Source: a virus
Reading direction: 5' to 3' (one strand)
Virus record (IMG/VR): IMGVR_UViG_3300031143_000770
Coordinates: 1-51,290 of that record
DNA length: 51,290 nucleotides
Below are positions 1 to 51,290 of the stretch, piece after piece (within the stretch, counting starts at the first letter, position 1; every line of letters begins with the position of its first letter). The notes beneath the pieces were generated by a model. The model was not told the DNA's origin and ran no database searches. It saw only the letters and a list, made by a program, of their open reading frames with translations. Both the position numbers and the translations under genes were made by a program.

Positions 1-1366
1 CGTGGGACTTGAACATGGTTTAGCAGGTTGTAATTTCTTAAAAGAAGATGATTCATATTTTCAATATAAATGGGGATTATATTCGGTTGGACATGCTCAG
101 CGAGATATCACTAAGACTGATAAGCGTGACATGATCATTCAAACACGTGATAGAAGTAAGACTTTTATCATGGGTGATTCTGGTGGTTATCAAATCGTAA
201 CTGGTGTTATCAAGTGTGATTGGAAGAATTTCAAGACAGATGATAGTTTACGTCATCAAGTGTTGAATTGGCTTGAACACACCGCAGATTATAGTATGAT
301 TCTTGATGTTCCCACGCTTGCCACATTGCCGCAGTATTCAGCGACTAGTGGTATCAAAGATTTCCAACAGTGTCTTGATTATACTAAGTTTAATGCTGAC
401 TTCTTTGTAAAGAACAGAAAGTTTGAAACTAAATACTTAAATGTTATGCAAGGTATGAATGAGCAAGAATCTCGTGTATGGTATGATGCAGTTAAGCATT
501 ATCCATTTGAGGGTTGGGCATTTTCTGGTGCTTGTAAGTCAAACAAAATTGATATCTTATTACGCAGACTAATTCAGATGCGTGATGACAAATTACTTGA
601 GCGAGGCGAACGAGATTTAGTTCATGTGCTAGGTGTAGGCAAACTCGAACTTGCTGTAGTTTATACTGCAATAAAACGAGCGTTGCGCGAGCATGTAAAT
701 TCTGATATGGAATTTACATTTGACGCAGCATCGCCATTCATTGGTGCATCGAAGGGTGAAATCTACGCTGAATCAATATATAAGAGTGAATCATTTAGGT
801 TACAGACTGATCGATTCATTAATGATAAATCATTAAAGGGTAGTACAGTACGGTTGCCTTATCGTTCACCTATTGCAGATCGTTTAACGATGGGCGATAT
901 GTGTTATCAAGGAGTAGGTGCGCTTGATAAGAACGGAGATGTATCAAAGACAAGTTGGGATTCATTGACTTATATGTTGATGCAAGGTCACAACACGTAT
1001 TCTCATATTGAATCTATTCAACGAGCAAATCGCTTTGCAGATGCTACCATGCCATTAATTAATACAGATCATAACTTATGGTCACAAGTAAGTGGTAAGG
1101 GCAAAGCCCGACAGATTGATGATCATATTCCAGTAGAAGTGGTTTATATGATCAATTTCATTGAGAAATTGTTTAAGAGTGAAACTCCTATGACAATGAT
1201 TAATGAGGCTGAAAGTTTGTTTGCTAAGTTCAGTAGACAGAAATCAGTAAAGAACAGTGACGTATTATTTTCTAATCTATTTCAGATGGGTGATGATGCA
1301 ACTGTAGACTCTGATGAGGAAATCGAACAAGATATCTCAGAAGAATTTTTAGAAACATTAACTTAA
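1..1366 (+). CDS. dpdA: TGT-superfamily transglycosylase, DpdA-like (5' end missing)
   Basis: The protein resembles the tRNA-guanine transglycosylase fold that phage DpdA proteins use to swap guanine in DNA for a 7-deazaguanine. Visible motifs are MGDSGGYQ near residue 58 (the DSGG(F/Y)Q catalytic-Asp motif), MILDVPT, NVMQG, WAFSGACKSN and HVLGVGKLE. At least 454 residues are present. The open frame runs into the window edge, so the GTG at base 2 is probably not the true start. FolE follows 0.6 kb downstream and QueE lies at 8.2 kb; both supply the precursor pathway. DNA as substrate, rather than tRNA, is inferred from the phage context. Confidence 0.72.
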   Translation, partial: VGLEHGLAGCNFLKEDDSYFQYKWGLYSVGHAQRDITKTDKRDMIIQTRDRSKTFIMGDSGGYQIVTGVIKCDWKNFKTDDSLRHQVLNWLEHTADYSMILDVPTLATLPQYSATSGIKDFQQCLDYTKFNADFFVKNRKFETKYLNVMQGMNEQESRVWYDAVKHYPFEGWAFSGACKSNKIDILLRRLIQMRDDKLLERGERDLVHVLGVGKLELAVVYTAIKRALREHVNSDMEFTFDAASPFIGASKGEIYAESIYKSESFRLQTDRFINDKSLKGSTVRLPYRSPIADRLTMGDMCYQGVGALDKNGDVSKTSWDSLTYMLMQGHNTYSHIESIQRANRFADATMPLINTDHNLWSQVSGKGKARQIDDHIPVEVVYMINFIEKLFKSETPMTMINEAESLFAKFSRQKSVKNSDVLFSNLFQMGDDATVDSDEEIEQDISEEFLETLT

Positions 1367-1390
1367 CTTAAACTAAACGGAGAAATCAAC

Positions 1391-1597
1391 ATGGCTAAGA
1401 AAATTAGACTTATTGACGATGTAGAAAATAATGATTCATTATCATTGACAGAAGCACCGAAGGGTGATATGATTGATACAGCATTTACAAAAGAAGACGC
1501 TGCAACACTTATGAAACTTGCAGAAGCGATTGATTGGAAATTATGGGAGTTGTTAAAATTCACTCGTAAATTCGAAGCAACCGAAGATGAAACATAA
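1391..1597 (+). CDS. Small acidic hypothetical protein
   Basis: A 68-residue protein, acidic and without cysteines, that I do not recognise. The start is supported by a good ribosome site (cggagaa) 8 nt upstream. It follows the transglycosylase by 24 bp and probably shares its transcript. Confidence 0.6.
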   Translation: MAKKIRLIDDVENNDSLSLTEAPKGDMIDTAFTKEDAATLMKLAEAIDWKLWELLKFTRKFEATEDET

Positions 1598-1627
1598 CTT
1601 TAACTATTAACTAATTGGTATATTATT

Positions 1628-1990
1628 ATGACCACAGATACAGCAGCACCAGCATCCCAGTATAAGCCCTCGGCGCCTCGTCTACCATCACTATACATTA
1701 GTGGGTATTACACCTTACACGATATTAAGTTTGATTTGTTGAAGATCATTGAGCCATACGATGGTTATATGTTTAATCGCAAAGATACCGAACATGTTCG
1801 TGGATTGTTTAATAACTTTTTGAGTGATCTTCGTCGTGCATACAAGTTGCGTGAATACAATATCTATACTACCGTGAAGGATAATGCTATTACATTTGAT
1901 GTAACAGTAAAGATTCACAAAGATCGTGCAGTAAAGAAATTGAAAATCCACGTAGGTCGTTTGAACTACGTATCTCCAACTCACTCTTAG
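1628..1990 (+). CDS. Hypothetical protein, 120 aa
   Basis: Unrecognised 120-residue protein. The N-terminal 20 residues are Pro/Ala/Ser rich; the rest is mixed alpha/beta with a basic C-terminal half. There is no clear Shine-Dalgarno sequence. It sits 9 bp before folE in what looks like one operon. No function is proposed. Confidence 0.6.
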   Translation: MTTDTAAPASQYKPSAPRLPSLYISGYYTLHDIKFDLLKIIEPYDGYMFNRKDTEHVRGLFNNFLSDLRRAYKLREYNIYTTVKDNAITFDVTVKIHKDRAVKKLKIHVGRLNYVSPTHS

Positions 1991-1999
1991 GAGTATAAG

Positions 2000-2686
2000 A
2001 TGTCAGTATCAAGTAAAATTAAACAGCGCCTCACTGATGCCGATCATCGACATTGGGCAGGGGATAATATTTCAGAATATATCATGGATGGTGAACACGA
2101 TGAACTTATTGTAGAACTTACTGAAAAGTTCGAAGGTGTTCTTAATAGTTTAATAATTGATACAGTCAATGATCCCAATTCGCAAGATACTGGACGACGA
2201 CTTGCTAAAATGTATGTGACAGAATTAATGAGTGGGCGTTATTATCCTGCTCCTTCTGCTACTGCATTTCCAAACAATAGCAGTGATCCGTTTAAAGGTA
2301 TGTTGGTAGTTAGATCTGAAATCAAATCAATGTGTTCACATCATCATCAACCTGTAACTGGTGTTGTTTATATTGGCATCTTACCGGAAGATAAAGTAAT
2401 TGGATTAAGTAAGTACACGCGTATTGCACAATGGTGTGCAAGGCGTGGAACGCTTCAAGAAGAACTTGCAAATGATATTGCTCGTGAAATTGAGAAGGCT
2501 ACCGATAGTAAGCATCTTGCAGTGTATATTCAAGCCGAGCATGGCTGTTGCACTAATCGAGGCATTATGGCACATAGTTCGTTAACACAAACTACTGTAC
2601 TTAGAGGTAATTTCTTCGTTAAGGCTTCTGTTAAAGAAGAGTTCTTTGATAATATTAAAATGCAACAATCATTTGCACCGAGGTAA
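2000..2686 (+). CDS. folE: GTP cyclohydrolase I
   Basis: Converts GTP to 7,8-dihydroneopterin triphosphate, the first step toward folate and toward preQ0. At 228 residues it is a normal length for type I enzymes. The zinc-site motif MCSHHHQP (Cys112 with the following histidines) and the second cysteine motif EHGCCTNRG (about 180-188) are present, as are the KVIGLSKYTRI and RGTLQEELANDI family blocks. The ribosome site taggag precedes the ATG. With the DpdA-like gene just upstream and queE at 8.2 kb, its likely job is making 7-deazaguanine precursor for DNA modification. Confidence 0.93.
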   Translation: MSVSSKIKQRLTDADHRHWAGDNISEYIMDGEHDELIVELTEKFEGVLNSLIIDTVNDPNSQDTGRRLAKMYVTELMSGRYYPAPSATAFPNNSSDPFKGMLVVRSEIKSMCSHHHQPVTGVVYIGILPEDKVIGLSKYTRIAQWCARRGTLQEELANDIAREIEKATDSKHLAVYIQAEHGCCTNRGIMAHSSLTQTTVLRGNFFVKASVKEEFFDNIKMQQSFAPR

Positions 2687-2688
2687 TT

Positions 2689-3234
2689 ATGAATAAAAGA
2701 GTATATTACAGTTGGGAAGACGTTGAGCATATGCTTGCGACAATCAATAATGAAATGGCAGCCGATGGTTGGCGCCCAGACTACATTGTAGGTATGACAC
2801 GTGGCGGTCTGGTACCAGCAGTTATGTTGAGCAACTTGACTGGCATTAAAATGCATGCACTAGGTAAAGATGACACCAATGCGTGGATGTCAGAAGATGC
2901 AGTGGGATGGGAAGACACTACTAATGACGGTGATGCTATCGTTCCAGATGTAAACCATCCTAATAATAGATCTAACATTCTTGTTATCGATGATATCAAT
3001 CATTCTGGTAAATCTTTTAATTGGCTAAAGTCTGATTGGAAAAGTACATCGGCTCAACCTGACTTTGCATGGGATGATATCTGGCATGGAAATGTTAGAT
3101 TTGCATCATTGGTAGACAATGAAGCAAGTTTATTCACAGATGTTGATTATGCAGCAATCGAGATGAATAAGATCGACAAGCCTGTATGGTGTGTATTCCC
3201 TTGGGAAGCAGAACGCGATTATGGCAACTTATAA
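2689..3234 (+). CDS. Phosphoribosyltransferase-family protein
   Basis: A 181-residue type I phosphoribosyltransferase-like protein. The PRPP loop is visible as NILVIDDINHSGKS (about residues 95-109), and GMTRGGLVPAVML near residue 36 is the usual second loop of guanine/xanthine-type enzymes. It starts 2 bp after folE. Its base specificity cannot be read from sequence. Purine salvage, or supply of a modified purine, would fit the neighbourhood, but this is inference. Confidence 0.75.
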   Translation: MNKRVYYSWEDVEHMLATINNEMAADGWRPDYIVGMTRGGLVPAVMLSNLTGIKMHALGKDDTNAWMSEDAVGWEDTTNDGDAIVPDVNHPNNRSNILVIDDINHSGKSFNWLKSDWKSTSAQPDFAWDDIWHGNVRFASLVDNEASLFTDVDYAAIEMNKIDKPVWCVFPWEAERDYGNL

Positions 3235-3532
3235 TAACCAATCAGATGTATGTGTAGACACAATAGATGGTTCATCTATAACAACTGACTTCATACATCC
3301 GAGTTATGCTGTTGGCAGACTAACGTCAGATATGCGTAATAGTGTTATCATAAATACACCAGATGGTAATACTATTGATCTAGTAGAATCATTAAATGAA
3401 TCCAATATGTTACTAGGTGTTATGACTACCTTATTGAATAATCTCATCAAAGAGAATCCTAGCATCACTAGTGCACAATCTATTGAGGAATTATTAGATC
3501 AGCAAAAAATGATGAATAAGTTAGCCAAATAA
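3221..3532 (+). CDS. Hypothetical phage protein, 103 aa
   Basis: Unrecognised protein. I use the ATG at 3221, which overlaps the end of the phosphoribosyltransferase by 14 bp, rather than the in-frame ATG at 3191 lying deeper inside it. The C-terminal half is predicted helical (LLNNLIKE, SIEELLDQQKMMNKLAK). It ends immediately before the strong promoter of the protease gene. Confidence 0.55.
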   Translation: MATYNNQSDVCVDTIDGSSITTDFIHPSYAVGRLTSDMRNSVIINTPDGNTIDLVESLNESNMLLGVMTTLLNNLIKENPSITSAQSIEELLDQQKMMNKLAK

Positions 3533-3534
3533 GG

Positions 3535-3563
3535 TTGACAAGTAATGATTCTTGCTGTATACT
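3535..3563 (+). promoter_or_regulatory. Sigma70-type promoter for the subtilase gene
   Basis: TTGACA (3535-3540), 17-nt spacer, TATACT (3558-3563). It lies 33 bp before the protease ATG. Confidence 0.85.
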
Positions 3564-3596
3564 TAATATATAAGTTAATTAAACAGTGAGAACATT

Positions 3597-6356
3597 ATGA
3601 TTAAATTTAAAAAGACAATTACTGCATTATCAATTGCATTGGCAATGGGTTTCACAGCAGTACCTATTCAGGCAGAAGCAGCGTATAAGTCATACTATGA
3701 TTACGCGTCTAGCATCAAACGCCAACGTTCACAAATTAATTTCGTAACCACTATGTTAAGAAGTTATACTCGCACTGTTAAAGTATATGGTAATCTTATC
3801 AGCAAATATGGCGCTAAGTATGGTCATTACTCTTGGTTCCGTCCTATCATTCAACGCCACGCATTCTATGAAACAGAAGTAGCGCGTTACACACAATTAT
3901 TAAATTCCATTCAAGACACATCAGTCACGATAGTTTCTTCTTCTACTCGTGTTGAACCATATGTACAAACTACAAATAGCAAGCCAGTATTGATCTCGTC
4001 TACTGACACGGTTGAAAAAGAAACTGATGCTGGTATGATTTCTGAATATGCAGTTTTGACACTGGTGTCTGAAATCATCACTACTGTTCGTACATTTGAA
4101 ATGACTATTATTGATACATCGTACAGTGATGGTACAAATGATTCAAAGCGCACAGCAAAACTACTAGACACTACAAACACACCAAATCGTGAAACAACTC
4201 GTGATCGTGAATTGATTCGTAGTTATCCTGTTCCTGTTATTGTGGATGAATCGCCTGTACAAGTAGCAGAAGGCGAAACAGGTATAAAGACAGTCGATGC
4301 AATGACGGTTGAAGAATATCTTGCTCGTGATGATGTTGATTATTCACAGACAGACACATATCGTCAAGCAGCATGGAATACTAATTCACGCACTAACGCA
4401 GATTTCATCGAGCGAGAGAGTGGTTTGGCGCCTTATGCTAGATCATTAGATGCCATTGGTGCACCAGAAGCATGGGCACGTGGTTGGACAGGCAAGGGAT
4501 CTATCATTGGTATTGTAGATTCTGGCATTGATCTAGATCATAGTGAATTTGCTGGTAAGATTATCGATGCAAAATGTTTCACACGAGCGTGTGATCTTGG
4601 TTATGAAACAGTGCACGATATCACGAAGGTTAGTCATGGAACGCACGTTGCAGGCATCGCATCTGCAAGTTTAGATGGTGTAGGTACCACAGGCGTAGCA
4701 CCAGATGCAAAGTTATTGATTGCAAAGGCAAGCACAGGCACCTACGGATCGTTTGATTTAAAAGCCGCAGCAAAGGGTATTGCTTGGGCAGCAGCGAATG
4801 GTGCTGATGTCATTAACTTGAGTGCAAACTATAATGTAGATACAACATACAAAAATAGCATTCTAGAGATCGGTGATGGATTCTATCGTTCAACTGATCA
4901 ACGTGGTCGTGATGGAAAAACTTATGAAACGAATGGGTATTCGTTCTTACAGACAGATTGGTTGCCAGAAGATATGAAAGCAGCGATGGAAGGTCATGAA
5001 TCTGTTTTAGTTGCAGCCGCTGGTAATCAGGGTTTAGATTTTAGTACATTCCCTGCGCATTATGCAGTACTTGAAAACGATGATGGTACATTGGCATTAG
5101 ACGGGCGTGTTATTGTAGCGGGTTCTTATGACTTGCGTAGTGAGCAAATTTCTAGATGGAGTAACAAGGCTGGTACTGTATGTTTTGATTATGATGAAAC
5201 AGCAGACATGTGCAATACTGATCACCGTGTAAGTGATTACTTTTTGATGGCACCTGGCTCATATGTAGCATCTACTGATAGCAATGGGGAGTATCGTTTA
5301 AATACTGGTACATCAATGGCGGCACCTATGATCGCTGGTGCAGTCGCAGTGGTCAAGCAGATGTGGCCACACATGAAAGGTGAGAATCTTGCTAAGTTAT
5401 TATTGAATACTGGTGATAAAGATATTCCTAATTATGATGTAAATGTTCACGGACAAGGGCTACTTGATTTGGCAGAAGCAACTACACCACAAGGTGTTGT
5501 TGGTATACCTACCACGGGTCGCGTAGAAGGTGGTAAGACTTCAGTTACGAATTCGGGCACTGCTAGTGTATCGGGTGTTAATATTTCAGCATTGTCATCA
5601 ATGATGGTAGTTGATGATTATGATCGTGACTTCTATGTAAACGGCAATGATTTAATTCAAAGTATTGATACTCGTACAGTACATACAACTCATGCAGCAC
5701 AAAGTGGTATAGCAGCAGATCAGTATGCAGGCTTCTCTACTGGTATTCGATTATCTGCACAGGGAATTGATTATAGTGTCAGTGATGAAGGTGCACATAT
5801 TGCTACTACACTTAACGACATTACGATCGGTGCAGTAGTAGAGAGCAACACATTCTTAGGTAATTATGCAGATAGTATGCTGATCGATGTTAACGGTGCC
5901 AATACATTATACATGGGTTACAATAAAGAATATGAAACTAATGGTGTGACTTATTTCGGAGGTGCAAATATTGGTTTAACATCATTGAATGTTGGTGATA
6001 ATGCAATGATGAAATCTGCAAGTTCATTAGTAAGTAACTCTGCCACACTTGGTGCTAAGTTTAAAACTGCACATGGTACATTCGGATTTGTTGCAGCACT
6101 ACCAGTAGCGATCGCCCAAGGTGATGCTAAATTTGATGTAGCAGCATCGGTATCGTCAGTGGGTGATATTACCACGAACCATATGACAAGTTCATTGTCA
6201 TCACAGACGCGTGAGTATAATCTTGGCATGTTCTATGATACCGCTATTACTGATAACGTAGACATTGAAATGTTTGCAGAAGCACGTAATAACTATACAG
6301 GTACAGCAGGATTACTTGCAATGGAAGCAGGTGTGACGTTAACTGGAACATTCTAA
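3597..6356 (+). CDS. Secreted subtilisin-like protease with autotransporter-like C-terminus
   Basis: A 919-residue S8 serine protease. The N-terminus is a classic signal peptide (basic start, hydrophobic core, AxA-type cleavage near residue 27). The catalytic triad is intact: Asp308 in GIVDSGIDLD, His347 in HGTHVAGIAS, Ser573 in NTGTSMAAPM; the oxyanion Asn is in AAAGNQG. About 280 residues after the protease domain are rich in short alternating strands and end in Phe, as outer-membrane barrels and autotransporters do. It has its own strong promoter. A phage gene of this type may alter the infected cell's surface or act in entry or lysis. The barrel assignment is inference. Confidence 0.85.
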   Translation: MIKFKKTITALSIALAMGFTAVPIQAEAAYKSYYDYASSIKRQRSQINFVTTMLRSYTRTVKVYGNLISKYGAKYGHYSWFRPIIQRHAFYETEVARYTQLLNSIQDTSVTIVSSSTRVEPYVQTTNSKPVLISSTDTVEKETDAGMISEYAVLTLVSEIITTVRTFEMTIIDTSYSDGTNDSKRTAKLLDTTNTPNRETTRDRELIRSYPVPVIVDESPVQVAEGETGIKTVDAMTVEEYLARDDVDYSQTDTYRQAAWNTNSRTNADFIERESGLAPYARSLDAIGAPEAWARGWTGKGSIIGIVDSGIDLDHSEFAGKIIDAKCFTRACDLGYETVHDITKVSHGTHVAGIASASLDGVGTTGVAPDAKLLIAKASTGTYGSFDLKAAAKGIAWAAANGADVINLSANYNVDTTYKNSILEIGDGFYRSTDQRGRDGKTYETNGYSFLQTDWLPEDMKAAMEGHESVLVAAAGNQGLDFSTFPAHYAVLENDDGTLALDGRVIVAGSYDLRSEQISRWSNKAGTVCFDYDETADMCNTDHRVSDYFLMAPGSYVASTDSNGEYRLNTGTSMAAPMIAGAVAVVKQMWPHMKGENLAKLLLNTGDKDIPNYDVNVHGQGLLDLAEATTPQGVVGIPTTGRVEGGKTSVTNSGTASVSGVNISALSSMMVVDDYDRDFYVNGNDLIQSIDTRTVHTTHAAQSGIAADQYAGFSTGIRLSAQGIDYSVSDEGAHIATTLNDITIGAVVESNTFLGNYADSMLIDVNGANTLYMGYNKEYETNGVTYFGGANIGLTSLNVGDNAMMKSASSLVSNSATLGAKFKTAHGTFGFVAALPVAIAQGDAKFDVAASVSSVGDITTNHMTSSLSSQTREYNLGMFYDTAITDNVDIEMFAEARNNYTGTAGLLAMEAGVTLTGTF

Positions 6357-6374
6357 AATATAACAATAACAAAT

Positions 6375-6393
6375 AGGGACGCAATGCGTCCCT
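6375..6393 (+). terminator. Hairpin after the subtilase, possible terminator
   Basis: Perfect 8-bp stem (agggacgc/gcgtccct) around a 3-nt AAT. It is followed by TTAG rather than a U-run, so termination efficiency is uncertain. Confidence 0.45.
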
Positions 6394-6412
6394 TAGTCAT
6401 GAGAAAGAAACA

Positions 6413-6856
6413 ATGAATAATAAACAAGTAGTAGGATTCACCTGTAGTACATTTGATTTGCTACACTCTGGTCACATACAGATGTTACGTGATGCAAAAG
6501 AACACTGTGACTATTTAATATGTGGATTGCAAATTGATCCTACCATTGATAGATCAGAGAAGAACGCACCCATACAGACAGTGGTTGAACGATATAATCA
6601 GTTACAAGCAGTTAAGTACGTAGATGAAATCATTCCGTATGCGACTGAGGAAGACCTAAAAGATATACTAGAAATGTATAATATTAATGTCCGTATCTTA
6701 GGTGAAGAATATAGAAACAAAGAATTCACAGGCAAAGATATATGTAGTCGCCGTAGCATACAGTTATTTTTTAACAATCGTGATCATCGTTTTTCTAGCA
6801 GTGATTTACGTAAGCGTATAGCAGATAGTCAAAAGCACAAAGAAGAAATAAAATGA
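6413..6856 (+). CDS. Cytidylyltransferase-like nucleotidyltransferase
   Basis: A 147-residue protein of the glycerol-3-phosphate/ethanolamine-phosphate cytidylyltransferase group. It opens with GFTCSTFDLLHSGHIQML, matching the HxGH nucleotide-binding signature. The second half has ILGEEYRNKEFTG and the RFSSSDLRKRI motif in place of the usual RTxGISTT-type region. It overlaps the next gene by ATGA, implying translational coupling. Its substrate is unknown; a role in cell-surface or nucleotide-sugar chemistry is possible. Confidence 0.8.
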   Translation: MNNKQVVGFTCSTFDLLHSGHIQMLRDAKEHCDYLICGLQIDPTIDRSEKNAPIQTVVERYNQLQAVKYVDEIIPYATEEDLKDILEMYNINVRILGEEYRNKEFTGKDICSRRSIQLFFNNRDHRFSSSDLRKRIADSQKHKEEIK

Positions 6857-7173
6857 AACAAGAATATAGGGTATGGAATTACTTAGAATCGGAAATGACG
6901 ATTGATGGAAATTGGGTGTCACATAACCATAAAATGTTTACAGCTAACAAGCGCACCAACCAGAATCATAGTTGTCGTGATATAATGCTTATGTTTCTTA
7001 CCGACAATCAAGCACCTAGTAACTTCTTATTAGAGATGGGTGTGTCGTTACGTGTTGAACATACAAGAGATGATAACCTAAGAGAATCAAGATTTGCTAT
7101 TATTGCAGAAATGACACCTAATGAAAATAGGTTGTGGGAAGAGCATCGTTTTTTACAGAAATTACAGGCGTAG
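6853..7173 (+). CDS. Hypothetical protein, 106 aa
   Basis: Unrecognised soluble protein of 106 residues, with a predicted alpha/beta mix and no signal peptide. The start overlaps the preceding stop codon (ATGA), so it is probably translated together with the nucleotidyltransferase. Confidence 0.6.
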   Translation: MKQEYRVWNYLESEMTIDGNWVSHNHKMFTANKRTNQNHSCRDIMLMFLTDNQAPSNFLLEMGVSLRVEHTRDDNLRESRFAIIAEMTPNENRLWEEHRFLQKLQA

Positions 7174-7188
7174 GTAGAGGAATACATT

Positions 7189-7866
7189 ATGAAGATAAAA
7201 ATTGGCAAATATCCTGATCGTTGGATTAGCAGAGTACATACTAACCACATGGAAAAGAAGTATGGTTTCCTATGGGAAATGAACGACAAGGAACTGAACG
7301 ACAAAGAGCCAGTTGTTCCTACACGGTTTGATAACTCAGTTGAGGTGCTTGAAGATTGCTTGCAAACTTTATACAACTGGTCAGTTAACTTGATAGCAGA
7401 TCGTCAAACACAAACTGTAAAGGTTCATATTGATAAATGGGATACATGGAGCATGGATTCTACATTAGCCCCTATCATCCATCCAATGCTAATACAACTT
7501 AACGCAACCAATCATGGTGCACCTAATGTATCATTTACAGATGTGCCTAAAAGATTACGTCCGAGTAAGAAGCAAAGTAACGCATACAATGAAAAGGGCG
7601 ATGTCGATGACAAGCACTTTGAACGTTGGGATTGGATCATGGGCGAAATGATTTGGGCATTTGAACAAAAGTTAGGCGATGATGGGTGGGAACAACAGTA
7701 TTATAAATATGAAGATATTCCAGTAGATGAAAAATCAGAAGACTTTAGCGAAAGACTAGGTATTAAACTGGTGTGGGAAGACAATGAAGGTCGTGAGAAG
7801 CATCAAGCGAGAATGTCTAATGGGTTTAGATTGTTTGGGGTTTATTTTGAGTGCCTTTGGGATTAA
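7189..7866 (+). CDS. Conserved phage protein of unknown function, 225 aa
   Basis: A 225-residue protein rich in Trp and acidic residues. It contains blocks such as DKWDTWSMDSTLAPIIHPML and HFERWDWIMGEMIWAFEQKL, which I associate from memory with a protein common in marine T4-like phages. Its function is unknown. A ribosome site (gtagagg) precedes the ATG. Confidence 0.7.
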   Translation: MKIKIGKYPDRWISRVHTNHMEKKYGFLWEMNDKELNDKEPVVPTRFDNSVEVLEDCLQTLYNWSVNLIADRQTQTVKVHIDKWDTWSMDSTLAPIIHPMLIQLNATNHGAPNVSFTDVPKRLRPSKKQSNAYNEKGDVDDKHFERWDWIMGEMIWAFEQKLGDDGWEQQYYKYEDIPVDEKSEDFSERLGIKLVWEDNEGREKHQARMSNGFRLFGVYFECLWD

Positions 7867-7897
7867 TATGAACAATGGGCGTATAGAAGCGATAATT

Positions 7898-8173
7898 ATG
7901 AATAAAGAAAAAATAAAAGAATTGATGGTTATCACAGCAGAAGAATGTGGTGAATTGACGCAAGCATGTTGTAAGATATATCGCTGGGATATAGACAGCA
8001 TATATGAAAATGGTTCAAACAAACAGCGATTACTTGAGGAAGCAGGTGATGTTATGGCGATGATTTCTATAATGGTTGATAATGATCTATTGACAGAACA
8101 AGAATTAAATGATAGAATAGATTATAAGAAACGAAAATTAAAAGAGTGGAGTAGTTTATTTGATGAAACTTAG
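7898..8173 (+). CDS. MazG-like nucleotide pyrophosphohydrolase
   Basis: A 91-residue all-helical protein. It carries the MazG-type metal motif EECGELTQACCK (ExxE) near residue 13 and a second acidic pair in LLEEAGDVMAMI. Such enzymes hydrolyse (d)NTPs or alarmones, and many phages carry one. I chose the ATG at 7898; an in-frame ATG at 7868, just after the preceding stop, would add 10 residues. The 3' end overlaps queE by 11 bp. Confidence 0.75.
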   Translation: MNKEKIKELMVITAEECGELTQACCKIYRWDIDSIYENGSNKQRLLEEAGDVMAMISIMVDNDLLTEQELNDRIDYKKRKLKEWSSLFDET

Positions 8174-9047
8174 ATACAGTGAAGCATTCTATTCGCTTCA
8201 AGGTGAAGGTAAATTTGTAGGTGTGCCTAGTGTATTCTTGCGTACTTTCGGTTGCAATTTTCGCTGCAAATCATTTTCAATGTCGAGTGAAGAACGTGAA
8301 TCTATCAAAGACGAACGATACAATCCAGAAGTAAAGAAATTGATTGATGATGGTGTACATATAAATGCTACGCTATTGGAAGACTTACCTATCATTCATA
8401 CAGGCTGTGATACATACGCGAGTATCTACCCAGAGTTCAAGCACTTGATGTTTGATCGTACTGTAGATGAAGTAGTTGATCACTTGTTATCGCTTACGCC
8501 AAACGGTAAGTGGATGATGGATAATGGTCAAGATATTCACTTAGTGATTACTGGTGGCGAACCTTTATTGGCATGGCAACGTATGTATGTGGATATATTT
8601 GAACATCCTCGTATGAGTGATTTAAGAAATGTTACATTTGAAACAAACACAACTCAGTCATTACATGACGAGTTATTTGAATATCTAGATAATAAAGATA
8701 CAATCACAGTAACGTGGAGTTGTTCACCTAAACTATTGGTTAGTGGCGAATCTCATGAAGATGCGATTAAGCCTGGTGTTGCTGTTCAGTATCGTCTAGT
8801 TACTGGTAATAATTTATATCTTAAATTTGTTGTATCTAATGCGGCAGATGTAGCAGAAGTAGATGAGGTAGTGACAGAGTATCGTAATTTTGGTATTGAA
8901 TGTCCTGTATATCTTATGCCAATAGGTGGTCGCTCAGAAGAGTACGATTTATCAGTAAGAGATATTGCACAGTTGGCATTAGAAAAAGGTTATAGATTTA
9001 GCCCAAGATTGCACATAGATTTATATGGTAATAATTGGGGTACATAA
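8163..9047 (+). CDS. queE: 7-carboxy-7-deazaguanine synthase, variant cluster motif
   Basis: Radical SAM enzyme converting carboxy-tetrahydropterin to 7-carboxy-7-deazaguanine in preQ0 synthesis. Diagnostic blocks are the N-terminal FYSLQGEGKFVGVPSVFLRTFG and the SAM-binding ITGGEP. The Fe-S motif is unusual: Cys31 and Cys35 fit CxxxCxxC, but the third position is Phe38. A cysteine further on (Cys82, in HTGCDTYAS) may supply the third ligand. At 294 residues it is longer than cellular QueE. The start is the ATG at 8163, inside the MazG-like gene; the TTG one codon earlier is not needed. Confidence 0.85.
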   Translation: MKLRYSEAFYSLQGEGKFVGVPSVFLRTFGCNFRCKSFSMSSEERESIKDERYNPEVKKLIDDGVHINATLLEDLPIIHTGCDTYASIYPEFKHLMFDRTVDEVVDHLLSLTPNGKWMMDNGQDIHLVITGGEPLLAWQRMYVDIFEHPRMSDLRNVTFETNTTQSLHDELFEYLDNKDTITVTWSCSPKLLVSGESHEDAIKPGVAVQYRLVTGNNLYLKFVVSNAADVAEVDEVVTEYRNFGIECPVYLMPIGGRSEEYDLSVRDIAQLALEKGYRFSPRLHIDLYGNNWGT

Positions 9048-9050
9048 ATA
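9043..9050 (+). promoter_or_regulatory. T4-like late promoter box (CATAAATA)
   Basis: CATAAATA 38 nt before the metK start, overlapping the end of queE. It resembles the T4 late -10 element TATAAATA. Confidence 0.5.
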
Positions 9051-9088
9051 GTACAAGCAATATAAAATGGAGATTTACAAAACAAATT

Positions 9089-10186
9089 ATGAATAATTAT
9101 ATTTTTACAAGTGAAAGTGTTAGCGAAGGACATCCCGACAAAGTAGCAGATCAAATATCTGATGCGCTTGTTGATGCAGGATTTAAAGTCGGCAATGAAA
9201 CCACACGTGTCGCAATTGAGACATTAGTTACTACCAATATGGTTACAGTTGCAGGAGAGGTTAAAAACTTCTTTGTAACAAATCAAGAAGTAGAGCAAAT
9301 AATTCGTGATACGGTTCGTAGAATTGGTTATGAACAAGATGGTTTTCATTGGGAAGTTATAGAGATACATAATGTTATACATACGCAAAGTGATGATATT
9401 GCATTAGGCACAGATGACTTTGGTGCAGGTGATCAGGGCATCATGTTTGGTTACGCATGCAATGACAATGATGCATATCTACCAGCACCAATTTACTACG
9501 CACATGAAGTTCTAAAAGCATTACAGAGAGTAAAATCATCAGAATCAATTGATCCCATATTGGGACCAGATGCAAAGTCGCAAGTATCAGTAGAATACAA
9601 AGATGGCAAAGTATCGCGTATTGACCAAGTAGTTATTTCAACACAGCATAAAGAAGGTCGTTACATAGAAGCATGCATTCTTGCTAGGAATGCAGCAGAA
9701 ATTGTATTGAAAGGTTTAATTGACAACGATACTGTGTGGCATATCAATCCTACGGGTAATTTTGTTATTGGAGGACCTGATGGCGATACTGGTGTTACTG
9801 GTCGTAAGATCATTGTAGATACATATGGTGGTTTTGCACCGCATGGTGGTGGTGCATTTAGTGGTAAAGATCCTACTAAGGTAGATCGTAGTGCAGCGTA
9901 TATGGCACGATGGTTGGCAAAGAATGTAGTAGCAAGTAAGATGGCTACATGGTGTCAGATTCAATTGAGTTATGCTATTGGTGTTAAAGAGCCTACTAGT
10001 ATCTACATTGATAGTGATGGTAGTAACAGTGAGATTGAGTCATTCATTCGTGATAATATTGATTTAACACCGAAGGCTATTATTGATAGGTTTGATTTAT
10101 TTAACTTTACTGACTATAGCACCAACTGCGTGTATGGTCATTTTGGAAACAAAGATGTTCCGTGGGAAAAGATTGGTTGGGAATAG
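9089..10186 (+). CDS. metK: S-adenosylmethionine synthetase
   Basis: Makes SAM from ATP and methionine. The full-length 365-residue protein has the N-terminal FTSESVSEGHPDKVADQISDA motif, the GAGDQGIMFGYA hexapeptide region, and the GPDGDTGVTGRK and GGGAFSGKDPTKVDRSAAY blocks, so it should be active. I start at the ATG at 9089, where family homology begins; the frame is open 54 nt further upstream. The window holds five radical SAM loci, a MTA/SAH nucleosidase and an IscA-type carrier, so a phage-owned SAM supply makes sense. Confidence 0.95.
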   Translation: MNNYIFTSESVSEGHPDKVADQISDALVDAGFKVGNETTRVAIETLVTTNMVTVAGEVKNFFVTNQEVEQIIRDTVRRIGYEQDGFHWEVIEIHNVIHTQSDDIALGTDDFGAGDQGIMFGYACNDNDAYLPAPIYYAHEVLKALQRVKSSESIDPILGPDAKSQVSVEYKDGKVSRIDQVVISTQHKEGRYIEACILARNAAEIVLKGLIDNDTVWHINPTGNFVIGGPDGDTGVTGRKIIVDTYGGFAPHGGGAFSGKDPTKVDRSAAYMARWLAKNVVASKMATWCQIQLSYAIGVKEPTSIYIDSDGSNSEIESFIRDNIDLTPKAIIDRFDLFNFTDYSTNCVYGHFGNKDVPWEKIGWE

Positions 10187-10216
10187 TTCCGACCAATAAT
10201 ATAAAAAGAGGTAGTA

Positions 10217-10492
10217 ATGTTTAAAAGATTAAAAAAACTGTTAGGTTTTTCATCAGACAATTCTGGTGTAACGACTAAAGAGAAAGCAACCGCACGTAAT
10301 GAACCGTATGTAAATGTGGTGAAAGTAAATATTGACAAAGATAATCCATCTGATGGATATTTTGAATTAGAATGGAATCAAGTATTCATTCGTCAATTGA
10401 TGGATGCTGGTTATTCTGGTGATAATGAAGAAGCGATCATTGATCAATGGTTTACTGCCCTATGTGGTAGTGTATCAGAAGCAGAATATTAA
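10217..10492 (+). CDS. Conserved marine-phage protein, 91 aa
   Basis: A small protein with a basic N-terminus (MFKRLKKLLG), then a conserved-looking segment ARNEPYVNVVKVNID and NPSDGYFELEWN. I recognise this pattern from many T4-like marine phages, where the function is unknown. A ribosome site gaggtag is present. Confidence 0.7.
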   Translation: MFKRLKKLLGFSSDNSGVTTKEKATARNEPYVNVVKVNIDKDNPSDGYFELEWNQVFIRQLMDAGYSGDNEEAIIDQWFTALCGSVSEAEY

Positions 10493-10504
10493 TATCAAAA
10501 TCGC

Positions 10505-10533
10505 TTGACAACCCCATGATAATAATGTATAAT
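10505..10533 (+). promoter_or_regulatory. Sigma70-type promoter for the exonuclease
   Basis: TTGACA (10505-10510), 17-nt spacer, TATAAT (10528-10533): a consensus promoter 37 bp before the start. Confidence 0.88.
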
Positions 10534-10570
10534 CATTACATACAATTTAATCATAAAGAGAAGACAAGAA

Positions 10571-11560
10571 ATGAGTAATACATATCTGTTAGTAGACGCG
10601 ATGCATATGTTTCACCGCGCAAAGCACGTAGTACGTGGTGATGACATGAGCATGAAAATTGGCATGGCATTCCATATCATGTTCAATAGTATCAACAAAG
10701 TGTGGCGTGAGCAGAACGGTACACACGTGGTAATGTGCTTAGAGGGTCGCAGTTGGCGTAAAGACTTCTATGAGCCGTACAAGCGCAATCGTGCTGAACT
10801 ACGTGCAAAGAAGTCGGTACAAGAACAACGTGACGATAGTGAGTTCTTTGAAGCATATGAACATTTTCAAGATTTCGTAACTAACAAAACAAATATGACT
10901 TGTCTTCGTCATGAAGAATGTGAGGCTGATGATTTTGTCGCTCGTTTTATTCAGAATCATCCCGATGATAAGCATGTAATTGTAAGTGGAGACTCAGATT
11001 TCTATCAATTACTCGCACCTAATGTTACTCAATATAATGGTATCACTGATAACTTAATCAAGTTAGATGGCATCGTGGATGGCAATGGTCGTCCTGTTAA
11101 AGACAAGAAGACTAATGAACAGAAGATGCCGGGTGATCCTAAATGGTTGTTGTTTGAAAAATGTGTACGTGGTGATACCGCAGACAACATCTTTAGTGCA
11201 TATCCTGGTGTACGTAAGAAAGGTAGTAAGAATAAGATTGGTCTAGAAGAAGCATTTGCTGATAAAGAAACCCAAGGTTTCAATTGGAATAACTTTATGT
11301 TGCAGCGTTGGACAGATCATAATGGCGATGAACATCGTGTACTTGATGATTATACGCGCAATCTGGCATTAATTGATCTGACTGCACAACCTGATAATAT
11401 TAAAGAAGCATTAGATACTTCTATTGTAGAACAAGTGCAGAAGCCCGCTATTGGTCAAGTGGGATTACATTTTATGAGATTCTGTGGTCAATGGGATCTT
11501 GAACGTATTGGACAAGATGCAACGACTCATGCTATCTATTTGACAGCAGCATATAAGTAG
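10571..11560 (+). CDS. 5'-3' exonuclease / RNase H of the flap-nuclease family
   Basis: A 329-residue FEN-type nuclease similar to T4 RNase H, which removes RNA primers during lagging-strand synthesis. Metal-binding acidic residues are visible in LLVDAMHMFHRA (start), EECEADDFVARF and VSGDSDFYQLL. The later GDTADNIFSAYPGVRKKGSKNKIG segment is the helix-hairpin-helix region. A consensus host promoter drives it, consistent with early or middle expression. Confidence 0.9.
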   Translation: MSNTYLLVDAMHMFHRAKHVVRGDDMSMKIGMAFHIMFNSINKVWREQNGTHVVMCLEGRSWRKDFYEPYKRNRAELRAKKSVQEQRDDSEFFEAYEHFQDFVTNKTNMTCLRHEECEADDFVARFIQNHPDDKHVIVSGDSDFYQLLAPNVTQYNGITDNLIKLDGIVDGNGRPVKDKKTNEQKMPGDPKWLLFEKCVRGDTADNIFSAYPGVRKKGSKNKIGLEEAFADKETQGFNWNNFMLQRWTDHNGDEHRVLDDYTRNLALIDLTAQPDNIKEALDTSIVEQVQKPAIGQVGLHFMRFCGQWDLERIGQDATTHAIYLTAAYK

Positions 11561-11597
11561 AATCCATTCTGTTAGGTGTTTCATTTTTATAGTTTAC

Positions 11598-11605
11598 GCT
11601 AAATA
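11598..11605 (+). promoter_or_regulatory. Possible late promoter box (GCTAAATA)
   Basis: CTAAATA-type late box 48 nt before the next gene. A nearby TATAAT at 11610 lacks a properly spaced -35. Confidence 0.35.
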
Positions 11606-11652
11606 AGTATATAATACAGAATAATGTATATATATGGAGACACTTAACAGAA

Positions 11653-11952
11653 ATGGCAAGACCTAAACCTACAATAATAATAGAATACGTAGATAGAAAT
11701 TACAACGCAGAACAGATATTGAGAGCAGAAGCGGTGTATGCAGTATACTATGACGGATCACCTGTCAATCTAAGATCATTGAATACATTGATTGATTATC
11801 CAGGTCCGAAATATAAGAAGTCGAGTTTCCAAAATAGTGGTCATGCATTCAATCTATCTGATCGTATGAATAAATTATTTAAAACAGACTTATTTACAGT
11901 TGTTAAATTAATAGAAGGAGAAGTTATTACTCGTGGAAATGACAAGAGTTGA
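11653..11952 (+). CDS. Hypothetical protein, 99 aa
   Basis: Unrecognised 99-residue basic protein. It overlaps the next frame at its 3' end. A good ribosome site is not obvious (tggagacacttaacag before the ATG). Confidence 0.6.
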   Translation: MARPKPTIIIEYVDRNYNAEQILRAEAVYAVYYDGSPVNLRSLNTLIDYPGPKYKKSSFQNSGHAFNLSDRMNKLFKTDLFTVVKLIEGEVITRGNDKS

Positions 11953-12265
11953 GTCAATTCAAACTCAAATAGTTACTACACTAAATAATATGTCTTCGGT
12001 TGAAATAACCACTGAAGACATCTTCTATAATAAATTTACAATTCGTTTAACCACTAATGGGAAAACTAGATTCATAAAACTATATGACAACTGGGAATTT
12101 CAATTAGAATCAAAAATCAAATCTGGACAACTCATTGATCTATTCAGAAAGATGAGTTATCCATATTATCTAAGCACTACTAAATTAATCCTGTTTTCAG
12201 AAGAAGATGCATTCATGGTAAAGTTAGCAGGCATAGATGGATGGTTAGAAGGAAAATCAACTTAA
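11933..12265 (+). CDS. Hypothetical protein, 110 aa
   Basis: Unrecognised 110-residue protein. The frame can start with GTG at 11933 (GGAG 12 nt upstream) or ATG at 11939, both inside the preceding gene, so the start is uncertain. A rho-independent terminator follows directly. Confidence 0.6.
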   Translation: MEMTRVESIQTQIVTTLNNMSSVEITTEDIFYNKFTIRLTTNGKTRFIKLYDNWEFQLESKIKSGQLIDLFRKMSYPYYLSTTKLILFSEEDAFMVKLAGIDGWLEGKST

Positions 12266-12268
12266 CAC

Positions 12269-12292
12269 AGCCCGATATGTACGGGCTTTTTT
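12269..12292 (+). terminator. Rho-independent terminator
   Basis: Stem agcccg/cgggct, 7-nt loop, then six T. It separates the 11.6-12.3 kb genes from the secreted-protein genes. Confidence 0.88.
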
Positions 12293-12331
12293 GTGGGCTA
12301 AATATATTATTAGTAATATTGGTGGTTAATT

Positions 12332-12339
12332 CATAAATA
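12332..12339 (+). promoter_or_regulatory. T4-like late promoter box (CATAAATA)
   Basis: CATAAATA 27 nt before the 12367 start, just after a terminator. It is well placed to drive the secreted/virion-type genes that follow. Confidence 0.55.
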
Positions 12340-12366
12340 GAAGTAGTTAAGGAGAAGATATTTATT

Positions 12367-12921
12367 ATGAACTTATTATATAAAATCGTATTTAAAATTA
12401 CTTTAGTAGTATTATTAGGATTAGCACAATTTACTTCGGTTACATACGCATCAGTAATTGAAACAGAATCAACAAGTAACAGTACCGTTACAACCAATGG
12501 TACAAATACAACAACAGTAAAAAGTCCACCTCCGAGTGCAATCAGTCCTAGTATCAACGCTAGTAACAGTGATTTATGTACAGTGGGAATATCAGGTGCA
12601 GTGCAAACGCAGATACTAGGTATTAGTGGTGGAAGCACAGTGCGAGATATGAACTGTGAACGTTTAAAATTATCCAAAACAATATATGACATGGGCATGA
12701 AAGTTGCCGCAGTAAGTGTTATGTGTCAAGATACCAGAATATTCAATGCTATGAAAATGGCAGGAACACCTTGTCCATATTTGGGTACAATTGGCGCAGA
12801 GGCTCAGACGCAGTGGGATGATAATACAGAAATGCAACCAGCGCAAATAGAGGAAACCGAAAAAGATGATAAATTTAAAACAATTGGCGGCCTTCTTTTG
12901 TTTCTGCTTATTCTTCTCTAG
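12367..12921 (+). CDS. Exported phage protein with C-terminal membrane tail
   Basis: A 184-residue protein. A signal peptide or N-terminal anchor (about residues 1-28) leads into a Ser/Thr/Asn-rich linker. The conserved-looking core contains SDLCTVGISGAVQTQILG and MNCERLKLSKTIYDMGMKVAAVS, with several paired cysteines. It ends in a hydrophobic tail IGGLLLFLLILL. I recognise the core from T4-like marine phages, where it has no known function. Its last 56 bp overlap the start of the next gene in another frame. Confidence 0.75.
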   Translation: MNLLYKIVFKITLVVLLGLAQFTSVTYASVIETESTSNSTVTTNGTNTTTVKSPPPSAISPSINASNSDLCTVGISGAVQTQILGISGGSTVRDMNCERLKLSKTIYDMGMKVAAVSVMCQDTRIFNAMKMAGTPCPYLGTIGAEAQTQWDDNTEMQPAQIEETEKDDKFKTIGGLLLFLLILL

Positions 12922-15280
12922 TCTTGCACTAGCCGATACAACCAATGGGGACGGTAGTTACACTACTGATCCTATTACCTCCAAACCAGAAGACGGAATT
13001 ATTACCAGTCAATGTCAGCCTGGACAAACCAGTGCCATGCAAATAAACAACACTGAAATAATGTTTGGTCAGTGTTACGATACGTTTGCTTTATCATATA
13101 CCATCAATGATATGTTACGACAAGAAGGCATTAGTGTAGACAAAGTTCACTATAGTTGGAAATATCTAAACGGTTGTTACAATACAACTGACCCTGAAAC
13201 TGGACACGCAAAGGATTGGTGTACTGACAATATTGGCAACCGCGTTGATCTAGAAACTGGTGAAATACTTGATACTGAATATGCAGAACAATTTGATTAT
13301 ATAACAGTAACCGTTGAAATTACAAATGCAGCAGGTGAGGTAATTGAAACACGGGTATACGACTATGATACTTGGTATGATTGGAAAAAGCCAAACTCAT
13401 ACAGTGAGAATGAAGAGTTTGATGCGGAAACTGGTGCATATTTTCAAGTAGAAGAAGATTTCATTCAGTTATATGATCATACTACGGGTGTTGGTAGTAT
13501 ATACACACCAGACAGTCTTGGTAGTGCTAATTTTAGAGTAGCAACCAAGGACGGAGCTGCATGGGAAGGACATTATGGTCCGGTGTTCAAAGACGGACAA
13601 ATCTGGTTTACATATCGTGCTAACCCATGTGCGCAAACAGCATTATACGATCCAAGTTGTGATGGATACGCTGACGCATATGCAACCGCAGAATATGATA
13701 ATAACTGTAGTGCAGACGCATTATATGATCCTGGTTGTCCAGGATATCAAGCGGCGTACAATCAACAACAGTACGACAACGCTTGTGCAGCAGATGCGAC
13801 ATACGATACAGGTTGTCCAGGATATGCCACAGCATATTATGACCAGCAATGCGAAGCAGATCCGTTGTACGATAGTGGATGCCCTGGATATGATAACGCA
13901 CACTTTACTCAACAATGTGAGGCAGACCCATTATACGATAGTAGTTGCGATGGATATGCAAACGCATATTACAATCAACAATGTAGCGCAGATCCTTTAT
14001 ATGATAGCGGCTGTGCTGGGTATGATACTGCATATTACAATCAACAATGTAGCGCAGATCCTTTATATGATAGCGGCTGTGCTGGGTATGATACTGCATA
14101 CTATAACTATCAATGTAATGCTGATCCTTTATATGACAGTGGATGTACGGGATATGATGCTGCATATTACAACTATCAATGCAATGCTGATCCTTTATAT
14201 GACAGTGGATGTACAGGATATGATGCTGCATATTACAACTATCAATGCAATGCTGATCCTTTATATGACAGTGGATGTACAGGATATGATGCGGCTTATA
14301 TGAGTCAGCAGTGTAGTGCTAATGCACTTTATGATAGCACATGTCCTGGTTACAATGCTGCATATTACAGTTATCAATGTAGTGCTGATCCGCTATATGA
14401 TAGCGCATGTGATGGACATTTTGATGCACAATGTGATGCTAATACGTTATATAATGCACAATGTGTAGGATATGAAACAGCATACTTTAATCAACAATGC
14501 TCATATAATCCTCAATACGATAATCAATGCTCTGGTTATATAGCGCCTGTTGTAGCAGATGTTATCACAATAGAAGAAATTATTGCGGCACCGTTGCCAC
14601 AGGCATTTATCATATTACCACAACCGTCGGCACCAGAACCCGCACCAGTTGAAATTATATCAGTGGTGGAAGTTGAAATAGAAATAATTCCTGAACTTGT
14701 TGAAGTAATAGAAGCGCAAGTTGAAGCAGAGATTGCGACTGAGATTGAAGCAGAATTAGAACCAGTGGAAGAAACAACAGAAGAAGTAACAGAAGAAGTA
14801 ACTGATGAAACAACAGAAGAGGTTACAGAAGAGGTTACAGAAGAGGTTACAGAAGAGGTTACAGAAGAGGTTACAGAAGAGGTTACAGAAGAGGTTACAG
14901 AAGAGGTTACAGAAGAGGTAGTTGAAGAAATCAAGCCGATAGTTAAGGAGATCACCAAGGAAGAAAAGCAAAAAGCCAAAGTGAAGAAGATGAAAGAGAT
15001 TATTAAAAACAAGTTAGCAAAACTAGCAATTGTAATGGGCCAAGCCCAATCATTGTCCGATCAGAAAGCATTACAAGCACAAATAAGTGCATTGATTAAC
15101 TTTGTCCCAGGCTTTAGTGCGTACGGACAACGAGTAATACCCGGCACTGATTTTTACACATCGGGTGGTATTTACAAAGATAAAAAAGTCCCTGAGAACC
15201 AAAGAGGATTATTAAATGGTCTTGCAAGTCAAATACTTCATGAGAAGATGGTAGATGAACAATATAAGGATATGAATTAA
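12866..15280 (+). CDS. Secreted cysteine-repeat protein with Thr-Glu-Glu-Val tract
   Basis: An 804-residue exported protein. It has a signal peptide (residues 1-23, ending ALA-DT), a unique domain to about residue 250, then about a dozen 22-residue repeats of the form CxADPLYDSxCxGYxxAYY with two cysteines each. A Pro/Glu/Ile/Val-rich segment follows, then a TEEV tract and a basic C-terminus (KEEKQKAKVKKMKEIIKNK). The ATG has aggaaa 9 nt upstream. The repeated paired cysteines suggest a disulfide-stabilised rod, perhaps a fibre or surface protein; the role is not known. Confidence 0.8.
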   Translation: MINLKQLAAFFCFCLFFSSLALADTTNGDGSYTTDPITSKPEDGIITSQCQPGQTSAMQINNTEIMFGQCYDTFALSYTINDMLRQEGISVDKVHYSWKYLNGCYNTTDPETGHAKDWCTDNIGNRVDLETGEILDTEYAEQFDYITVTVEITNAAGEVIETRVYDYDTWYDWKKPNSYSENEEFDAETGAYFQVEEDFIQLYDHTTGVGSIYTPDSLGSANFRVATKDGAAWEGHYGPVFKDGQIWFTYRANPCAQTALYDPSCDGYADAYATAEYDNNCSADALYDPGCPGYQAAYNQQQYDNACAADATYDTGCPGYATAYYDQQCEADPLYDSGCPGYDNAHFTQQCEADPLYDSSCDGYANAYYNQQCSADPLYDSGCAGYDTAYYNQQCSADPLYDSGCAGYDTAYYNYQCNADPLYDSGCTGYDAAYYNYQCNADPLYDSGCTGYDAAYYNYQCNADPLYDSGCTGYDAAYMSQQCSANALYDSTCPGYNAAYYSYQCSADPLYDSACDGHFDAQCDANTLYNAQCVGYETAYFNQQCSYNPQYDNQCSGYIAPVVADVITIEEIIAAPLPQAFIILPQPSAPEPAPVEIISVVEVEIEIIPELVEVIEAQVEAEIATEIEAELEPVEETTEEVTEEVTDETTEEVTEEVTEEVTEEVTEEVTEEVTEEVTEEVTEEVVEEIKPIVKEITKEEKQKAKVKKMKEIIKNKLAKLAIVMGQAQSLSDQKALQAQISALINFVPGFSAYGQRVIPGTDFYTSGGIYKDKKVPENQRGLLNGLASQILHEKMVDEQYKDMN
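13973..14302 (+). repeat. Five tandem 66-bp repeats in the cysteine-repeat gene
   Basis: Units begin at 13973, 14039, 14105, 14171 and 14237. The first two are essentially identical to each other, and the last three to each other, at DNA level. This indicates recent unit duplication. Confidence 0.9.
14813..14918 (+). repeat. 12-bp tandem repeat (acagaagaggtt)n
   Basis: About nine head-to-tail copies of acagaagaggtt encode TEEV repeats. Such a tract is prone to length change by slippage without breaking the frame. Confidence 0.92.
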
Positions 15281-15609
15281 TGTTTAGTACAATATGTGGC
15301 ATAGTCTTAACATTGCATATGGGACTTAATGAAGAATATCAATATAATTCTTTTCATCCATATTGTAAAGCAAAAACAGAAAGTAATGTAATAGCAGGAG
15401 CATATTACAACAGTGTTGATAGGGTAAGTTTATTTGTAGGATATGAATATGATATTAACTATCACACATCAATAGAACTAGGAGTAGCATCAGGATACGA
15501 ATATGATGTTACACCAACAGTTAGGGTTAATTATAAAAACCTATTTTTAATGCCAGCACTGGACAACGGTAAAACAGGCTTGGCGATTGGCCTACAATAT
15601 AATTTTTAA
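15280..15609 (+). CDS. Small outer-membrane beta-barrel-like protein
   Basis: A 109-residue protein of alternating short strands (VSLFVGYEYDI, SIELGVASGYEYDV, GLAIGLQYNF) that ends in Tyr-Asn-Phe, a typical outer-membrane C-terminal signature. The start is coupled to the preceding gene (taATG). A signal peptide is weak or short (MFSTICGIVLTLHMG). Phage origin and function are unclear; a small barrel or virion protein is the best guess. Confidence 0.6.
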   Translation: MFSTICGIVLTLHMGLNEEYQYNSFHPYCKAKTESNVIAGAYYNSVDRVSLFVGYEYDINYHTSIELGVASGYEYDVTPTVRVNYKNLFLMPALDNGKTGLAIGLQYNF

Positions 15610-15620
15610 GGAGAGTAACA

Positions 15621-16214
15621 ATGAGTGAGAAAACAACAGTAGAAGTAGGTGGAGTTAAGTTTACAGGTGGAAAGATATTCCTGTTACTAACAGTATTAAG
15701 CACAATGGGTGGTGCAGCGTGGGGTGGATTTGAATTCTACAACGACTATAGAAATATGAAGGCTAAGATTGAAAGTTATAAAGCACCCGATCTAAGTGGG
15801 TTTGACAAGGATTTAGCAGTACAGCGTGAAAGGTTCGCTATTGTTGATGCACACATGGAATTCGTCAGTAAAGAGATTGCATTATTTAAAGAAGAAATAG
15901 GCATGATCAAAGAAATTAATGATGAACATTATCAATCACTGAAGGATCTAAAACAAACTATGCGCGATGATATAAATCGTCAAGAAAAGATTATTGATAA
16001 AGTAGAAGATGAAGTGCAAAAAACCGAAGAAGATGTTCGTAAGTTAATCAGCATTGCAGATGGTAGATTTGAAAATAAACGAAGTCAACTACAGTCAGAC
16101 TATGAACAGAAAGCAGATAGCATTCGTAAAGATACTGAGCGAAAGTTAAAAGAACTTGAGGCTAGGCTAAACAAGCGGTTACAACGCGCATTAGATAATC
16201 CGTTAGCACAGTAA
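15621..16214 (+). CDS. Membrane-anchored coiled-coil protein
   Basis: A 197-residue protein with one membrane segment near residues 16-38 (IFLLLTVLSTMGGAAWGG), then a conserved-looking YKAPDLSGFDK block. A long charged coiled coil runs to the C-terminus. I recognise similar proteins in T4-like marine phages, with no assigned function; a tail-lysis or inner-membrane role is possible. A strong ribosome site (aaggagag) is present. Confidence 0.72.
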   Translation: MSEKTTVEVGGVKFTGGKIFLLLTVLSTMGGAAWGGFEFYNDYRNMKAKIESYKAPDLSGFDKDLAVQRERFAIVDAHMEFVSKEIALFKEEIGMIKEINDEHYQSLKDLKQTMRDDINRQEKIIDKVEDEVQKTEEDVRKLISIADGRFENKRSQLQSDYEQKADSIRKDTERKLKELEARLNKRLQRALDNPLAQ

Positions 16215-16218
16215 GTGC

Positions 16219-16247
16219 TTGACATGTATAGATATTTAATGTATACT
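16219..16247 (+). promoter_or_regulatory. Sigma70-type promoter for dCMP deaminase
   Basis: TTGACA (16219-16224), 17-nt spacer, TATACT (16242-16247). Confidence 0.86.
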
Positions 16248-16276
16248 AGATAGATGACGATAGAGAGTGATACGCA

Positions 16277-16783
16277 ATGAAGCAAAAGTTTAAAGAAGCA
16301 TACATGGATACAGCGAAGCGATTCGCTGAATTGAGTCATGCGATAAGATTGAAAGTAGGATCAATCATTGTTAAAGATGATAGAATCATATCAATCGGAT
16401 TCAATGGAACTCCCAAGAACTGGGATAATAATTGTGAACACCGAGAATATCAGAGTGCATCCTCGCGTAATTGGTTAGATGCAGAAGATAATATAGATCA
16501 GTGGCCATACGAAGATGATAAGGGTCGTTATCGTTTGACTACTAAGCAAGAGGTATTGCACGCAGAGATGAATGCGATTTCAAAGATTGCAAAAACTACT
16601 GAATCAGCAGACGGTGCAACAATGTTTGTAACGCATCAACCATGTATTCATTGTGCTAAGATCATATATCAATCTGGTATTACCGCAGTATATTATGGTG
16701 CTGAATATCGTGATCCAGCAGGTGTACGCTTTCTAGAAGAATGTGGTGTATTAGTCGAGAAAATTGAGGATAGTTCTTTATGA
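16277..16783 (+). CDS. dCMP deaminase
   Basis: A 168-residue zinc-dependent deoxycytidylate deaminase of the ComEB/T4 Cd type, feeding dUMP to dTMP synthesis. The catalytic HAE is at residues 95-97 and the zinc cysteines are in PCIHCAK (Cys123, Cys126). GSIIVKDDRIISIGFNG is the usual N-terminal strand. A host-type promoter lies 30 bp upstream. Confidence 0.9.
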   Translation: MKQKFKEAYMDTAKRFAELSHAIRLKVGSIIVKDDRIISIGFNGTPKNWDNNCEHREYQSASSRNWLDAEDNIDQWPYEDDKGRYRLTTKQEVLHAEMNAISKIAKTTESADGATMFVTHQPCIHCAKIIYQSGITAVYYGAEYRDPAGVRFLEECGVLVEKIEDSSL

Positions 16784-16824
16784 AGACAATAATTGTCGTA
16801 GGTCATGGTCATGGATTGGGATGA
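16780..16824 (+). pseudogene. 14-codon remnant of a nucleotide-binding protein
   Basis: An ATG overlapping the deaminase stop (ATGA) opens MKTIIVVGHGHGLG and then meets TGA. The sequence looks like the beta1-glycine-loop start of a Rossmann-type protein with the rest deleted. It could equally be a chance leader peptide. Confidence 0.35.
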
Positions 16825-16854
16825 AATTAAACAAATAGGAAACAATATACATTG

Positions 16855-17001
16855 ATGAATGAAATTACAATAGAGCAGATAGAAGAATTTGATGAGATGT
16901 ATGGCGATGAGTTACCAAGTTATACACATGAGCCAATTAAATTTAAGTATTACTGGGACATGTATTTACAAGTAAAAAATAATGAATCAGAAATCAAATA
17001 A
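16855..17001 (+). CDS. Small conserved phage protein, 48 aa
   Basis: A short acidic protein with the pattern EFDEMYGDELPSYTHEP followed by FKYYWDMYLQ, which I recognise from T4-like marine phages. Function unknown. It ends 4 bp before the next promoter. Confidence 0.6.
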   Translation: MNEITIEQIEEFDEMYGDELPSYTHEPIKFKYYWDMYLQVKNNESEIK

Positions 17002-17005
17002 ACTG

Positions 17006-17034
17006 TTGACAACGTATTAGATGTATAGTATAAT
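17006..17034 (+). promoter_or_regulatory. Sigma70-type promoter for the VWA/metallopeptidase gene
   Basis: TTGACA (17006-17011), 17-nt spacer, TATAAT (17029-17034). Confidence 0.88.
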
Positions 17035-17066
17035 TAATACATAAGTTAATTTTATAGGTAAATGAT

Positions 17067-18344
17067 ATGTCTACAGCAGTAGCAGAGAAGTTAGAAGTAT
17101 GTCCTAAGATGTCAGCGACTGTACGTGAGCGCATGACTAAATCACGTGTTCGATTTCTATTAACTAAACCGTTCTATGGAACACTTGCATCACGATTAGT
17201 TCTTACTGAGGCTAATTATATGCCTACGGCTGCAACCGACGGGCGTCGTTTGTTGTACAATGTTGAGTTTGTAAATAAATTGTCAGATTCAGAACTTGAC
17301 TTTTTGGTTGCTCACGAAGTATTACATTGTGTGTACGATCATATGGCGGCACGTGGTGATCGTAATCCTCAAGTATATAATGCTGCATGTGATTACAATA
17401 TAAACCTCACACTAGTTGATAACAAGATTGGTACTATTATTGGTTCTGATAAATTAGATGGTGGTGAACCTTGTTATGATACTAAGTATCGTGATATGGG
17501 TAGTTATGAGATTTATGAAAAGTTGATGGAAGATTACGATGGAAAGAGTTACACTGTTAATGCAGACGGTACTATCACTGATGAAGATGGCAATGTAGTT
17601 GGCAATATTAGTGGCATGGACGTTCATTTAGAGCCTTCACAAGGTGATGAAAATGGCAATGATGCTAACGGGAACCCAGTTGATGGTATGTCAGCAGATG
17701 AACGTAAGGCATTACAAGATGAAATCAAGCAAGCAGTGATCAATGCAGCACAATCAGCGGGCGACGAAGTACCTGATGATATCAAGCGAATGATTGGTGA
17801 ATTGACATCGCCTAAGATGGATTGGCGTGATGTGTTGCGCACTCAATTGGAAAGTTCATTGAAGCGTGATTTCACATTCATGCGTCCTAGTAAGCGTTCT
17901 GGTGAGGTTATCTTCCCAGGCATGTCACGAGATGAAGAATTGAAAGTGACAGTTGCTATCGATACATCTGGTAGTATTAGTACAGAGATGTTGCGTGACT
18001 TCGTAAGTGAAGTGCAAGGTATCATGGATCAGTATCAAGATTACGAGGTGACTATGATGCAGTTTGACACTGGTGTATATGGTGTTGAAGTATTTACCGC
18101 AGACGGCGGCGAGGATATCTCTGAGTATGATATTCGCGGTGGTGGTGGTACAGAATTCGATGCAGTATGGAATTACATGAAAGAAAACGACATGGAGCCT
18201 GATCAGTTAATTATGTTCACTGATGGTTATCCATTTGGTTCATGGGGTGATGAAGATTATTGTGATACATTGTTTGTAATTCACGGTGATACTGAGCATC
18301 GCATTGAATCACCATTTGGAGTTACAATTCATTATGATGCATAA
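17067..18344 (+). CDS. Metallopeptidase-like protein with VWA-like domain (DUF2201 type)
   Basis: A 425-residue protein in two parts. The N-terminal half carries a zincin motif HEVLH (residues 83-87) followed by NAACDYNIN. The C-terminal half is a von Willebrand A-like domain with a MIDAS-type DTSGS at 299-303 and later FTDGYP. An acidic linker (about 165-235) joins them. Such proteins usually work with a MoxR-type AAA+ ATPase, but none is in this window. Role in phage unknown. Confidence 0.82.
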   Translation: MSTAVAEKLEVCPKMSATVRERMTKSRVRFLLTKPFYGTLASRLVLTEANYMPTAATDGRRLLYNVEFVNKLSDSELDFLVAHEVLHCVYDHMAARGDRNPQVYNAACDYNINLTLVDNKIGTIIGSDKLDGGEPCYDTKYRDMGSYEIYEKLMEDYDGKSYTVNADGTITDEDGNVVGNISGMDVHLEPSQGDENGNDANGNPVDGMSADERKALQDEIKQAVINAAQSAGDEVPDDIKRMIGELTSPKMDWRDVLRTQLESSLKRDFTFMRPSKRSGEVIFPGMSRDEELKVTVAIDTSGSISTEMLRDFVSEVQGIMDQYQDYEVTMMQFDTGVYGVEVFTADGGEDISEYDIRGGGGTEFDAVWNYMKENDMEPDQLIMFTDGYPFGSWGDEDYCDTLFVIHGDTEHRIESPFGVTIHYDA

Positions 18345-18633
18345 TGTAAAGATTATAAATAATGCAGGCAGTCTAAGTGAAAGTGACTTAGTACTGCTTG
18401 CAGGAACAGATATTATTCTGTCGATGTTGCGAAATCGTATACTTATTCTAGTTGAAAAGAAACAAGTATGTGATTGGAGCAGATTAACAGAAGATATGAC
18501 GGGATTGTACTATATTAGAACAATCGATCACAATAGTAATTTATTTCAATTATGGTTTGAGACTCCAGTAGACTTGACCCAGTTTGAAAAGAATTTAGCA
18601 ATGGCGAAGATCGCCGGAAATGTTTACGAATAG
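18334..18633 (+). CDS. Hypothetical protein, 99 aa
   Basis: Unrecognised 99-residue protein. The chosen start is the first of two adjacent ATGs (18334, 18337) that overlap the end of the preceding gene, which suggests translational coupling. Confidence 0.6.
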   Translation: MMHNVKIINNAGSLSESDLVLLAGTDIILSMLRNRILILVEKKQVCDWSRLTEDMTGLYYIRTIDHNSNLFQLWFETPVDLTQFEKNLAMAKIAGNVYE

Positions 18634-18660
18634 TAATCATCATTTATCTGTAATAATATA

Positions 18661-18668
18661 GATAAATA
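18661..18668 (+). promoter_or_regulatory. T4-like late promoter box (GATAAATA)
   Basis: GATAAATA 32 nt before the 18701 start. Confidence 0.5.
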
Positions 18669-18700
18669 AACATAGTAGTTAATTAAATAAAGGAAGTAAA

Positions 18701-18910
18701 ATGACTGAAGCAACACAAGAAGTACCAACACTAACATTGCAGGACTTAACATTGACAGCGAATATTATCGATTTGTCAGTACAACGTGGCGCATTTAAAG
18801 GCGCAGAAGCAGAACAAGTTGGACAAATGTTCAATCGTTTAGTTGCGATTATCAAATCAATTGCACCACCAACTGACGAATCTGCTACGGAAACAGAAGG
18901 CGAGGTTTAA
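18701..18910 (+). CDS. Small conserved phage protein, 69 aa
   Basis: An acidic 69-residue protein with an amphipathic helical core (LTANIIDLSVQRGAFKGAEAEQVGQMFNRL). I recognise this pattern from T4-like marine phages, of unknown function. The ribosome site aaggaag is strong, and a late-type promoter box sits upstream. Confidence 0.68.
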   Translation: MTEATQEVPTLTLQDLTLTANIIDLSVQRGAFKGAEAEQVGQMFNRLVAIIKSIAPPTDESATETEGEV

Positions 18911-18914
18911 TCTC

Positions 18915-19511
18915 ATGTCTACAAATAATCTAAAACATGTAGGTCAATTGATCAACACACAACGTAGATGTGTTATCATGTTTCGTGAAATTCCAGATGA
19001 TGAAAGTAATTGTCTAGTAGTGGACACCGATGCATTGGTAGATTGGATGCACGATGATGTTATTAATGCAGTAGAATCTCCTGGCGCTCAAGCATCAGTG
19101 GATTTCTCTGAATTTGCACAGCGTAGAGTAATGACAGATGGCACTAACATGCTGCAATCATTGCACGCAAAAGGTTTTTTGCAAAAGCAAAAAGCGTCAA
19201 ATGTGATGATGACACCAAATCGTGAAACTCAGATCCGTTTAGACGAATTGAATAAAATCATTCGCGAGCAGTCTGGACAGGACACCATTCATAAGCAACC
19301 TGTTGAAACTCCTGAGTCACTGTCAACTCCGTCAACCGAGTCGACTGGCAATGAAGTTATCGATGATATTGCGATTGCATCTAACATGATTGCACAAGCA
19401 AAGCAATTTGAAGAGGAAGCAGCAACATTGCGTGAAAATGCATATGCATTGTCTCCTGAACTGAAACCAAAACGTGGTCGACCGGCTGCTAAAAAGACAG
19501 CAACTGCGTAA
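18915..19511 (+). CDS. Conserved phage protein of unknown function, 198 aa
   Basis: A 198-residue protein. I start at the ATG at 18915, 4 bp after the preceding stop; the open frame upstream would overlap that gene. The N-terminal domain (RCVIMFREIPDDESNCLVVDTD) is followed by a helical, Glu/Ala-rich C-terminus that ends in a basic AT-hook-like patch (KPKRGRPAAKKT). The patch suggests nucleic-acid contact, but this is inference. Confidence 0.66.
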   Translation: MSTNNLKHVGQLINTQRRCVIMFREIPDDESNCLVVDTDALVDWMHDDVINAVESPGAQASVDFSEFAQRRVMTDGTNMLQSLHAKGFLQKQKASNVMMTPNRETQIRLDELNKIIREQSGQDTIHKQPVETPESLSTPSTESTGNEVIDDIAIASNMIAQAKQFEEEAATLRENAYALSPELKPKRGRPAAKKTATA

Positions 19512-19521
19512 ATTAGATTAT

Positions 19522-19596
19522 GACTGGGAGTAATAATAATGAACGATGAGCCTACCGCATTTATATTTGATGTAGATGGCACACTTACTCCCAGTC
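19522..19596 (+). promoter_or_regulatory. Inverted repeat pairing the ribosome site of the HAD gene
   Basis: gactgggagtaa (19522-19533) is perfectly complementary to ttactcccagtc (19585-19596). One U-G and one A-U pair can extend it. The upstream arm contains the gene's Shine-Dalgarno gggag; the ATG (19539) lies in the 51-nt loop. As RNA this 12-14 bp stem would hide the ribosome site. Confidence 0.6.
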
Positions 19597-20282
19597 GTTC
19601 TTTAATTGACCCAGTATTCGAAGCATGGTTTGTGGATTTTTGTACTCATAATGATGTATATATTGTCACTGGAAGTGATCGTACAAAAACATTAGAGCAA
19701 ATACACGGTACATTATATGATCTTATAGTTAAAGTATATCAATGTAGTGGTAATAATGTGTGGATCAAAGATGTAGAAATCGAATGCAATGAATGGGTAC
19801 TTGGTGACGAAGAGAGAGAATTCCTAAACGCTAAATTAGAGGAATCTGAATTTAGTATTAAGACAGGAATGCATATTGAAGATCGTCCAGGAATGGCGAA
19901 TTTCAGTATAGTGGGTAGAGGTGCAACAGTGGAAGATCGCGCAGCCTATGTAGAATATGAATTTGTACATAAAGAGCGTAAACTAATTGCTGAAGCGTTC
20001 AACTTTAAATTTAAAGAGTCTGGGATAACTGCACATGTTGCAGGTGAGACGGGTCTTGATATACTACCCAATGGGAAAGACAAAGGTCAGATCATTCATG
20101 ATTTTGACGAACAAACTATTTATTTCTTTGGTGATAGGATGGAAGAAGGTGGCAATGATGCTCCTCTTAAACAAGCCATCATTGGCAGAAGAAACACAAG
20201 TGATAAGTGCTTTACAGTAGAGGGATGGGAACATACATGGAATCTACTACAGGAACTATCTAAGCAAGGATTATGTTATTAA
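19539..20282 (+). CDS. HAD-superfamily phosphatase, phosphomannomutase-like
   Basis: A 247-residue HAD protein. The nucleophile motif DVDGTLTPSR begins at about residue 11. TGSDRTKTLEQI is motif II, and FFGDRMEEGGNDAPL near residue 194 is motif IV, with the pattern seen in eukaryotic-type phosphomannomutases. It probably acts on a sugar phosphate. Its ribosome site lies in the 12-bp inverted repeat described separately. Confidence 0.8.
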   Translation: MNDEPTAFIFDVDGTLTPSRSLIDPVFEAWFVDFCTHNDVYIVTGSDRTKTLEQIHGTLYDLIVKVYQCSGNNVWIKDVEIECNEWVLGDEEREFLNAKLEESEFSIKTGMHIEDRPGMANFSIVGRGATVEDRAAYVEYEFVHKERKLIAEAFNFKFKESGITAHVAGETGLDILPNGKDKGQIIHDFDEQTIYFFGDRMEEGGNDAPLKQAIIGRRNTSDKCFTVEGWEHTWNLLQELSKQGLCY

Positions 20283-20286
20283 ATAG

Positions 20287-20294
20287 CATAAATA
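20287..20294 (+). promoter_or_regulatory. T4-like late promoter box (CATAAATA)
   Basis: CATAAATA 47 nt before the 20342 start. Confidence 0.45.
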
Positions 20295-20341
20295 TAATTA
20301 GAATACTTACAATTTACAAGTACACTTGGAATAAATAAATC

Positions 20342-20635
20342 ATGGCAATTGAACAAAACGATAGATCATTTAGTAAGATTTTTGATGAGATCGACATACA
20401 AACTATACCTCCCAAATATATACAAGCAATCATCCTTACATTAGTAGGTGGTGAGAAGATAGAAATATCAGATGAAATGCTAGATTCTATTACATCGGCA
20501 GAAGATGTATTCGCAGGAATCGAGCGAGAAGATGTCATGAACGTTGATATTGCTCTTGATTATGAAGCAATCGAATATGATGTAAGCACCGATGTGAAGA
20601 GCGTGCTAGACGGTCTATTCGGCAATCATGACTGA
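20342..20635 (+). CDS. Conserved phage protein, 97 aa
   Basis: An acidic 97-residue protein with DIQTIPPKYIQAIILTLVGGEKIEI and a C-terminal YEAIEYDVSTDVKSVLDGLF block. I recognise this arrangement from T4-like phages; its function is unknown. It overlaps the next gene by 8 bp. Confidence 0.66.
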   Translation: MAIEQNDRSFSKIFDEIDIQTIPPKYIQAIILTLVGGEKIEISDEMLDSITSAEDVFAGIEREDVMNVDIALDYEAIEYDVSTDVKSVLDGLFGNHD

Positions 20636-21284
20636 TAGTGCAACCAGAATATGGATGTGCGGTATACCCGGATCTAAATGGTCTGGAATAGATATGCATA
20701 TGCGTCAAGTGTTACCATGTGATCAGACTGATGAATCAGATGAACGCACATGTTATCATAGAGCGTATTCACCAACCGATACTAACAACGGACATCGTGG
20801 TAGTTATTGGGGACCAGGAATGGGATGTGGTGAAGATTGGATAGACTTCAATTTTATGGATAAATCAAAAATAATCAACGACATAGATACAGTATTCACT
20901 GGTACTGGTTACAAAATAATAAAAGATCATTTCTTGGCTAGACAATTTAATCTAGATTACGTGTGGAATAATTTTTCTGGTGATTATATAGTTCTTGTAT
21001 ATAGAGAACCACAGAAATCATTTGCATGGTGGTCAGAAGTTATGGATTTTGGCGAGGGACATTATCCAGATTATGCGCCTGGATATACTGATTATAATAC
21101 AATGAGAAAGTTGCTGTGGACTGAATCTGCAAAGATAACAGACTTCGCAGTTCGTAAAGATATGAATTTCTCACTATATAACAATCAAGCATTCCAATCA
21201 ATTGATGGATTTGCTTGGAAAACGGCTAATAAACTTGACATTATGACCAATGACACATATATATCTGTAAAGCGAATACCATAA
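20628..21284 (+). CDS. Sulfotransferase-like protein
   Basis: A 218-residue protein opening with MCGIPGSKWSG, which resembles the phosphosulfate-binding loop of PAPS-dependent sulfotransferases. YKIIKDHFLARQ and YIVLVYREPQKSFAWW look like the core strand and 3'-phosphate-binding segment. Similar proteins occur in marine T4-like phages, from memory. The acceptor is unknown. The stop overlaps the start of the oxygenase gene that follows, so the two are probably coupled. Confidence 0.5.
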   Translation: MTDSATRIWMCGIPGSKWSGIDMHMRQVLPCDQTDESDERTCYHRAYSPTDTNNGHRGSYWGPGMGCGEDWIDFNFMDKSKIINDIDTVFTGTGYKIIKDHFLARQFNLDYVWNNFSGDYIVLVYREPQKSFAWWSEVMDFGEGHYPDYAPGYTDYNTMRKLLWTESAKITDFAVRKDMNFSLYNNQAFQSIDGFAWKTANKLDIMTNDTYISVKRIP

Positions 21285-21988
21285 TGTCAAGTCCGTTTAA
21301 AACACCTTGGCACTTTGATAAATTTCGCACAGATGAAGAAGGTGAGTATGTTAAGATTGTTGGAATAGTCAATGGTGACTGGACAACAGAGATAGATCAT
21401 GCTCGTTCAAAAGACTTCAATGTTCAAAATTATAATGAACAGCGTTATGAACATGCTGCTAACAAAAAAAGTAAAAACCATATAGAAGAAGATAAAGAGA
21501 ATCCTGATGGTAAACCTGGATCTACTATGTTTCGTAAAATTAATTACGATAAGTTCCCTAGCGAGTTCCCAAAATTAAATGCGATCACAGATTTATTACA
21601 ACTTGATAAAGATGAAAAGTTAACATGTAAGTTCAATGAGCAGTTCCCTAACGATCAACTTATGTGGCATATTGATAACTTGCCGGGAAACCCACGTAAA
21701 GAGCGTGTGATAGATAATCCCGAATTCAAGCATTCAAACGACAATAAAATACGCTTCTTGATCACATTAGAAGATTGGGAACCAGGACAAGTCTTTCAGT
21801 TTGGTAATAGAGTATACACCCAATGGAAAGCAGGTACTATATTTACATGGGAATGGAGTACATTGCCTCATTTAACATGGAATGGTAGTTGGTCAAAGCG
21901 TCCTTGTTTACAGATCACAGGTACAGCAACACCATCAACATGGGATATTGTGCGTAACGGTAATGCAGATATCATCTATAACATATAA
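21284..21988 (+). CDS. 2-oxoglutarate/Fe(II) oxygenase-like protein
   Basis: A 234-residue protein with the jelly-roll iron site: His129-x-Asp131 in MWHIDNLPG, distal His196 in TLPHLTWNG and Arg206 in KRPCLQITG. These match the His-Asp-His triad plus the 2-oxoglutarate-binding Arg. It likely hydroxylates a macromolecule or small metabolite; the substrate is unknown. It is coupled to the sulfotransferase-like gene and followed by two radical SAM genes. Confidence 0.68.
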   Translation: MSSPFKTPWHFDKFRTDEEGEYVKIVGIVNGDWTTEIDHARSKDFNVQNYNEQRYEHAANKKSKNHIEEDKENPDGKPGSTMFRKINYDKFPSEFPKLNAITDLLQLDKDEKLTCKFNEQFPNDQLMWHIDNLPGNPRKERVIDNPEFKHSNDNKIRFLITLEDWEPGQVFQFGNRVYTQWKAGTIFTWEWSTLPHLTWNGSWSKRPCLQITGTATPSTWDIVRNGNADIIYNI

Positions 21989-21991
21989 ATA
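21984..21991 (+). promoter_or_regulatory. T4-like late promoter box (TATAAATA)
   Basis: An exact TATAAATA 35 nt before the radical SAM start at 22027. Confidence 0.6.
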
Positions 21992-22026
21992 AAAGAGTGT
22001 CATAAATCGACACAAAGGAAACTAAA

Positions 22027-23460
22027 ATGACAGAAAAGAAATTACCATCAGATACGTTTTGTATTCTACCTTGGATACATTTGAGTACTCGCCCAGACGG
22101 CAGTATGAGAGTATGTTGTACAGCAAATGCAAGTAGTGTTGGTGCAACAAATGATAAAGTTCACGGTGGGCGAGTTGGCATTGTTAAGACAGATGATGGT
22201 AAGCCTGCAAACCTAAACAACAGTGACTTGTCTAGTGCATGGAACAATAGTTACATGCGTGGTGTACGTCAACAAATGCTTGCAGGAGAAAAGCCTGCTA
22301 GTTGTTTGAAATGTTACAAAGAAGAAGATGCAGGACATCGATCTAAGCGACAGTGGGAAACCCAGTACTGGATGCGTGATGGAATTGATGTTGATGAACT
22401 TGTTAAAGAAACATATGAAGACGGTTCAACTGATTCAAAACTACGATACATTGATATCCGTATGGGTACTAAATGCCAACTTGGTTGCGTTATGTGTAGT
22501 CCACACGATTCATCAGGATGGGTAAAAGATTGGAATAAGTTGTATCCACAGATTACCAATGAGTCACTAAAAGAAACAATGTCTTGGGATGATAAAGGCA
22601 AGCAGTTTGGTGCTAATTATAACTGGCATAAAAACAACCCACAGTTTTGGGAACAATTTTATGCTCAAATTCCATTCATGCGTCAACTATACTTTGCAGG
22701 CGGCGAATCGACGGTTATCGAAGAGCATTATGAAATCCTAGATAAAGTTATTGAAATGGGTTATGCATCTCAGATTGAGTTGCGTTACAACAGTAATGGC
22801 ATTGAATTGCCTGATCGTCTACTAGAGCAATGGAAGCATTTCCAAAAGGTACGTTTCCATTATAGTATTGACAGTATTGGTGAAATGAATGATTATATTC
22901 GTTACCCAAGTGAATGGTCACATCAACTTGCAATGTTTGAGCGTCTTGATACACAGACTTCTAACAACGTAGAGATTACAATCGCGTGTGCAGTTAACGC
23001 ACTAAACATTCACTACATTCCAGACTTCCTTAAATGGAAACTGCAATCAGACTTGAAGAAGACAAACATGTGGCCCTTTGGCGCTGGTGGTATTAACTAT
23101 CACTTTGTATACTGGCCAGGACATTTGAATGTCAAGGTATTGCCAGATGAGTTCTTAGACAAAACCGAAGCGAAGTATGAAGAGTTCATTGCATGGTGGA
23201 AAGAGAATTGGGAACTAGGTGTTCCAAGTTGGCACAAGGGTAAAGTAGATTATCAGACATGGGAAGATGCTGAATATGGCATCAAGCGTTTACGTGGTAT
23301 GATTAGTTTTGCTCGTAGTGAAGATTGGAGTCAGCGATTACCAGAGTTTAGAGAATACATTAACAAACTAGACGAGATGCGCGGCACCGATTTCAGAAAA
23401 ACATTTGCAGACATGGCTTACTTATTAGACGAGCCTACAGAGGACAATGATAGTGACTGA
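22027..23460 (+). CDS. Twitch-domain radical SAM enzyme (first of two)
   Basis: A 477-residue radical SAM protein. The radical cluster motif is Cys150-x3-Cys154-x2-Cys157 (KCQLGCVMC), and FAGGEST acts as the GGE SAM-binding motif. An N-terminal cysteine-bearing module (FCILPWIHLSTRPDGSMRVCC, later CLKC) resembles the SPASM/twitch auxiliary Fe-S domain, placed before the core rather than after it. Such enzymes modify peptides or sugars; the target is unknown. It overlaps the nucleosidase gene, which could remove its 5'-deoxyadenosine product. Confidence 0.82.
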   Translation: MTEKKLPSDTFCILPWIHLSTRPDGSMRVCCTANASSVGATNDKVHGGRVGIVKTDDGKPANLNNSDLSSAWNNSYMRGVRQQMLAGEKPASCLKCYKEEDAGHRSKRQWETQYWMRDGIDVDELVKETYEDGSTDSKLRYIDIRMGTKCQLGCVMCSPHDSSGWVKDWNKLYPQITNESLKETMSWDDKGKQFGANYNWHKNNPQFWEQFYAQIPFMRQLYFAGGESTVIEEHYEILDKVIEMGYASQIELRYNSNGIELPDRLLEQWKHFQKVRFHYSIDSIGEMNDYIRYPSEWSHQLAMFERLDTQTSNNVEITIACAVNALNIHYIPDFLKWKLQSDLKKTNMWPFGAGGINYHFVYWPGHLNVKVLPDEFLDKTEAKYEEFIAWWKENWELGVPSWHKGKVDYQTWEDAEYGIKRLRGMISFARSEDWSQRLPEFREYINKLDEMRGTDFRKTFADMAYLLDEPTEDNDSD

Positions 23461-24001
23461 TGTAATACCAGTATTAATTGCGTTAGAAGTGGAATTGCCC
23501 TATGAATTACCGACACCATATGTTAAAATAGTAACAGGTGTCGGTAAGATCAAAGCGACAATGGCAGCAATGGAAGCAGTATTTAAGTACAATCCTCATA
23601 CCATTATCAATATGGGTACTGCGGGCAGTTTAGATCCTGATTTAGCACTAGGTGTACATGAAGTTAGTACCGTAGGTCAACGAGATATGGATGCATCGCC
23701 TTTAGGTTGGAAAGTAGGACAGACTCCGTTCACTGGTGAATTATGGATAGATCTAAAACTTAGTGGTGTTTCATTGACTAGTGGTGATAACTTTGTCACA
23801 AGTCAGCCACCATTGAGTAGTACACTGGTTGATATGGAAGCATATGGTATTGCAATGGTATGCAAACAGTATAAAGTTATCTTTGATTGCTATAAGTACG
23901 TATCAGACTTTGCAGATGAAGATTCAACTACAGACTGGGAACAGAATTGCTCCGATGGTGCAAATGAATTCATGAAAATATTATCAAATCGTAGCGAGTA
24001 A
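23447..24001 (+). CDS. MTA/SAH nucleosidase-like phosphorylase-superfamily enzyme
   Basis: A 184-residue protein, somewhat short for MTA/SAH nucleosidase. The family motifs are present: TGVGKIKATMAA and INMGTAGSL (N-terminal), LVDMEAYGIAMVCKQ (ribose-binding Met-Glu) and YKYVSDFADE (purine-site Asp). It would split methylthioadenosine, SAH or 5'-deoxyadenosine. Its start lies inside the upstream radical SAM gene, suggesting a shared job of clearing inhibitory by-products. Confidence 0.8.
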   Translation: MIVTDVIPVLIALEVELPYELPTPYVKIVTGVGKIKATMAAMEAVFKYNPHTIINMGTAGSLDPDLALGVHEVSTVGQRDMDASPLGWKVGQTPFTGELWIDLKLSGVSLTSGDNFVTSQPPLSSTLVDMEAYGIAMVCKQYKVIFDCYKYVSDFADEDSTTDWEQNCSDGANEFMKILSNRSE

Positions 24002-24004
24002 ATA

Positions 24005-25570
24005 ATGTTAGATGTTGTCATGTTGGCGTATGGTGAACCAAACGCTGATCAAAATTTCAAAAGAATACAGAAATTAGCACCCAATGCGAAGAGGGTAGAT
24101 AATGTCGTCGGGATTTTAGAGGCACATCAAGCAGCAGCAAAATTGGCAACTACTGATAATTTTTATGTAGTAGATGCTGACGCGGTGTTATCTGAGCATT
24201 TTAATTTCTCATTCACACCTGATATCATTAAAGAATCGTATCCGGGTGTGAATGAATCAAGTTGTGTATTCGTATGGCAGAGTGTTAATGCAGTCAATGG
24301 ATTGATTTATGGTTATGGTGGAGTAAAGTTATTCCCTAGACATAAGTTATTGAATGCGAAATCATTTCAGATAGATATGACCACAACAATAGATGCACCA
24401 TTAGTAGTGAAGCAACAAATATCTAATATAACCGAATTCAATACAGATGAATTCAGTACATGGCGCAGTGCATTCCGTGAGTGTACAAAACTAGCATCTA
24501 ACCCCACTCCAGATATGGATGATCGATACAGATTAGATGTATGGTGTACTCGTGGAGATAGCAGTGCCCATGGAAAATATGCTATAATGGGTGCTAGACA
24601 AGGACGAGAGTTCGGTGCATTTTACAAAAATGATAAGAAAACTCTAGATAAAATAAACGATTTCACTTGGTTAACCACTACATTTGACAAGTCATCAGTG
24701 CATACAATAGATCAGCATCACCCAATTCATTTATCATGGTTTCATGGACTAGAAGAATATTTTACATTGTCATCCGTAGAATCATACTATGCAGTATTTA
24801 TTAAACTAAAGAATGCACTGGTATACGGTGATAACTGGGGCATTCGCGATCTTATTTTAGAAGAAGTAAATATAGGTAAGAATGAAGACACTGAACTTTA
24901 TGTTAATGTAATACTTCAATCATTATTAATAGATGATTATGTAATACCAGATCATCAAGTATTGGAATATATTAATCGCAATATTAATGATAATTTTATA
25001 TATGGATTGATGAAATTGTCTGACCCATCGCATGGTAATATTGATCTAGTAGATTTTATCACACGTGATTCGATGATAGGCAAGTCTTGGATGATTGAAG
25101 AATTAAGTAAGACAACGTTGGAACCATCTGATGTTGTAATATTGGGTGGTAACATATGCACCCATTCATCTATGTTAATTAATAATTATGAAACAATTGA
25201 ATCTATACTTAGTGTGGATATAGATCATAAGACAACAGAGTATGCTCGTTTGTTAAATCATATAGCAGAATCTGACGAATTATTCAGTGCACAAACCAAT
25301 GATGTATCTGATATAATATGGGATGAATCATCTCTGCCTGATTTATTGATAAACACTAGTTGCGCACATATGGATGATACATGGTTTGACAATATACCAG
25401 ATACTGATGATACTTTGATAGTAATACAGACAAATGATTTTTCAGATAATATGAACTGCGTTAAAGATCTGTCTACCGCCATGACTAAATACCAAATGAA
25501 AGAAGTATTATTTAGTGGTGAACAAAGCACACAGTTATATAATAGATTTATGATTATAGGAATCAAGTAA
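24005..25570 (+). CDS. Glycosyltransferase-like protein fused to a methyltransferase-like domain
   Basis: A 521-residue two-domain protein. The N-terminal part looks like a GT-A glycosyltransferase, with VDADAVL as the DxD motif near residue 58. The C-terminal 140 residues (DVVILGGNICTHSSM, then INTSCAHMD, then RFMIIGIK) look like a Rossmann methyltransferase-type domain. They match the C-terminus of the repeat protein at 46590-47840. It sits between two radical SAM genes and overlaps the second by one base (taATG). Substrates unknown. Confidence 0.6.
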   Translation: MLDVVMLAYGEPNADQNFKRIQKLAPNAKRVDNVVGILEAHQAAAKLATTDNFYVVDADAVLSEHFNFSFTPDIIKESYPGVNESSCVFVWQSVNAVNGLIYGYGGVKLFPRHKLLNAKSFQIDMTTTIDAPLVVKQQISNITEFNTDEFSTWRSAFRECTKLASNPTPDMDDRYRLDVWCTRGDSSAHGKYAIMGARQGREFGAFYKNDKKTLDKINDFTWLTTTFDKSSVHTIDQHHPIHLSWFHGLEEYFTLSSVESYYAVFIKLKNALVYGDNWGIRDLILEEVNIGKNEDTELYVNVILQSLLIDDYVIPDHQVLEYINRNINDNFIYGLMKLSDPSHGNIDLVDFITRDSMIGKSWMIEELSKTTLEPSDVVILGGNICTHSSMLINNYETIESILSVDIDHKTTEYARLLNHIAESDELFSAQTNDVSDIIWDESSLPDLLINTSCAHMDDTWFDNIPDTDDTLIVIQTNDFSDNMNCVKDLSTAMTKYQMKEVLFSGEQSTQLYNRFMIIGIK

Positions 25571-26883
25571 TGAACGATGACGATATAAAGAACAATGACA
25601 CAGATAATGGGTTTTGCGCACTGCCATTTGTACAATATAGTACATTCAATGGGGGTCGTTATCGATTATGTTGTATGGCAAAGGAACCTAGTGAACTTAT
25701 TAATCAAGAAGAACTAGGCATAGATGGAACATGGAATCATGATTACATTCGTAGTGTTCGTGAGCGTATGGCTACGGGCGAATGGCTACCAGAGTGTATA
25801 GAATGTAAAAGATTAGAACGTAACGATATTATAAGTTCTCGTCAATGGGAAAACTATTCATGGAAAGATCAGGTTCCAGATATTGTAGCATTAGCAAGTG
25901 CAAATGATTGGAATATAGAACAGCCTCTACAATTTGATTTTAGATTAGGTAATTTGTGTAATCTACAATGTCAGATGTGTAACAAAGAAGCATCGCATTT
26001 AGTAAGTGTTGAGCGTGCCAATATGATTGCAACAGATTTGGGTCCCAAATCTCCTAACTTAGATAGATATGATTGGGACAATAATATTGCTAATAAAAAG
26101 AAAGCGATAATTCAGCCTGGCATCGATTGGGATAGTTTTGATAAGATGCTGCCATATGCACAGACGATTAAAATGATTGGCGGCGAACCAACTGTTGTAT
26201 CTGATATGTTCAAGTTGCTAGACAGAGCAACTGAATCCGGATACGCAAAAAATATTACATTATCGTTCTACACGAACATCACCAATATGCAAGATAGATG
26301 GTTGAAGCAATTTAGTCAGTTTAAGCAAGTTGTTGTAAATTGCTCATTAGAGGGCATGGGTGATATGAATGATTATTTACGTCCGCCATCGCAGTGGGAT
26401 TCAGTATGGGAAAATTTTGATAAGTTAGTAAAGTATTCAAATACATCAGAAGGAAAGAACATTCGTGTACGTGTCACTACGGTGAATCAAGTAACAAACG
26501 CGTTGCATTTGGTTCCATTCTGGAGATTTATGCACGATTATCAACAGACTAATGACCGTACCATCGGCATGAGTACGAATCAATTGGTAGAACCTGAATA
26601 TTACTCAATGGCGCATAGTCCCCAATGGTTGCGTGATGAACAGAAATCACAGATACTAGAATTTTTAGAAGAGATAAAAGATAGTCCTCATTATGAAGAT
26701 TATTCACGTCCGTTAATGGAAGCATTGCATTTTGGCGAAGATCCAGAAACCAAGTATGATCGTGGATTTATGAGGGATTATGTTCAAGTAACAGAAAACT
26801 ATGATAAGCATCGCGGACATGATGTGATGTCAGTAGCACCTGAATTTAGCCGAATTAAATCAGATTTAGAACTTGACAAGTAA
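25570..26883 (+). CDS. Twitch-domain radical SAM enzyme (second of two)
   Basis: A 437-residue relative of the enzyme at 22027. The N-terminal cysteine module (GFCALPFVQYSTFNGGRYRLCC, CIECK) comes before the radical cluster Cys130-x3-Cys134-x2-Cys137 (LCNLQCQMC) and the IGGEPTV motif. The two enzymes probably act on related substrates. The gene starts at the preceding stop codon. Confidence 0.82.
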   Translation: MNDDDIKNNDTDNGFCALPFVQYSTFNGGRYRLCCMAKEPSELINQEELGIDGTWNHDYIRSVRERMATGEWLPECIECKRLERNDIISSRQWENYSWKDQVPDIVALASANDWNIEQPLQFDFRLGNLCNLQCQMCNKEASHLVSVERANMIATDLGPKSPNLDRYDWDNNIANKKKAIIQPGIDWDSFDKMLPYAQTIKMIGGEPTVVSDMFKLLDRATESGYAKNITLSFYTNITNMQDRWLKQFSQFKQVVVNCSLEGMGDMNDYLRPPSQWDSVWENFDKLVKYSNTSEGKNIRVRVTTVNQVTNALHLVPFWRFMHDYQQTNDRTIGMSTNQLVEPEYYSMAHSPQWLRDEQKSQILEFLEEIKDSPHYEDYSRPLMEALHFGEDPETKYDRGFMRDYVQVTENYDKHRGHDVMSVAPEFSRIKSDLELDK

Positions 26884-26891
26884 GGAAATAA

Positions 26892-27560
26892 ATGACATCA
26901 ACTAATATGGAATATTTAACTGAGATAGATTTTGCATTAACCACATATTGTCAAGCACGATGTAGAAGTTGTGCTAGAACGAATCAATATACTGGTGAAA
27001 AAGAAGATTGGTTAGAACTCAAGCATATGAATCTAGATGTGTTTAAACGAACTCTTGCAGCATCTACTAATATAAAGTATAATATAATTGAGTTTTGTGG
27101 CGAGTTGGGCGATCCCATGATGCATCCACAAGTTGACAAATTTATAGAAACTGCATTAGAATATGCACCATCAATATTAATATCAACAAATGGTGCGCTT
27201 AGAAATGCAAACTGGTATAAGACGATAGCAGAAAAATACACAGACGATGTCTTTATAAATTGGGCAATTGATGGAGCAACACATGACACCAATTGGAAGT
27301 ATAGAGAAGGTGTTGATTTTAATAAAGCTTTTGAAAATATGAAAACTCACACTCAATCAGGTGGGGATGGTGAATGGCGATATTTAATATTTGAGTGGAA
27401 TTGGCATGAAATACCGCTAGCACGTCAAATGGCAAAAGAGATTGGAATTAAAATTATTTTTTGCTTCAATAATAGAGATTTTGGATTAATAACACCAGAT
27501 TCTAGATTGGATGCAGAAAAATTATTAATAGGAGTGAGTCCAGATGACATCAAAGGGTAA
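26892..27560 (+). CDS. Radical SAM core protein (split from its SPASM partner)
   Basis: A 222-residue radical SAM domain with Cys20-x3-Cys24-x2-Cys27 (YCQARCRSC), FCGELGDPM in the SAM-binding position, and WAIDGATHD. It lacks the C-terminal auxiliary cysteines, which lie in the next frame (27544-27954). The single-chain homologue at 35289 carries both parts. The split may be a frameshift or a genuine two-subunit arrangement. Confidence 0.75.
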   Translation: MTSTNMEYLTEIDFALTTYCQARCRSCARTNQYTGEKEDWLELKHMNLDVFKRTLAASTNIKYNIIEFCGELGDPMMHPQVDKFIETALEYAPSILISTNGALRNANWYKTIAEKYTDDVFINWAIDGATHDTNWKYREGVDFNKAFENMKTHTQSGGDGEWRYLIFEWNWHEIPLARQMAKEIGIKIIFCFNNRDFGLITPDSRLDAEKLLIGVSPDDIKG

Positions 27561-27954
27561 ATATAATATTGAATGTCAATCATTCGAAGCTCTAAATGAA
27601 TTTACTAACCTCCCTGTAAGAAAATGGGAAGTAACACCAGAAGGAAGAGTGTGGCCATGTTGTTATTTTGCAAATGCATGGGATAGACGACATATGATGA
27701 GGGCAGATGAATTGGGTCCCGATGAAGATTCTAGTGAAGAAGATTTTCATAATGTAAATGGTGAATCAGCAGAATTATTGAATGATGCTAGAATGATGAC
27801 TATAATAAATGAAGATCCTGATTGGAATAGTTTAGAACATCACTCTATAGAAGAAATCATAGCGCACGAAGTATTCCACAGTTACATCTGGACTGAAGGA
27901 TGGAATAGCGATAATCCTGCGATATTGTGTGTTAATAATTGTAATAAGTGTTGA
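27544..27954 (+). CDS. SPASM-like auxiliary Fe-S domain protein
   Basis: A 136-residue protein carrying the auxiliary cysteines seen at the C-terminus of radical SAM/SPASM enzymes: EGRVWPCCYF near residue 38 and CVNNCNKC at the end. Its ATG overlaps the upstream core gene by 17 bp and has its own ribosome site (ggag at 27531-27534, 9 nt upstream). The frame is closed upstream by TGA at 27535. It is probably the second half of one enzyme. Confidence 0.68.
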   Translation: MTSKGKYNIECQSFEALNEFTNLPVRKWEVTPEGRVWPCCYFANAWDRRHMMRADELGPDEDSSEEDFHNVNGESAELLNDARMMTIINEDPDWNSLEHHSIEEIIAHEVFHSYIWTEGWNSDNPAILCVNNCNKC

Positions 27955-27979
27955 CAAGTAAGCCGTATTGTTGTATAAT
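27951..27979 (+). promoter_or_regulatory. Sigma70-type promoter
   Basis: TTGACA (27951-27956), 17-nt spacer, TATAAT (27974-27979), overlapping the end of the SPASM gene and driving two very small genes. Confidence 0.87.
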
Positions 27980-28008
27980 AGTTATATAAGTTAATAAAGC
28001 GCAAGGAA

Positions 28009-28155
28009 ATGAATATGTTAAATTTTTTAGAGACTACTGTTTTGCCAATGACACGTGTTATTGAAGCGAGCGGCTATTTTGAAATATTGTTATTATGTTT
28101 ATTGCCAATCATGCTGATTGGTAGTGCGGTATTATTTAAGAAAGGTGAATTATAA
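28009..28155 (+). CDS. Small single-pass membrane protein, 48 aa
   Basis: A 48-residue protein with one hydrophobic helix (about residues 25-43, EILLLCLLPIMLIGSAVLF) and a Lys-Lys C-terminal end. It has its own strong promoter and an aagga ribosome site, and overlaps the next ATG. Function unknown. Small phage membrane proteins of this kind can be host-takeover or lysis factors, but nothing here proves it. Confidence 0.62.
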   Translation: MNMLNFLETTVLPMTRVIEASGYFEILLLCLLPIMLIGSAVLFKKGEL

Positions 28156-28325
28156 TGGCTAGATTTAGTGAGTTTAAGCATTGGGTACAATCCATGTGGT
28201 ATGATCATAAGCGCGAAAAGATTGAGTGGGAAGGTAGTCCACCAGATTACGGTTTTCGTACGTGGGTTAACATGAACAAATGGTTCATCAAGCGTATGTG
28301 GAAAGCACGTAACGAAGAATCATAA
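28155..28325 (+). CDS. Small conserved phage protein, 56 aa
   Basis: A basic, Trp-rich 56-residue protein (MARFSEFKHWVQSMWYDHK, then WFIKRMWKAR). I recognise this pattern from T4-like marine phages, of unknown function. Its start overlaps the upstream stop codon (taATG). Confidence 0.66.
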   Translation: MARFSEFKHWVQSMWYDHKREKIEWEGSPPDYGFRTWVNMNKWFIKRMWKARNEES

Positions 28326-28367
28326 GTTTATATTAGACAGAACTGTAACGTATATCTGACCTTGTTC

Positions 28368-28514
28368 TAGACAAAAGGGTTTGGGTTGTAGCGCAGTCTG
28401 GGAGAAGCGTCTATCCTCGGTGATGTAGCATTAGATTAATTACCTAATACCCTGCATTACATAGATAGAAGGTCGTGGGTTCGAATCCCTCCAACTCCGT
28501 TAGAGTTTTGTCTA
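28368..28514 (+). ncRNA. Stem-closed region around the Pro-type tRNA
   Basis: tagacaaaa (28368-28376) pairs perfectly with ttttgtcta (28506-28514) and encloses the tRNA-Pro-like gene. A second copy of the left arm, atattagaca (28330-28339), can instead pair with tgtctaatat (28509-28518). Confidence 0.5.
28382..28499 (+). tRNA. tRNA-Pro(CGG)-like gene with a 41-nt anticodon-loop insertion
   Basis: D-arm, T-arm (loop TTCGAAT) and acceptor (six of seven pairs) match tRNA-Pro. The anticodon stem ctatc/gatag encloses 48 nt instead of 7. The loop reads C-T-CGG, then about 41 extra nt that fold on themselves (atgta/tacat, ttag/ctaa). No CCA is encoded. It could be an intron-like insertion or a decayed gene. 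Confidence 0.5.
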
Positions 28515-28515
28515 A

Positions 28516-28523
28516 TATAAATA
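28516..28523 (+). promoter_or_regulatory. T4-like late promoter box (TATAAATA)
   Basis: An exact TATAAATA 27 nt before the 28551 start. Confidence 0.55.
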
Positions 28524-28550
28524 TAGTTTAACTAAGCGTAGGGAAAAGTA

Positions 28551-28754
28551 ATGATTGTAGCACTAGCACTAATTGGGGCATTGTTCACAGTAGACAATGC
28601 AGAGTTTTTAAATCAGGTAGAGAAGAATAAAGCAGATGGTATGTCGTGGCATTACATTGGGTCAACTGCACCAAATGCAAATGATCCGTACATTGCTGCA
28701 ATTAACAAAGAAACGGGTGAAGAAACTGTTTACTTTAAGATGTTACAGGACTAA
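28551..28754 (+). CDS. Hypothetical protein with N-terminal hydrophobic segment, 67 aa
   Basis: The N-terminus MIVALALIGALFTVDNA could be a signal peptide or a short anchor. The remaining 50 residues are polar. I do not recognise it. A late-type box lies 27 nt upstream. Confidence 0.6.
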   Translation: MIVALALIGALFTVDNAEFLNQVEKNKADGMSWHYIGSTAPNANDPYIAAINKETGEETVYFKMLQD

Positions 28755-28785
28755 ATGTAACTAAGTATTTAATTGAAAATAAGTG

Positions 28786-28814
28786 TTGACAAGAACGAAA
28801 TAGTCTGTTACACT
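28786..28814 (+). promoter_or_regulatory. Sigma70-type promoter, first of a duplicated pair
   Basis: TTGACA (28786-28791), 17-nt spacer, TACACT (28809-28814). The 40 bp around it nearly match the promoter at 28900. Confidence 0.8.
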
Positions 28815-28899
28815 TATTACATAGGTTTGAGAAGCGTAACTAAGCATTTTGAACCGAAAAAGATAAATAGAATCATAAGAAATAAAGTTAAAATAAGTG

Positions 28900-28928
28900 T
28901 TGACAAGATAGAAATAGTCTGTTATACT
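28900..28928 (+). promoter_or_regulatory. Sigma70-type promoter, second of a duplicated pair
   Basis: TTGACA (28900-28905), 17-nt spacer, TATACT (28923-28928), upstream of a 37-codon ORF and the tRNA island. Confidence 0.86.
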
Positions 28929-28977
28929 TATAACATAAACAGTTAAAGATAACTGTAATAAACAAGAGAACGAAACG

Positions 28978-29091
28978 ATGTTAAACACATTCTGTAATTT
29001 ACATAGTAAACTAGATAGTCAACGCTGGTATCAGCCGGAGATTATGAATGTGCCCGCGAGTTTCTTAGACGAGGATGATGGATTATATTAA
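28978..29091 (+). CDS. Very small ORF, 37 aa
   Basis: A 37-residue protein (MLNTFCNLHSKLDSQRWYQP...) placed between a strong promoter and a rho-independent terminator, so it forms a stand-alone transcription unit. Ribosome site aacgaaacg is weak. Not recognised. Confidence 0.5.
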   Translation: MLNTFCNLHSKLDSQRWYQPEIMNVPASFLDEDDGLY

Positions 29092-29117
29092 GCCATTAAA
29101 TCCAATAAATTTCTAAG

Positions 29118-29151
29118 AAACCCGCCAAGCGAAAGCAAAGCGGGTTTTTTT
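29118..29151 (+). terminator. Rho-independent terminator
   Basis: Stem aaacccgc/gcgggttt around a 14-nt loop with an inner gc-gaaa-gc hairpin, followed by a T-run. Confidence 0.85.
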
Positions 29152-29156
29152 ATGAC

Positions 29157-29198
29157 AGTGTAAAAGTAGAAGCGGAACGAGGTCGCTGAGATTACACT
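29157..29198 (+). ncRNA. Two-tier stem-loop before the tRNA array
   Basis: agtgtaa/ttacact closes an inner agcg/cgct hairpin (42 nt in all). It is too short to be a tRNA. The stretch 29200-29316 beyond it holds only AT-rich hairpins (agtata/tatact at 29278-29293) and no gene. Confidence 0.4.
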
Positions 29199-29316
29199 TT
29201 AAATAATATCTCTAAAATGGCGTGTTGTAGGATTGAAAGTTCTAGTTAGAATGAGTAAAATTATGACAGTATATTTTTATACTAAAAAGCATTCATAGAG
29301 TGTTTTTCAGTATAAT

Positions 29317-29390
29317 GCTCGGTTAGCTCAAAGGTAGAGCCATCGCTCGATAAGCGATAGACGAAGGATCGTTACCTTCACTGAGTACCA
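29317..29390 (+). tRNA. tRNA-Ile(GAT), atypical loops
   Basis: Acceptor gctcggt/actgagt plus A-CCA, D-arm gctc/gagc, anticodon stem atcgc/gcgat. The anticodon loop TCGATAA has C33 instead of U33, and the T-loop is ATCGTTA instead of TTCRANN. Gene identity is likely; function is uncertain. Confidence 0.65.
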
Positions 29391-29437
29391 TTTTAAAATT
29401 GGAGATTCACTGCCATAAGTGTGAACTATAAAATTAC

Positions 29438-29514
29438 GGATTGTTAGCATAGTGGCTTAATGCAGCACCTTCATACGGTGAAGATCAATGGTTCAAATCC
29501 ATTACAATCCACCA
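29438..29514 (+). tRNA. tRNA-Met(CAT), probably elongator
   Basis: Perfect acceptor ggattgt/acaatcc with A-CCA, D-stem gcat/atgc, anticodon loop TTCATAC, canonical T-arm (TTCAAAT). A paired 1-72 and no GGG/CCC anticodon stem argue against an initiator. Ile-CAU cannot be excluded. Confidence 0.82.
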
Positions 29515-29523
29515 CAAGTTTTA

Positions 29524-29599
29524 CAGGGTATAGCTGAGTTTGGTTTAGCACGGGCCTTGGATGCCTGAGACGAGGGTTCAAGTCCTTCTTCCCTGACCA
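29524..29599 (+). tRNA. tRNA-Pro(TGG)
   Basis: Acceptor cagggta/ttcccTg (one mismatch), anticodon stem cgggc/gcctg with loop CTTGGAT, T-loop TTCAAGT, encoded A-CCA. Confidence 0.85.
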
Positions 29600-29653
29600 T
29601 TAGAGATAGTGTATATCTCGTGTCTTTTATTAGATATAAAAATACAATTTAAT

Positions 29654-29726
29654 ACTCTTGCCAGTGGAACTGGCAGTTGGGTTTCGACCCCGACTTGCGA
29701 ATGTTCGATTCATTCCAGGAGTGCCA
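29654..29726 (+). tRNA. tRNA-Arg(TCG) with compact D-arm
   Basis: Acceptor actcttg/caggagt, G73-CCA, anticodon loop TTTCGAC, T-arm gaatg/cattc with loop TTCGATT. The D-arm is a tight hairpin gccag-tggaa-ctggc with no 8-9 linker, which is unusual. Confidence 0.72.
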
Positions 29727-29728
29727 AA

Positions 29729-29862
29729 TTTACTATGCTGGCTGCCGTCTACGTTTCCGGAAACTGACGTTAAATATTGAGGTTCAACTCCTCGGATACA
29801 TTAAGGAAGGCTTGGTGTATCGCGTTACAGGCAACGTAAGGGTTCGACTCCCAAATAGTAAA
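29729..29862 (+). tRNA. Composite tRNA-like element with two T-arms
   Basis: An 8-bp outer stem tttactat/atagtaaa encloses 118 nt holding two T-arm hairpins, tgagg-TTCAACT-cctcg (near 29778) and ggg-TTCGACT-ccc (near 29840), plus the palindrome gtttccggaaac. It is too long for one tRNA and looks like a fusion of two tRNA genes. Amino-acid identity not assignable. Confidence 0.35.
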
Positions 29863-29873
29863 CCGCTTTGATG

Positions 29874-29950
29874 GTGATCGTAGCATAACTGGCAAATGCC
29901 CAAGGTTGTGAACCTTGTAGATCCGGGATCATACCCCGGCGATCACACCA
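29874..29950 (+). tRNA. tRNA-His(GTG) with A73
   Basis: Acceptor gtgatcg/cgatcac, A73-CCA, anticodon stem caagg/ccttg with loop TTGTGAA. The T-loop is ATCATAC. Discriminator A73 is atypical for bacterial tRNA-His (normally C73 opposite G-1). Confidence 0.85.
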
Positions 29951-29960
29951 CTTATTTTAT

Positions 29961-30046
29961 GGAAGATGATCTAGTCTGGGACTAGGATGACTTGCTAAGT
30001 CAATCGGCTCGAAAGGGTTTGGGATCGTAACCTACTTCTTCCGCCA
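29961..30046 (+). tRNA. tRNA-Ser(GCT)
   Basis: Acceptor ggaagat/ttcttcc (six pairs), G73-CCA, anticodon loop TTGCTAA, long variable arm. T-loop ATCGTAA has A54. Confidence 0.78.
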
Positions 30047-30052
30047 CTTTTA

Positions 30053-30129
30053 GCGCGGTTGCCAGAGTAGCCAACGGAGCGGCTTGCAAACCCGTACAAC
30101 CATCGGTGCAAATCCGATACCGCGCTCCA
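30053..30129 (+). tRNA. tRNA-Cys(GCA)
   Basis: Perfect acceptor gcgcggt/accgcgc, U73-CCA as expected for Cys, anticodon loop TTGCAAA. T-loop TGCAAAT departs from TTC. Confidence 0.85.
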
Positions 30130-30136
30130 ATTTTAA

Positions 30137-30168
30137 GTTCCGTTCGTCTATCGGTTAGGACATACGGG
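30137..30168 (+). pseudogene. Orphan 5' half of a tRNA-Glu-like gene
   Basis: GTTCCGTTCGTCTATCGGTT and the following AGGACAT match the 5' half (acceptor strand and D-arm) of bacterial tRNA-Glu. No matching 3' half follows; a complete tRNA-Glu starts 10 nt later. Confidence 0.6.
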
Positions 30169-30177
30169 AAGAATTAC

Positions 30178-30254
30178 ATCCCCATAGATTACGTTGGTTA
30201 AATCACTAGACTTTCACTCTAGCGAACCGGGATCGTCGCCCGGTGGGGATACCA
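30178..30254 (+). tRNA. tRNA-Glu(TTC)
   Basis: Acceptor atcccca/tggggat with A-CCA, D-stem gatt/aatc, anticodon stem ctaga/tctag with loop CTTTCAC, T-stem ccggg/cccgg with loop ATCGTCG (A54). Confidence 0.82.
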
Positions 30255-30257
30255 TTT

Positions 30258-30358
30258 TTGTCTTATAGTTTAATATGGCATTTGGGTATGACGATACTCA
30301 AGAATAGAATCTTGCAATCAGCGAGAGATACAGGTATTGCATAATCCTGTTAAGACAA
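30258..30358 (+). tRNA. tRNA-like element, identity unclear
   Basis: Acceptor-like stem tgtctta/taagaca plus A. Internal hairpins ttgggtat/atactcaa and caaga/tcttg. T-arm-like acagg/cctgt with an 11-nt loop. About 100 nt, no CCA. Could be a class II tRNA with insertions or a decayed gene. Confidence 0.35.
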
Positions 30359-30370
30359 ATTATTTTTAAT

Positions 30371-30445
30371 GCATCGGTAGTGTCAATGGAAACACGCGAG
30401 ATTCCAAACTTCGTATTCTAGGTTCAAGTCCTAGTCGGTGTGCCA
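30371..30445 (+). tRNA. tRNA-Trp(CCA)
   Basis: Acceptor gcatcgg/tcggtgt using several G-U pairs, G73-CCA as usual for Trp, anticodon loop TTCCAAA, T-loop TTCAAGT. Confidence 0.78.
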
Positions 30446-30451
30446 CATTAA

Positions 30452-30552
30452 GGTAGTTAAGCAGTTGAGAACCATATCGTGAAACCTACGGGGGAGTTGG
30501 TATTGGAACAAATAGTTCGCTGCTCAAGAGGGTGTTGACCTCTACTGCCACC
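30452..30552 (+). tRNA. tRNA-like element, identity unclear
   Basis: Acceptor-like ggtagt/actgcc followed by A-CC, and a 5-bp T-arm agagg/cctct with non-standard 7-nt loop GTGTTGA. About 100 nt, oversized in the anticodon/variable region. No anticodon can be read with confidence. Confidence 0.35.
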
Positions 30553-30557
30553 CTTTT

Positions 30558-30656
30558 TATCTTGTTGCTTAATTAAAGCAGTGGAATCCCTCATACATCG
30601 TCAATGCTATGAGAATGATGTTTCCATGCATGTAGGTGCAAATCCTACCAAGATAA
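30558..30656 (+). tRNA. tRNA-Gly(CCC)-like gene with a ~28-nt anticodon-loop insertion
   Basis: Perfect 7-bp acceptor tatcttg/caagata with A73, D-stem gctt/aagc, anticodon stem gtgga/tccat, T-arm gtagg-TGCAAAT-cctac. The anticodon loop starts A-T-CCC and then holds about 28 extra nt with an inner stem ctcata/tatgag. No CCA encoded. Confidence 0.5.
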
Positions 30657-30667
30657 ATTATTTTTAA

Positions 30668-30753
30668 GCAGGATACGACTCATGGTGAGACAGCGGATTG
30701 TAAATCCGTAGCGTGTAATGCGCAAGTAGGTTCAATTCCTTCATCCTGCACCA
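30668..30753 (+). tRNA. tRNA-Tyr(GTA)
   Basis: Acceptor gcaggat/atcctgc with A-CCA, anticodon stem gcgga/tccgt with loop TTGTAAA, long variable arm, T-loop TTCAATT. Confidence 0.88.
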
Positions 30754-30760
30754 CTTTTAA

Positions 30761-30838
30761 GCCGCAGTGACCCAAATAGGTAGAGGTGCTGGTTTTAGAA
30801 ACCAGATGTTGTAGGTTCGATCCCTACTTGCGGTACCA
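30761..30838 (+). tRNA. tRNA-Leu(TAG) with short variable loop
   Basis: Acceptor gccgcag/ttgcggt with A-CCA, anticodon stem ctggt/accag with loop TTTAGAA, T-arm gtagg/cctac. The variable loop is about 5 nt (ATGTT), whereas bacterial Leu tRNAs normally have a long arm. Confidence 0.8.
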
Positions 30839-30839
30839 A

Positions 30840-30847
30840 CATAAATA
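30840..30847 (+). promoter_or_regulatory. T4-like late promoter box (CATAAATA)
   Basis: CATAAATA 26 nt before the IscA-type gene. Confidence 0.5.
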
Positions 30848-30873
30848 CAACCATATATAGGAGAAACCATATA

Positions 30874-31197
30874 ATGGCAATTACATTATCTAAAGAAGCA
30901 TCAGAGCGCATATCAGATTACATGATCAACAGAGGACCTACGTACGGTGTACGTGTAGGTGTAAGAACAACAGGTTGTTCTGGTCTTGCATACATAGTAG
31001 AGTTTGTCGATAATATTGACGAGAATGATACAGTCTTTGTATCAAATGAAATAAGTATTGTAGTAGATCCTAAAGGTTTAACATACCTTGACGGTACTGA
31101 GTTGGATTATGGACGTGATGGACTCAACGAAGGATTCAGATTTAATAATCCAAACGCAAAAGACGAATGCGGTTGTGGCGAAAGTTTCACTGTATAA
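30874..31197 (+). CDS. A-type iron-sulfur carrier protein (IscA/ErpA family)
   Basis: A 107-residue protein with the three conserved cluster cysteines: Cys35 in TTGCSGLAY and Cys99/Cys101 in ECGCGESF. The family block ISIVVDPKGLTYLDGTELDY is complete. It delivers Fe-S clusters to apo-enzymes. Five 4Fe-4S radical SAM loci lie in the window, so they are the probable clients. It is isolated within the tRNA island and has a good ribosome site (aggagaa). Confidence 0.93.
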   Translation: MAITLSKEASERISDYMINRGPTYGVRVGVRTTGCSGLAYIVEFVDNIDENDTVFVSNEISIVVDPKGLTYLDGTELDYGRDGLNEGFRFNNPNAKDECGCGESFTV

Positions 31198-31215
31198 TAT
31201 TTTATTAAATAAGTG

Positions 31216-31244
31216 TTGACAAGAGAAGTATAATGCGTTACAAT
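31216..31244 (+). promoter_or_regulatory. Sigma70-type promoter inside the tRNA island
   Basis: TTGACA (31216-31221), 17-nt spacer, TACAAT (31239-31244). No ORF follows. The stretch 31245-31357 is AT-rich and holds nothing I can name. Confidence 0.82.
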
Positions 31245-31357
31245 AGCACAACGTTTTGAGAAAGACATAAAGTTTTTTGATAAATAAATAAGAAGTTTAT
31301 GCTGACGTATTTCAAGTCACTAATTTAGAAATAGTTTAAAATAGTTTAAAATAGTAG

Positions 31358-31386
31358 TTGACAATAGTTAATAAGTTTGATATAAT
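31358..31386 (+). promoter_or_regulatory. Sigma70-type promoter upstream of RNA element A
   Basis: TTGACA (31358-31363), 17-nt spacer, TATAAT (31381-31386); expected start near 31393. Confidence 0.87.
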
Positions 31387-31431
31387 AGTAGAACAAGTTG
31401 AGAGATCAACACGCTCTTTAAAAATAGTTTG

Positions 31432-31527
31432 TTTTAATATGTATTATTGTTGATGAAAGTAGGGCTTGATGTTGGAAGTAGAACCATTAAGGTGTCTGAC
31501 GATAGTTAACAATAATATATTTTAAAA
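31432..31527 (+). ncRNA. Structured RNA element A
   Basis: A closing stem of about 20 bp, built around tattattgtt (31442-31451) and aacaataata (31508-31517), continues outward with one mismatch. It encloses about 50 nt. The tail acgatagttaa is shared with element C. No ORF. A promoter lies just upstream. Confidence 0.55.
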
Positions 31528-31543
31528 TGAATTAAAATAGTTA

Positions 31544-31572
31544 TTGACATTGTTATGAAACTTTGTTATACT
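31544..31572 (+). promoter_or_regulatory. Sigma70-type promoter upstream of RNA elements B and C
   Basis: TTGACA (31544-31549), 17-nt spacer, TATACT (31567-31572). The expected start falls about 5-10 nt before element B. Confidence 0.87.
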
Positions 31573-31583
31573 ATTAAAGTGTT

Positions 31584-31737
31584 CTTTTGTATACACATTA
31601 GGTAGATACTGATTTTAGTAGGTATGGTGATTCGTGCTGAACGTTGAAGGGAATCGCTAAATGACAAGGGACTTGCTGTGTGGGATTAATCATCCCTGTC
31701 GTAGACAAGCGGTTGTTAAATAATGTGTATGCAAAAG
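31584..31737 (+). ncRNA. Structured RNA element B
   Basis: A 154-nt region closed by a 17-bp stem, cttttgtatacacatta (31584-31600) with taatgtgtatgcaaaag (31721-31737). A 35-nt core at 31633-31667 matches element C at 31 of 35 positions. An internal hairpin gggat-TAATC-atccc (31682-31696) has its counterpart in C. No ORF and no tRNA fold. Confidence 0.7.
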
Positions 31738-31740
31738 TGT

Positions 31741-31899
31741 ATTTTAATATATGCTATTGGGTAGAGCCAGATCGTAGTAAGCATAAGGGTGCGTGCTGAA
31801 ATTTGAAGGGAATCGCTGAACGACAATAGGTTTAATGTATACAGACTAATCCCTGTATATTGGAACCAACGATAGTTAAACGATAGTATATTTTAAAGT
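31741..31899 (+). ncRNA. Structured RNA element C (paralogue of B)
   Basis: A 159-nt region closed by a 19-position stem between 31741-31759 and 31881-31899 (one mismatch), of different sequence from B's stem. The shared core is at 31792-31826, exactly as far from the stem as in B. The internal hairpin tatacag/ctgtata (31838-31859) keeps TAATC in its loop although its stem sequence differs from B. Confidence 0.7.
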
Positions 31900-31920
31900 T
31901 TATTTTAAATAAAGTTTAAT

Positions 31921-31996
31921 TCCTGAATAGCTCAGTTGGTAGAGCAGTAGACTGTTAATCTATTTGTCGTTGGTTCGAGCCCAACTTCAGGAGCCA
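31921..31996 (+). tRNA. tRNA-Asn(GTT)
   Basis: Perfect acceptor tcctgaa/ttcagga, G73-CCA, D-arm gctc/gagc, anticodon loop CTGTTAA, T-arm gttgg-TTCGAGC-ccaac. Canonical. Confidence 0.93.
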
Positions 31997-32000
31997 TTTT

Positions 32001-32090
32001 CATAGTTAGTTTATTCCTTCTTACAGGATATCCTGAGAAGATACGAAGAAAACTGATAGCATCACATCTGAAACAATGACGATGTGGTGC
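32001..32090 (+). ncRNA. Two strong hairpins between tRNA-Asn and tRNA-Thr
   Basis: Hairpin 1 (32017-32040): cttct/agaag around cagga-ta-tcctg. Hairpin 2 (32059-32090): gcatcacatc with gatgtggtgc, 12-nt loop. An outer pairing ttagttt/aaactga frames the first. Not a tRNA. Confidence 0.45.
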
Positions 32091-32096
32091 GGTTGC

Positions 32097-32170
32097 GCCC
32101 GATTAGTTAAGTGGTATAACAATTGCCTTGTAAGCATTAGTTGGTGGTTCGATTCCATCATTGGGCACCA
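32097..32170 (+). tRNA. tRNA-Thr(TGT), first copy
   Basis: Acceptor gcccgat/attgggc with A-CCA, D-stem gtt/aac, anticodon stem attgc/gcatt (one mismatch) with loop CTTGTAA, T-loop TTCGATT. Confidence 0.83.
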
Positions 32171-32176
32171 TTTTTT

Positions 32177-32312
32177 AAAGTAGTATTAAGTAGTTACCCT
32201 AGCGGCTCATAAGAGAGAGTCGGTTCATTGCATATAGTTACAGTTATGTGTAGTCAGCGAAATGTGCATCTGTAAGTGCATGTAGACTCGGCTAACTTCT
32301 TAATATTATTTT
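32177..32312 (+). ncRNA. Structured RNA element D
   Basis: 136 nt closed by 19 of 20 paired positions between 32177-32196 and 32293-32312. It has the same layout as elements A-C (long AT-rich closing stem, about 100-nt interior) but no clear sequence match to their core. Confidence 0.5.
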
Positions 32313-32313
32313 T

Positions 32314-32389
32314 GCTGACGTAGCTCACTCGGGAGAGCGCGACCCTGTCAAGGTCGAGGTAGTGGGATCGAAACCCATCGTTGGCGCCA
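32314..32389 (+). tRNA. tRNA-Asp(GTC)
   Basis: Acceptor gctgacg/cgttggc with G73-CCA, D-arm gctc/gagc, anticodon stem cgacc/ggtcg with loop CTGTCAA. T-loop ATCGAAA has A54. Confidence 0.88.
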
Positions 32390-32398
32390 CATTTAAGA

Positions 32399-32423
32399 TC
32401 AAATTTCTTGACCAGAAGTTTGA
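32399..32423 (+). other. 10-bp hairpin before tRNA-Ser
   Basis: tcaaatttct pairs with agaagtttga around tgacc. It has no T-run, so it is more likely a processing or spacer structure than a terminator. Confidence 0.4.
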
Positions 32424-32436
32424 AACAACGTTTTAT

Positions 32437-32527
32437 AGAGAGTTGGCAGAGTGGTCGAATGCACTGGTCTTGAAAACCAGCAAGGGTTCATAGCCCTTCG
32501 AGAGTTCGAACCTCTCACTCTCTGCCA
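32437..32527 (+). tRNA. tRNA-Ser(TGA)
   Basis: Perfect acceptor agagagt/actctct, G73-CCA, anticodon stem ctggt/accag with loop CTTGAAA, long variable arm, T-arm gagag-TTCGAAC-ctctc. Canonical. Confidence 0.93.
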
Positions 32528-32604
32528 TTTTAGATAGTGCTAAATAGATAGTTCGTCAGATGATGTAACTATTTTATAGGAATAAACCATGTATAATATA
32601 ATTT

Positions 32605-32679
32605 GTCCCATTAGCATAATGGATAGTGCAGTGGATTTCTACTCCATAGATCAGGGTTCGACTCCTTGATGGGACACCA
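32605..32679 (+). tRNA. tRNA-Arg(TCT)
   Basis: Perfect acceptor gtcccat/atgggac with A-CCA, anticodon stem gtgga/tccat with loop TTTCTAC, T-loop TTCGACT. Confidence 0.92.
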
Positions 32680-32704
32680 ATTTTAAAGAGCGTACAGTAT
32701 CATC

Positions 32705-32779
32705 GCTTGTCAAGTAGATACTCAGGTAACATCAGGCATAGCCCCTCATGATGTTATTAGGTGAGGGGGTGAGACAAGC
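32705..32779 (+). ncRNA. RNA element E with H-type pseudoknot potential
   Basis: A 7-bp closing stem gcttgtc/gacaagc encloses two interleaved stems. S1 is taacatca (32727-32734) with tgatgtta (32749-32756); S2 is cccctca (32742-32748) with tgagggg (32762-32768). The order S1-S2-S1'-S2' is that of an H-type pseudoknot or a two-state switch. It is tRNA-sized but has no T-arm. Confidence 0.6.
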
Positions 32780-32789
32780 ACATTTTTAT

Positions 32790-32859
32790 ATCATCATTTG
32801 CCAATTGGTAAGGTTAGGCGAAGTAGTCGTTACTGGTTCGATTCCAGTTGGTGATACCA
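32790..32859 (+). tRNA. Shortened tRNA, anticodon not assignable
   Basis: Acceptor atcatca/tggtgat with A-CCA and a canonical T-arm actgg-TTCGATT-ccagt. The anticodon arm (ggcga/tcgtt, about 5-nt loop) and variable loop are too short. Probably a deleted tRNA gene. Confidence 0.5.
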
Positions 32860-32866
32860 ATTTTAA

Positions 32867-32939
32867 TGCGGGATGCTAAGGTATGCACTCCGGGCTCATA
32901 ACCCGCGAGGTTGAGTTTCGATTACTCTTTCCGCTACCA
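32867..32939 (+). tRNA. Probable initiator tRNA-fMet(CAT)
   Basis: The anticodon arm cggg-CTCATAA-cccg carries the three G-C pairs (29-31:39-41) typical of bacterial initiators. Positions 1 and 72 are an unpaired T-T, another initiator trait. Acceptor gcggga/ttccgc otherwise pairs; A73-CCA is encoded. The D-arm is unusually short. Confidence 0.72.
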
Positions 32940-32944
32940 CATTA

Positions 32945-33022
32945 GGGCCTATAGCTTAGTTGGTTTAAAGCAGACGACTCATAATCGTAAGATCCTTGGT
33001 TCAAGTCCAAGTAGGCCCACCA
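32945..33022 (+). tRNA. tRNA(CAT), Ile2-type or Met
   Basis: Perfect acceptor gggccta/taggccc with A-CCA, anticodon stem gacga/tcgta with loop CTCATAA, T-arm cttgg-TTCAAGT-ccaag. The anticodon-arm sequence resembles bacterial tRNA-Ile(CAU), which needs lysidine. Confidence 0.85.
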
Positions 33023-33037
33023 CTATAATTTATTTTT

Positions 33038-33057
33038 GTATAAGATTTGTCTTATAC
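33038..33057 (+). other. AT-rich hairpin between RNA genes
   Basis: gtataag/cttatac around a 6-nt loop, directly upstream of RNA element F. Confidence 0.4.
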
Positions 33058-33069
33058 ATTTACAGAAAT

Positions 33070-33160
33070 CGCTTCTGTTATCGTGACATACAACGACAAC
33101 GATAGCGTTACACTCGTAACAAATACATGTTAATTATGCGAGTTGACGATAACAGAGGCG
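33070..33160 (+). ncRNA. Structured RNA element F
   Basis: 91 nt closed by a 15-bp stem (cgcttctgttatcgt, 33070-33084, with acgataacagaggcg, 33146-33160, one G-U). Inside, actcg (33112-33116) pairs with cgagt (33139-33143), competing with gttac/gtaac. No ORF, no tRNA fold. Confidence 0.55.
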
Positions 33161-33169
33161 GCGCTATTC

Positions 33170-33244
33170 GCGAGTATCGTATAATGGTTATTACGGGAGG
33201 TTTCCAACCTTTTGATGTCAGTTCGATTCTGACTACTCGCTCCA
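33170..33244 (+). tRNA. tRNA-Gly(TCC)
   Basis: Perfect acceptor gcgagta/tactcgc, U73-CCA, anticodon loop TTTCCAA, T-arm gtcag-TTCGATT-ctgac. Confidence 0.9.
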
Positions 33245-33266
33245 ATATGTAAGAAGTAAAGAACAT

Positions 33267-33352
33267 GCCTTGGTGGTGGAATTAGGTATACACATCAGAT
33301 TTAAAATCTGACGACTTCGGTCATGCGGGTTCAAGTCCCGCTCAAGGCACCA
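33267..33352 (+). tRNA. tRNA-Leu(TAA)
   Basis: Acceptor gccttgg/tcaaggc with A-CCA, anticodon stem tcaga/tctga with loop TTTAAAA, standard long variable arm, T-arm gcggg-TTCAAGT-cccgc. Confidence 0.93.
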
Positions 33353-33374
33353 AAATTAAAATAGAAGATGTAAT

Positions 33375-34106
33375 ATGAATAGTTTGTTTGAATACACAGA
33401 AGCAGTAGAAGAGTGCAAAGGTTCGTTAGAAGGTGATGGTGATAATAAGTTATTTACCGAAGCAGAGCGTGTTCTATCTACTGAAATAAACAACGAAGAA
33501 AAGATATTAAAGCATCCGATATTACATGAAGCGTTTGATCGCATCGTAGAGCAACATGTACCAAATCAATCAACTGCATTTTTATCATTATGCACTGCTA
33601 CTCGTCCTTATAACAAGAGCAAGAAGTGGAAAGGATTCATCAACAAGTTTGGTGGTAAGGTAGATATGATAGTTGTATCTAATGGTGGTATGATGCCACA
33701 ACAGTTTTGGAAAAGTTGGCCCTATTTGAATTACGATGGGGGTGATCATTATGATGTTAAAATGTATCAAGATATTATGCATGAACGATTATTGAAGTTT
33801 TTTAGGAAGCACAATTACAGTAATGTTATTGCAAACTTTAGACCTAATTTAATCAATCATCAACCAGCACATGATGCGCTTTCTATTCTGAAAGAAGAAG
33901 GTAGCATTGGTGATTATATTGTAATGCCTAATCAGGAGTTGTATGATAAGGCACAGTCATTAGGTTGGCGACCACCACAAGGTCAAGGTGATATGTTCCC
34001 TGATTTAACCAATACGATACTGAGTGCATTAACTGCTCAAGTGGAAGAATTCGGGTATGATGAAGATTTATTTACTGTTCATGAAAAATTAAAGTACAAT
34101 AAGTAG
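33375..34106 (+). CDS. ArcS/DUF5591-like protein
   Basis: A 243-residue protein. LCTATRPYNKSKKW (residues 72-85) closely follows the archaeosine-synthase signature PCx3KPYx2Sx2H, with Arg77 in place of Lys and Trp85 in place of His. Further on, VDMIVVSNGGMMPQQF and YLNYDGGDHYDV fit the same domain. ArcS acts on the nitrile of preQ0 in archaeal tRNA. With FolE, QueE and a DpdA-like enzyme nearby, this protein may take part in 7-deazaguanine DNA modification. The Lys-to-Arg change makes catalysis uncertain. Confidence 0.5.
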   Translation: MNSLFEYTEAVEECKGSLEGDGDNKLFTEAERVLSTEINNEEKILKHPILHEAFDRIVEQHVPNQSTAFLSLCTATRPYNKSKKWKGFINKFGGKVDMIVVSNGGMMPQQFWKSWPYLNYDGGDHYDVKMYQDIMHERLLKFFRKHNYSNVIANFRPNLINHQPAHDALSILKEEGSIGDYIVMPNQELYDKAQSLGWRPPQGQGDMFPDLTNTILSALTAQVEEFGYDEDLFTVHEKLKYNK

Positions 34107-34119
34107 GTTATTTTTATAG

Positions 34120-34127
34120 TATAAATA
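34120..34127 (+). promoter_or_regulatory. T4-like late promoter box (TATAAATA)
   Basis: An exact TATAAATA 24 nt before the hydrolase start. Confidence 0.5.
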
Positions 34128-34151
34128 ATACTATAGACAGGGAGAAAGATA

Positions 34152-34826
34152 TTGTTCAAGGGAATATATAATCTTTTTAAGCAGAAAGAAGAGCCTATAG
34201 CAGAGATGATTGAAATCCCTGTTAAAAACCCAGAATTACCTCATATTGTGTTTATACACGGTGCTGGATGTAGTCATCGCAGTTGGAATTATATATTAGC
34301 AAAACTTAACCCTACCCGTTACACTATGTTAGAGTATTCGGTAGATGATAAGTTTTATACTAATCTAAATAAACTGTCGACTATTGTTGGTCAAATACAT
34401 GATAGGGATTTATTTATAATATCTCATTCTATGGGTGGTATATATGCATTGCATTTATGTCAGAGTTTTAGTCATAGAGTAATTGGTTCAATATCTATCG
34501 CGACTCCGTTTGCGGGATCGAGAACAGCAGATTTTGTAAAATATGTATATCCATCGTATATATTGTTTCGAGATGTTGGAGTAAGAAGTGCGCCTATTAT
34601 GAGGTGTCATGATATTACAATCAATGTACCTTGGACACAGATAGTTACGACAGATGGGCATGTACCGTGGCATAAGGGTGAGAACGATGGTGTTGTGACG
34701 GTAGAAAGTCAGCGTCATCGTAAAGATATAGATTATGTAGAAATACATGTAACCCACCATGAAGCGTTGGTGAGTGATGAAGCATTAGATATTATAAAAG
34801 AAAAATTAGATATCAAAAACGCTTGA
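34152..34826 (+). CDS. Alpha/beta-hydrolase
   Basis: A 224-residue alpha/beta hydrolase. HIVFIHGAGCSHRSW (residues 31-45) forms the oxyanion HG motif, SHSMGG near residue 96 holds the nucleophile Ser, GENDGVVTVES carries the acid and THHEAL the catalytic His. The substrate could be a lipid or ester. The start is a TTG with a strong ribosome site (gggaga) 7 nt upstream; the first in-frame ATG (34206) would remove 18 residues. Confidence 0.8.
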   Translation: MFKGIYNLFKQKEEPIAEMIEIPVKNPELPHIVFIHGAGCSHRSWNYILAKLNPTRYTMLEYSVDDKFYTNLNKLSTIVGQIHDRDLFIISHSMGGIYALHLCQSFSHRVIGSISIATPFAGSRTADFVKYVYPSYILFRDVGVRSAPIMRCHDITINVPWTQIVTTDGHVPWHKGENDGVVTVESQRHRKDIDYVEIHVTHHEALVSDEALDIIKEKLDIKNA

Positions 34827-34851
34827 CAGAACACGTTACATAGTGTATAAT
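34823..34851 (+). promoter_or_regulatory. Sigma70-type promoter for the tRNA-Ala/Thr cluster
   Basis: TTGACA (34823-34828), 17-nt spacer, TATAAT (34846-34851), 50 bp before the first tRNA-Ala. Confidence 0.88.
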
Positions 34852-34900
34852 AATTTATTAGATAAATAAAGTAGTAAGTATGAAGTGGTTACATAATCGT

Positions 34901-34976
34901 GGGGATATAGCTCAGTTGGGAGAGCGACTGCCTTGCACGCAGTAGGTCGTAGGTTCGATCCCTATTATCTCCACCA
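34901..34976 (+). tRNA. tRNA-Ala(TGC), copy 1
   Basis: Acceptor ggggata/tatctcc with A-CCA, anticodon loop CTTGCAC, T-loop TTCGATC. Canonical. Confidence 0.95.
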
Positions 34977-35025
34977 TTATGTGACTATTAGTCTAATAAA
35001 TAAAGTAGCAAGTATGAAGTACAAT

Positions 35026-35101
35026 GGGGATATAGCTCAGTTGGGAGAGCGACTGCCTTGCACGCAGTAGGTCGTAGGTTCGATCCCTATTATCTCCACC
35101 A
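35026..35101 (+). tRNA. tRNA-Ala(TGC), copy 2
   Basis: Identical to copy 1. The leader taaataaagtagnaagtatg is also repeated, so the two form a tandem duplication of about 125-130 bp. Confidence 0.95.
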
Positions 35102-35136
35102 TTTTAAAATTAAAGAGATATCAAATTTCTTTAAAA

Positions 35137-35212
<76 letters not shown>

Positions 35213-35221
35213 AATAATCAG

Positions 35222-35242
35222 ACTCCCTTCGGGGAGTTTTTT
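35222..35242 (+). terminator. Rho-independent terminator
   Basis: actccc-ttcg-gggagt followed by a T-run, ending the last tRNA transcript. Confidence 0.92.
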
Positions 35243-35288
35243 GTTTCTGCAATAAATACAATTATGAAAATTTATAAGAATAATCCGA

Positions 35289-36314
35289 ATGTATGACATT
35301 AAAACAATAGAATTGGAATTAGCAACTGTGTGCAATGCATATTGTCCCGTATGTATTCGCTATGATGCAAGAGACGAAGGTTTATTTTTAAACCCCAAAG
35401 CCAATCTTAATCAATTGATAGATCTAGATACTATCGACAAATGTTTTAAATCAGACAAAATACCCGATGACGTAGAAGTGAGTCTAGTTGGTACTTCTGG
35501 CGATCCACTTGCTCATCCTAAAATTTTAGATATTATCAAATTGATATTACATCATAAGTCGCATGCAACATTTAATATCCATACTAATGGTGGACTTAGA
35601 TCAACAAAATTATTCGCTGAACTTGCACATATATTAGGAGATGGCGATAGGTTTTGTTTTAGTTTAGATGGGTTAGCAGATACCAACCATATATATCGAA
35701 TAGGGGTTGACTTCAAGAAAGTAATATCTAATATGACTGCATTCATTGAAGCGGGCGGCACACCAATTTGGCAATTTGTGATATTTGATTGGAACAAACA
35801 TCAGATAGAAGAATGTAGAAAATATGCATTTGATTTAGGCTGTAGAGCATTTGAGTCTCGCGAAAATGTCAATCCCGGGCTTATAGATGTCGCCATCGCA
35901 TCTGCAAATAAGCAGATAGTTAATGCTGTATCTCCATCGTTTTATTCTGATAGTATGGTCGAGTCTGATGATTATGATTACATAGACGATGCGTGTATTC
36001 AAGAACAAGGAATATTCATGGCACCAGATGGTAAAGTATATCCTTGTTGTATGTTCTATGCGGAACGTGCGGGTCCAGGTTCTACATTGGTGTACGATAC
36101 CATGTATAAGAAGTTTGGATATGATTGGAATGATTTAACTATATATTCACTAGATCAGATTCTAGATCATGCTTGGTGGGATGAACTACATACCAGCATA
36201 GTTAAAAGTCCATGTGTTACATGCATCAATAACTGTGGTGCTGTTCGTGATGAACGTAGTAATTCTGACATAAACGAAAAGGCATATCAAAATATTTCAA
36301 GGACATTAATATGA
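35289..36314 (+). CDS. Radical SAM/SPASM-type enzyme
   Basis: A 341-residue radical SAM protein with Cys15-x3-Cys19-x2-Cys22 (VCNAYCPVC) and SLVGTSGDPL in the SAM-binding region. The C-terminal auxiliary cluster cysteines are in KVYPCCMF and CVTCINNC. It is the single-chain counterpart of the split pair at 26892-27954. There is no clear ribosome site; a 10-codon upstream ORF (35264-35296) overlaps the ATG, and an AATAAATA box lies at 35251. Substrate unknown. Confidence 0.82.
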   Translation: MYDIKTIELELATVCNAYCPVCIRYDARDEGLFLNPKANLNQLIDLDTIDKCFKSDKIPDDVEVSLVGTSGDPLAHPKILDIIKLILHHKSHATFNIHTNGGLRSTKLFAELAHILGDGDRFCFSLDGLADTNHIYRIGVDFKKVISNMTAFIEAGGTPIWQFVIFDWNKHQIEECRKYAFDLGCRAFESRENVNPGLIDVAIASANKQIVNAVSPSFYSDSMVESDDYDYIDDACIQEQGIFMAPDGKVYPCCMFYAERAGPGSTLVYDTMYKKFGYDWNDLTIYSLDQILDHAWWDELHTSIVKSPCVTCINNCGAVRDERSNSDINEKAYQNISRTLI

Positions 36315-36661
36315 CAGTACCATTATTCAATAAGACATTCAAATTATTTGTATTTAAGGGTGATAACGAAGTAAGTATATCACTTAGAATCACCGATAAA
36401 TGTTGTAGATCATTCATGATGCCATTAGAAGATTTCACGTATATCATTAACAATTGGCGCACAGGTGTTGATGGTAGAAACATAGATGGTAATCGTTGGT
36501 GGTGGGAATACAGAGATTGTGGTCCGAGACCAGAAATAGCCCCAGCAGATTTTGTATCTATTAGTGTACATGGATGGAACTGGCGCGTTACGGTAGCAGA
36601 GATGGAAGAGTTAGAAAGTGCATTTAATTTTCAGTTAATCAATAAAAATCATTGGGATTAA
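36311..36661 (+). CDS. Hypothetical protein, 116 aa
   Basis: Unrecognised 116-residue protein, Trp-rich (NRWWWEYRD, VHGWNWRVT), without signal peptide. It overlaps the upstream radical SAM gene by 4 bp, so it may be translated with it and could be a partner. Confidence 0.6.
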   Translation: MTVPLFNKTFKLFVFKGDNEVSISLRITDKCCRSFMMPLEDFTYIINNWRTGVDGRNIDGNRWWWEYRDCGPRPEIAPADFVSISVHGWNWRVTVAEMEELESAFNFQLINKNHWD

Positions 36662-36673
36662 CTAAATAAGTGT

Positions 36674-37165
36674 ATGGGAAAAATAATAAAATCAATTAGT
36701 CTAACACAACTCGTATTTACGTTGATATTTTTATCTATGTTTACGGCTATTGGCTTAAATATATATCTATATGTGAAGTTACATCAAGCATGGCCATTAG
36801 AACATTTCAATGGTAATATAGAAACTCCTGTTGATATATCGGTTGATAAAACGATTGTTGCATCTGGTACATTTAATCGTCGTGTGGCATGTGAAATGTA
36901 TAATTTCAGTTTGCAGTTACGAAATGTAGACACGAGAGATATAATTATATTAAATCCCGAACATTTAGCAACGGCACCTACCACTACGATGTCACCAGCG
37001 AAAGATATAGATGTTAATTTTTCGCTACATATTCCAAGTAATCTATATGTTGGATTTTGGACACCTACATTCACTGGGCACTATATCTGTAAAAGCGGTA
37101 TGTTCACACAAAATAAGACTCAGCGCATCGTCGTTGATTCATTCGAAGTAATCAAATCTAAATAA
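36674..37165 (+). CDS. Membrane-anchored periplasmic-type phage protein
   Basis: A 163-residue protein with one N-terminal transmembrane helix (about residues 9-33). The polar remainder contains HQAWPLEHFNGNIETPVDISVD and CKSGMFTQNKTQ with two cysteines. I recall similar proteins in marine phages, with no function assigned. An ACTAAATA late-type box lies just upstream. Confidence 0.66.
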   Translation: MGKIIKSISLTQLVFTLIFLSMFTAIGLNIYLYVKLHQAWPLEHFNGNIETPVDISVDKTIVASGTFNRRVACEMYNFSLQLRNVDTRDIIILNPEHLATAPTTTMSPAKDIDVNFSLHIPSNLYVGFWTPTFTGHYICKSGMFTQNKTQRIVVDSFEVIKSK

Positions 37166-37182
37166 TCAAAAATAGGTAATAT

Positions 37183-38046
37183 ATGAACTTATTAAAAAAT
37201 ATTGAATTGAAAGAAATTCAATCTACTGGTAGACCAGTGATTTTTAAGCACCCATCATTAATCGCCAACTTTCCTGACAGACTAGACAAAGCAAAAACAC
37301 TATTTGATCAGATGACAGTACCAATGTGTGAAAAATATAATAAATTTGATTTTGAAGATGAACATTTCAGAACAGATCATTGGGAAGACGAAGAAGTACC
37401 TGATAAGATCTACGCACATCGCTATGGTGGTCCTGCATTCAGTTATGACATAGATACTATGGTAGGTCCTCAAGATTGGGAAGGTGATGGCGATGCTACC
37501 AAAGTAGGCGATCATGTGCTAAGACGTAAGATTTATCTGTATGATTGGACACGCGAGCGTATGAAAGATGGCAACATACAACCAACCGCAGAAATGGAAT
37601 ATTTCTTGGACTTGCTTGATGTAGTTAAACCTATATTAGAACATTATAACAAAGAATGTTTATCAGATCAAACAGATAAAGTTAAGTTTTATCTTATTAA
37701 GATGATGTTGATCGAGTATAGCACACCGTGTGCGACAGATGATAATGTAGTAGAGCATAGGAAATTTAACACTGATCGTTTCGGTCCGTCTCATTGCGAT
37801 GAAGCATTGTTGGGATTGCACGTTGGTGAGAGTATTAAAGAAATACAGACACGAAACCATGTTACTGGTGAATGGACTTATTTACCAGATAATGAGACAT
37901 CACTTCTATTGTTTGGCGAAGATGCTGCAAAGAGTGACTGGGACCCGACCTATCATCGTATGATTCACAATCCAAATGGTGGGTCATCAGATTCACGTTA
38001 TGTGATTCTAATAGATTATCAAGCACGTTACAAAAATAATGATTAA
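37183..38046 (+). CDS. 2-oxoglutarate/Fe(II) oxygenase-like protein
   Basis: A 287-residue protein. The iron site is His204-x-Asp206 in GPSHCDEALLGLH, followed by a distal His in YHRMIHNPN (258 or 262) and Arg272 in SDSRYVILID as the 2-oxoglutarate anchor. The approximately 180 residues before are unfamiliar. It is one of three likely oxygenases in the window, each near radical SAM genes. Substrate unknown. Confidence 0.7.
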   Translation: MNLLKNIELKEIQSTGRPVIFKHPSLIANFPDRLDKAKTLFDQMTVPMCEKYNKFDFEDEHFRTDHWEDEEVPDKIYAHRYGGPAFSYDIDTMVGPQDWEGDGDATKVGDHVLRRKIYLYDWTRERMKDGNIQPTAEMEYFLDLLDVVKPILEHYNKECLSDQTDKVKFYLIKMMLIEYSTPCATDDNVVEHRKFNTDRFGPSHCDEALLGLHVGESIKEIQTRNHVTGEWTYLPDNETSLLLFGEDAAKSDWDPTYHRMIHNPNGGSSDSRYVILIDYQARYKNND

Positions 38047-38049
38047 GTG

Positions 38050-38078
38050 TTGACAAACAGCCACTTAGTTGATATAAT
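38050..38078 (+). promoter_or_regulatory. Sigma70-type promoter for clpP
   Basis: TTGACA (38050-38055), 17-nt spacer, TATAAT (38073-38078), 33 bp before clpP. Confidence 0.88.
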
Positions 38079-38110
38079 AGTTCATAACCTAAATCGGAGT
38101 AGTAAATAAT

Positions 38111-38725
38111 ATGTTAGTACCAACAGTAGTAGAATCAACAGGACGTGGAGAACGCGCTTATGATATTTATAGTCGCTTGCTTCGTGATCGGATTATTATG
38201 CTCAATGGAGAAGTAAACGATCACACCGCAAACCTAATCGTAGCACAGATGTTATTTTTGGAATCAGAAAATCCATCAGAAGACATCAATTTTTACATCA
38301 ATAGTGGCGGTGGTTCTGTCACCGCTGGACTTAGTATCTATGATACTATGCAGTATATCAATTCACCAGTGTCTACCATCGTAATGGGACAAGCGTGTTC
38401 AATGGGATCATTGTTATCGCAAGCGGGCGCTCCAGGAAAGCGATTTGTTTTACCTAACAGTCGTACTATGATTCATCGTGTTAGTTCGGGCACTCAGGGT
38501 ACACGTGGTAGTATTCATGTACAAGAACTTGAGTTTGAAGATGCAAAGCGACATATGGATGAGTCAGTTAATTTGAACAATCGTCTTACGCAGTTGTATG
38601 TAGATCATAGCAGCAAAGGAAAATCATTTGATGAGTTTTATGCTACTATGAAGCACGACACTTTCATGTCAGCACCAGAAGCAGTTGAATTTGGTCTTGC
38701 TGATAAAGTGATTGCTAAGATCTAG
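38111..38725 (+). CDS. clpP: ATP-dependent Clp protease proteolytic subunit
   Basis: A 204-residue ClpP with an intact triad: Ser98 in [10 protein letters not shown], His122 in TMIHRVSSG, Asp183 in [12 protein letters not shown]. The [15 protein letters not shown] strand is typical. ClpP forms the proteolytic barrel and needs a ClpX-type unfoldase, which is encoded at 42828. It has its own consensus promoter, so early expression is likely. Some phages use ClpP homologues as prohead proteases, but the presence of ClpX and ClpS here favours regulated proteolysis. Confidence 0.93.
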
Positions 38726-38774
38726 ATTGATCAGAAGTTGGACAGTCAGTTCAACTTCATTTAGTCCCGCCAAT

Positions 38775-38782
38775 GATAAATA
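38775..38782 (+). promoter_or_regulatory. T4-like late promoter box (GATAAATA)
   Basis: GATAAATA 49 nt before the probable structural gene. A gaagttg/caacttc hairpin (about 38740-38758) precedes it. Confidence 0.5.
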
Positions 38783-38831
38783 TGTATATCAGTCATATTA
38801 TTGTGACATTAATATAAAAGGAATTTAATCA

Positions 38832-39680
38832 ATGACGTACAGACACGACAACAAAGATCCCAATATGAGTGGATCACAAAAAGCATTAAAATATGACGTA
38901 GATGGTGAACCATCATTGCGCGTAAGCATTAAGGAGACTTCTAATTTGGTTACGCCTGTTGGCTCAAACAAGCCATACTTGCTAGAAGTAGCACAGGGAT
39001 TAATTCCAGGATACGGTTGCAACCACAAGTTTGGTGCAGTGCCCTCTATGAGTAATAACACCCAAGGTAGTGTATGGGATGTTTCTGACACAGTATACCC
39101 ATTTAACGCATTTGGTGCTGGTAGTGTTATCAACGTTGAACGTACTAATGCAGCAGATGTAGGTAGTGTAATTAGAATGCAAGGCTTAGATGTAAACTTT
39201 AATTTCATCGAAGAAGACATCCCACTTAATGCGAGAGACCAAGTAGGCACACTGGTATTCATTAGATTAAACAGAGCGTTCATGGTTACTGATGGTGGAT
39301 CAAACATTGGCGACATTAATTTTGAAATTGGGGTACCAGGCGGTGTAACGATTGCTCGTATAACAGAAGGTTATGGACAGACGCTTATGGCAGTGTACAC
39401 AGTGCCTGCAGGCGTAACAGCATATTTACTTAATATTTCTGCTACTGCATCAGATGACGCAGATGCCACAATCTCACTATTAAAACGTGAGGCTTCTAGT
39501 GACGTTTTTAGAATAATGACAACATTTGAATTACAAAAACGTGGCGGCGGATTTACACAAGAGTTCCCTTGTGCACTAACGATCGCAGAAATGACAGACA
39601 TTGATTTGAGAGTTATTTCACGTGCACGTGACAAGCGTTTCACGGGAACATTTGATATGCTATTAGTAGATAATGTATAA
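38832..39680 (+). CDS. Probable virion structural protein
   Basis: A 282-residue protein with strand-rich, Gly/Asn/Val-rich composition, no signal peptide and no cofactor motifs. Blocks such as YLLEVAQGLIPGYGCNHKFGAVP and GSVWDVSDTVYPFNAFG recall a protein common in marine phages that is usually annotated as structural or hypothetical. A late-type promoter box upstream supports late expression. Confidence 0.6.
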   Translation: MTYRHDNKDPNMSGSQKALKYDVDGEPSLRVSIKETSNLVTPVGSNKPYLLEVAQGLIPGYGCNHKFGAVPSMSNNTQGSVWDVSDTVYPFNAFGAGSVINVERTNAADVGSVIRMQGLDVNFNFIEEDIPLNARDQVGTLVFIRLNRAFMVTDGGSNIGDINFEIGVPGGVTIARITEGYGQTLMAVYTVPAGVTAYLLNISATASDDADATISLLKREASSDVFRIMTTFELQKRGGGFTQEFPCALTIAEMTDIDLRVISRARDKRFTGTFDMLLVDNV

Positions 39681-39688
39681 ATAAGTAT

Positions 39689-40375
39689 ATGAGATTACAT
39701 AATTTATTTGAAAACAACAAACCAATATTAGATGAGGGTCCAAAAGATCCTCATATCTTTAAATCAGTATTTCTTGCGGGCGGACCAGGTTCTGGTAAAA
39801 GTTTTGTAGCAGGTAAATTACTTAAAGGCGGCGGTCTTAAAGTAGTTAATTCTGATGATATTTACGAATACTTAATGAAACAGCAGAACTTAGAAATGGA
39901 CCCAGAGACTATTTTTAGTCCTCAAGGTCAAGCAATTCGTGATAAAGCGAAAGGTCTAACAGGCATCCGTCAAGGCGGATTTCTAGATGGTCGTTTAGGT
40001 CTTGTTGTAGACGGAACTGGTAAAGATACTGGTAAAGTAAAAAAGGAAAGTGATAAACTACGTGATTTAGGTTATGATACGATGATGGTATTCGTTAATA
40101 CTAGTTTAGAAGTAGCACAAGCGCGAAATCAAGCACGATCTAGAAAACTTGCACCAGAAGTAGTTGAGGCGATGTGGAATAAAGTTCAACAGAACATAAT
40201 GAAATTCCAGCAAATCTTTGGCTCGGCGAACTTCCATGTTATTGATAATTCTGGTGGATTAGAAGACCCAGATAGAGCAGAGAATTTCGATACCGTATAT
40301 AAAGAAATACAAAAGTTTATTAATACACCACCATCAAGTCATATTGCTAAAAAATGGCTAGATAATAATAAATAA
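39689..40375 (+). CDS. Zeta-toxin-like P-loop kinase
   Basis: A 228-residue P-loop NTPase with Walker A AGGPGSGKSF (about residues 30-39) and VNSDD near 55 as the substrate-binding acidic pair. LVVDGTGKD near 110 is Walker B-like. It resembles zeta-toxin/polynucleotide-kinase-like proteins seen in many phages. The phosphate acceptor is unknown. A TATAAATA box at 39676 is very close to the start. Confidence 0.75.
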   Translation: MRLHNLFENNKPILDEGPKDPHIFKSVFLAGGPGSGKSFVAGKLLKGGGLKVVNSDDIYEYLMKQQNLEMDPETIFSPQGQAIRDKAKGLTGIRQGGFLDGRLGLVVDGTGKDTGKVKKESDKLRDLGYDTMMVFVNTSLEVAQARNQARSRKLAPEVVEAMWNKVQQNIMKFQQIFGSANFHVIDNSGGLEDPDRAENFDTVYKEIQKFINTPPSSHIAKKWLDNNK

Positions 40376-40479
40376 TTCTATAACATATTAAACCATCTTA
40401 TAACTAAGAACTCATGTATTGCTAAATATAGATATATGGGTTTTTTTATGCCTGTAACATAATAAGAGGAACACATATC

Positions 40480-40824
40480 ATGTATACATATCGTGTTAAA
40501 TTAGTAAGAGTAATAGACGGTGACACCATTGATGCAGAAATCGATCTAGGCTTCAATGTGGTGATGAGACAGCGAATTAGATTGTACGGTATAGCGACAC
40601 CAGCGACTCACACAAAAGATTTAGAAGAAAAAGAGCGTGGTCTAGCATCAAAGCAGCGCCTGACCGAACTATTACCAAAAGAGTTTACTGTTGAAACAAT
40701 ATTAAACAAGCGTGGAAAGATTGGTAGAATAATGGGCATCGTGTATGTAGAAGAATATGATACGTCTATCAATATCAATGATGTAATGGTTGAAGAAGGT
40801 CACGCAATTAGGTATAATAAGTAG
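40480..40824 (+). CDS. Staphylococcal-nuclease-like protein lacking key acidic residues
   Basis: A 114-residue SNase fold (VKLVRVIDGDTIDAEID; RQRIRLYGIATPA; RGKIGRIMG). In active SNase the loop reads R-x4-DTPE, with Asp binding Ca2+ and Glu as base. Here those positions are Ala39 and Ala42 (GIATPA), while Arg34 and the later Arg remain. It is probably catalytically weak or inactive and may bind nucleic acid. A GCTAAATA box lies at 40431. Confidence 0.82.
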   Translation: MYTYRVKLVRVIDGDTIDAEIDLGFNVVMRQRIRLYGIATPATHTKDLEEKERGLASKQRLTELLPKEFTVETILNKRGKIGRIMGIVYVEEYDTSININDVMVEEGHAIRYNK

Positions 40825-40834
40825 AGGATAAATT

Positions 40835-42391
40835 ATGAGATATTTTGGTATTTGGACAGTTTTTGTAGCATTAACTATTAGCGTAGTAGCAGCGTATTAT
40901 TCAATCATTGGACTAGTTGCTATATTCGCCGCATCAATGGTTCCTGTCATAATCATGGGCAGTGTATTAGAAGTAGGCAAAATAACAACCGCAGTATGGT
41001 TACATAAGTACTGGGATAAAGCAACATTCTTGATGAAATCTTATTTAACTATTGCTGTACTGTTACTCATGTTTATTACTAGTATGGGTATTTTTGGTTT
41101 CCTATCTAAAGCACATATTGAACAGACAGCAATGGCTGGTGAAGGTGTAGCACAATTGGAACGTGTGGAAGCAGATATTGCACGAAATCAATCAGTTATC
41201 GCTCGTGCAGATGATAAGATGATCAAACTAGAATCATCAGATGAAACAATAGATACCAATATTCAAACAAAGATTGCGACAGAAGAAAATCGTATCGCAG
41301 GGAAGTCACAGAGATTACAAACAGCAATAGCAGAACAAACAGCAGCGATAGAGTTAGCAGTTGCACCGTATATGACACAGCAACAAGCAGCAGACAATGC
41401 ACTCGCATTAATGAATGGGTTTGTTCAGAATAATGAAATTAAGAAGATACAAGGATTAATTGGCGAAGTACAAGATGGTTCATATGGAACAAAGACTGCC
41501 AATGGAGTGAAGGAATATAGAAATAACCTACTTGATGAACGTGCGACAGCATTGTCTATTGTCAATGAATTACGAGCAGATACCAGAACTGAAATCGCTA
41601 GACTACGTGCAAATTTTGAACAACAGGTAGAATCATCGAATGCACTGATTAGTCGAATGACAACTGAACTTAGCGTAGTTGAACGTGTAGACACAGAAGC
41701 AGACATAACTGCATTGCAATTGAAAATTAAGAATTCAGAAGAATCACTTGACAAACTCTATGAAACAAAGTATACTATAGAGACTAAAAGCAGAAAGTTA
41801 GAAGCCGAAGTAGGACCTGTTAAATACATAGCAGCATTAATATATGGTGATGATCCTACTAAAGACACATTGGAAGATGCTGTACGATGGATTATTATGA
41901 TACTTGTAGTTGTGTTTGATCCGTTAGCCGTTGTATTAGTAATTGCGGGCATTTCTATTCTTGAGCAAAAGAAAGTGAACGTAGTACGCGATGATCAGGC
42001 TGAATACGATAGAGCAAGAGTACAGCGTATGGTTGATAATACACCTCATAAAGAAGTGGTGGTTGAGCCAATTGAAGTTGCTGAAAAAGAAACTTCAAAA
42101 GTAGAAACAGAATTAGAGCGTGAGATTCGTGAATTAAATGAACAACGTGAATTAAATGAATCAAGTCGTAGCATACAAAAAGAAGCAAATCAGCAAGCAT
42201 TATTGCTTGTTAAAGATATATCAAATCGCATGATTCAAAGCGGAAGCAATATCACATGTATCAGTGATGTAATAGCATCAGACGATACAGGAACCCTGAA
42301 GCAGTTATTAGAGGGTGCTGATAAAGACACATTGAATGATGTACAAACTATTATAGCAAACACAATTAATCAAATACAGGAAAGTAAATGA
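40835..42391 (+). CDS. Large membrane protein with coiled coil, conserved in phages
   Basis: A 518-residue protein. Three N-terminal transmembrane segments fall within residues 1-95; the block GSVLEVGKITTAVWLHKYW and ITSMGIFGFLSKAHIEQT is familiar from T4-like marine phages. A long coiled coil (about 100-330) follows, then a further hydrophobic segment (IIMILVVVFDPLAVVLVIAG) and a charged cytoplasmic tail. Function unknown; a membrane-associated scaffold or lysis-timing role is possible. Confidence 0.75.
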   Translation: MRYFGIWTVFVALTISVVAAYYSIIGLVAIFAASMVPVIIMGSVLEVGKITTAVWLHKYWDKATFLMKSYLTIAVLLLMFITSMGIFGFLSKAHIEQTAMAGEGVAQLERVEADIARNQSVIARADDKMIKLESSDETIDTNIQTKIATEENRIAGKSQRLQTAIAEQTAAIELAVAPYMTQQQAADNALALMNGFVQNNEIKKIQGLIGEVQDGSYGTKTANGVKEYRNNLLDERATALSIVNELRADTRTEIARLRANFEQQVESSNALISRMTTELSVVERVDTEADITALQLKIKNSEESLDKLYETKYTIETKSRKLEAEVGPVKYIAALIYGDDPTKDTLEDAVRWIIMILVVVFDPLAVVLVIAGISILEQKKVNVVRDDQAEYDRARVQRMVDNTPHKEVVVEPIEVAEKETSKVETELEREIRELNEQRELNESSRSIQKEANQQALLLVKDISNRMIQSGSNITCISDVIASDDTGTLKQLLEGADKDTLNDVQTIIANTINQIQESK

Positions 42392-42831
42392 AGCAAGACA
42401 ACAGTAGTTATACAATAACAAATCCTGATCTATTTTTAACAAATGATGGGATTTCTGTATTAATCACGAGTACTAACAAAGAATTCATTGACGAAGTAAA
42501 ATTAATAGTAGAGCATCACATTGAACATAGTATTGTGTTTAATGTGCAGCCTTCTAGCACCACCGAAACAGGTGTTCCCTGGATGTGGTATGTGAGTCGT
42601 GCAGTTGACATTATGTTTGTTGATTTAGACACATGTGCTTGGGTAGACATTTGTACTGCATTGACAAAAGAACAGGATGATAATCATGTTGTTGTGTTTT
42701 TTAGTGACAGGAACAAAAAACGCGATGCTATTAAATTGATAAATGCAACGAGTAAGTATATTATACTGAAAGATATTAAAGAGATCAGTGCATACATGGA
42801 AACACATGTTCAACTGTCTGCTCCTTTATGA
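42388..42831 (+). CDS. Hypothetical protein, 147 aa, possibly receiver-like
   Basis: The protein alternates hydrophobic strands and helices (SVLITSTNKEFIDEV, DIMFVDLDTCAW, HVVVFFSDRNKKRDA, KYIILKDIKE), in an order reminiscent of a response-regulator receiver domain. No clear phosphorylation triad can be confirmed. It overlaps both the membrane protein and clpX by 4 bp, so the three are probably coupled. Confidence 0.5.
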   Translation: MKQDNSSYTITNPDLFLTNDGISVLITSTNKEFIDEVKLIVEHHIEHSIVFNVQPSSTTETGVPWMWYVSRAVDIMFVDLDTCAWVDICTALTKEQDDNHVVVFFSDRNKKRDAIKLINATSKYIILKDIKEISAYMETHVQLSAPL

Positions 42832-44057
42832 CAGAAATGTTAAAATGCGCATTTTGTCATAAGACACAAAAGCAAGTTTCTAAGTTACTTGCTGGCATAG
42901 ACGAGCACATTTATATTTGTAATAAATGTGTTCATTTGTCGCACAGCATTTTAGAGAAAGAAGATAAAACAAAAACACTCAAAGATAAGAAACGTAAGTT
43001 ACGTGATATTTTTGATACTGTCCCACCTAAACAAGTCCATGAATATTTAAACGAACATGTGATTGGTCAAGAAAAAGTTAAGAAAGGAATTAGTGTAGCA
43101 ATATACAATCATTGTAAGCGAATCTTTAATGACACCACTGTAAAAGTACAAAAATCAAATGTATTACTATTGGGTCCTACAGGTGTTGGTAAAACACTTA
43201 TTGCACAAACGCTAGCAAGTTCAATGGATGTGCCATTCGTCATTACAGATGCAACTACGATTACTGAAAGTGGTTATGCTGGAGATGATGCAGAAGTATT
43301 GATACATAAGTTATTCCAAAATTCTGATTATGATATTGCACGAACCGAGATTGGTATCATCTACGTAGATGAGATAGACAAGAAAGCCAAGCGTAATGAC
43401 ATGGTAAGTTTAAGTCGTGATGTATCAGGCGAAGGTGTTCAACAAAGTTTACTGAAACTCATGGAAGGCACCACCATCGCAGTACCTAATAAACATGATA
43501 GATCTCCTGAAAAAATAGATATAAATACAGAGAACATCTTATTCATTGTGGGCGGTGCTTTTATTGGATTAGAGAAAGTAGTTGAGCAGCGTCTAGGTAA
43601 ATCAAAAATAGGATTTACTGGAAAAATGGCAAGCAAAGATTATAATTGGGAAGATGAACTTGAAACGAGTGATCTAGTTCAATATGGTCTAATACCAGAA
43701 TTCTTAGGAAGATTACCATCAGTTAATGTATTACATGAATTATCTAAAGATGATTTGGTGCGTGTGTTGACTGAACCGAAAAATAGTATTGTAAAGCAAT
43801 ATCAAGCATTATTTGAATTAGATAATGTTAGTTTAGAATTTAAGCCATCTGCATTAAGAGCAATCGCAGAGACTTCTATTAAGCAAGATCTAGGTGCAAG
43901 GGGATTACGCAAAATAATCGACAATGCACTCATTGATACACAATATGAATTACCCGATCTTGTAAGACAGGGCGTTCAGAAGATTATTATTAGTGAAGAA
44001 ACTATAACTAGAGGAACAACACCACACATGATCAAAGGATCCATAAGTGAAAAATAA
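42828..44057 (+). CDS. clpX: ATP-dependent Clp protease ATP-binding subunit ClpX
   Basis: A 409-residue ClpX. The N-terminal zinc domain has Cys7, Cys10, Cys31 and Cys34. Walker A is GPTGVGKT (116-123), Walker B IIYVDEID, and the pore loop GYAG is in ESGYAGDDAE. The ClpP-docking IGF tripeptide is in KSKIGFTGK, and a C-terminal GARGLRKI follows. All parts of a working unfoldase are present, including the loop that binds ClpP, so it can pair with phage ClpP (38111) or the host's. It overlaps the IF-3 gene by 11 bp. Confidence 0.95.
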   Translation: MTEMLKCAFCHKTQKQVSKLLAGIDEHIYICNKCVHLSHSILEKEDKTKTLKDKKRKLRDIFDTVPPKQVHEYLNEHVIGQEKVKKGISVAIYNHCKRIFNDTTVKVQKSNVLLLGPTGVGKTLIAQTLASSMDVPFVITDATTITESGYAGDDAEVLIHKLFQNSDYDIARTEIGIIYVDEIDKKAKRNDMVSLSRDVSGEGVQQSLLKLMEGTTIAVPNKHDRSPEKIDINTENILFIVGGAFIGLEKVVEQRLGKSKIGFTGKMASKDYNWEDELETSDLVQYGLIPEFLGRLPSVNVLHELSKDDLVRVLTEPKNSIVKQYQALFELDNVSLEFKPSALRAIAETSIKQDLGARGLRKIIDNALIDTQYELPDLVRQGVQKIIISEETITRGTTPHMIKGSISEK

Positions 44058-44553
44058 AAAACCAATGTTGATGTTTAATCAATTCATAACATTTCGTGAA
44101 GTACGTGTCAATTTTGAAGACGGCGAAAGTAAAGTACTAAATACAGTAGAGGCATTATCTATCGCAGAAGGTAGAGGACTGGATTTGATTGTTATCAATG
44201 AAATTGCAGTTCCACCAGTATGTAAGATTGCTGATAAAAATAAGTTTTTGTATGAACAGAAACAAAAACAAAAAGACACTGCAAAAAAGGCAAGAGCCAG
44301 TACAGTAGAACATAAAGAAATCCGTATGGGTTTGAATATCGAAGAAAATGATATTACTGTTAAATCTAATAAGATTAAAACATTATTGGAAAAGAAATGC
44401 AGAGTTACTATTACCGTGACCTTGAAGGGTCGTGAACGAAGTAAGCAACATATAGCACGTGAACTAATCCAATCTATTGCAGATCGATTAGGTGTTGAGT
44501 TGGAATTATTCGGTGCAAGTGGTAATAGAGTTAGTGCGAAAATAAAAGGTTAA
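44047..44553 (+). CDS. infC: Translation initiation factor IF-3
   Basis: A 168-residue IF-3 with both domains. The N-terminal part has FREVRVNFEDGES, EALSIAEGRGLDLIVI and PPVCKIADKNKFLYEQKQKQK. The C-terminal part has KEIRMGLNIEENDI, KIKTLLEKKCRVTITVTLKGRE and GNRVSAKIKG. IF-3 checks start codons and initiator tRNA and keeps 30S subunits free. The start is GTG (aagga 7 nt upstream), inside clpX. bS21 follows 2 bp later. Confidence 0.93.
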   Translation: MKNKKPMLMFNQFITFREVRVNFEDGESKVLNTVEALSIAEGRGLDLIVINEIAVPPVCKIADKNKFLYEQKQKQKDTAKKARASTVEHKEIRMGLNIEENDITVKSNKIKTLLEKKCRVTITVTLKGRERSKQHIARELIQSIADRLGVELELFGASGNRVSAKIKG

Positions 44554-44555
44554 GA

Positions 44556-44798
44556 ATGGCATATAATAGAAATGAGCGTCAAGGTTTGACGGTTGCAGTA
44601 TACAATGATAACATCGAACAAGCGTTGCGTAAATTTAAGAAGAAGATGACCACAGACGGTAAACTTCAAGAAGTAAAGGATCGTGCAGAATTTACACCAA
44701 AATTTGAAAAGCGTAAAGCATCACAAGCAGCAGCAAAGGCACGATTGCGCAAGCAATTGGCACAAGAGAATAATGTTACTAAAAAGCGTTTATTCTAA
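44556..44798 (+). CDS. rpsU: Ribosomal protein bS21
   Basis: An 80-residue basic protein with the bS21 pattern: LTVAVYNDNIEQALRKFKKKM, then a Lys/Arg-rich helical tail. bS21 binds near the anti-Shine-Dalgarno region of 16S rRNA and can exchange between ribosomes, which suits a phage wanting specialised initiation. It directly follows IF-3 and is followed by a strong terminator. bS21 is among the ribosomal proteins known to be carried by phages. Confidence 0.88.
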   Translation: MAYNRNERQGLTVAVYNDNIEQALRKFKKKMTTDGKLQEVKDRAEFTPKFEKRKASQAAAKARLRKQLAQENNVTKKRLF

Positions 44799-44825
44799 AT
44801 AGACAACTGGTAACTTTACACTAAC

Positions 44826-44850
44826 AAAGGAGCATTAAATGCTCCTTTTT
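44826..44850 (+). terminator. Rho-independent terminator after bS21
   Basis: An 11-bp perfect palindrome aaaggagcatt/aatgctccttt ending in a T-run. Confidence 0.92.
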
Positions 44851-44852
44851 GC

Positions 44853-44881
44853 TTGCTTTATTATTAATTCCGTAGTATAAT
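44853..44881 (+). promoter_or_regulatory. Weaker sigma70-type promoter for clpS
   Basis: TTGCTT, 17-nt spacer, TATAAT (44876-44881). The -35 deviates from the TTGACA used elsewhere. Confidence 0.5.
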
Positions 44882-44908
44882 ATATGTTAACCAATAAAGG
44901 AAATACCA

Positions 44909-45217
44909 ATGACACAATCATCAGCATCAACATCATCCGAACTAACACACACACGACTACGTGGCCCATCAAAGTATAATGTTATCTTTTTAAATGATGA
45001 CGCAACCTCTATGGAATTTGTTATTTCGGTACTAACTGCTATCTTTCATAAAGATGCAACAGAAGCACAAGAAGTAGCAACACACATTCACGAGAAAGGG
45101 AAAGCAATCGCTGGAACCTATATCTACGAAGTTGCAGAACAAAAAGTAACCGAGACTGTATCTAATGCCCGAACCGCAGGGTTTCCACTGTCATTGACAT
45201 TGGAAGAAATTGAATAA
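44909..45217 (+). CDS. clpS: Clp protease adaptor ClpS
   Basis: A 102-residue ClpS. The N-terminal tail precedes YNVIFLNDDATSMEFVISVL (the NDD... substrate-pocket strand), IFHKDATEAQEVATHIHEKGKAIAG and the C-terminal FPLSLTLEE. ClpS delivers N-end-rule substrates, normally to ClpA. Here a phage ClpX and ClpP are present but no ClpA. It may redirect the host ClpAP or work with phage ClpX. It has its own promoter and ribosome site aaggaa. Confidence 0.92.
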   Translation: MTQSSASTSSELTHTRLRGPSKYNVIFLNDDATSMEFVISVLTAIFHKDATEAQEVATHIHEKGKAIAGTYIYEVAEQKVTETVSNARTAGFPLSLTLEEIE

Positions 45218-45242
45218 AAGAATAATACAATAGGAAACAATC

Positions 45243-45701
45243 ATGACCACTATGACTTCGATCTCTGAAATTGTCTCATTTTATAATATACTAATAGGAC
45301 CTGTGACAACGTTTGAAGGGTTGCAAGGACGCATGTTATCAAAAATTGAACAGTCTGATGATGAAATTAAATTTTACTTAACTGACACTAATTATGTGCG
45401 TATGTACCACCAGCAAGATTGCTGTGAGTCAGTATATATCGAGGATATCGTAGGTGACTTAGACGACTTGGTAGGCACTCAATTATTGTTAGTTGAGGAA
45501 GTGCAAAACTATGAACCATCTAATGAAACAACGTATGACTCAACCGAAGATCATTATGAACCAGAGAGTGAAACTTGGACATATTACCGTTTTAACACTG
45601 AAAAAGGTGATGTATCTATTCGTTGGTGTGGAAGCAGTAATGGTTATTACTCAGAAAGTGTAGATATTGAAGTTATCGACGAAAAAACACTTGACAAGTA
45701 A
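45243..45701 (+). CDS. Conserved phage protein of unknown function, 152 aa
   Basis: An acidic 152-residue protein. LTDTNYVRMYHQQDCCESVYIEDIVGDLDDLVGTQLLLVEE is a block I recognise from a widespread phage family of unknown function. The ORF ends on the promoter of the next gene. Confidence 0.7.
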   Translation: MTTMTSISEIVSFYNILIGPVTTFEGLQGRMLSKIEQSDDEIKFYLTDTNYVRMYHQQDCCESVYIEDIVGDLDDLVGTQLLLVEEVQNYEPSNETTYDSTEDHYEPESETWTYYRFNTEKGDVSIRWCGSSNGYYSESVDIEVIDEKTLDK

Positions 45702-45719
45702 GAAGCCTTGGTATATAAT
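45691..45719 (+). promoter_or_regulatory. Sigma70-type promoter
   Basis: TTGACA (45691-45696), 17-nt spacer, TATAAT (45714-45719). The flank ttgacaagtaag is shared with the promoters at 27951 and 46358. Confidence 0.88.
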
Positions 45720-45753
45720 AGTTATATAAGTTAATTAAAGCAAGGAAGTTATT

Positions 45754-46119
45754 ATGGGTATGTTAGTCAGTGTTTATCGTAGTAATAAATTAGTCGATTG
45801 TACAAATGGCGGAGTATCTGCTAAGTTAGACCGATTCATCGTAGCGAATGTTGAAGGACCGTTTATGTCAGAACCGACTGCAACAGATGTGTTGGTTCTT
45901 GTACAAGGTCCGTTAGATAGTGCACGTTTAATTCCAGCAGTATATAATGACTCAACTGATGCGTGGGAACCTATTAATAAGGCACTAGGTGAATGGGTAA
46001 TGTTTGGTGGCAATTACGCTGGTACATCTGATTCACGATTCTGTGAGGCTACTAGTTTTCTCACTGGTGGTACACGACTTGATATTGTTAAAGTATTTGA
46101 TAGGATTGAGGCTTTTTAA
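45754..46119 (+). CDS. Hypothetical protein, 121 aa
   Basis: Not recognised with confidence. Strand-rich, with FIVANVEGPFMSEPTATDVLVLVQGP; no cysteine pair or signal peptide. It has its own strong promoter, suggesting early expression, and abuts the next gene. Confidence 0.62.
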   Translation: MGMLVSVYRSNKLVDCTNGGVSAKLDRFIVANVEGPFMSEPTATDVLVLVQGPLDSARLIPAVYNDSTDAWEPINKALGEWVMFGGNYAGTSDSRFCEATSFLTGGTRLDIVKVFDRIEAF

Positions 46120-46340
46120 TGGAACAATCATTTAAGAAAGCAGTATGTTATGCATTTCATGGCGAATCTGATGACGCTATTCTTGAAAGCGGATTCGTTG
46201 GCGATTTGATAGAAGTACATGAGTACGCACTAATGCTTGCTGAAAAACTTTATGAAACAGATTATGATTTGCTTGAAGTATACGACTTTGTATATGCATG
46301 GTCTAAAAACGACGACATTAAATTTCCTTGGGAAACGTAA
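46119..46340 (+). CDS. Small acidic hypothetical protein, 73 aa
   Basis: A 73-residue acidic protein, mainly helical. It starts on the preceding stop (taATG) and is probably co-translated. Not recognised. Confidence 0.6.
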   Translation: MEQSFKKAVCYAFHGESDDAILESGFVGDLIEVHEYALMLAEKLYETDYDLLEVYDFVYAWSKNDDIKFPWET

Positions 46341-46357
46341 TCAATTACATTAAACCC

Positions 46358-46386
46358 TTGACAAGTAAGGCTTATTGTTATATAAT
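46358..46386 (+). promoter_or_regulatory. Sigma70-type promoter
   Basis: TTGACA (46358-46363), 17-nt spacer, TATAAT (46381-46386), before a small membrane protein and the repeat protein. Confidence 0.88.
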
Positions 46387-46417
46387 ATTTATATAATTTA
46401 ATCAAAAGGAAGTTATC

Positions 46418-46561
46418 ATGGAATTATCAAACGCAGATCTTTTATCATATGTAATGGTTTCAGCAATTCTTACGTATGCACTGTTTTGGATGCCTTATGT
46501 TATCATCAAGTCGATGTCGGCAAAGTGGAAACAAATCACTCAAGGAAAAGTAACAGAATAA
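46418..46561 (+). CDS. Small single-pass membrane protein, 47 aa
   Basis: A 47-residue protein with one hydrophobic helix (about residues 10-31) and a basic C-terminal tail (KSMSAKWKQ). Ribosome site aaggaag. It is the first gene after a strong promoter, as with the small membrane protein at 28009. Function unknown. Confidence 0.6.
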   Translation: MELSNADLLSYVMVSAILTYALFWMPYVIIKSMSAKWKQITQGKVTE

Positions 46562-46589
46562 TGTACATTTTAACTCAAGGAATCATTTA

Positions 46590-47840
46590 ATGCAACCGTT
46601 TGAACTATTGGATAGGTTTGAACTGATGTACCCTAACAACAGTAAGTTATCAGATCTGCGTAGGGCATACATTGACAAAGATCTAAGTAGTATCTTTCGA
46701 TTACTACCAGCAGGACATAACGACTTACGTAAGGCAGTGATAGAACAAAACTTACATAGTATCTTTCGATTACTACCAGAAAAACATGAAGACTTACGTA
46801 AGGCGGTGATAGAACAAAACTTACATAGTATCTTTCGTTTGCTACCAGCAGAGCATGAAGAACTAGGCAGAGCAGTGATAGAACAAAACTTGCATAGTAT
46901 CTTTCGATTACTACCAAATGTTAGTAATGATGATCTTGAAGACTTACGTAAGGCAGTGATAGAACAAAACTTGCATAGTATCTTTCGTTTGCTACCAGAC
47001 GAGCATGAAGAACTAGGTAGAGCAGCAATAGAACAAAACTTACATAGTATCTTTAGACTAGTAGACGATGAAGACTTGCGTAGAGCAGTGATAGAACAAA
47101 ACTTGCATAGTATCTTTAGACTAGTAGATGATGAAGAATTACGCAAACTACTATTAGAAGATAATATTTGGAAGTTATGGCCTGTACTATCTAGATACAC
47201 TGATACACAGTTCGTTGAAGCATTCAAAAACTTCTTTGTCAATGATACTGAGATATGGGATGATTGTTTCGCAAGAGGACAGTTAGAAAGTAAACTATGG
47301 TTAGTGCGTGAATTGCAACAATGTAATATACCACTAGGCACTGTGTTTATTTGTGCGGGCTGGTATGCAACTATCGCTACTATGTTGTTTGAGAGCGACA
47401 TGGAAATAGATAAGATTCGCAGTTTTGATATTGATACTACTTGTGCAGAAATCGCAGAAGTGTTTAATAAGCCTTGGGTAGTAGATGGATGGAAGTTTAA
47501 AGCGGCTTACAAAGATATACACGATATTGATTTCACAGGAAAAACACCCTATAGTGTTTATAAATCAAATGGCGAAGAGCAATTGTTATGTGATAGTCCA
47601 GACACTGTTATAAACACAAGTTGTGAGCATATTGATAACTTTGAAGCATGGTATTCCAAGATACCAGATGGTAAATTGGTGATATTACAAAGTAATAACT
47701 TCTATGAAGTGGATGAACACGTAAATTGTGTTGCAGATGTTGATGAATTTATTGACACTGCGCCTATGAGTACTGTATTGTACAGTGGAGAATTAGAGTT
47801 GCCTAAGTATACTAGGTTTATGATAATTGGATATAAGTAA
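46590..47840 (+). CDS. Helical-repeat protein with methyltransferase-like C-terminal domain
   Basis: A 416-residue protein. Residues 20-190 are about eight near-identical repeats of the form LRKAVIEQNLHSIFRLLP plus a short variable spacer. The C-terminal 165 residues (TVFICAGWYATIATM, RSFDIDTTCAEIAEVF, VINTSCEHIDNFEAW, LVILQSNNFY, RFMIIGYK) resemble a Rossmann methyltransferase-type domain and match the C-terminus of the protein at 24005. The repeats may form a helical binding surface. Substrate unknown. Confidence 0.68.
   Translation: MQPFELLDRFELMYPNNSKLSDLRRAYIDKDLSSIFRLLPAGHNDLRKAVIEQNLHSIFRLLPEKHEDLRKAVIEQNLHSIFRLLPAEHEELGRAVIEQNLHSIFRLLPNVSNDDLEDLRKAVIEQNLHSIFRLLPDEHEELGRAAIEQNLHSIFRLVDDEDLRRAVIEQNLHSIFRLVDDEELRKLLLEDNIWKLWPVLSRYTDTQFVEAFKNFFVNDTEIWDDCFARGQLESKLWLVRELQQCNIPLGTVFICAGWYATIATMLFESDMEIDKIRSFDIDTTCAEIAEVFNKPWVVDGWKFKAAYKDIHDIDFTGKTPYSVYKSNGEEQLLCDSPDTVINTSCEHIDNFEAWYSKIPDGKLVILQSNNFYEVDEHVNCVADVDEFIDTAPMSTVLYSGELELPKYTRFMIIGYK
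46665..47130 (+). repeat. Tandem repeats of about 55-85 bp in the repeat-protein gene
   Basis: The segment gtgatagaacaaaactt and the following catagtatctttcg recurs about seven times with few substitutions, separated by short variable spacers. The copies are more alike at DNA level than needed for the protein, indicating recent expansion or gene conversion. Confidence 0.9.
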
Positions 47841-47866
47841 ATTAATCAATAATATTGGAGAGTAAC

Positions 47867-47983
47867 ATGGATGACAAACATTTAATATGGGGTACTATTG
47901 TACTGTTTATTGCATTTTGGGGTGAGCCTGACTTGCTTGATAGTGCGATTTCTTATTTAACCTATGCATCTGGCGGTAGGTAG
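47867..47983 (+). CDS. Small hydrophobic protein, 38 aa
   Basis: A 38-residue protein with one short hydrophobic stretch (LIWGTIVLFIAFWG). A good ribosome site (ggagag) is present and it lies 1 bp before the next ATG. Probably a small membrane protein. Confidence 0.55.
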   Translation: MDDKHLIWGTIVLFIAFWGEPDLLDSAISYLTYASGGR

Positions 47984-47984
47984 T

Positions 47985-48305
47985 ATGGACGAGTTAAAGA
48001 ATGCAGGTGATGTGGTAGAGAGAGCATTATTACATGCATACCAGCAGTCGAGTCATAACATGGAGTCTACTATGCAAATAGACGCAATGTACCCACAAAC
48101 TATTTATAATAGTGATGGTGTATCAGTTCAAAGATATACTGTCGTGGCTTCTACATTATCTGCATCTGGTAATACCACAGTGGTATGCTTTGGTATGGTT
48201 TTACAGTATGTTATTACAACTCCTAATACCAAATTTTATGAAGACTTAAAAGATAATATATTGGTGCTGGATCAAGATGTTGCAGGATGGTTATATAATG
48301 ATTGA
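47985..48305 (+). CDS. Hypothetical protein, 106 aa
   Basis: Unrecognised 106-residue protein. The ATG at 47985 (tagtATG) directly follows the preceding stop and is preferred over the upstream extension. The end overlaps the next gene by 8 bp. Confidence 0.6.
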   Translation: MDELKNAGDVVERALLHAYQQSSHNMESTMQIDAMYPQTIYNSDGVSVQRYTVVASTLSASGNTTVVCFGMVLQYVITTPNTKFYEDLKDNILVLDQDVAGWLYND

Positions 48306-48582
48306 TCTAATGCAAGCGAATCCGCGATTAACTATTGTTTTACTTGCTACAATTGTATATGCATTGGCTTACTGGATGGGACGAAATTCTTGTCAAAGTA
48401 TGATTGACGATGCGGTGCAAGCATCTGTTGCAGTCTCAATAAAAATAACAACAGAAACGGTAGTCAATGAACTTATTGATGCTGGTTATATTTGCTGTCG
48501 TGAGGAAGAAGAAGATGGTGAGATTGTATCTTACATGATTACATATGAAGAATATATTGCTTCAAATCCTCAAACTAAATAA
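48298..48582 (+). CDS. Membrane-anchored hypothetical protein, 94 aa
   Basis: A 94-residue protein with an N-terminal transmembrane helix (about residues 10-27, LTIVLLATIVYALAYWMG) and an acidic tail. The start is placed at 48298, overlapping the previous gene. Not recognised. Confidence 0.6.
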   Translation: MIDLMQANPRLTIVLLATIVYALAYWMGRNSCQSMIDDAVQASVAVSIKITTETVVNELIDAGYICCREEEEDGEIVSYMITYEEYIASNPQTK

Positions 48583-48586
48583 TACT

Positions 48587-49423
48587 ATGACAAGACTAGC
48601 AAAAGATAGTGTCGCACAAGATGACATTAAAGTAACCATTTTCAATCCAACCGATATTACTGAAATAGCAGATACAGACGAATTATATAATGCGTTTGAA
48701 TCTGGTTGGCCCGTGGTCATATCTGGATTAAAGATCCCTGGCATTGATTACGATTATTATAACGATTTGCCAGATTGGGTAATCGAAGATAATAAATGGA
48801 TTGCACCTTGGTATCCAAGTGATATTCGTAAACGAGATAGGTTACGCAACGAGCGAGATTGGTCAGAAGAACAGATTGATGAATTCGCACAGCAACACAA
48901 AGAATCAAATAAAGCATGGAATAATTTCTTTGCTGAGTTGATGCCTCGTTATGCAAATGCAACGGGTAAAAGTGTTAGTCACCGATACAATATGTTAGTT
49001 GAAAACAATTTACACTTCGACGAACTAGACCAAGAGCATACTGGACAAGAACAACAGATTCGTGTATTGACTAACATGGATAAACAACGCTGTCGTATTA
49101 CTGCGGTAGGTCCTAACATAGAACAATTGTATAATAAATACTATGATGAATTTAAGTTATGGGAATTAGATAAAGAAGACCCGCACGCATTCATTACAGA
49201 AATGCGCAATCGTTGTATTTGGAACGATAAAAATTGGTCACATTTCCACCACCCATTGCATTATATAACATGTGATCCAGGTGATATTTGGTTACTCAAT
49301 GCACAGTGGGTATCACATCAAATTGTATTCGGAGCAAAGTTACAAGTATTCGAAGCAGATATTCAGAAAGAACACATGCTAAACCCAGAGTTGGTTATGG
49401 CAGAACGTATTAAAAATTTATAA
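48587..49423 (+). CDS. 2OG-Fe(II) oxygenase-like protein
   Basis: A 278-residue protein. His143-x-Asp145 in NNLHFDELD and a later His in WVSHQIVFGAKLQ suggest the iron triad. The usual 2-oxoglutarate Arg is not obvious (Lys is nearby), so the assignment is tentative. The ATG at 48587 is preferred. It is followed 10 bp later by the amidinotransferase and then a radical SAM gene, so the three may modify one product. Confidence 0.5.
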   Translation: MTRLAKDSVAQDDIKVTIFNPTDITEIADTDELYNAFESGWPVVISGLKIPGIDYDYYNDLPDWVIEDNKWIAPWYPSDIRKRDRLRNERDWSEEQIDEFAQQHKESNKAWNNFFAELMPRYANATGKSVSHRYNMLVENNLHFDELDQEHTGQEQQIRVLTNMDKQRCRITAVGPNIEQLYNKYYDEFKLWELDKEDPHAFITEMRNRCIWNDKNWSHFHHPLHYITCDPGDIWLLNAQWVSHQIVFGAKLQVFEADIQKEHMLNPELVMAERIKNL

Positions 49424-49433
49424 GGAATAACAT

Positions 49434-50498
49434 ATGAACGCAGTTAACGCTTGGACAGAGTTTCAACCATTGAAGAAAGTAGTATTGGGTGCACCATTCC
49501 CAGAAACTGCATTTGATTGGCACGAAGATGAAGAGACACGAGACACTATGCGACAAATCTTCCGTGAAACAGCCGAAGATATTGAAGTATTAGCACAACT
49601 ATTAGAAGCACGTGGAATTGAAGTGGTACGTCCCAAGAACATCTTTACAATCACTGGTGAAGAACAGATTCAATTACCGTGGGCTCATTGTGCGTTTCCG
49701 AACCATCCATTAATGCCGCGCGATACGTTGATGCCATATGGTCATTCAATTTTTGAATGCTTTACAGGCGGTGACAATCGTTACTTTGAAAACCTAGCAT
49801 ACTATGATCACGTAGTAGAATGGTTTAAACAAGGTGCTGATTGGATTTCAATGCCTGGCTGCATGGTAGAAACTGGTAAAGGATATGATGAATACGTAGC
49901 AGAGCAGCGTGTACTGTATCATGCTGCAAATATGATCAAGTGTGGTGATACTATCTTATTCAGTCAACCATACGAAGGTGACAACAAGCGTGGACGTGGT
50001 ACGAATTTGGGCAAGGAATGGATGCAAAGAGAAATCAAACAGCGTTATCCTGATACTAAATTTATTGATATTCCAATTGGTGGTCACATAGATGGTAAGA
50101 TTGCATTATTGAAGCCGGGTGTTCTTATGACGTGGAACAAAGCATGGGTCCCAGAAGAATTCAAGAATTGGACAATCATTGAAGTAGAAGATGATTTTGA
50201 CATGCCAGCAGATTTTCAAAATACACGTAAGCGTAGATACTATAAAGAGTATGTACAGAAGTGGTTAAGTCATTGGGTAGGTTATGCAGACGAGTCTGTA
50301 TTTGATGTTAATGTATTATCATTGGATGAAAAGACGGTAATCTGTACAGGTAAAAACGATGCAGCATTTGCTGAAATGGAAGCAAACGGAATTGAACCAA
50401 TTGTTTGGCGATTCCGTCATCAGTATTTTTGGGATGGTGGTATCCATTGCTTGACTAGTGATATCGTACGTGAAGGTAATTGTGAGAATTATTTATGA
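49434..50498 (+). CDS. Amidinotransferase (glycine amidinotransferase-like)
   Basis: A 354-residue pentein-fold enzyme that moves an amidino group from arginine to an amine. Residues visible are the N-terminal KKVVLGAPFP, Asp in LMPRDTLMP, the catalytic His in IGGHIDGKI and the nucleophile Cys339 in GGIHCLTSDI. It is close to full length for the family. It sits between an oxygenase-like gene and a radical SAM gene; the acceptor amine is unknown. The stop overlaps the next start (ATGA). Confidence 0.85.
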   Translation: MNAVNAWTEFQPLKKVVLGAPFPETAFDWHEDEETRDTMRQIFRETAEDIEVLAQLLEARGIEVVRPKNIFTITGEEQIQLPWAHCAFPNHPLMPRDTLMPYGHSIFECFTGGDNRYFENLAYYDHVVEWFKQGADWISMPGCMVETGKGYDEYVAEQRVLYHAANMIKCGDTILFSQPYEGDNKRGRGTNLGKEWMQREIKQRYPDTKFIDIPIGGHIDGKIALLKPGVLMTWNKAWVPEEFKNWTIIEVEDDFDMPADFQNTRKRRYYKEYVQKWLSHWVGYADESVFDVNVLSLDEKTVICTGKNDAAFAEMEANGIEPIVWRFRHQYFWDGGIHCLTSDIVREGNCENYL

Positions 50499-51290
50499 GT
50501 ATGCTATGGCGTGATAATATACAAAGCCTACAAGTAGATGTTACTAGTTATTGTAATGCTAAGTGTGGTGGATGCGCTAGAAATGACGACGGTCATGAAA
50601 CAAGACCGGGTCTTATTCTTGAAAACTTTGATGTTGATGTATGGAATCGTATGGCAGAGCATGATACCAAAGATATTTTTATTAATGAACTGGTATTAAA
50701 CGGGAATTGGGGTGACTCTATGATGCATCCTAAAATTAAAGATATGGTTACAACATTTGCAAAATTTCATCCAGAAGCGAGTTTATATATTCATACCAAT
50801 GGCAGTATGCGCACGACCAAATTCTGGGCTTCTTTTGCCAAAGTTTGTCGTCAATTCTCAAATCATCGTGTAGTTTTTGCAGTAGACGGTCTAGAAGATA
50901 CACATGCGATATATCGTCGTAATACCGACTTTCTTAAAATTATGGAGAATATTAAAGCATTCACCGATGCGAATGGACGAGCGAGTGTAACCATGACCCT
51001 ATTTGAACACAATAAACATCAAGTAGAAGAAGTTAAAAAATTAGCACAATCGCTTAATGCAGATTTTGCCTTACGTTACAGTCATGGAGATGGACTAGAA
51101 GTAATTGCGCCTGGCGAAAATTATATGATATATGCATGTGATGAATTGCCCGAAGAGGAGGTAGAAGTAGAGCATGATAATTATAGATTAAGTGATTTAC
51201 CAAATTATATGGATAATCTAATTATATCAGATGCAATAGAACCTGTCGCATCAACATGTCCGTGGTTAGCAGATCGTCAAGTGCAAATTG
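50495..51290 (+). CDS. Radical SAM protein (3' end outside window)
   Basis: At least 265 residues. The radical cluster is Cys20-x3-Cys24-x2-Cys27 (YCNAKCGGCARND), with LVLNGNWGDSM in the SAM region and VVFAVDGLEDTHAIYRR. It is most similar in this window to the core gene at 26892 and to 35289. The C-terminal SPASM part, if any, is cut off. It is coupled to the amidinotransferase through ATGA. Confidence 0.8.
   Translation, partial: MSMLWRDNIQSLQVDVTSYCNAKCGGCARNDDGHETRPGLILENFDVDVWNRMAEHDTKDIFINELVLNGNWGDSMMHPKIKDMVTTFAKFHPEASLYIHTNGSMRTTKFWASFAKVCRQFSNHRVVFAVDGLEDTHAIYRRNTDFLKIMENIKAFTDANGRASVTMTLFEHNKHQVEEVKKLAQSLNADFALRYSHGDGLEVIAPGENYMIYACDELPEEEVEVEHDNYRLSDLPNYMDNLIISDAIEPVASTCPWLADRQVQI

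Follow-up and report, generated by a model that had tools for sequence, protein, structure and literature searches.

A 51,290-nt stretch of marine phage DNA from IMGVR_UViG_3300031143_000770 (the window; the parent genome, G001, is 192 kb long) probably contains the phage version of a radical SAM island of multiple modifying enzymes, with SAM and Fe–S supply genes, its core taken from Bdellovibrionota-like bacteria and its substrate a surface peptide/protein or glycan. Gene content, family membership, conservation and co-occurrence were observed directly, and from these we infer catalysis, a shared pathway and the nature of the substrate. Eight plus-strand ORFs at 20628–27954 overlap or almost abut (Table 1). 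All eight were present where the first-pass annotation had placed them, and each has relatives. Its proposal of a modification cluster built from peptide- or glycan-decorating enzymes was supported, with most of the individual enzyme calls proving right, and the cluster matched no known metabolic pathway.

Table 1. Features of the window discussed in the text, in order of position (nt)
Feature	Position	Strand	Evidence
S-adenosylmethionine synthetase MetK	9035..10186	+	Three MetK Pfam domains, E to 2e-57
orf97, small protein associated with Tw1	20342..20635	+	Conserved neighbourhood
ST, sulfotransferase-fold protein, 218 aa	20628..21284	+	Predicted fold
OG, Fe(II)/2-oxoglutarate-oxygenase-like protein, 234 aa	21284..21988	+	Invariant metal/2OG residues
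TATAAATA octamer, T4-late-like	21984..21991	+	Exact match
Tw1, radical SAM with N-terminal SPASM/twitch module, 477 aa	22027..23460	+	NF033640, PF13186
NUC, MTA/SAH/5′-deoxyadenosine nucleosidase-like, 184 aa	23447..24001	+	PF01048
GTMT, GT-like domain (~aa 1–230) and class I methyltransferase-fold domain (~aa 245–521)	24005..25570	+	
Tw2, second radical SAM with N-terminal twitch module, 437 aa	25570..26883	+	NF033640
Radical SAM core half of split pair, 222 aa	26892..27560	+	CxxxCxxC, phrog_21308
SPASM-like half of split pair, 136 aa	27544..27954	+	SPASM match, Cys pattern
IscA, A-type Fe–S carrier	30874..31197	+	PF01521, 70.3 bits
Further radical SAM protein with C-terminal Cys module	35289..36314	+	PF04055, 39.2 bits; Cys list
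F16, Kdo-hydroxylase-like oxygenase family	48545..49423	+	L019 relative matches PF11004, weak, E 0.0025
Amidinotransferase	49434..50498	+	HsvA 1.3e-28, SxtG 1.8e-19

The cluster genes are mostly under purifying selection. Compared with L005/L087, dN/dS was 0.05–0.19 for orf97, ST, OG, Tw1, NUC, GTMT and Tw2 (0.04–0.05 for Tw1), and the values were less clear for the split pair (0.23 and 0.49 against the diverged L005). A conserved core order, orf97-(ST-OG)-Tw1-(x)-NUC-Tw2, was found in approximately 15 distinct loci of group 1, where the Tw2 orthologue follows NUC immediately or one gene later. Gene content downstream of Tw1 was highly variable between loci: GTMT shares this position in no viruses beyond the three closest, and only near-identical copies have the split pair alongside. 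Seven or eight genes had been described as coupled, which held for ST, OG, Tw1, NUC and Tw2, co-conserved together with orf97, but not for the GT fusion and the split pair, which are lineage-specific neighbours of the conserved core. The small protein orf97, for which Pfam, PHROG and NCBIfam gave no match, lies 5′ of Tw1 in all group-1 loci (approximately 7 kb further up in L108), and a weak match to it directly follows Tw1 in L070–L073 (E 1e-6 to 1e-8). Among the phage isolates searched, there were almost no relatives of Tw1, ST, OG or GTMT; Vibrio phage K566 showed six PF04055 matches, with distant relatives only.

Both twitch enzymes are members of the NF033640 N_Twi_rSAM family, with scores of 421.8 bits for Tw1 and 290.9 bits for Tw2, far above the cut-off of 170. 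The SPASM domain PF13186 covers residues 12–97 of Tw1. The cysteines of Tw1 (C12/30/31/93/96, followed by the CxxxCxxC core C150/154/157) and of Tw2 (C16/34/35/76/79, followed by C130/134/137) agree with the earlier observation that the auxiliary cysteine module precedes the radical core in both enzymes, and the eight cluster cysteines of Tw1 were invariant among 21 homologues. No substrate can be read from the family name. In this cluster, two family members have a nucleosidase, an oxygenase and a sulfotransferase-fold protein as coupled partners.

The third radical SAM system of the cluster is divided between a pair of ORFs that are read in different frames; the downstream ORF has its own ATG and an AGGAG-type ribosome site. 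The core half carries CxxxCxxC at residue 20, a PF04055 match of 24.7 bits (below the cut-off) and a match to phrog_21308 (E 3e-20), and the other half shows a weak SPASM match (E 0.0046) and cysteines at 11, 39, 40, 129, 133 and 136. The same split was found in the viruses L005, L016, L019 and L047/L049. A programmed frameshift joining the two ORFs was rejected, as the offset varies (+2 in L005, +1 in the other loci examined) and the second ORF has a start of its own in every case. An HExxH motif in the SPASM half (HEVFH, SprT-like, E 0.069) was taken as chance within the SPASM C-terminal pattern.

SPASM maturases such as SkfB, PapB and DynA likewise combine a radical SAM core with an auxiliary-cluster module, and sequence comparison with PDB gave one plausible match, SkfB (E 6e-5). 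Unlike in SkfB, PapB and DynA, the SPASM module here is N-terminal or located on a separate protein and no precursor peptide was seen, and the cluster proteins scored far under the cut-offs of the SPASM peptide-maturase families (SkfB, PapB, DynA and others).

No precursor peptide was found within the cluster, in line with the first-pass annotation; its ORFs overlap or nearly abut and leave no internal room. Two small conserved proteins lack a variable core: orf97, which is conserved over its full length with no leader/core pattern, was rejected as a precursor, and F3 (74–81 aa, between the MT and F1 radical SAM genes of other loci), uniformly conserved as well, is less likely a precursor than a partner protein. 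A Cys/Tyr-rich repeat protein at 12866–15280 was also rejected as the substrate. It is not tied to the array, because its relatives occur in nine virus records (the largest 62 kb) in which no radical SAM genes were found. As a side observation, a protein rich in Cys and Tyr would be an attractive substrate given the resemblance of ST to tyrosylprotein sulfotransferases. SdpA/SdpB-like membrane pairs in Bdellovibrionota islands were considered as a hint of a peptide and set aside for want of Pfam support.

The sulfotransferase-like call for ST, originally made by eye, was supported by the predicted fold. The AF2 model (pLDDT 90.8) gave tyrosylprotein sulfotransferases in the top seven rows of the VIA search (Z 10.5–9.5), followed by adenylate kinases (8.9); no Foldseek match at E ≤ 0.001 and no sequence-family match were obtained. 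The best structural neighbour aligned over 169 residues (Z 10.5, rmsd 3.2), but at 11% identity and with no detectable sequence homology, ST being the shorter protein. A P-loop-like motif (G12-x-P14-G15-S16-x-W18) is invariant among ST homologues, and R126 and S131 are nearly so. The 3′-phosphate-binding Arg and Ser of PAPS-dependent sulfotransferases are usually spaced by 8, which differs from the spacing of 5 in ST. In OG, H129-x-D131…H196…R206 is invariant in 19 homologues, with the arginine ten residues past the distal histidine; one protein of phage S-SCSM2R that bears a 2OG-Fe(II) oxygenase annotation was matched weakly. PDB sequence searches with the ST, OG, GT and MT profiles returned nothing useful, and OG had no match.

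In GTMT, D59 of the GT-like domain is invariant and D57 nearly invariant among relatives. The GT2 family PF00535 was matched by two of 22 relatives (best E 4e-4). The MT domain model (pLDDT 91.4) aligned with NodS at Z 17.2, and nicotianamine synthase was also near the top in Foldseek; the modelled fold is compatible with either methyl or aminocarboxypropyl transfer. SAM-binding motif I is degenerate in the window copy (GGNICTH, compared with GGWYxxx in relatives). GT and MT are separate genes in most relatives.

NUC matched PF01048 with 49.8 bits (cut-off 25.1), and its profile matched MTA/SAH nucleosidases in PDB (4pr3, E 2e-18). Residues E16, M130-E131 and D154 are invariant among homologues, and we take E16, E131 and D154 to be the catalytic Glu/Glu/Asp of MTA/SAH nucleosidase. 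NUC thus shares the profile match and catalytic residues of Pfs but differs in being shorter, in being encoded between radical SAM genes and in scoring under every NCBIfam equivalog cut-off (at best 96.3 vs. 129 for NF004168; 52.1 vs. 73.8 for TIGR01704). In the group-1 loci read, NUC adjoins Tw2 or sits one gene away. Because it stays beside Tw2 even in group-1 loci without an adjacent MT, a role in removing radical SAM by-products fits, and service to the MT alone was rejected. 5′-Deoxyadenosine is a known inhibitor of radical SAM enzymes, according to PMC8102628.

Besides MetK and IscA, the phage encodes an IscS-like enzyme and a ferredoxin; together with NUC, these probably provide supply and clean-up for radical SAM chemistry. 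Among the 26 virus records compared, which are fragments, NUC was found in 12 (including all 11 group-1 records), MetK in 11 (ten of them with NUC) and IscA in 10. MetK accompanied NUC in 10/12 records and occurred without it in 1/14 (Fisher p 0.0002), and the corresponding values for IscA were 9/12 and 1/14 (p 0.0008), with the group-1 records being related rather than independent events. In group 2, NUC was confined to one record, G005, which encodes MetK and IscA as well. The 24 Tw1-bearing records contained 315 PF04055 matches (E ≤ 0.001) in 2.94 Mb, with 6–25 such genes per marine phage record (median 13), vs. 0–2 matches in records found via OG but without Tw1. Radical SAM enzymes perform demanding chemistry, and most use SAM at every turnover; with as many as 25 such genes, frequently accompanied by MetK and NUC, these phages would be investing heavily in an undescribed modification.

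A similar gene load has been reported for TARA_ERS488813_N000010, a T4-like environmental genome of marine origin, approximately 183 kb long, in which an A-type Fe–S carrier is encoded alongside 12 radical SAM genes and for which virus-encoded Fe–S metabolism was proposed (Nishimura et al., 2017, PMC5332604). As far as the excerpts of that account extend, it resembles the present phage in being T4-like, in its many radical SAM genes and in its viral Fe–S carrier, and describes no N-terminal twitch module, gene order, MetK/NUC link or Bdellovibrionota counterpart. Our search for literature on phage radical SAM arrays returned only this study and a brief mention in PMC7150976; judged from the literature searched, neither the module nor its link to a SAM economy nor the Bdellovibrionota counterpart seems to have been described before.

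The nearest cellular relatives of Tw1 (up to 64% identity) lie on Bdellovibrionota chromosomes near GT, MT and F1/F10 radical SAM genes; one array additionally has relatives of F16 and the amidinotransferase, the latter 47% identical in a Bdellovibrionia chromosomal array. In viral relatives, F16 adjoins Tw2 and the amidinotransferase is near it; in G002, the order is Tw2, F16, amidinotransferase. Tw1 orthologues were present in 11 of 191 Bdellovibrionota genomes and in one of 299 Pseudomonadota genomes, that one being the seed. In a Tw1 tree rooted only at the midpoint, the phage sequences nest inside a paraphyletic Bdellovibrionota set. The phage lineage therefore most likely acquired the core from Bdellovibrionota-like bacteria. 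Since Tw1 and several partners have their closest relatives on these chromosomes, the chemistry is not specific to virions, and the virion proteins proposed earlier are at most a candidate target. The Bdellovibrionota gene set offers a cellular, possibly culturable system for finding the product, and such a discovery would also tell what the N_Twi_rSAM family does and what the reported Fe–S gene load of marine T4-like phages is for.

In the mechanism that we propose, Tw1, Tw2 and the split pair would each use CxxxCxxC to bind a [4Fe-4S] cluster that coordinates SAM, and the SPASM-type module, whether N-terminal or on its own protein, to bind at least one auxiliary cluster. SAM would be cleaved reductively to give a 5′-deoxyadenosyl radical, through which the bound substrate would be oxidised or cross-linked. 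OG may then hydroxylate, ST may transfer sulfonate from PAPS, and GT/MT may attach sugars and methyl groups to that product or to others of its class. By clearing 5′-deoxyadenosine and S-adenosylhomocysteine, NUC would keep these by-products from inhibiting the enzymes, while MetK, IscA, the IscS-like enzyme and ferredoxin would provide SAM, clusters and electrons. As the substrate, we consider a peptide/protein or glycan on the cell or virion surface most likely, with a slight lean to peptide/protein. Only tentatively do we extend this to T4-like marine phages having taken over an entire pathway of multiple radical SAM enzymes from Bdellovibrionota-like bacteria, running their own SAM/Fe–S economy to modify a surface peptide, protein or glycan heavily during infection, with the split pair as a two-polypeptide enzyme.

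A real possibility is that the enzymes decorate glycans: the radical SAMs would act on sugars, and surface polysaccharide or LPS of the infected cell, or of the virion, would be modified, perhaps to block superinfection. The GT domain and its GT-like relatives point to it, as do the SGNH-type proteins, NodU-type carbamoyltransferase and oxygenase (weakly Kdo-hydroxylase-like) encoded by related arrays, the island of sugar-nucleotide genes at 51–76 kb of G001, and a UDPG/GDP-mannose dehydrogenase of a Bdellovibrionota array that is 48% identical to one in G001. The GT domain of the window, however, has no Pfam match, the best structural match of ST is of the tyrosylprotein and not the carbohydrate type (weak evidence on the acceptor), and the SPASM-type radical SAMs known so far act mostly on peptides.

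Rather doubtful is the view that the region is hypervariable cargo, with a separate target for each enzyme and the radical SAMs gathered for unrelated reasons. The rapid gene turnover after Tw1, the lineage-specific GTMT and split pair and the 6–25 radical SAM genes per record, many for one product, would suit such a view; a fixed core order in approximately 15 loci and the recurrence of GT, MT, F1, Tw1 and F10 (sometimes with the amidinotransferase and F16) close together in Bdellovibrionota chromosomes speak against it. A diffusible natural product, either a small molecule or a RiPP, directed by the phage against competitors or the host seems unlikely: neither a precursor peptide nor an assembly-line gene was seen and no exporter or immunity gene was recognised within the cluster, although related arrays carry an amidinotransferase akin to HsvA and SxtG as well as carbamoyltransferase, nitroreductase, aminotransferase-like and PP-loop proteins. 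Modification of phage tRNAs or DNA is most improbable despite at least 18 tRNAs in the window, QueE at 8160 and a G001 gene judged by eye to be QueD-like, as the cluster proteins match no tRNA-modification family, QueE lies 13 kb away, and the N-terminal SPASM/twitch architecture and the neighbours suggest otherwise.

Late expression from an exact late-type promoter box had been proposed for the cluster. The TATAAATA octamer at 21984 is indeed exact, but it lies 3′ of ST and OG, overlapping the OG stop codon; of the 18 distinct sequences upstream of Tw1, only four contain it, three of which are almost the same. The window holds 11 octamers of this type, not above chance (8.0 ± 3.2 in shuffled sequences; 24 of 100 shuffles reached 11), and the late-expression proposal, which hangs on this octamer, weakens accordingly. 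Counted 5′ of genes, the octamer ranked first among 56 permutations in G001 (13 matches) and 13th in the relative G002.

The eight ORFs at 20628–27954 on the + strand, which form the modification cluster proposed in the first-pass annotation, overlap or nearly abut one another, and relatives were found for all of them. The cluster most likely encodes a surface-directed or peptide-directed modification pathway. The window is itself a virus record of 51 kb. The 192,024-base record G001 (locus L004) contains it practically unchanged (G001 position = window position p + 114946) and, judged by eye on its gene list, reads as a T4-like myovirus. Against the related loci L005/L087, dN/dS was 0.05–0.19 for the upstream ORF orf97, the sulfotransferase-fold protein ST, the oxygenase-like OG, the twitch radical SAM enzymes Tw1 and Tw2, the nucleosidase-like NUC, and GTMT; the split radical SAM pair gave noisier values (0.23 and 0.49 against the diverged L005).

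The enzyme classes read earlier from the sequence were largely supported. Tw1 and Tw2 both belong to the N_Twi_rSAM family, and SPASM-type cysteines precede CxxxCxxC in both, invariantly across 21 Tw1 homologues, confirming an auxiliary module before the radical core. NUC matched the MTA/SAH-nucleosidase family with catalytic residues kept, although it scored below the equivalog cut-offs. The HxD...H...R pattern of OG was invariant. A search for a sequence-family match to ST found none; its confident predicted model (pLDDT 90.8) was closest to tyrosylprotein sulfotransferases (TPSTs; Z 10.5–9.5, top seven rows), followed by adenylate kinases (8.9). The model supports ST as a sulfotransferase by fold, a match that does not imply the acceptor. 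GTMT joins an N-terminal glycosyltransferase-like (GT) domain with conserved D57 and D59 to a class I methyltransferase (MT) fold (pLDDT 91.4, Z 17.2), whose SAM motif is degenerate in the window copy. The same methyltransferase-like domain, with its GWY motif intact, is fused elsewhere in the window to approximately eight tandem 21–23-aa repeats (AVIEQNLHSIFRLLPDEHEELGR type).

The split radical SAM described earlier also stood, as two ORFs in different frames. Programmed frameshifting across the pair is argued against by the frame offset, which varies between loci. Sequencing error is excluded because two-ORF forms recur in L005, L016, L019, and L047/L049.

Features of the window and of G001 (G001 coordinates where stated)
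Feature	Position	Strand	Remarks
MetK	9035–10186		
Repeat protein	12866–15280		804 aa, secreted-looking
Split pair, radical SAM core half	26892–27560	+	radical core
Split pair, SPASM-like half	27544–27954	+	SPASM-like cysteines; other frame, own ATG after AGGAG
tRNA-like sequence	28380–28505		GGTTCGAATCCC at end; apparent ~70 nt insert
tRNAs	29874 and 30178		called by ARAGORN, missed by Rfam
tRNA	30668–30750		Rfam (36.1 bits), missed by ARAGORN
IscA	30874–31197		
ClpP (Pfam); ClpX, IF-3, ClpS homologues (by eye)	38111–38725, 42828–44057, 44047–44553, 44909–45217		
Repeat–methyltransferase-like fusion	46590–47840		
F16–amidinotransferase pair	48545–50498		
Four tandem paralogues	G001 ~86619–90234	minus	start MKI(T/S/A)IC(V/I)SG(Q/E)TR; glycosyltransferase-like by eye
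Flavin-halogenase-like, AMP-ligase-like, NodU-type carbamoyltransferase-like genes	G001 93796–97432		consecutive; by eye

The Tw1-bearing viral loci read here fell into two families, group 1 (Tw1 81–100% identical) and group 2 (63–69%). The group 1 order, orf97-(ST-OG)-Tw1-(0–1 genes)-NUC-(0–1 genes)-Tw2, was kept in approximately 15 distinct loci, with ST and/or OG absent or replaced in a few (L006, L016–L019, L023). Co-conservation holds for this core but not for GTMT, which takes the cluster position only in L003/L005/L006, or for the split pair, whose place beside the cluster is confined to near-identical copies. Genes downstream of Tw2 in relatives encode an F16-family oxygenase, the amidinotransferase F24, and additional radical SAMs; the window phage carries the same F16–amidinotransferase pair elsewhere. 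In group 2, GT and MT are separate genes that accompany Tw1, as do the small protein F3 and numerous further radical SAMs. F3 (74–81 aa, highly conserved) lies between MT and the F1 radical SAM (L126:8724–8966 and group 2 loci), and no PHROG match to it was found. An oxygenase–radical SAM pairing is recurrent in four viral loci (L107, L117, L118, L119) in which a search for Tw1 found none and a different radical SAM gene directly follows OG.

Tw1-bearing virus records held 6–25 PF04055 matches each (E ≤ 0.001; 24 records; 315 in 2.94 Mb), and records found via OG alone 0–2; selection by a radical SAM gene ensures one match, not a median of 13. MetK occurred in 10/12 records with NUC vs. 1/14 without (p 0.0002) and IscA in 9/12 vs. 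1/14 (p 0.0008), values that overstate independence because the 26 records are related and partial. The only group 2 record with NUC, G005, also carries both. G001 additionally encodes a 4Fe-4S ferredoxin and a class V aminotransferase of the IscS type. MetK by itself is common among unrelated phages (135 records); NUC relatives are rare among phage isolates. 5-deoxyadenosine acts as an inhibitor of radical SAM enzymes and has to be cleared (PMC8102628). On this basis, we infer that MetK, IscA/IscS, and ferredoxin would supply radical SAM chemistry and NUC would clean up after it.

The late-type promoter box reported at 21984 is an exact TATAAATA octamer, but the window holds 11 copies vs. 8.0 ± 3.2 expected, and only 4/18 distinct Tw1 upstream sequences contain it. 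Among 56 permutations, its frequency upstream of genes ranked first in G001 and 13th in the record G002. Late expression of the cluster is possible.

A Tw1 profile scan of species genomes gave 31 loci, mostly Bdellovibrionota MAGs (identity up to 64%), several on contigs of 100–900 kb. In Bdellovibrionota, GT, MT, and the radical SAMs F1, Tw1, and F10 lie within a few kb in varying order and combination. One Bdellovibrionia genome has a ~35 kb chromosomal array that also includes N-twitch proteins, F16/F18 relatives, and an amidinotransferase sharing 47% identity with its phage counterpart; other radical SAM proteins there adjoin a small separate Cys-rich partner. Tw1 orthologues occurred in 11/191 Bdellovibrionota genomes (five being seeds) and 1/299 Pseudomonadota (the seed). 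A quick, midpoint-rooted Tw1 tree nested the phage sequences inside a paraphyletic Bdellovibrionota set. Rows labelled "cell" from outside Bdellovibrionota (for example L141, L158, and L160) contain F3 and may be mis-binned phage contigs.

SPASM-type modules and TPST as the nearest sulfotransferase fold lean weakly toward a peptide or protein substrate; GT domains, SGNH-type and carbamoyltransferase neighbours, and sugar-nucleotide genes lean weakly toward a glycan. Nishimura et al. (2017; PMC5332604) described a T4-like 183 kb genome that carries 12 radical SAM genes together with an A-type carrier, and proposed that Fe-S metabolism is encoded by the virus; the array itself is thus already known. 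In a literature search largely outside subscription journals, no publication turned up on the module, the SAM synthetase–nucleosidase link, or Bdellovibrionota.

Neither ARAGORN nor Rfam called the tRNA-like sequence. The 804-aa protein carries a 22-aa Cys/Tyr repeat (ADPLYDSGCxGYDxAYYNQQC), and related proteins are encoded on virus contigs in which no radical SAM gene was found.

Follow-up and report, generated by a model that had tools for sequence, protein, structure and literature searches.

The window analysed here, a 51,290-nt stretch of viral DNA (IMG/VR record IMGVR_UViG_3300031143_000770), contains at positions 28382-28499 of the plus strand a cloverleaf derived from a tRNA-Pro(CGG) gene, with 41 extra nucleotides lying directly 3' of the anticodon. 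Judged from its sequence, the element is tentatively read, with a likelihood a little short of even, as a retained, unspliced tRNA-like RNA or tRNA mimic. Decay of the tRNA gene is a close rival, because every copy found is near-identical and no diverged homologue is at hand.

The identity of the element is supported by two methods, which agree with the original prediction of a tRNA-Pro-like gene with a 41-nt insertion after the anticodon. An alignment to the Rfam tRNA model RF00005 runs end to end over 28382-28499, at a cmscan score of 24.7 bits that falls short of the gathering cut-off of 29 bits. ARAGORN calls no gene at 28382-28499 in normal mode, and in intron mode, proposed as a check alongside the prediction, it calls a tRNA-Pro(CGG) with a 41-nt intron. 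A chance cloverleaf is ruled out, as none of 3000 dinucleotide-shuffled versions of the region is called in intron mode. The four arms occur in cloverleaf order and the D- and T-loop consensus is satisfied. The acceptor 5' strand UGGGUUG (28382-28388) is followed by a Pro-like D arm, GCGCAGUCUGGGAGAAGCGU (28391-28410), and by an anticodon stem in which CUAUC (28411-28415) pairs perfectly with GAUAG (28464-28468). The anticodon loop reads CTCGG, then the 41 nucleotides, then two loop nucleotides, which places the Pro anticodon CGG of the ARAGORN call at 28418-28420 if U33 is 28417, and the insert at 28421-28461; the junction may equally fall after position 36, 37 or 38, a shift of up to 2 nucleotides. 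The T arm, GUGGGUUCGAAUCCCUC, occupies 28475-28491, and the acceptor 3' strand CAACUCC with a discriminator G occupies 28492-28499. Excision of the 41 nucleotides would leave a cloverleaf of 77 nt whose anticodon stem is perfect.

The expectation that the insert has a stem of its own is likewise borne out, with the qualification that the predicted 9 + 5 bp hairpin prolongs the anticodon arm. In the predicted fold the cloverleaf is retained and the arm becomes a single long hairpin, which runs from the 5-bp stem through a 4x3 internal loop, a 9-bp helix, a 1x3 internal loop and a further 5 bp to a 9-nt loop. Taken alone, the 118-nt RNA is no stabler than its shuffles (z 0.16). The tRNA-like gene is surrounded by a 24-nt inverted repeat, absent from the original prediction, whose 5' arm (28327-28350) is 92% complementary to a 3' arm (28498-28521) that begins at the acceptor end; folded with these flanks (28322-28524), the element reaches a z of -4.98. 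The sequence TAGACAAAA at 28368-28376 may pair instead with TTTTGTCTA at 28506-28514, creating an alternative closing helix.

The claim that all arms are present holds for their number and order, and less well for their condition. Only six of seven acceptor pairs form, with U1 opposite C72; the T stem contains one U.U mismatch; nucleotide 26 is missing; the variable region has 6 nucleotides; and no CCA is encoded at the 3' end (28499), whereas all 18 ARAGORN-called tRNAs of the window's array encode one. Bacterial prolyl-tRNA synthetase uses C1-G72 and A73 as identity elements, and neither is present in the element. Position 37 is also not G, which carries little weight since the phage's own tRNA-Pro(UGG), at 29524, has A37. 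With U1 opposite C72, no CCA, a mismatched T stem and nucleotide 26 missing, the element is not a normal decoder. The codon CCG is rare in this phage, accounting for 38 of 348 Pro codons across the ORFs included in the count.

The element lies between an ORF of 56 aa (28155-28325) and one of 67 aa (28551-28754), and a sigma-70-type promoter, TTGACA-17-TATAAT, is found upstream on the same strand (27951-27979); this promoter, a 12/12 match to consensus and a consensus match only, could drive a small operon containing the element. The element is identical in four further contigs: 3300031140_000597, 3300031688_001404, 3300031647_000750, a near-identical relative of 192 kb, and 3300027771_000105 (L004/L008). 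The last of these is 98.5% identical to the window overall from 25570 to 29395, with no changes between 27900 and 28518 and dense changes from 28519; as the upstream DNA from 27900 is equally unchanged, it is uninformative on selection at the element. Sharp borders between identical and diverged sequence occur at 28519 and 29395; beyond the latter, most of L008's tRNA array has been replaced, a pattern that suggests recombination. The samples that contain these phages are marine. At the orthologous spot of L009, both neighbouring ORFs are kept with an unrelated ORF and no tRNA between them. Searches for more distant relatives returned little: blastn found no named phage relatives of the locus, the 67-aa neighbour led only to the same near-identical set, ARAGORN found no tRNA in loci with ~70% identical radical-SAM proteins (L011-L033), and no version of the gene lacking the insert was found. 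Since all known copies are near-identical, covariation is not available for the element. The same contig also carries a phage methionine adenosyltransferase-like gene (9035-10186), a run of genes (22027-27954) of which two have radical-SAM or SPASM matches, and a gene for a DUF5591 protein (33375-34106).

Other unusual tRNA-like or folded stretches occur in the window. At 30553-30664 lies a tRNA-like gene whose acceptor, D and T arms are intact and whose anticodon arm is ~28 nt longer (z -3.6). The array has further irregular tRNA-like pieces, at 29650-30260, 30264-30360 and 32790-32856: Arg(TCG)-, Ser(GCT)- and Cys(GCA)-like genes that ARAGORN does not call, the 5' half of a tRNA-Glu (30139) ahead of a complete Glu gene, a degenerate cloverleaf (30264) and a very short tRNA (32790). 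Strongly folded non-coding stretches with long AT-rich closing helices occur at 31428-31530 (z -5.3), 31587-31738 (z -3.5) and 31738-31902 (z -3.0); the latter two are paralogues, 76% identical over 71 nt, and none of the three has an Rfam match. A further non-coding stretch, 33036-33172 (z -4.7), is closed by a 15-bp helix, CGCTTCTGTTATCGT/ACGATAACAGAGGCG.

Pro-tRNA patterns allowing 20-50 extra nucleotides identified one similar architecture in viral contigs, L036, and a second pattern identified another, L047; beyond known loci, a very loose Pro pattern returned mostly random matches in these contigs, and no relatives of the L036 locus were found. Both are tRNA-Pro(UGG) genes with a 28-nt hairpin exactly between G36 and G37, and the body of L036 is intact (57 bits). 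Read by eye, both allow G35 and G36 to pair with a CC that ends the insert, and the two hairpins share the tip CUUC-NNNN-GAGG above a lower stem that differs in sequence and still pairs. The element and these loci have in common the isoacceptor family, the insertion point after the anticodon and the extended anticodon arm, and differ in insert length, in the shared tip and in the G35G36 pairing with the terminal CC. In addition, the L047 contig, linear and 26 kb long, encodes a TROVE (Ro60) protein at its opposite end, whereas TROVE was not detected in the 192-kb relative of the element's phage.

A broader pattern, covering class I tRNAs with 18-48 extra nucleotides, matched at least 120 viral contigs; among the matches listed, many are tandem tRNA pieces. 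One family emerges, comprising at least 28 distinct sequences with an insert of about 37-50 nt in which a 7-bp hairpin is followed by the motif C[AT]GCAA (L060, L071, L077, L080, L084, L089, L092, L095, L101, L105, L109, L117, L122, L124, L131, L138, L150, L158, L159, L164, L166 and others). Across 23 aligned sequences, two-sided changes occur in all seven hairpin pairs and in the split anticodon stem, 95.8% of cells are paired as against 62% after shuffling, and the covariation score is 0.871 as against 0.183. In 13 loci a canonical anticodon arm is regained once the insert is excised, compared with a mean of 0.02-0.09 in shuffles, for which reason introns were suspected at first. However, 16 of 33 such loci have a DUF2828 gene in the DNA fetched, mostly 100-800 nt away, as against three of 53 others. 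In whole records, PF11443 matches were obtained for 14 of the 17 family contigs examined, with one weak match among them, and for neither T4 nor the relatives of the window. The DUF2828 profile also detects the L047 TROVE protein (E 1e-6), which supports kinship between DUF2828 and Ro60.

The cultured Enterococcus phages EA1 (L196) and vB_OCPT_Ben (L197), reached via L131, have tRNA-like RNAs in permuted YrlA order beside a DUF2828/DUF7788 gene, unannotated in their records. Those of EA1, at 232-332, 1339-1432 and 1511-1632 of L196, score 47.8, 35.8 and 28.4 bits against the YrlA model RF02553, all below its cut-off of 69. Owing to the permuted order and open anticodon stem, such an RNA cannot be an intron-bearing tRNA. 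Together with the DUF2828 neighbours, these RNAs make a Y-RNA reading of the C[AT]GCAA family, by analogy, more likely than an intron reading, and the extra stem looks like a candidate protein-binding module rather than an intron. At L141, L156, L113, L130, L137 and L167 the anticodon arm carries CTCATGGTGAAGGRCCAAAWCGCYGGRGG, which marks a second family of inserts; the L156 contig encodes TROVE and the L141 contig DUF2828. Published work on jumbo phages has noted Ro60/TROVE proteins partnered by a tRNA-like RNA (PMC7824862).

Like members of the C[AT]GCAA family, such as L060, L105, L131 and L159, the element combines an otherwise complete tRNA body with an anticodon-arm hairpin in the size range of about 38-50 nt. 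It is rejected as a member, as its insert lies in the loop after position 36 and not in the anticodon stem after 28/29, the conserved motif does not align, and a DUF2828 gene, often 100-800 nt away in the family, was not found in the 192-kb relative. The score of 37.5 bits against the family's covariance model, which also matches ordinary tRNAs, is alone no proof of membership. In the case of the bacterial Y RNA YrlA, the partner of Ro60 (TROVE), the likeness is a tRNA-like module that bears, where the anticodon would be, a stem foreign to tRNA; the Rfam family is circularly permuted (T arm, acceptor, D arm) and the element is not, and its match to RF02553 is partial (28469-28529) at 15.9 bits against the cut-off of 69. 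Neither TROVE (PF05731) nor DUF2828 (PF11443, or a home-made DUF2828 HMM) was found in the 192-kb relative. As motif, insertion point and partner gene are not shared, the element is not filed as a Y RNA. It is doubtful that the element is one of a widespread and mostly unannotated group of Y-RNA-like phage tRNA mimics without permutation, whose anticodon-arm hairpin would bind a Ro60-like protein (TROVE, DUF2828 or another). T4 species 1 RNA (rnaC), a stable RNA of a phage tRNA cluster with unknown function, offers a looser parallel in its stability, its cluster and its tRNA-like 3' part, T arm included (PMC3014915, PMC9697503); its 5' domain is different, and it has no tRNA match at the Rfam tRNA cut-off.

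The original prediction offered an intron, a mimic or decay, and is supported in part: the intron loses ground, the mimic gains and decay remains. Group I and group II introns, whose cores are ~200 nt or more, are rejected for a 41-nt insert in a region (28200-28700) with no match to an Rfam intron model even at E 10. The accompanying statement that phage tRNA introns are normally large group I elements was incomplete, as tRNA introns termed 'enigmatic' were reported for Lak megaphages (Devoto et al. 2019, PMC6784885). These too interrupt phage tRNA genes with inserts nearly identical between related phages; unlike the element, with its defective body, most of their bodies are callable, and the insert is present in some of those phages and lacking in others (PMC6784885). 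This precedent favours a functional tRNA-Pro(CGG) that loses the 41 nucleotides through a protein endonuclease and ligase, encoded by host or phage, or through a ribozyme of unknown kind. So does the position of the insert, which adjoins the anticodon as in a protein-spliced intron and whose removal restores the arm, and so does L036, in which removal of 28 nt between 36 and 37 restores the loop TTTGGGA in an undamaged body. Against it, tRNA splicing endonuclease (PF01974), RtcB (PF01139) and T4-type RNA ligase 1 (PF09511, for which the T4 positive control matched) were not found in the 192-kb relative, a contig that may be incomplete, and the predicted fold has no bulge-helix-bulge at the insert junctions. 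Moreover, a scan of 84,980 prokaryote genomes for Pro tRNAs with 20-50 extra nucleotides gave four matches and no introns; all four are T-arm duplicates beside normal tRNAs or a tRNA-Pro that is called intron-free, and a bacterial tRNA of the same kind is thus rejected, with no such substrate class in hosts. Given also the acceptor defects, the missing CCA and the association of the most similar large viral family with Ro60-like rather than splicing genes, a spliced intron is unlikely.

Decay, in which a small palindromic insertion broke the tRNA-Pro(CGG) gene and the acceptor end is being lost, has a sizeable chance of being correct while falling clearly short of even. It would explain the several independent defects in the body, and loss would be tolerated, as the phage retains tRNA-Pro(UGG); the rarity of CCG, the unrelated ORF at the orthologous spot of L009 and the other fragments of the array (the Glu 5' half and the degenerate cloverleaf), in a setting where tandem or broken tRNA pieces are frequent, point the same way. 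Harder to reconcile with decay are the anticodon stem, still perfect and running on into a long folded insert, the inverted repeat that surrounds the unit (z -5), and the second gene of the array, 30553-30664, with its intact body and extended anticodon arm. A cis-acting mRNA element, in which fold and repeat would regulate or process the transcript from the 56-aa to the 67-aa ORF with no RNA set free, is consistent with the tight operon downstream of a consensus promoter and with the alternative pairings of the 3' arm (28368-28376 as against 28327-28345). It is highly improbable, considering that L009 keeps both ORFs with another ORF, and no such structure, between them. The tRNA mimic is favoured by the cloverleaf beyond chance, a body unlike that of an ordinary decoder, the lack of detectable splicing apparatus in the 192-kb relative and the folding of the flanked unit; by analogy it gains from the similar architecture of L036 and L047 and of the covarying C[AT]GCAA family near DUF2828, from TROVE on the L047 contig, and from the YrlA-like RNAs beside DUF2828 in EA1. 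It is weakened by an insert that lacks C[AT]GCAA, by the failure to find TROVE or DUF2828 in the 192-kb relative, by the RNA without flanks being no stabler than shuffles, and by near-identical copies that give no covariation.

The sequence itself displays a cloverleaf with a damaged acceptor end and no CCA, an anticodon arm that the 41-nt hairpin lengthens, and the 24-nt inverted repeat that closes the entire unit within a small-ORF operon. If the tRNA mimic is the correct reading, the element, which arose from a tRNA-Pro(CGG) gene, would be co-transcribed with this operon and freed by RNase III-type cleavage of the long helix, followed by tRNA trimming. The freed RNA would act as a tRNA mimic and not as a decoder, its body resembling a tRNA to some tRNA-binding protein and its extra stem serving as a putative binding site, an architecture that the Y-RNA-like tRNA mimics in other phages also seem to have.

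Annotation usually skips enlarged phage tRNA genes or labels them introns. The comparison made here suggests that many of them are tRNA-shaped RNAs with a putative protein-binding stem, encoded beside Ro60-like genes; if a Y-RNA-like set of this kind exists, at least some reported phage tRNA 'introns' would be protein-binding modules. Should the element belong among such RNAs without an obvious partner, it would hint at a further class.

Follow-up and report, generated by a model that had tools for sequence, protein, structure and literature searches.

Two adjacent elements in the tRNA array of a marine phage, B and C, are real structured RNAs whose structure is under selection, as shown by homologues in two other phages and by covariation, which extends over the closing helix and the two hairpins. 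Selected structure had been proposed in the initial annotation from the sequences of B and C. Together with a shortened third copy, A, these elements match no known RNA family and are members of a new family of structured RNAs from phages.

Elements B and C

The window analyzed here (51,290 nt) is an IMG/VR virus record that is described as a marine phage, and contigs 3300031647_000750 (192 kb), 3300031140_000597 and 3300031688_001404 are near-identical to it. The tRNA array spans ~29.3-35.2 kb of the window and contains 18 tRNAs as called by ARAGORN. B and C are situated between a HesB-like gene and tRNA-Asn, with the following features.

30874-31197: HesB-like gene (Fe-S_biosyn match)
31544-31572, + strand: promoter TTGACA-17-TATACT, just 5' of B
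31584-31737, + strand: element B, structured non-coding RNA with a 120-nt interior (31601-31720)
31584-31600/31721-31737, + strand: closing helix P1 of B (17/17 pairs)
31617-31641, + strand: arm 1 of B (AGUA at 31617-31620, GAA at 31639-31641)
31621-31625/31634-31638, + strand: hairpin P2b of B, GGUAU/GUGCU
31633-31667, + strand: conserved core of B (31/35 identical to C)
31682-31696, + strand: hairpin P3b in arm 2 of B, GGGAU-UAAUC-AUCCC
31741-31899, + strand: element C, paralogous structured RNA with a 121-nt interior (31760-31880), directly 5' of tRNA-Asn
31741-31759/31881-31899, + strand: closing stem of C (18/19 pairs)
31776-31800, + strand: arm 1 of C (AGUA, hairpin P2b AGCAU/GUGCU, GAA)
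31837-31860, + strand: hairpin P3b in arm 2 of C (8 bp, loop ACUAAUCC)
31921-31996, + strand: tRNA-Asn(GUU), the gene 3' of an element in all three phages

The coordinates and counts that the initial annotation gave for B and C hold. The promoter that it placed 5' of B is the TTGACA-17-TATACT sequence listed above; the stem of B begins at 31584, so that a transcript from this promoter would start a few bases 5' of P1. The closing stems of 17-19 bp and unlike sequence are present in both elements, the core match of 31/35 was reproduced by direct reading, and the TAATC loops were found at 31687 and 31847. The region had further been described as lacking an ORF and a tRNA fold. Consistent with this, the longest ORF across B and C is 39 aa, without sign of a gene, and neither ARAGORN nor RF00005 called a tRNA at 31425-31899. 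Beyond these points we found the third copy A, an rrn-like boxB/boxA leader, the linkage to tRNA-Asn and an AGUA/UGAA motif.

When the closing stems were compared with 60 dinucleotide shuffles of each element, the score of B was 36 (shuffle maximum, 25) and that of C was 33 (shuffle maximum, 24). The folding z-scores were -3.5 for B and -3.1 for C. The two elements share 71 nt at 76% ungapped identity with an offset of 159 nt, and the 23-nt core occurs twice, compared with no occurrence in 100 shuffles.

Homologues in other phages

Relatives of the phage were gathered via MetK and a radical-SAM protein, and their whole records were scanned with a covariance model (R1) built from B and C only. 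With this model, the calibration of which is rough, a match was detected in phage 3300028413_000003 (L347:1501-1659; 57.4 bits, E 1.9e-12) and two were detected on the minus strand of 3300031703_000599 (L348:1900-1753, 22.4 bits; L348:1623-1501, 18.1 bits). The copy at L348:1900-1753 was first spotted by eye and was then recovered by R1 with filters off. The aligned identity of the copies in these two phages to B or C was 39-58%.

Each of the three phages has a copy directly 5' of its tRNA-Asn(GUU), and 3300031703_000599 has another copy 3' of it. The tRNA-Asn of 3300031703_000599 differs from that of the window at one position by direct reading, whereas the adjoining element is ~43% identical to C. 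The constant position beside tRNA-Asn favors a cis role, in which the elements would be leaders or spacers that act on the tRNA transcript by insulating, folding or processing it, either as RNase III entry sites or as put-like RNAs that modify RNA polymerase. Such a role in the folding or processing of the tRNA transcript is the main rival to the trans-acting reading presented below. It also accords with closing stems that conserve pairing and not sequence, and with the long inverted repeats I3, I4, I6 and I12, which likewise frame spacers or tRNAs in the array. However, the conserved core and the AGUA/UGAA sequence exceed the needs of a stem that is merely cut, B and C form a tandem with its own promoter, and one copy is located after tRNA-Asn. 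We consider the cis role a serious candidate that is nonetheless somewhat unlikely.

DNA patterns of the core recovered only near-identical copies of the window phage from viral_contigs. A looser 15-base pattern was found in 36 further contigs with non-matching flanks, the best of which was unrelated on inspection. The core was not found in bacterial genomes, and a second covariance model, R2, had no match in 274 genomes of one bacterial class under strict filters. Blastn of the A-C stretch against phages returned AT-rich chance matches alone. No new members were detected by R1 in 50 further related records or by R2 in 45 related virus records and five bacterial genomes, and protein searches with HesB, DUF5591 and a neighbor of the G013 element yielded few relatives. 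Weak covariance-model matches (L362, L377, L376 and others) were judged to be chance.

Shared structure and covariation

The structural comparison covered six copies, drawn from three phages. The five other than A follow a common plan that consists of the closing helix P1, arm 1 and arm 2. P1 is long in this plan and short in one copy; in four copies the closing stems have 17/17, 18/19, 18/19 and 21/23 pairs. Arm 1 carries an AGUA/UGAA internal loop, which is invariant in the five-way alignment and is abutted by hairpin P2b, and hairpin P3b, in arm 2, has a YUARYC loop.

The P2b sequences of the five copies are GGUAU/GUGCU, AGCAU/GUGCU, CAGAA/UUCUG, AGCGAGU/ACUCGUU and GUUG-GC/GC-CAAU. When P2b was anchored on AGUA and GAA, 5-6 of 6 pairs formed in every copy (n=5), with a chance of 0.003-0.037 each. 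The P3b stems of four copies are 5, 8, 8 and 8 bp long and all different, and that of the fifth copy (3300031703_000599) is 3 bp. Pair counts from the six-sequence alignment, which was fitted to the structure model, pointed in the same direction: 92.9% of the cells were paired, compared with 74.2% in shuffled and 34-45% in slid alignments, both sides had changed in 24 of 36 pairs, and none of 500 shuffles attained the observed value of either measure. Because of this fitting, the anchored P2b check, which is independent of the alignment, is the cleaner of the two. We regard the structure as well supported.

The same result bears on whether the elements are relics, that is, decayed tRNA or mobile-element sequence that survived by chance. 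Their rapid sequence change, and a near-identical phage from which the cassette is missing, would agree with this explanation, but decay would not give compensatory pairing across phages, and we consider it the least probable of all those weighed here.

The lower half of arm 1 has a different fold in each copy. The AGUA/UGAA loop has P2b on one side in five copies, and the helix on its opposite side varies between them. The bulged-G, or sarcin-ricin, motif typically shows AGUA facing GAA, and we read the loop as a candidate sarcin-ricin-like (bulged-G) motif. It does not have the GAGA tetraloop of the sarcin-ricin loop of 23S rRNA; further, sarcin-ricin/loop E is a local three-dimensional motif and not a family. 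The motif is modular and recurrent (PMC8450098).

Between the two hairpins, both B and C contain GAAGGGAAUCGCURAAYGACAA, as might be expected of a regulatory RNA that acts by antisense or other base pairing, using a conserved single strand to bind a target in the phage or host. This stretch, however, is lost in the most distant copy, and parts of it can pair within the RNA; a base-pairing regulator seems to us quite unlikely.

Element A and an rRNA-operon-like leader

A third paralogue was located 5' of B, preceded by the following sequences.

31358-31386, + strand: sigma-70-type promoter TTGACA-17-TATAAT, 5' of A (12/12 match)
31397-31410, + strand: boxB-like hairpin GTTGA-GAGA-TCAAC, assigned by sequence
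31410-31423, + strand: boxA-like element CACGCTCTTTAAAA, identical in phage 3300028413_000003
31425-31534, + strand: element A, shortened third paralogue with a long closing stem (covariance-model match at 31431-31528)

Although A was excluded from the B and C covariance model, the model detected it with 29.4 bits (E 2e-4 in 1.4 Mb). The folding z-score of A was -6.8, and its stem score was 41 compared with a shuffle maximum of 20. Most of the core is missing from A.

The rrnH leader of E. coli contains CTGCTCTTTAACAA, 143 nt 5' of 16S. The pattern GCTCTTTAAMA is expected to occur 0.03 times in the window. A boxA of the form GCTCTTTAAnA follows a promoter and a hairpin at 31413-31423 of the window and at L347:1371-1381 of 3300028413_000003. 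The leader of the latter phage consists of a promoter, the hairpin GCAAAC-AGCAAT-GTTTGC with a stem unlike that of the window, and then CACGCTCTTTAAAA; the boxB-like hairpins of the two phages have their position in common and nothing else. The boxA leader is absent from the third phage, 3300031703_000599, and an rRNA-operon-like leader of promoter, hairpin and boxA is present in two of the three phages. The boxA 11-mers in other records had no leader with promoter and hairpin and apparently lie in coding sequence.

Two further pairings were observed, and a switch is a possible reading of them. In the window, the 3' arm of A (31510-31528) is able to pair with the 5' arm of C (31741-31759). In 3300028413_000003 the 5' arm of P1 can also pair with the upstream sequence GAAAGTAGAG (L347:1460-1518), so that two competing structures can form.

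Comparison with known RNA families and systems

The initial annotation knew of no named family that matches, and Rfam 15 likewise had no match for B, C or the A-C stretch at E<=10. The sole exception was STnc320, which matched the other strand near A (E 5.9), far under the gathering score. T-box and other Rfam families gave no match.

The view that the elements are diverged 5S rRNA or directly mimic 5S, with the 120-nt Y shape, the rrn-like leader and the tRNA neighbors, would be consistent with the interiors of 120 and 121 nt and with the core GCTGAAnnTTGAAGGGAATCGC, which by eye resembles the 5S signature GCCGAACTCAGAAGTGAAACGC. However, RF00001 had no match in the window, and a purpose-built gamma-proteobacterial 5S model run with filters off gave at most 6.4 bits in A-C, off the 5S-like motif; the relatives scored no better than chance against the same model. 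Homology to 5S rRNA is ruled out, and we regard this explanation as a whole as very improbable.

RNA C and RNA D of T4 (species 1 and 2) are small stable RNAs, the roles of which are unknown (PMC3014915, PMC12685909). They are nearest in kind to B and C, as both form an adjacent pair (139 and 119 nt in T4) within a phage tRNA cluster. Unlike B and C, T4 RNA C has a tRNA-like T-arm at its end, and a long closing helix or boxA leader is not noted for RNA C and RNA D. Homology to the T4 RNAs was rejected, as R2 had no match in the whole T4 record; Vibrio phage D69 had no match either. GOLLD and ROOL, the functions of which are unknown, are structured non-coding RNAs that phages encode, in many cases near tRNA islands (PMC12286853). 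They resemble A-C in these respects, but both are elaborate and many GOLLD RNAs exceed 800 nt, whereas B and C are ~155 nt and match no Rfam model.

The cluster resembles an rRNA operon in the order of a promoter, a hairpin, boxA, an RNA with a closing helix of at least 17 bp, and then a tRNA. It differs in that none of the enclosed RNAs is a 16S, 23S or 5S rRNA and that no boxC was identified in it. The put RNA of HK022 is an antiterminator with two stem-loops and without a long closing helix. Like B and C, it is a structured phage RNA near a promoter, with a candidate cis effect on transcription; the long closing helix of B and C sets them apart from put as described.

Proposed mechanism

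We tentatively favor, with less than even confidence, a reading in which B, C and the shortened A are stable RNAs from an rrn-like, antiterminated and stem-processed unit, the ~120-nt cores of which act in trans. Transcription of A-C would be driven by the strong sigma-70-type promoters. The boxB-like hairpin and boxA 3' of the A promoter would recruit host NusB/S10, and this recruitment could lead to processive antitermination through the untranslated tRNA array. By analogy with the leader-trailer helix of pre-rRNA, P1 would be cut by RNase III, freeing the ~120-nt core from tRNA-Asn. The freed core might then serve in trans as a binding platform, either in an RNP or as a decoy for a host factor of RNA binding, translation or RNA degradation.

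The leader and the processing we infer from sequence. In rRNA operons, leader-trailer helices are cleaved by RNase III, boxA is both necessary and sufficient to recruit antitermination factors, and the formation of active 30S depends critically on a helix of >17 bp (Warner et al., PMC10250234). The rRNA-operon order of the cluster, taken with these findings, suggests Nus-type antitermination, RNase III excision and action in trans; RNase III processing at P1 is further suggested by the length of the helix and by pairing that is conserved without sequence. Action in trans is favored by the conserved core sequence, the tandem duplication and the separate promoter of B. The trans-acting core is the weakest step of the explanation, its target is a guess, and the closing stems could serve tRNA-transcript processing alone. 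A more general conjecture, which we consider unlikely, is that phage rRNA-operon-like units, with a boxB/boxA leader, leader-trailer helices and distal tRNAs, make small RNP-forming RNAs instead of rRNA, and that these engage the host machinery of ribosome assembly, translation or RNA decay in trans as mimics or decoys.

The stable RNAs of phage tRNA islands, such as T4 RNA C and RNA D, GOLLD and ROOL, pose an old open question. To this the A-C family contributes a compact design of three helices, the leader of which is likely of the rRNA style. It also raises the hypotheses that antitermination is Nus-dependent, that RNase III excises the RNAs and that proteins bind at a bulged-G site.

Accessory status

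The radical-SAM gene of phage L127 shares 99% identity with that of the window phage, but the tRNA array of L127 is rearranged. In it, tRNA-Arg(UCU) comes directly after HesB, and A-B-C, tRNA-Asn, tRNA-Thr, tRNA-Asp and tRNA-Ser are all missing. In phage 3300034694_000239 (97%), no tRNA was called in the stretch examined. The gain or loss of the elements between near-identical phages and their rapid change beside a tRNA-Asn that differs at one position between two of the phages suggest an accessory role, which could be host-directed, and would also fit an arms race.

Other features of the window

The tRNA array of the window seems to include degenerate or unusual tRNAs. Several sequences resembling tRNA, many of them CCA-ended, were left uncalled by ARAGORN at 29640-30140 and 32790-32940. 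At 28327-28521 a 24-nt inverted repeat (92%) surrounds a tRNA-like sequence that appears to carry a long insertion, which ARAGORN also did not call and which is found in phage L127 too. The spacer at 32177-32312 is structured, with 26-nt arms at 81% complementarity and three hairpins inside; it has no Rfam match and a four-way-junction fold of -43.5 kcal/mol, in which the MFE structure equals the centroid. A further candidate structured RNA lies at 33070-33160, where a 15-nt inverted repeat (93% complementary) closes a spacer with an inner hairpin. The stretches 9035-10186, 22027-23460 and 42828-44057 of the window encode a MetK-like protein, several radical-SAM proteins and a ClpX-like ATPase; a MetK scan of IMG/VR matched 500 stretches. 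The tRNA-Ala(UGC) gene is present in two identical copies (34901-34976 and 35026-35101), the flanks of which are similar; they represent a recent duplication.
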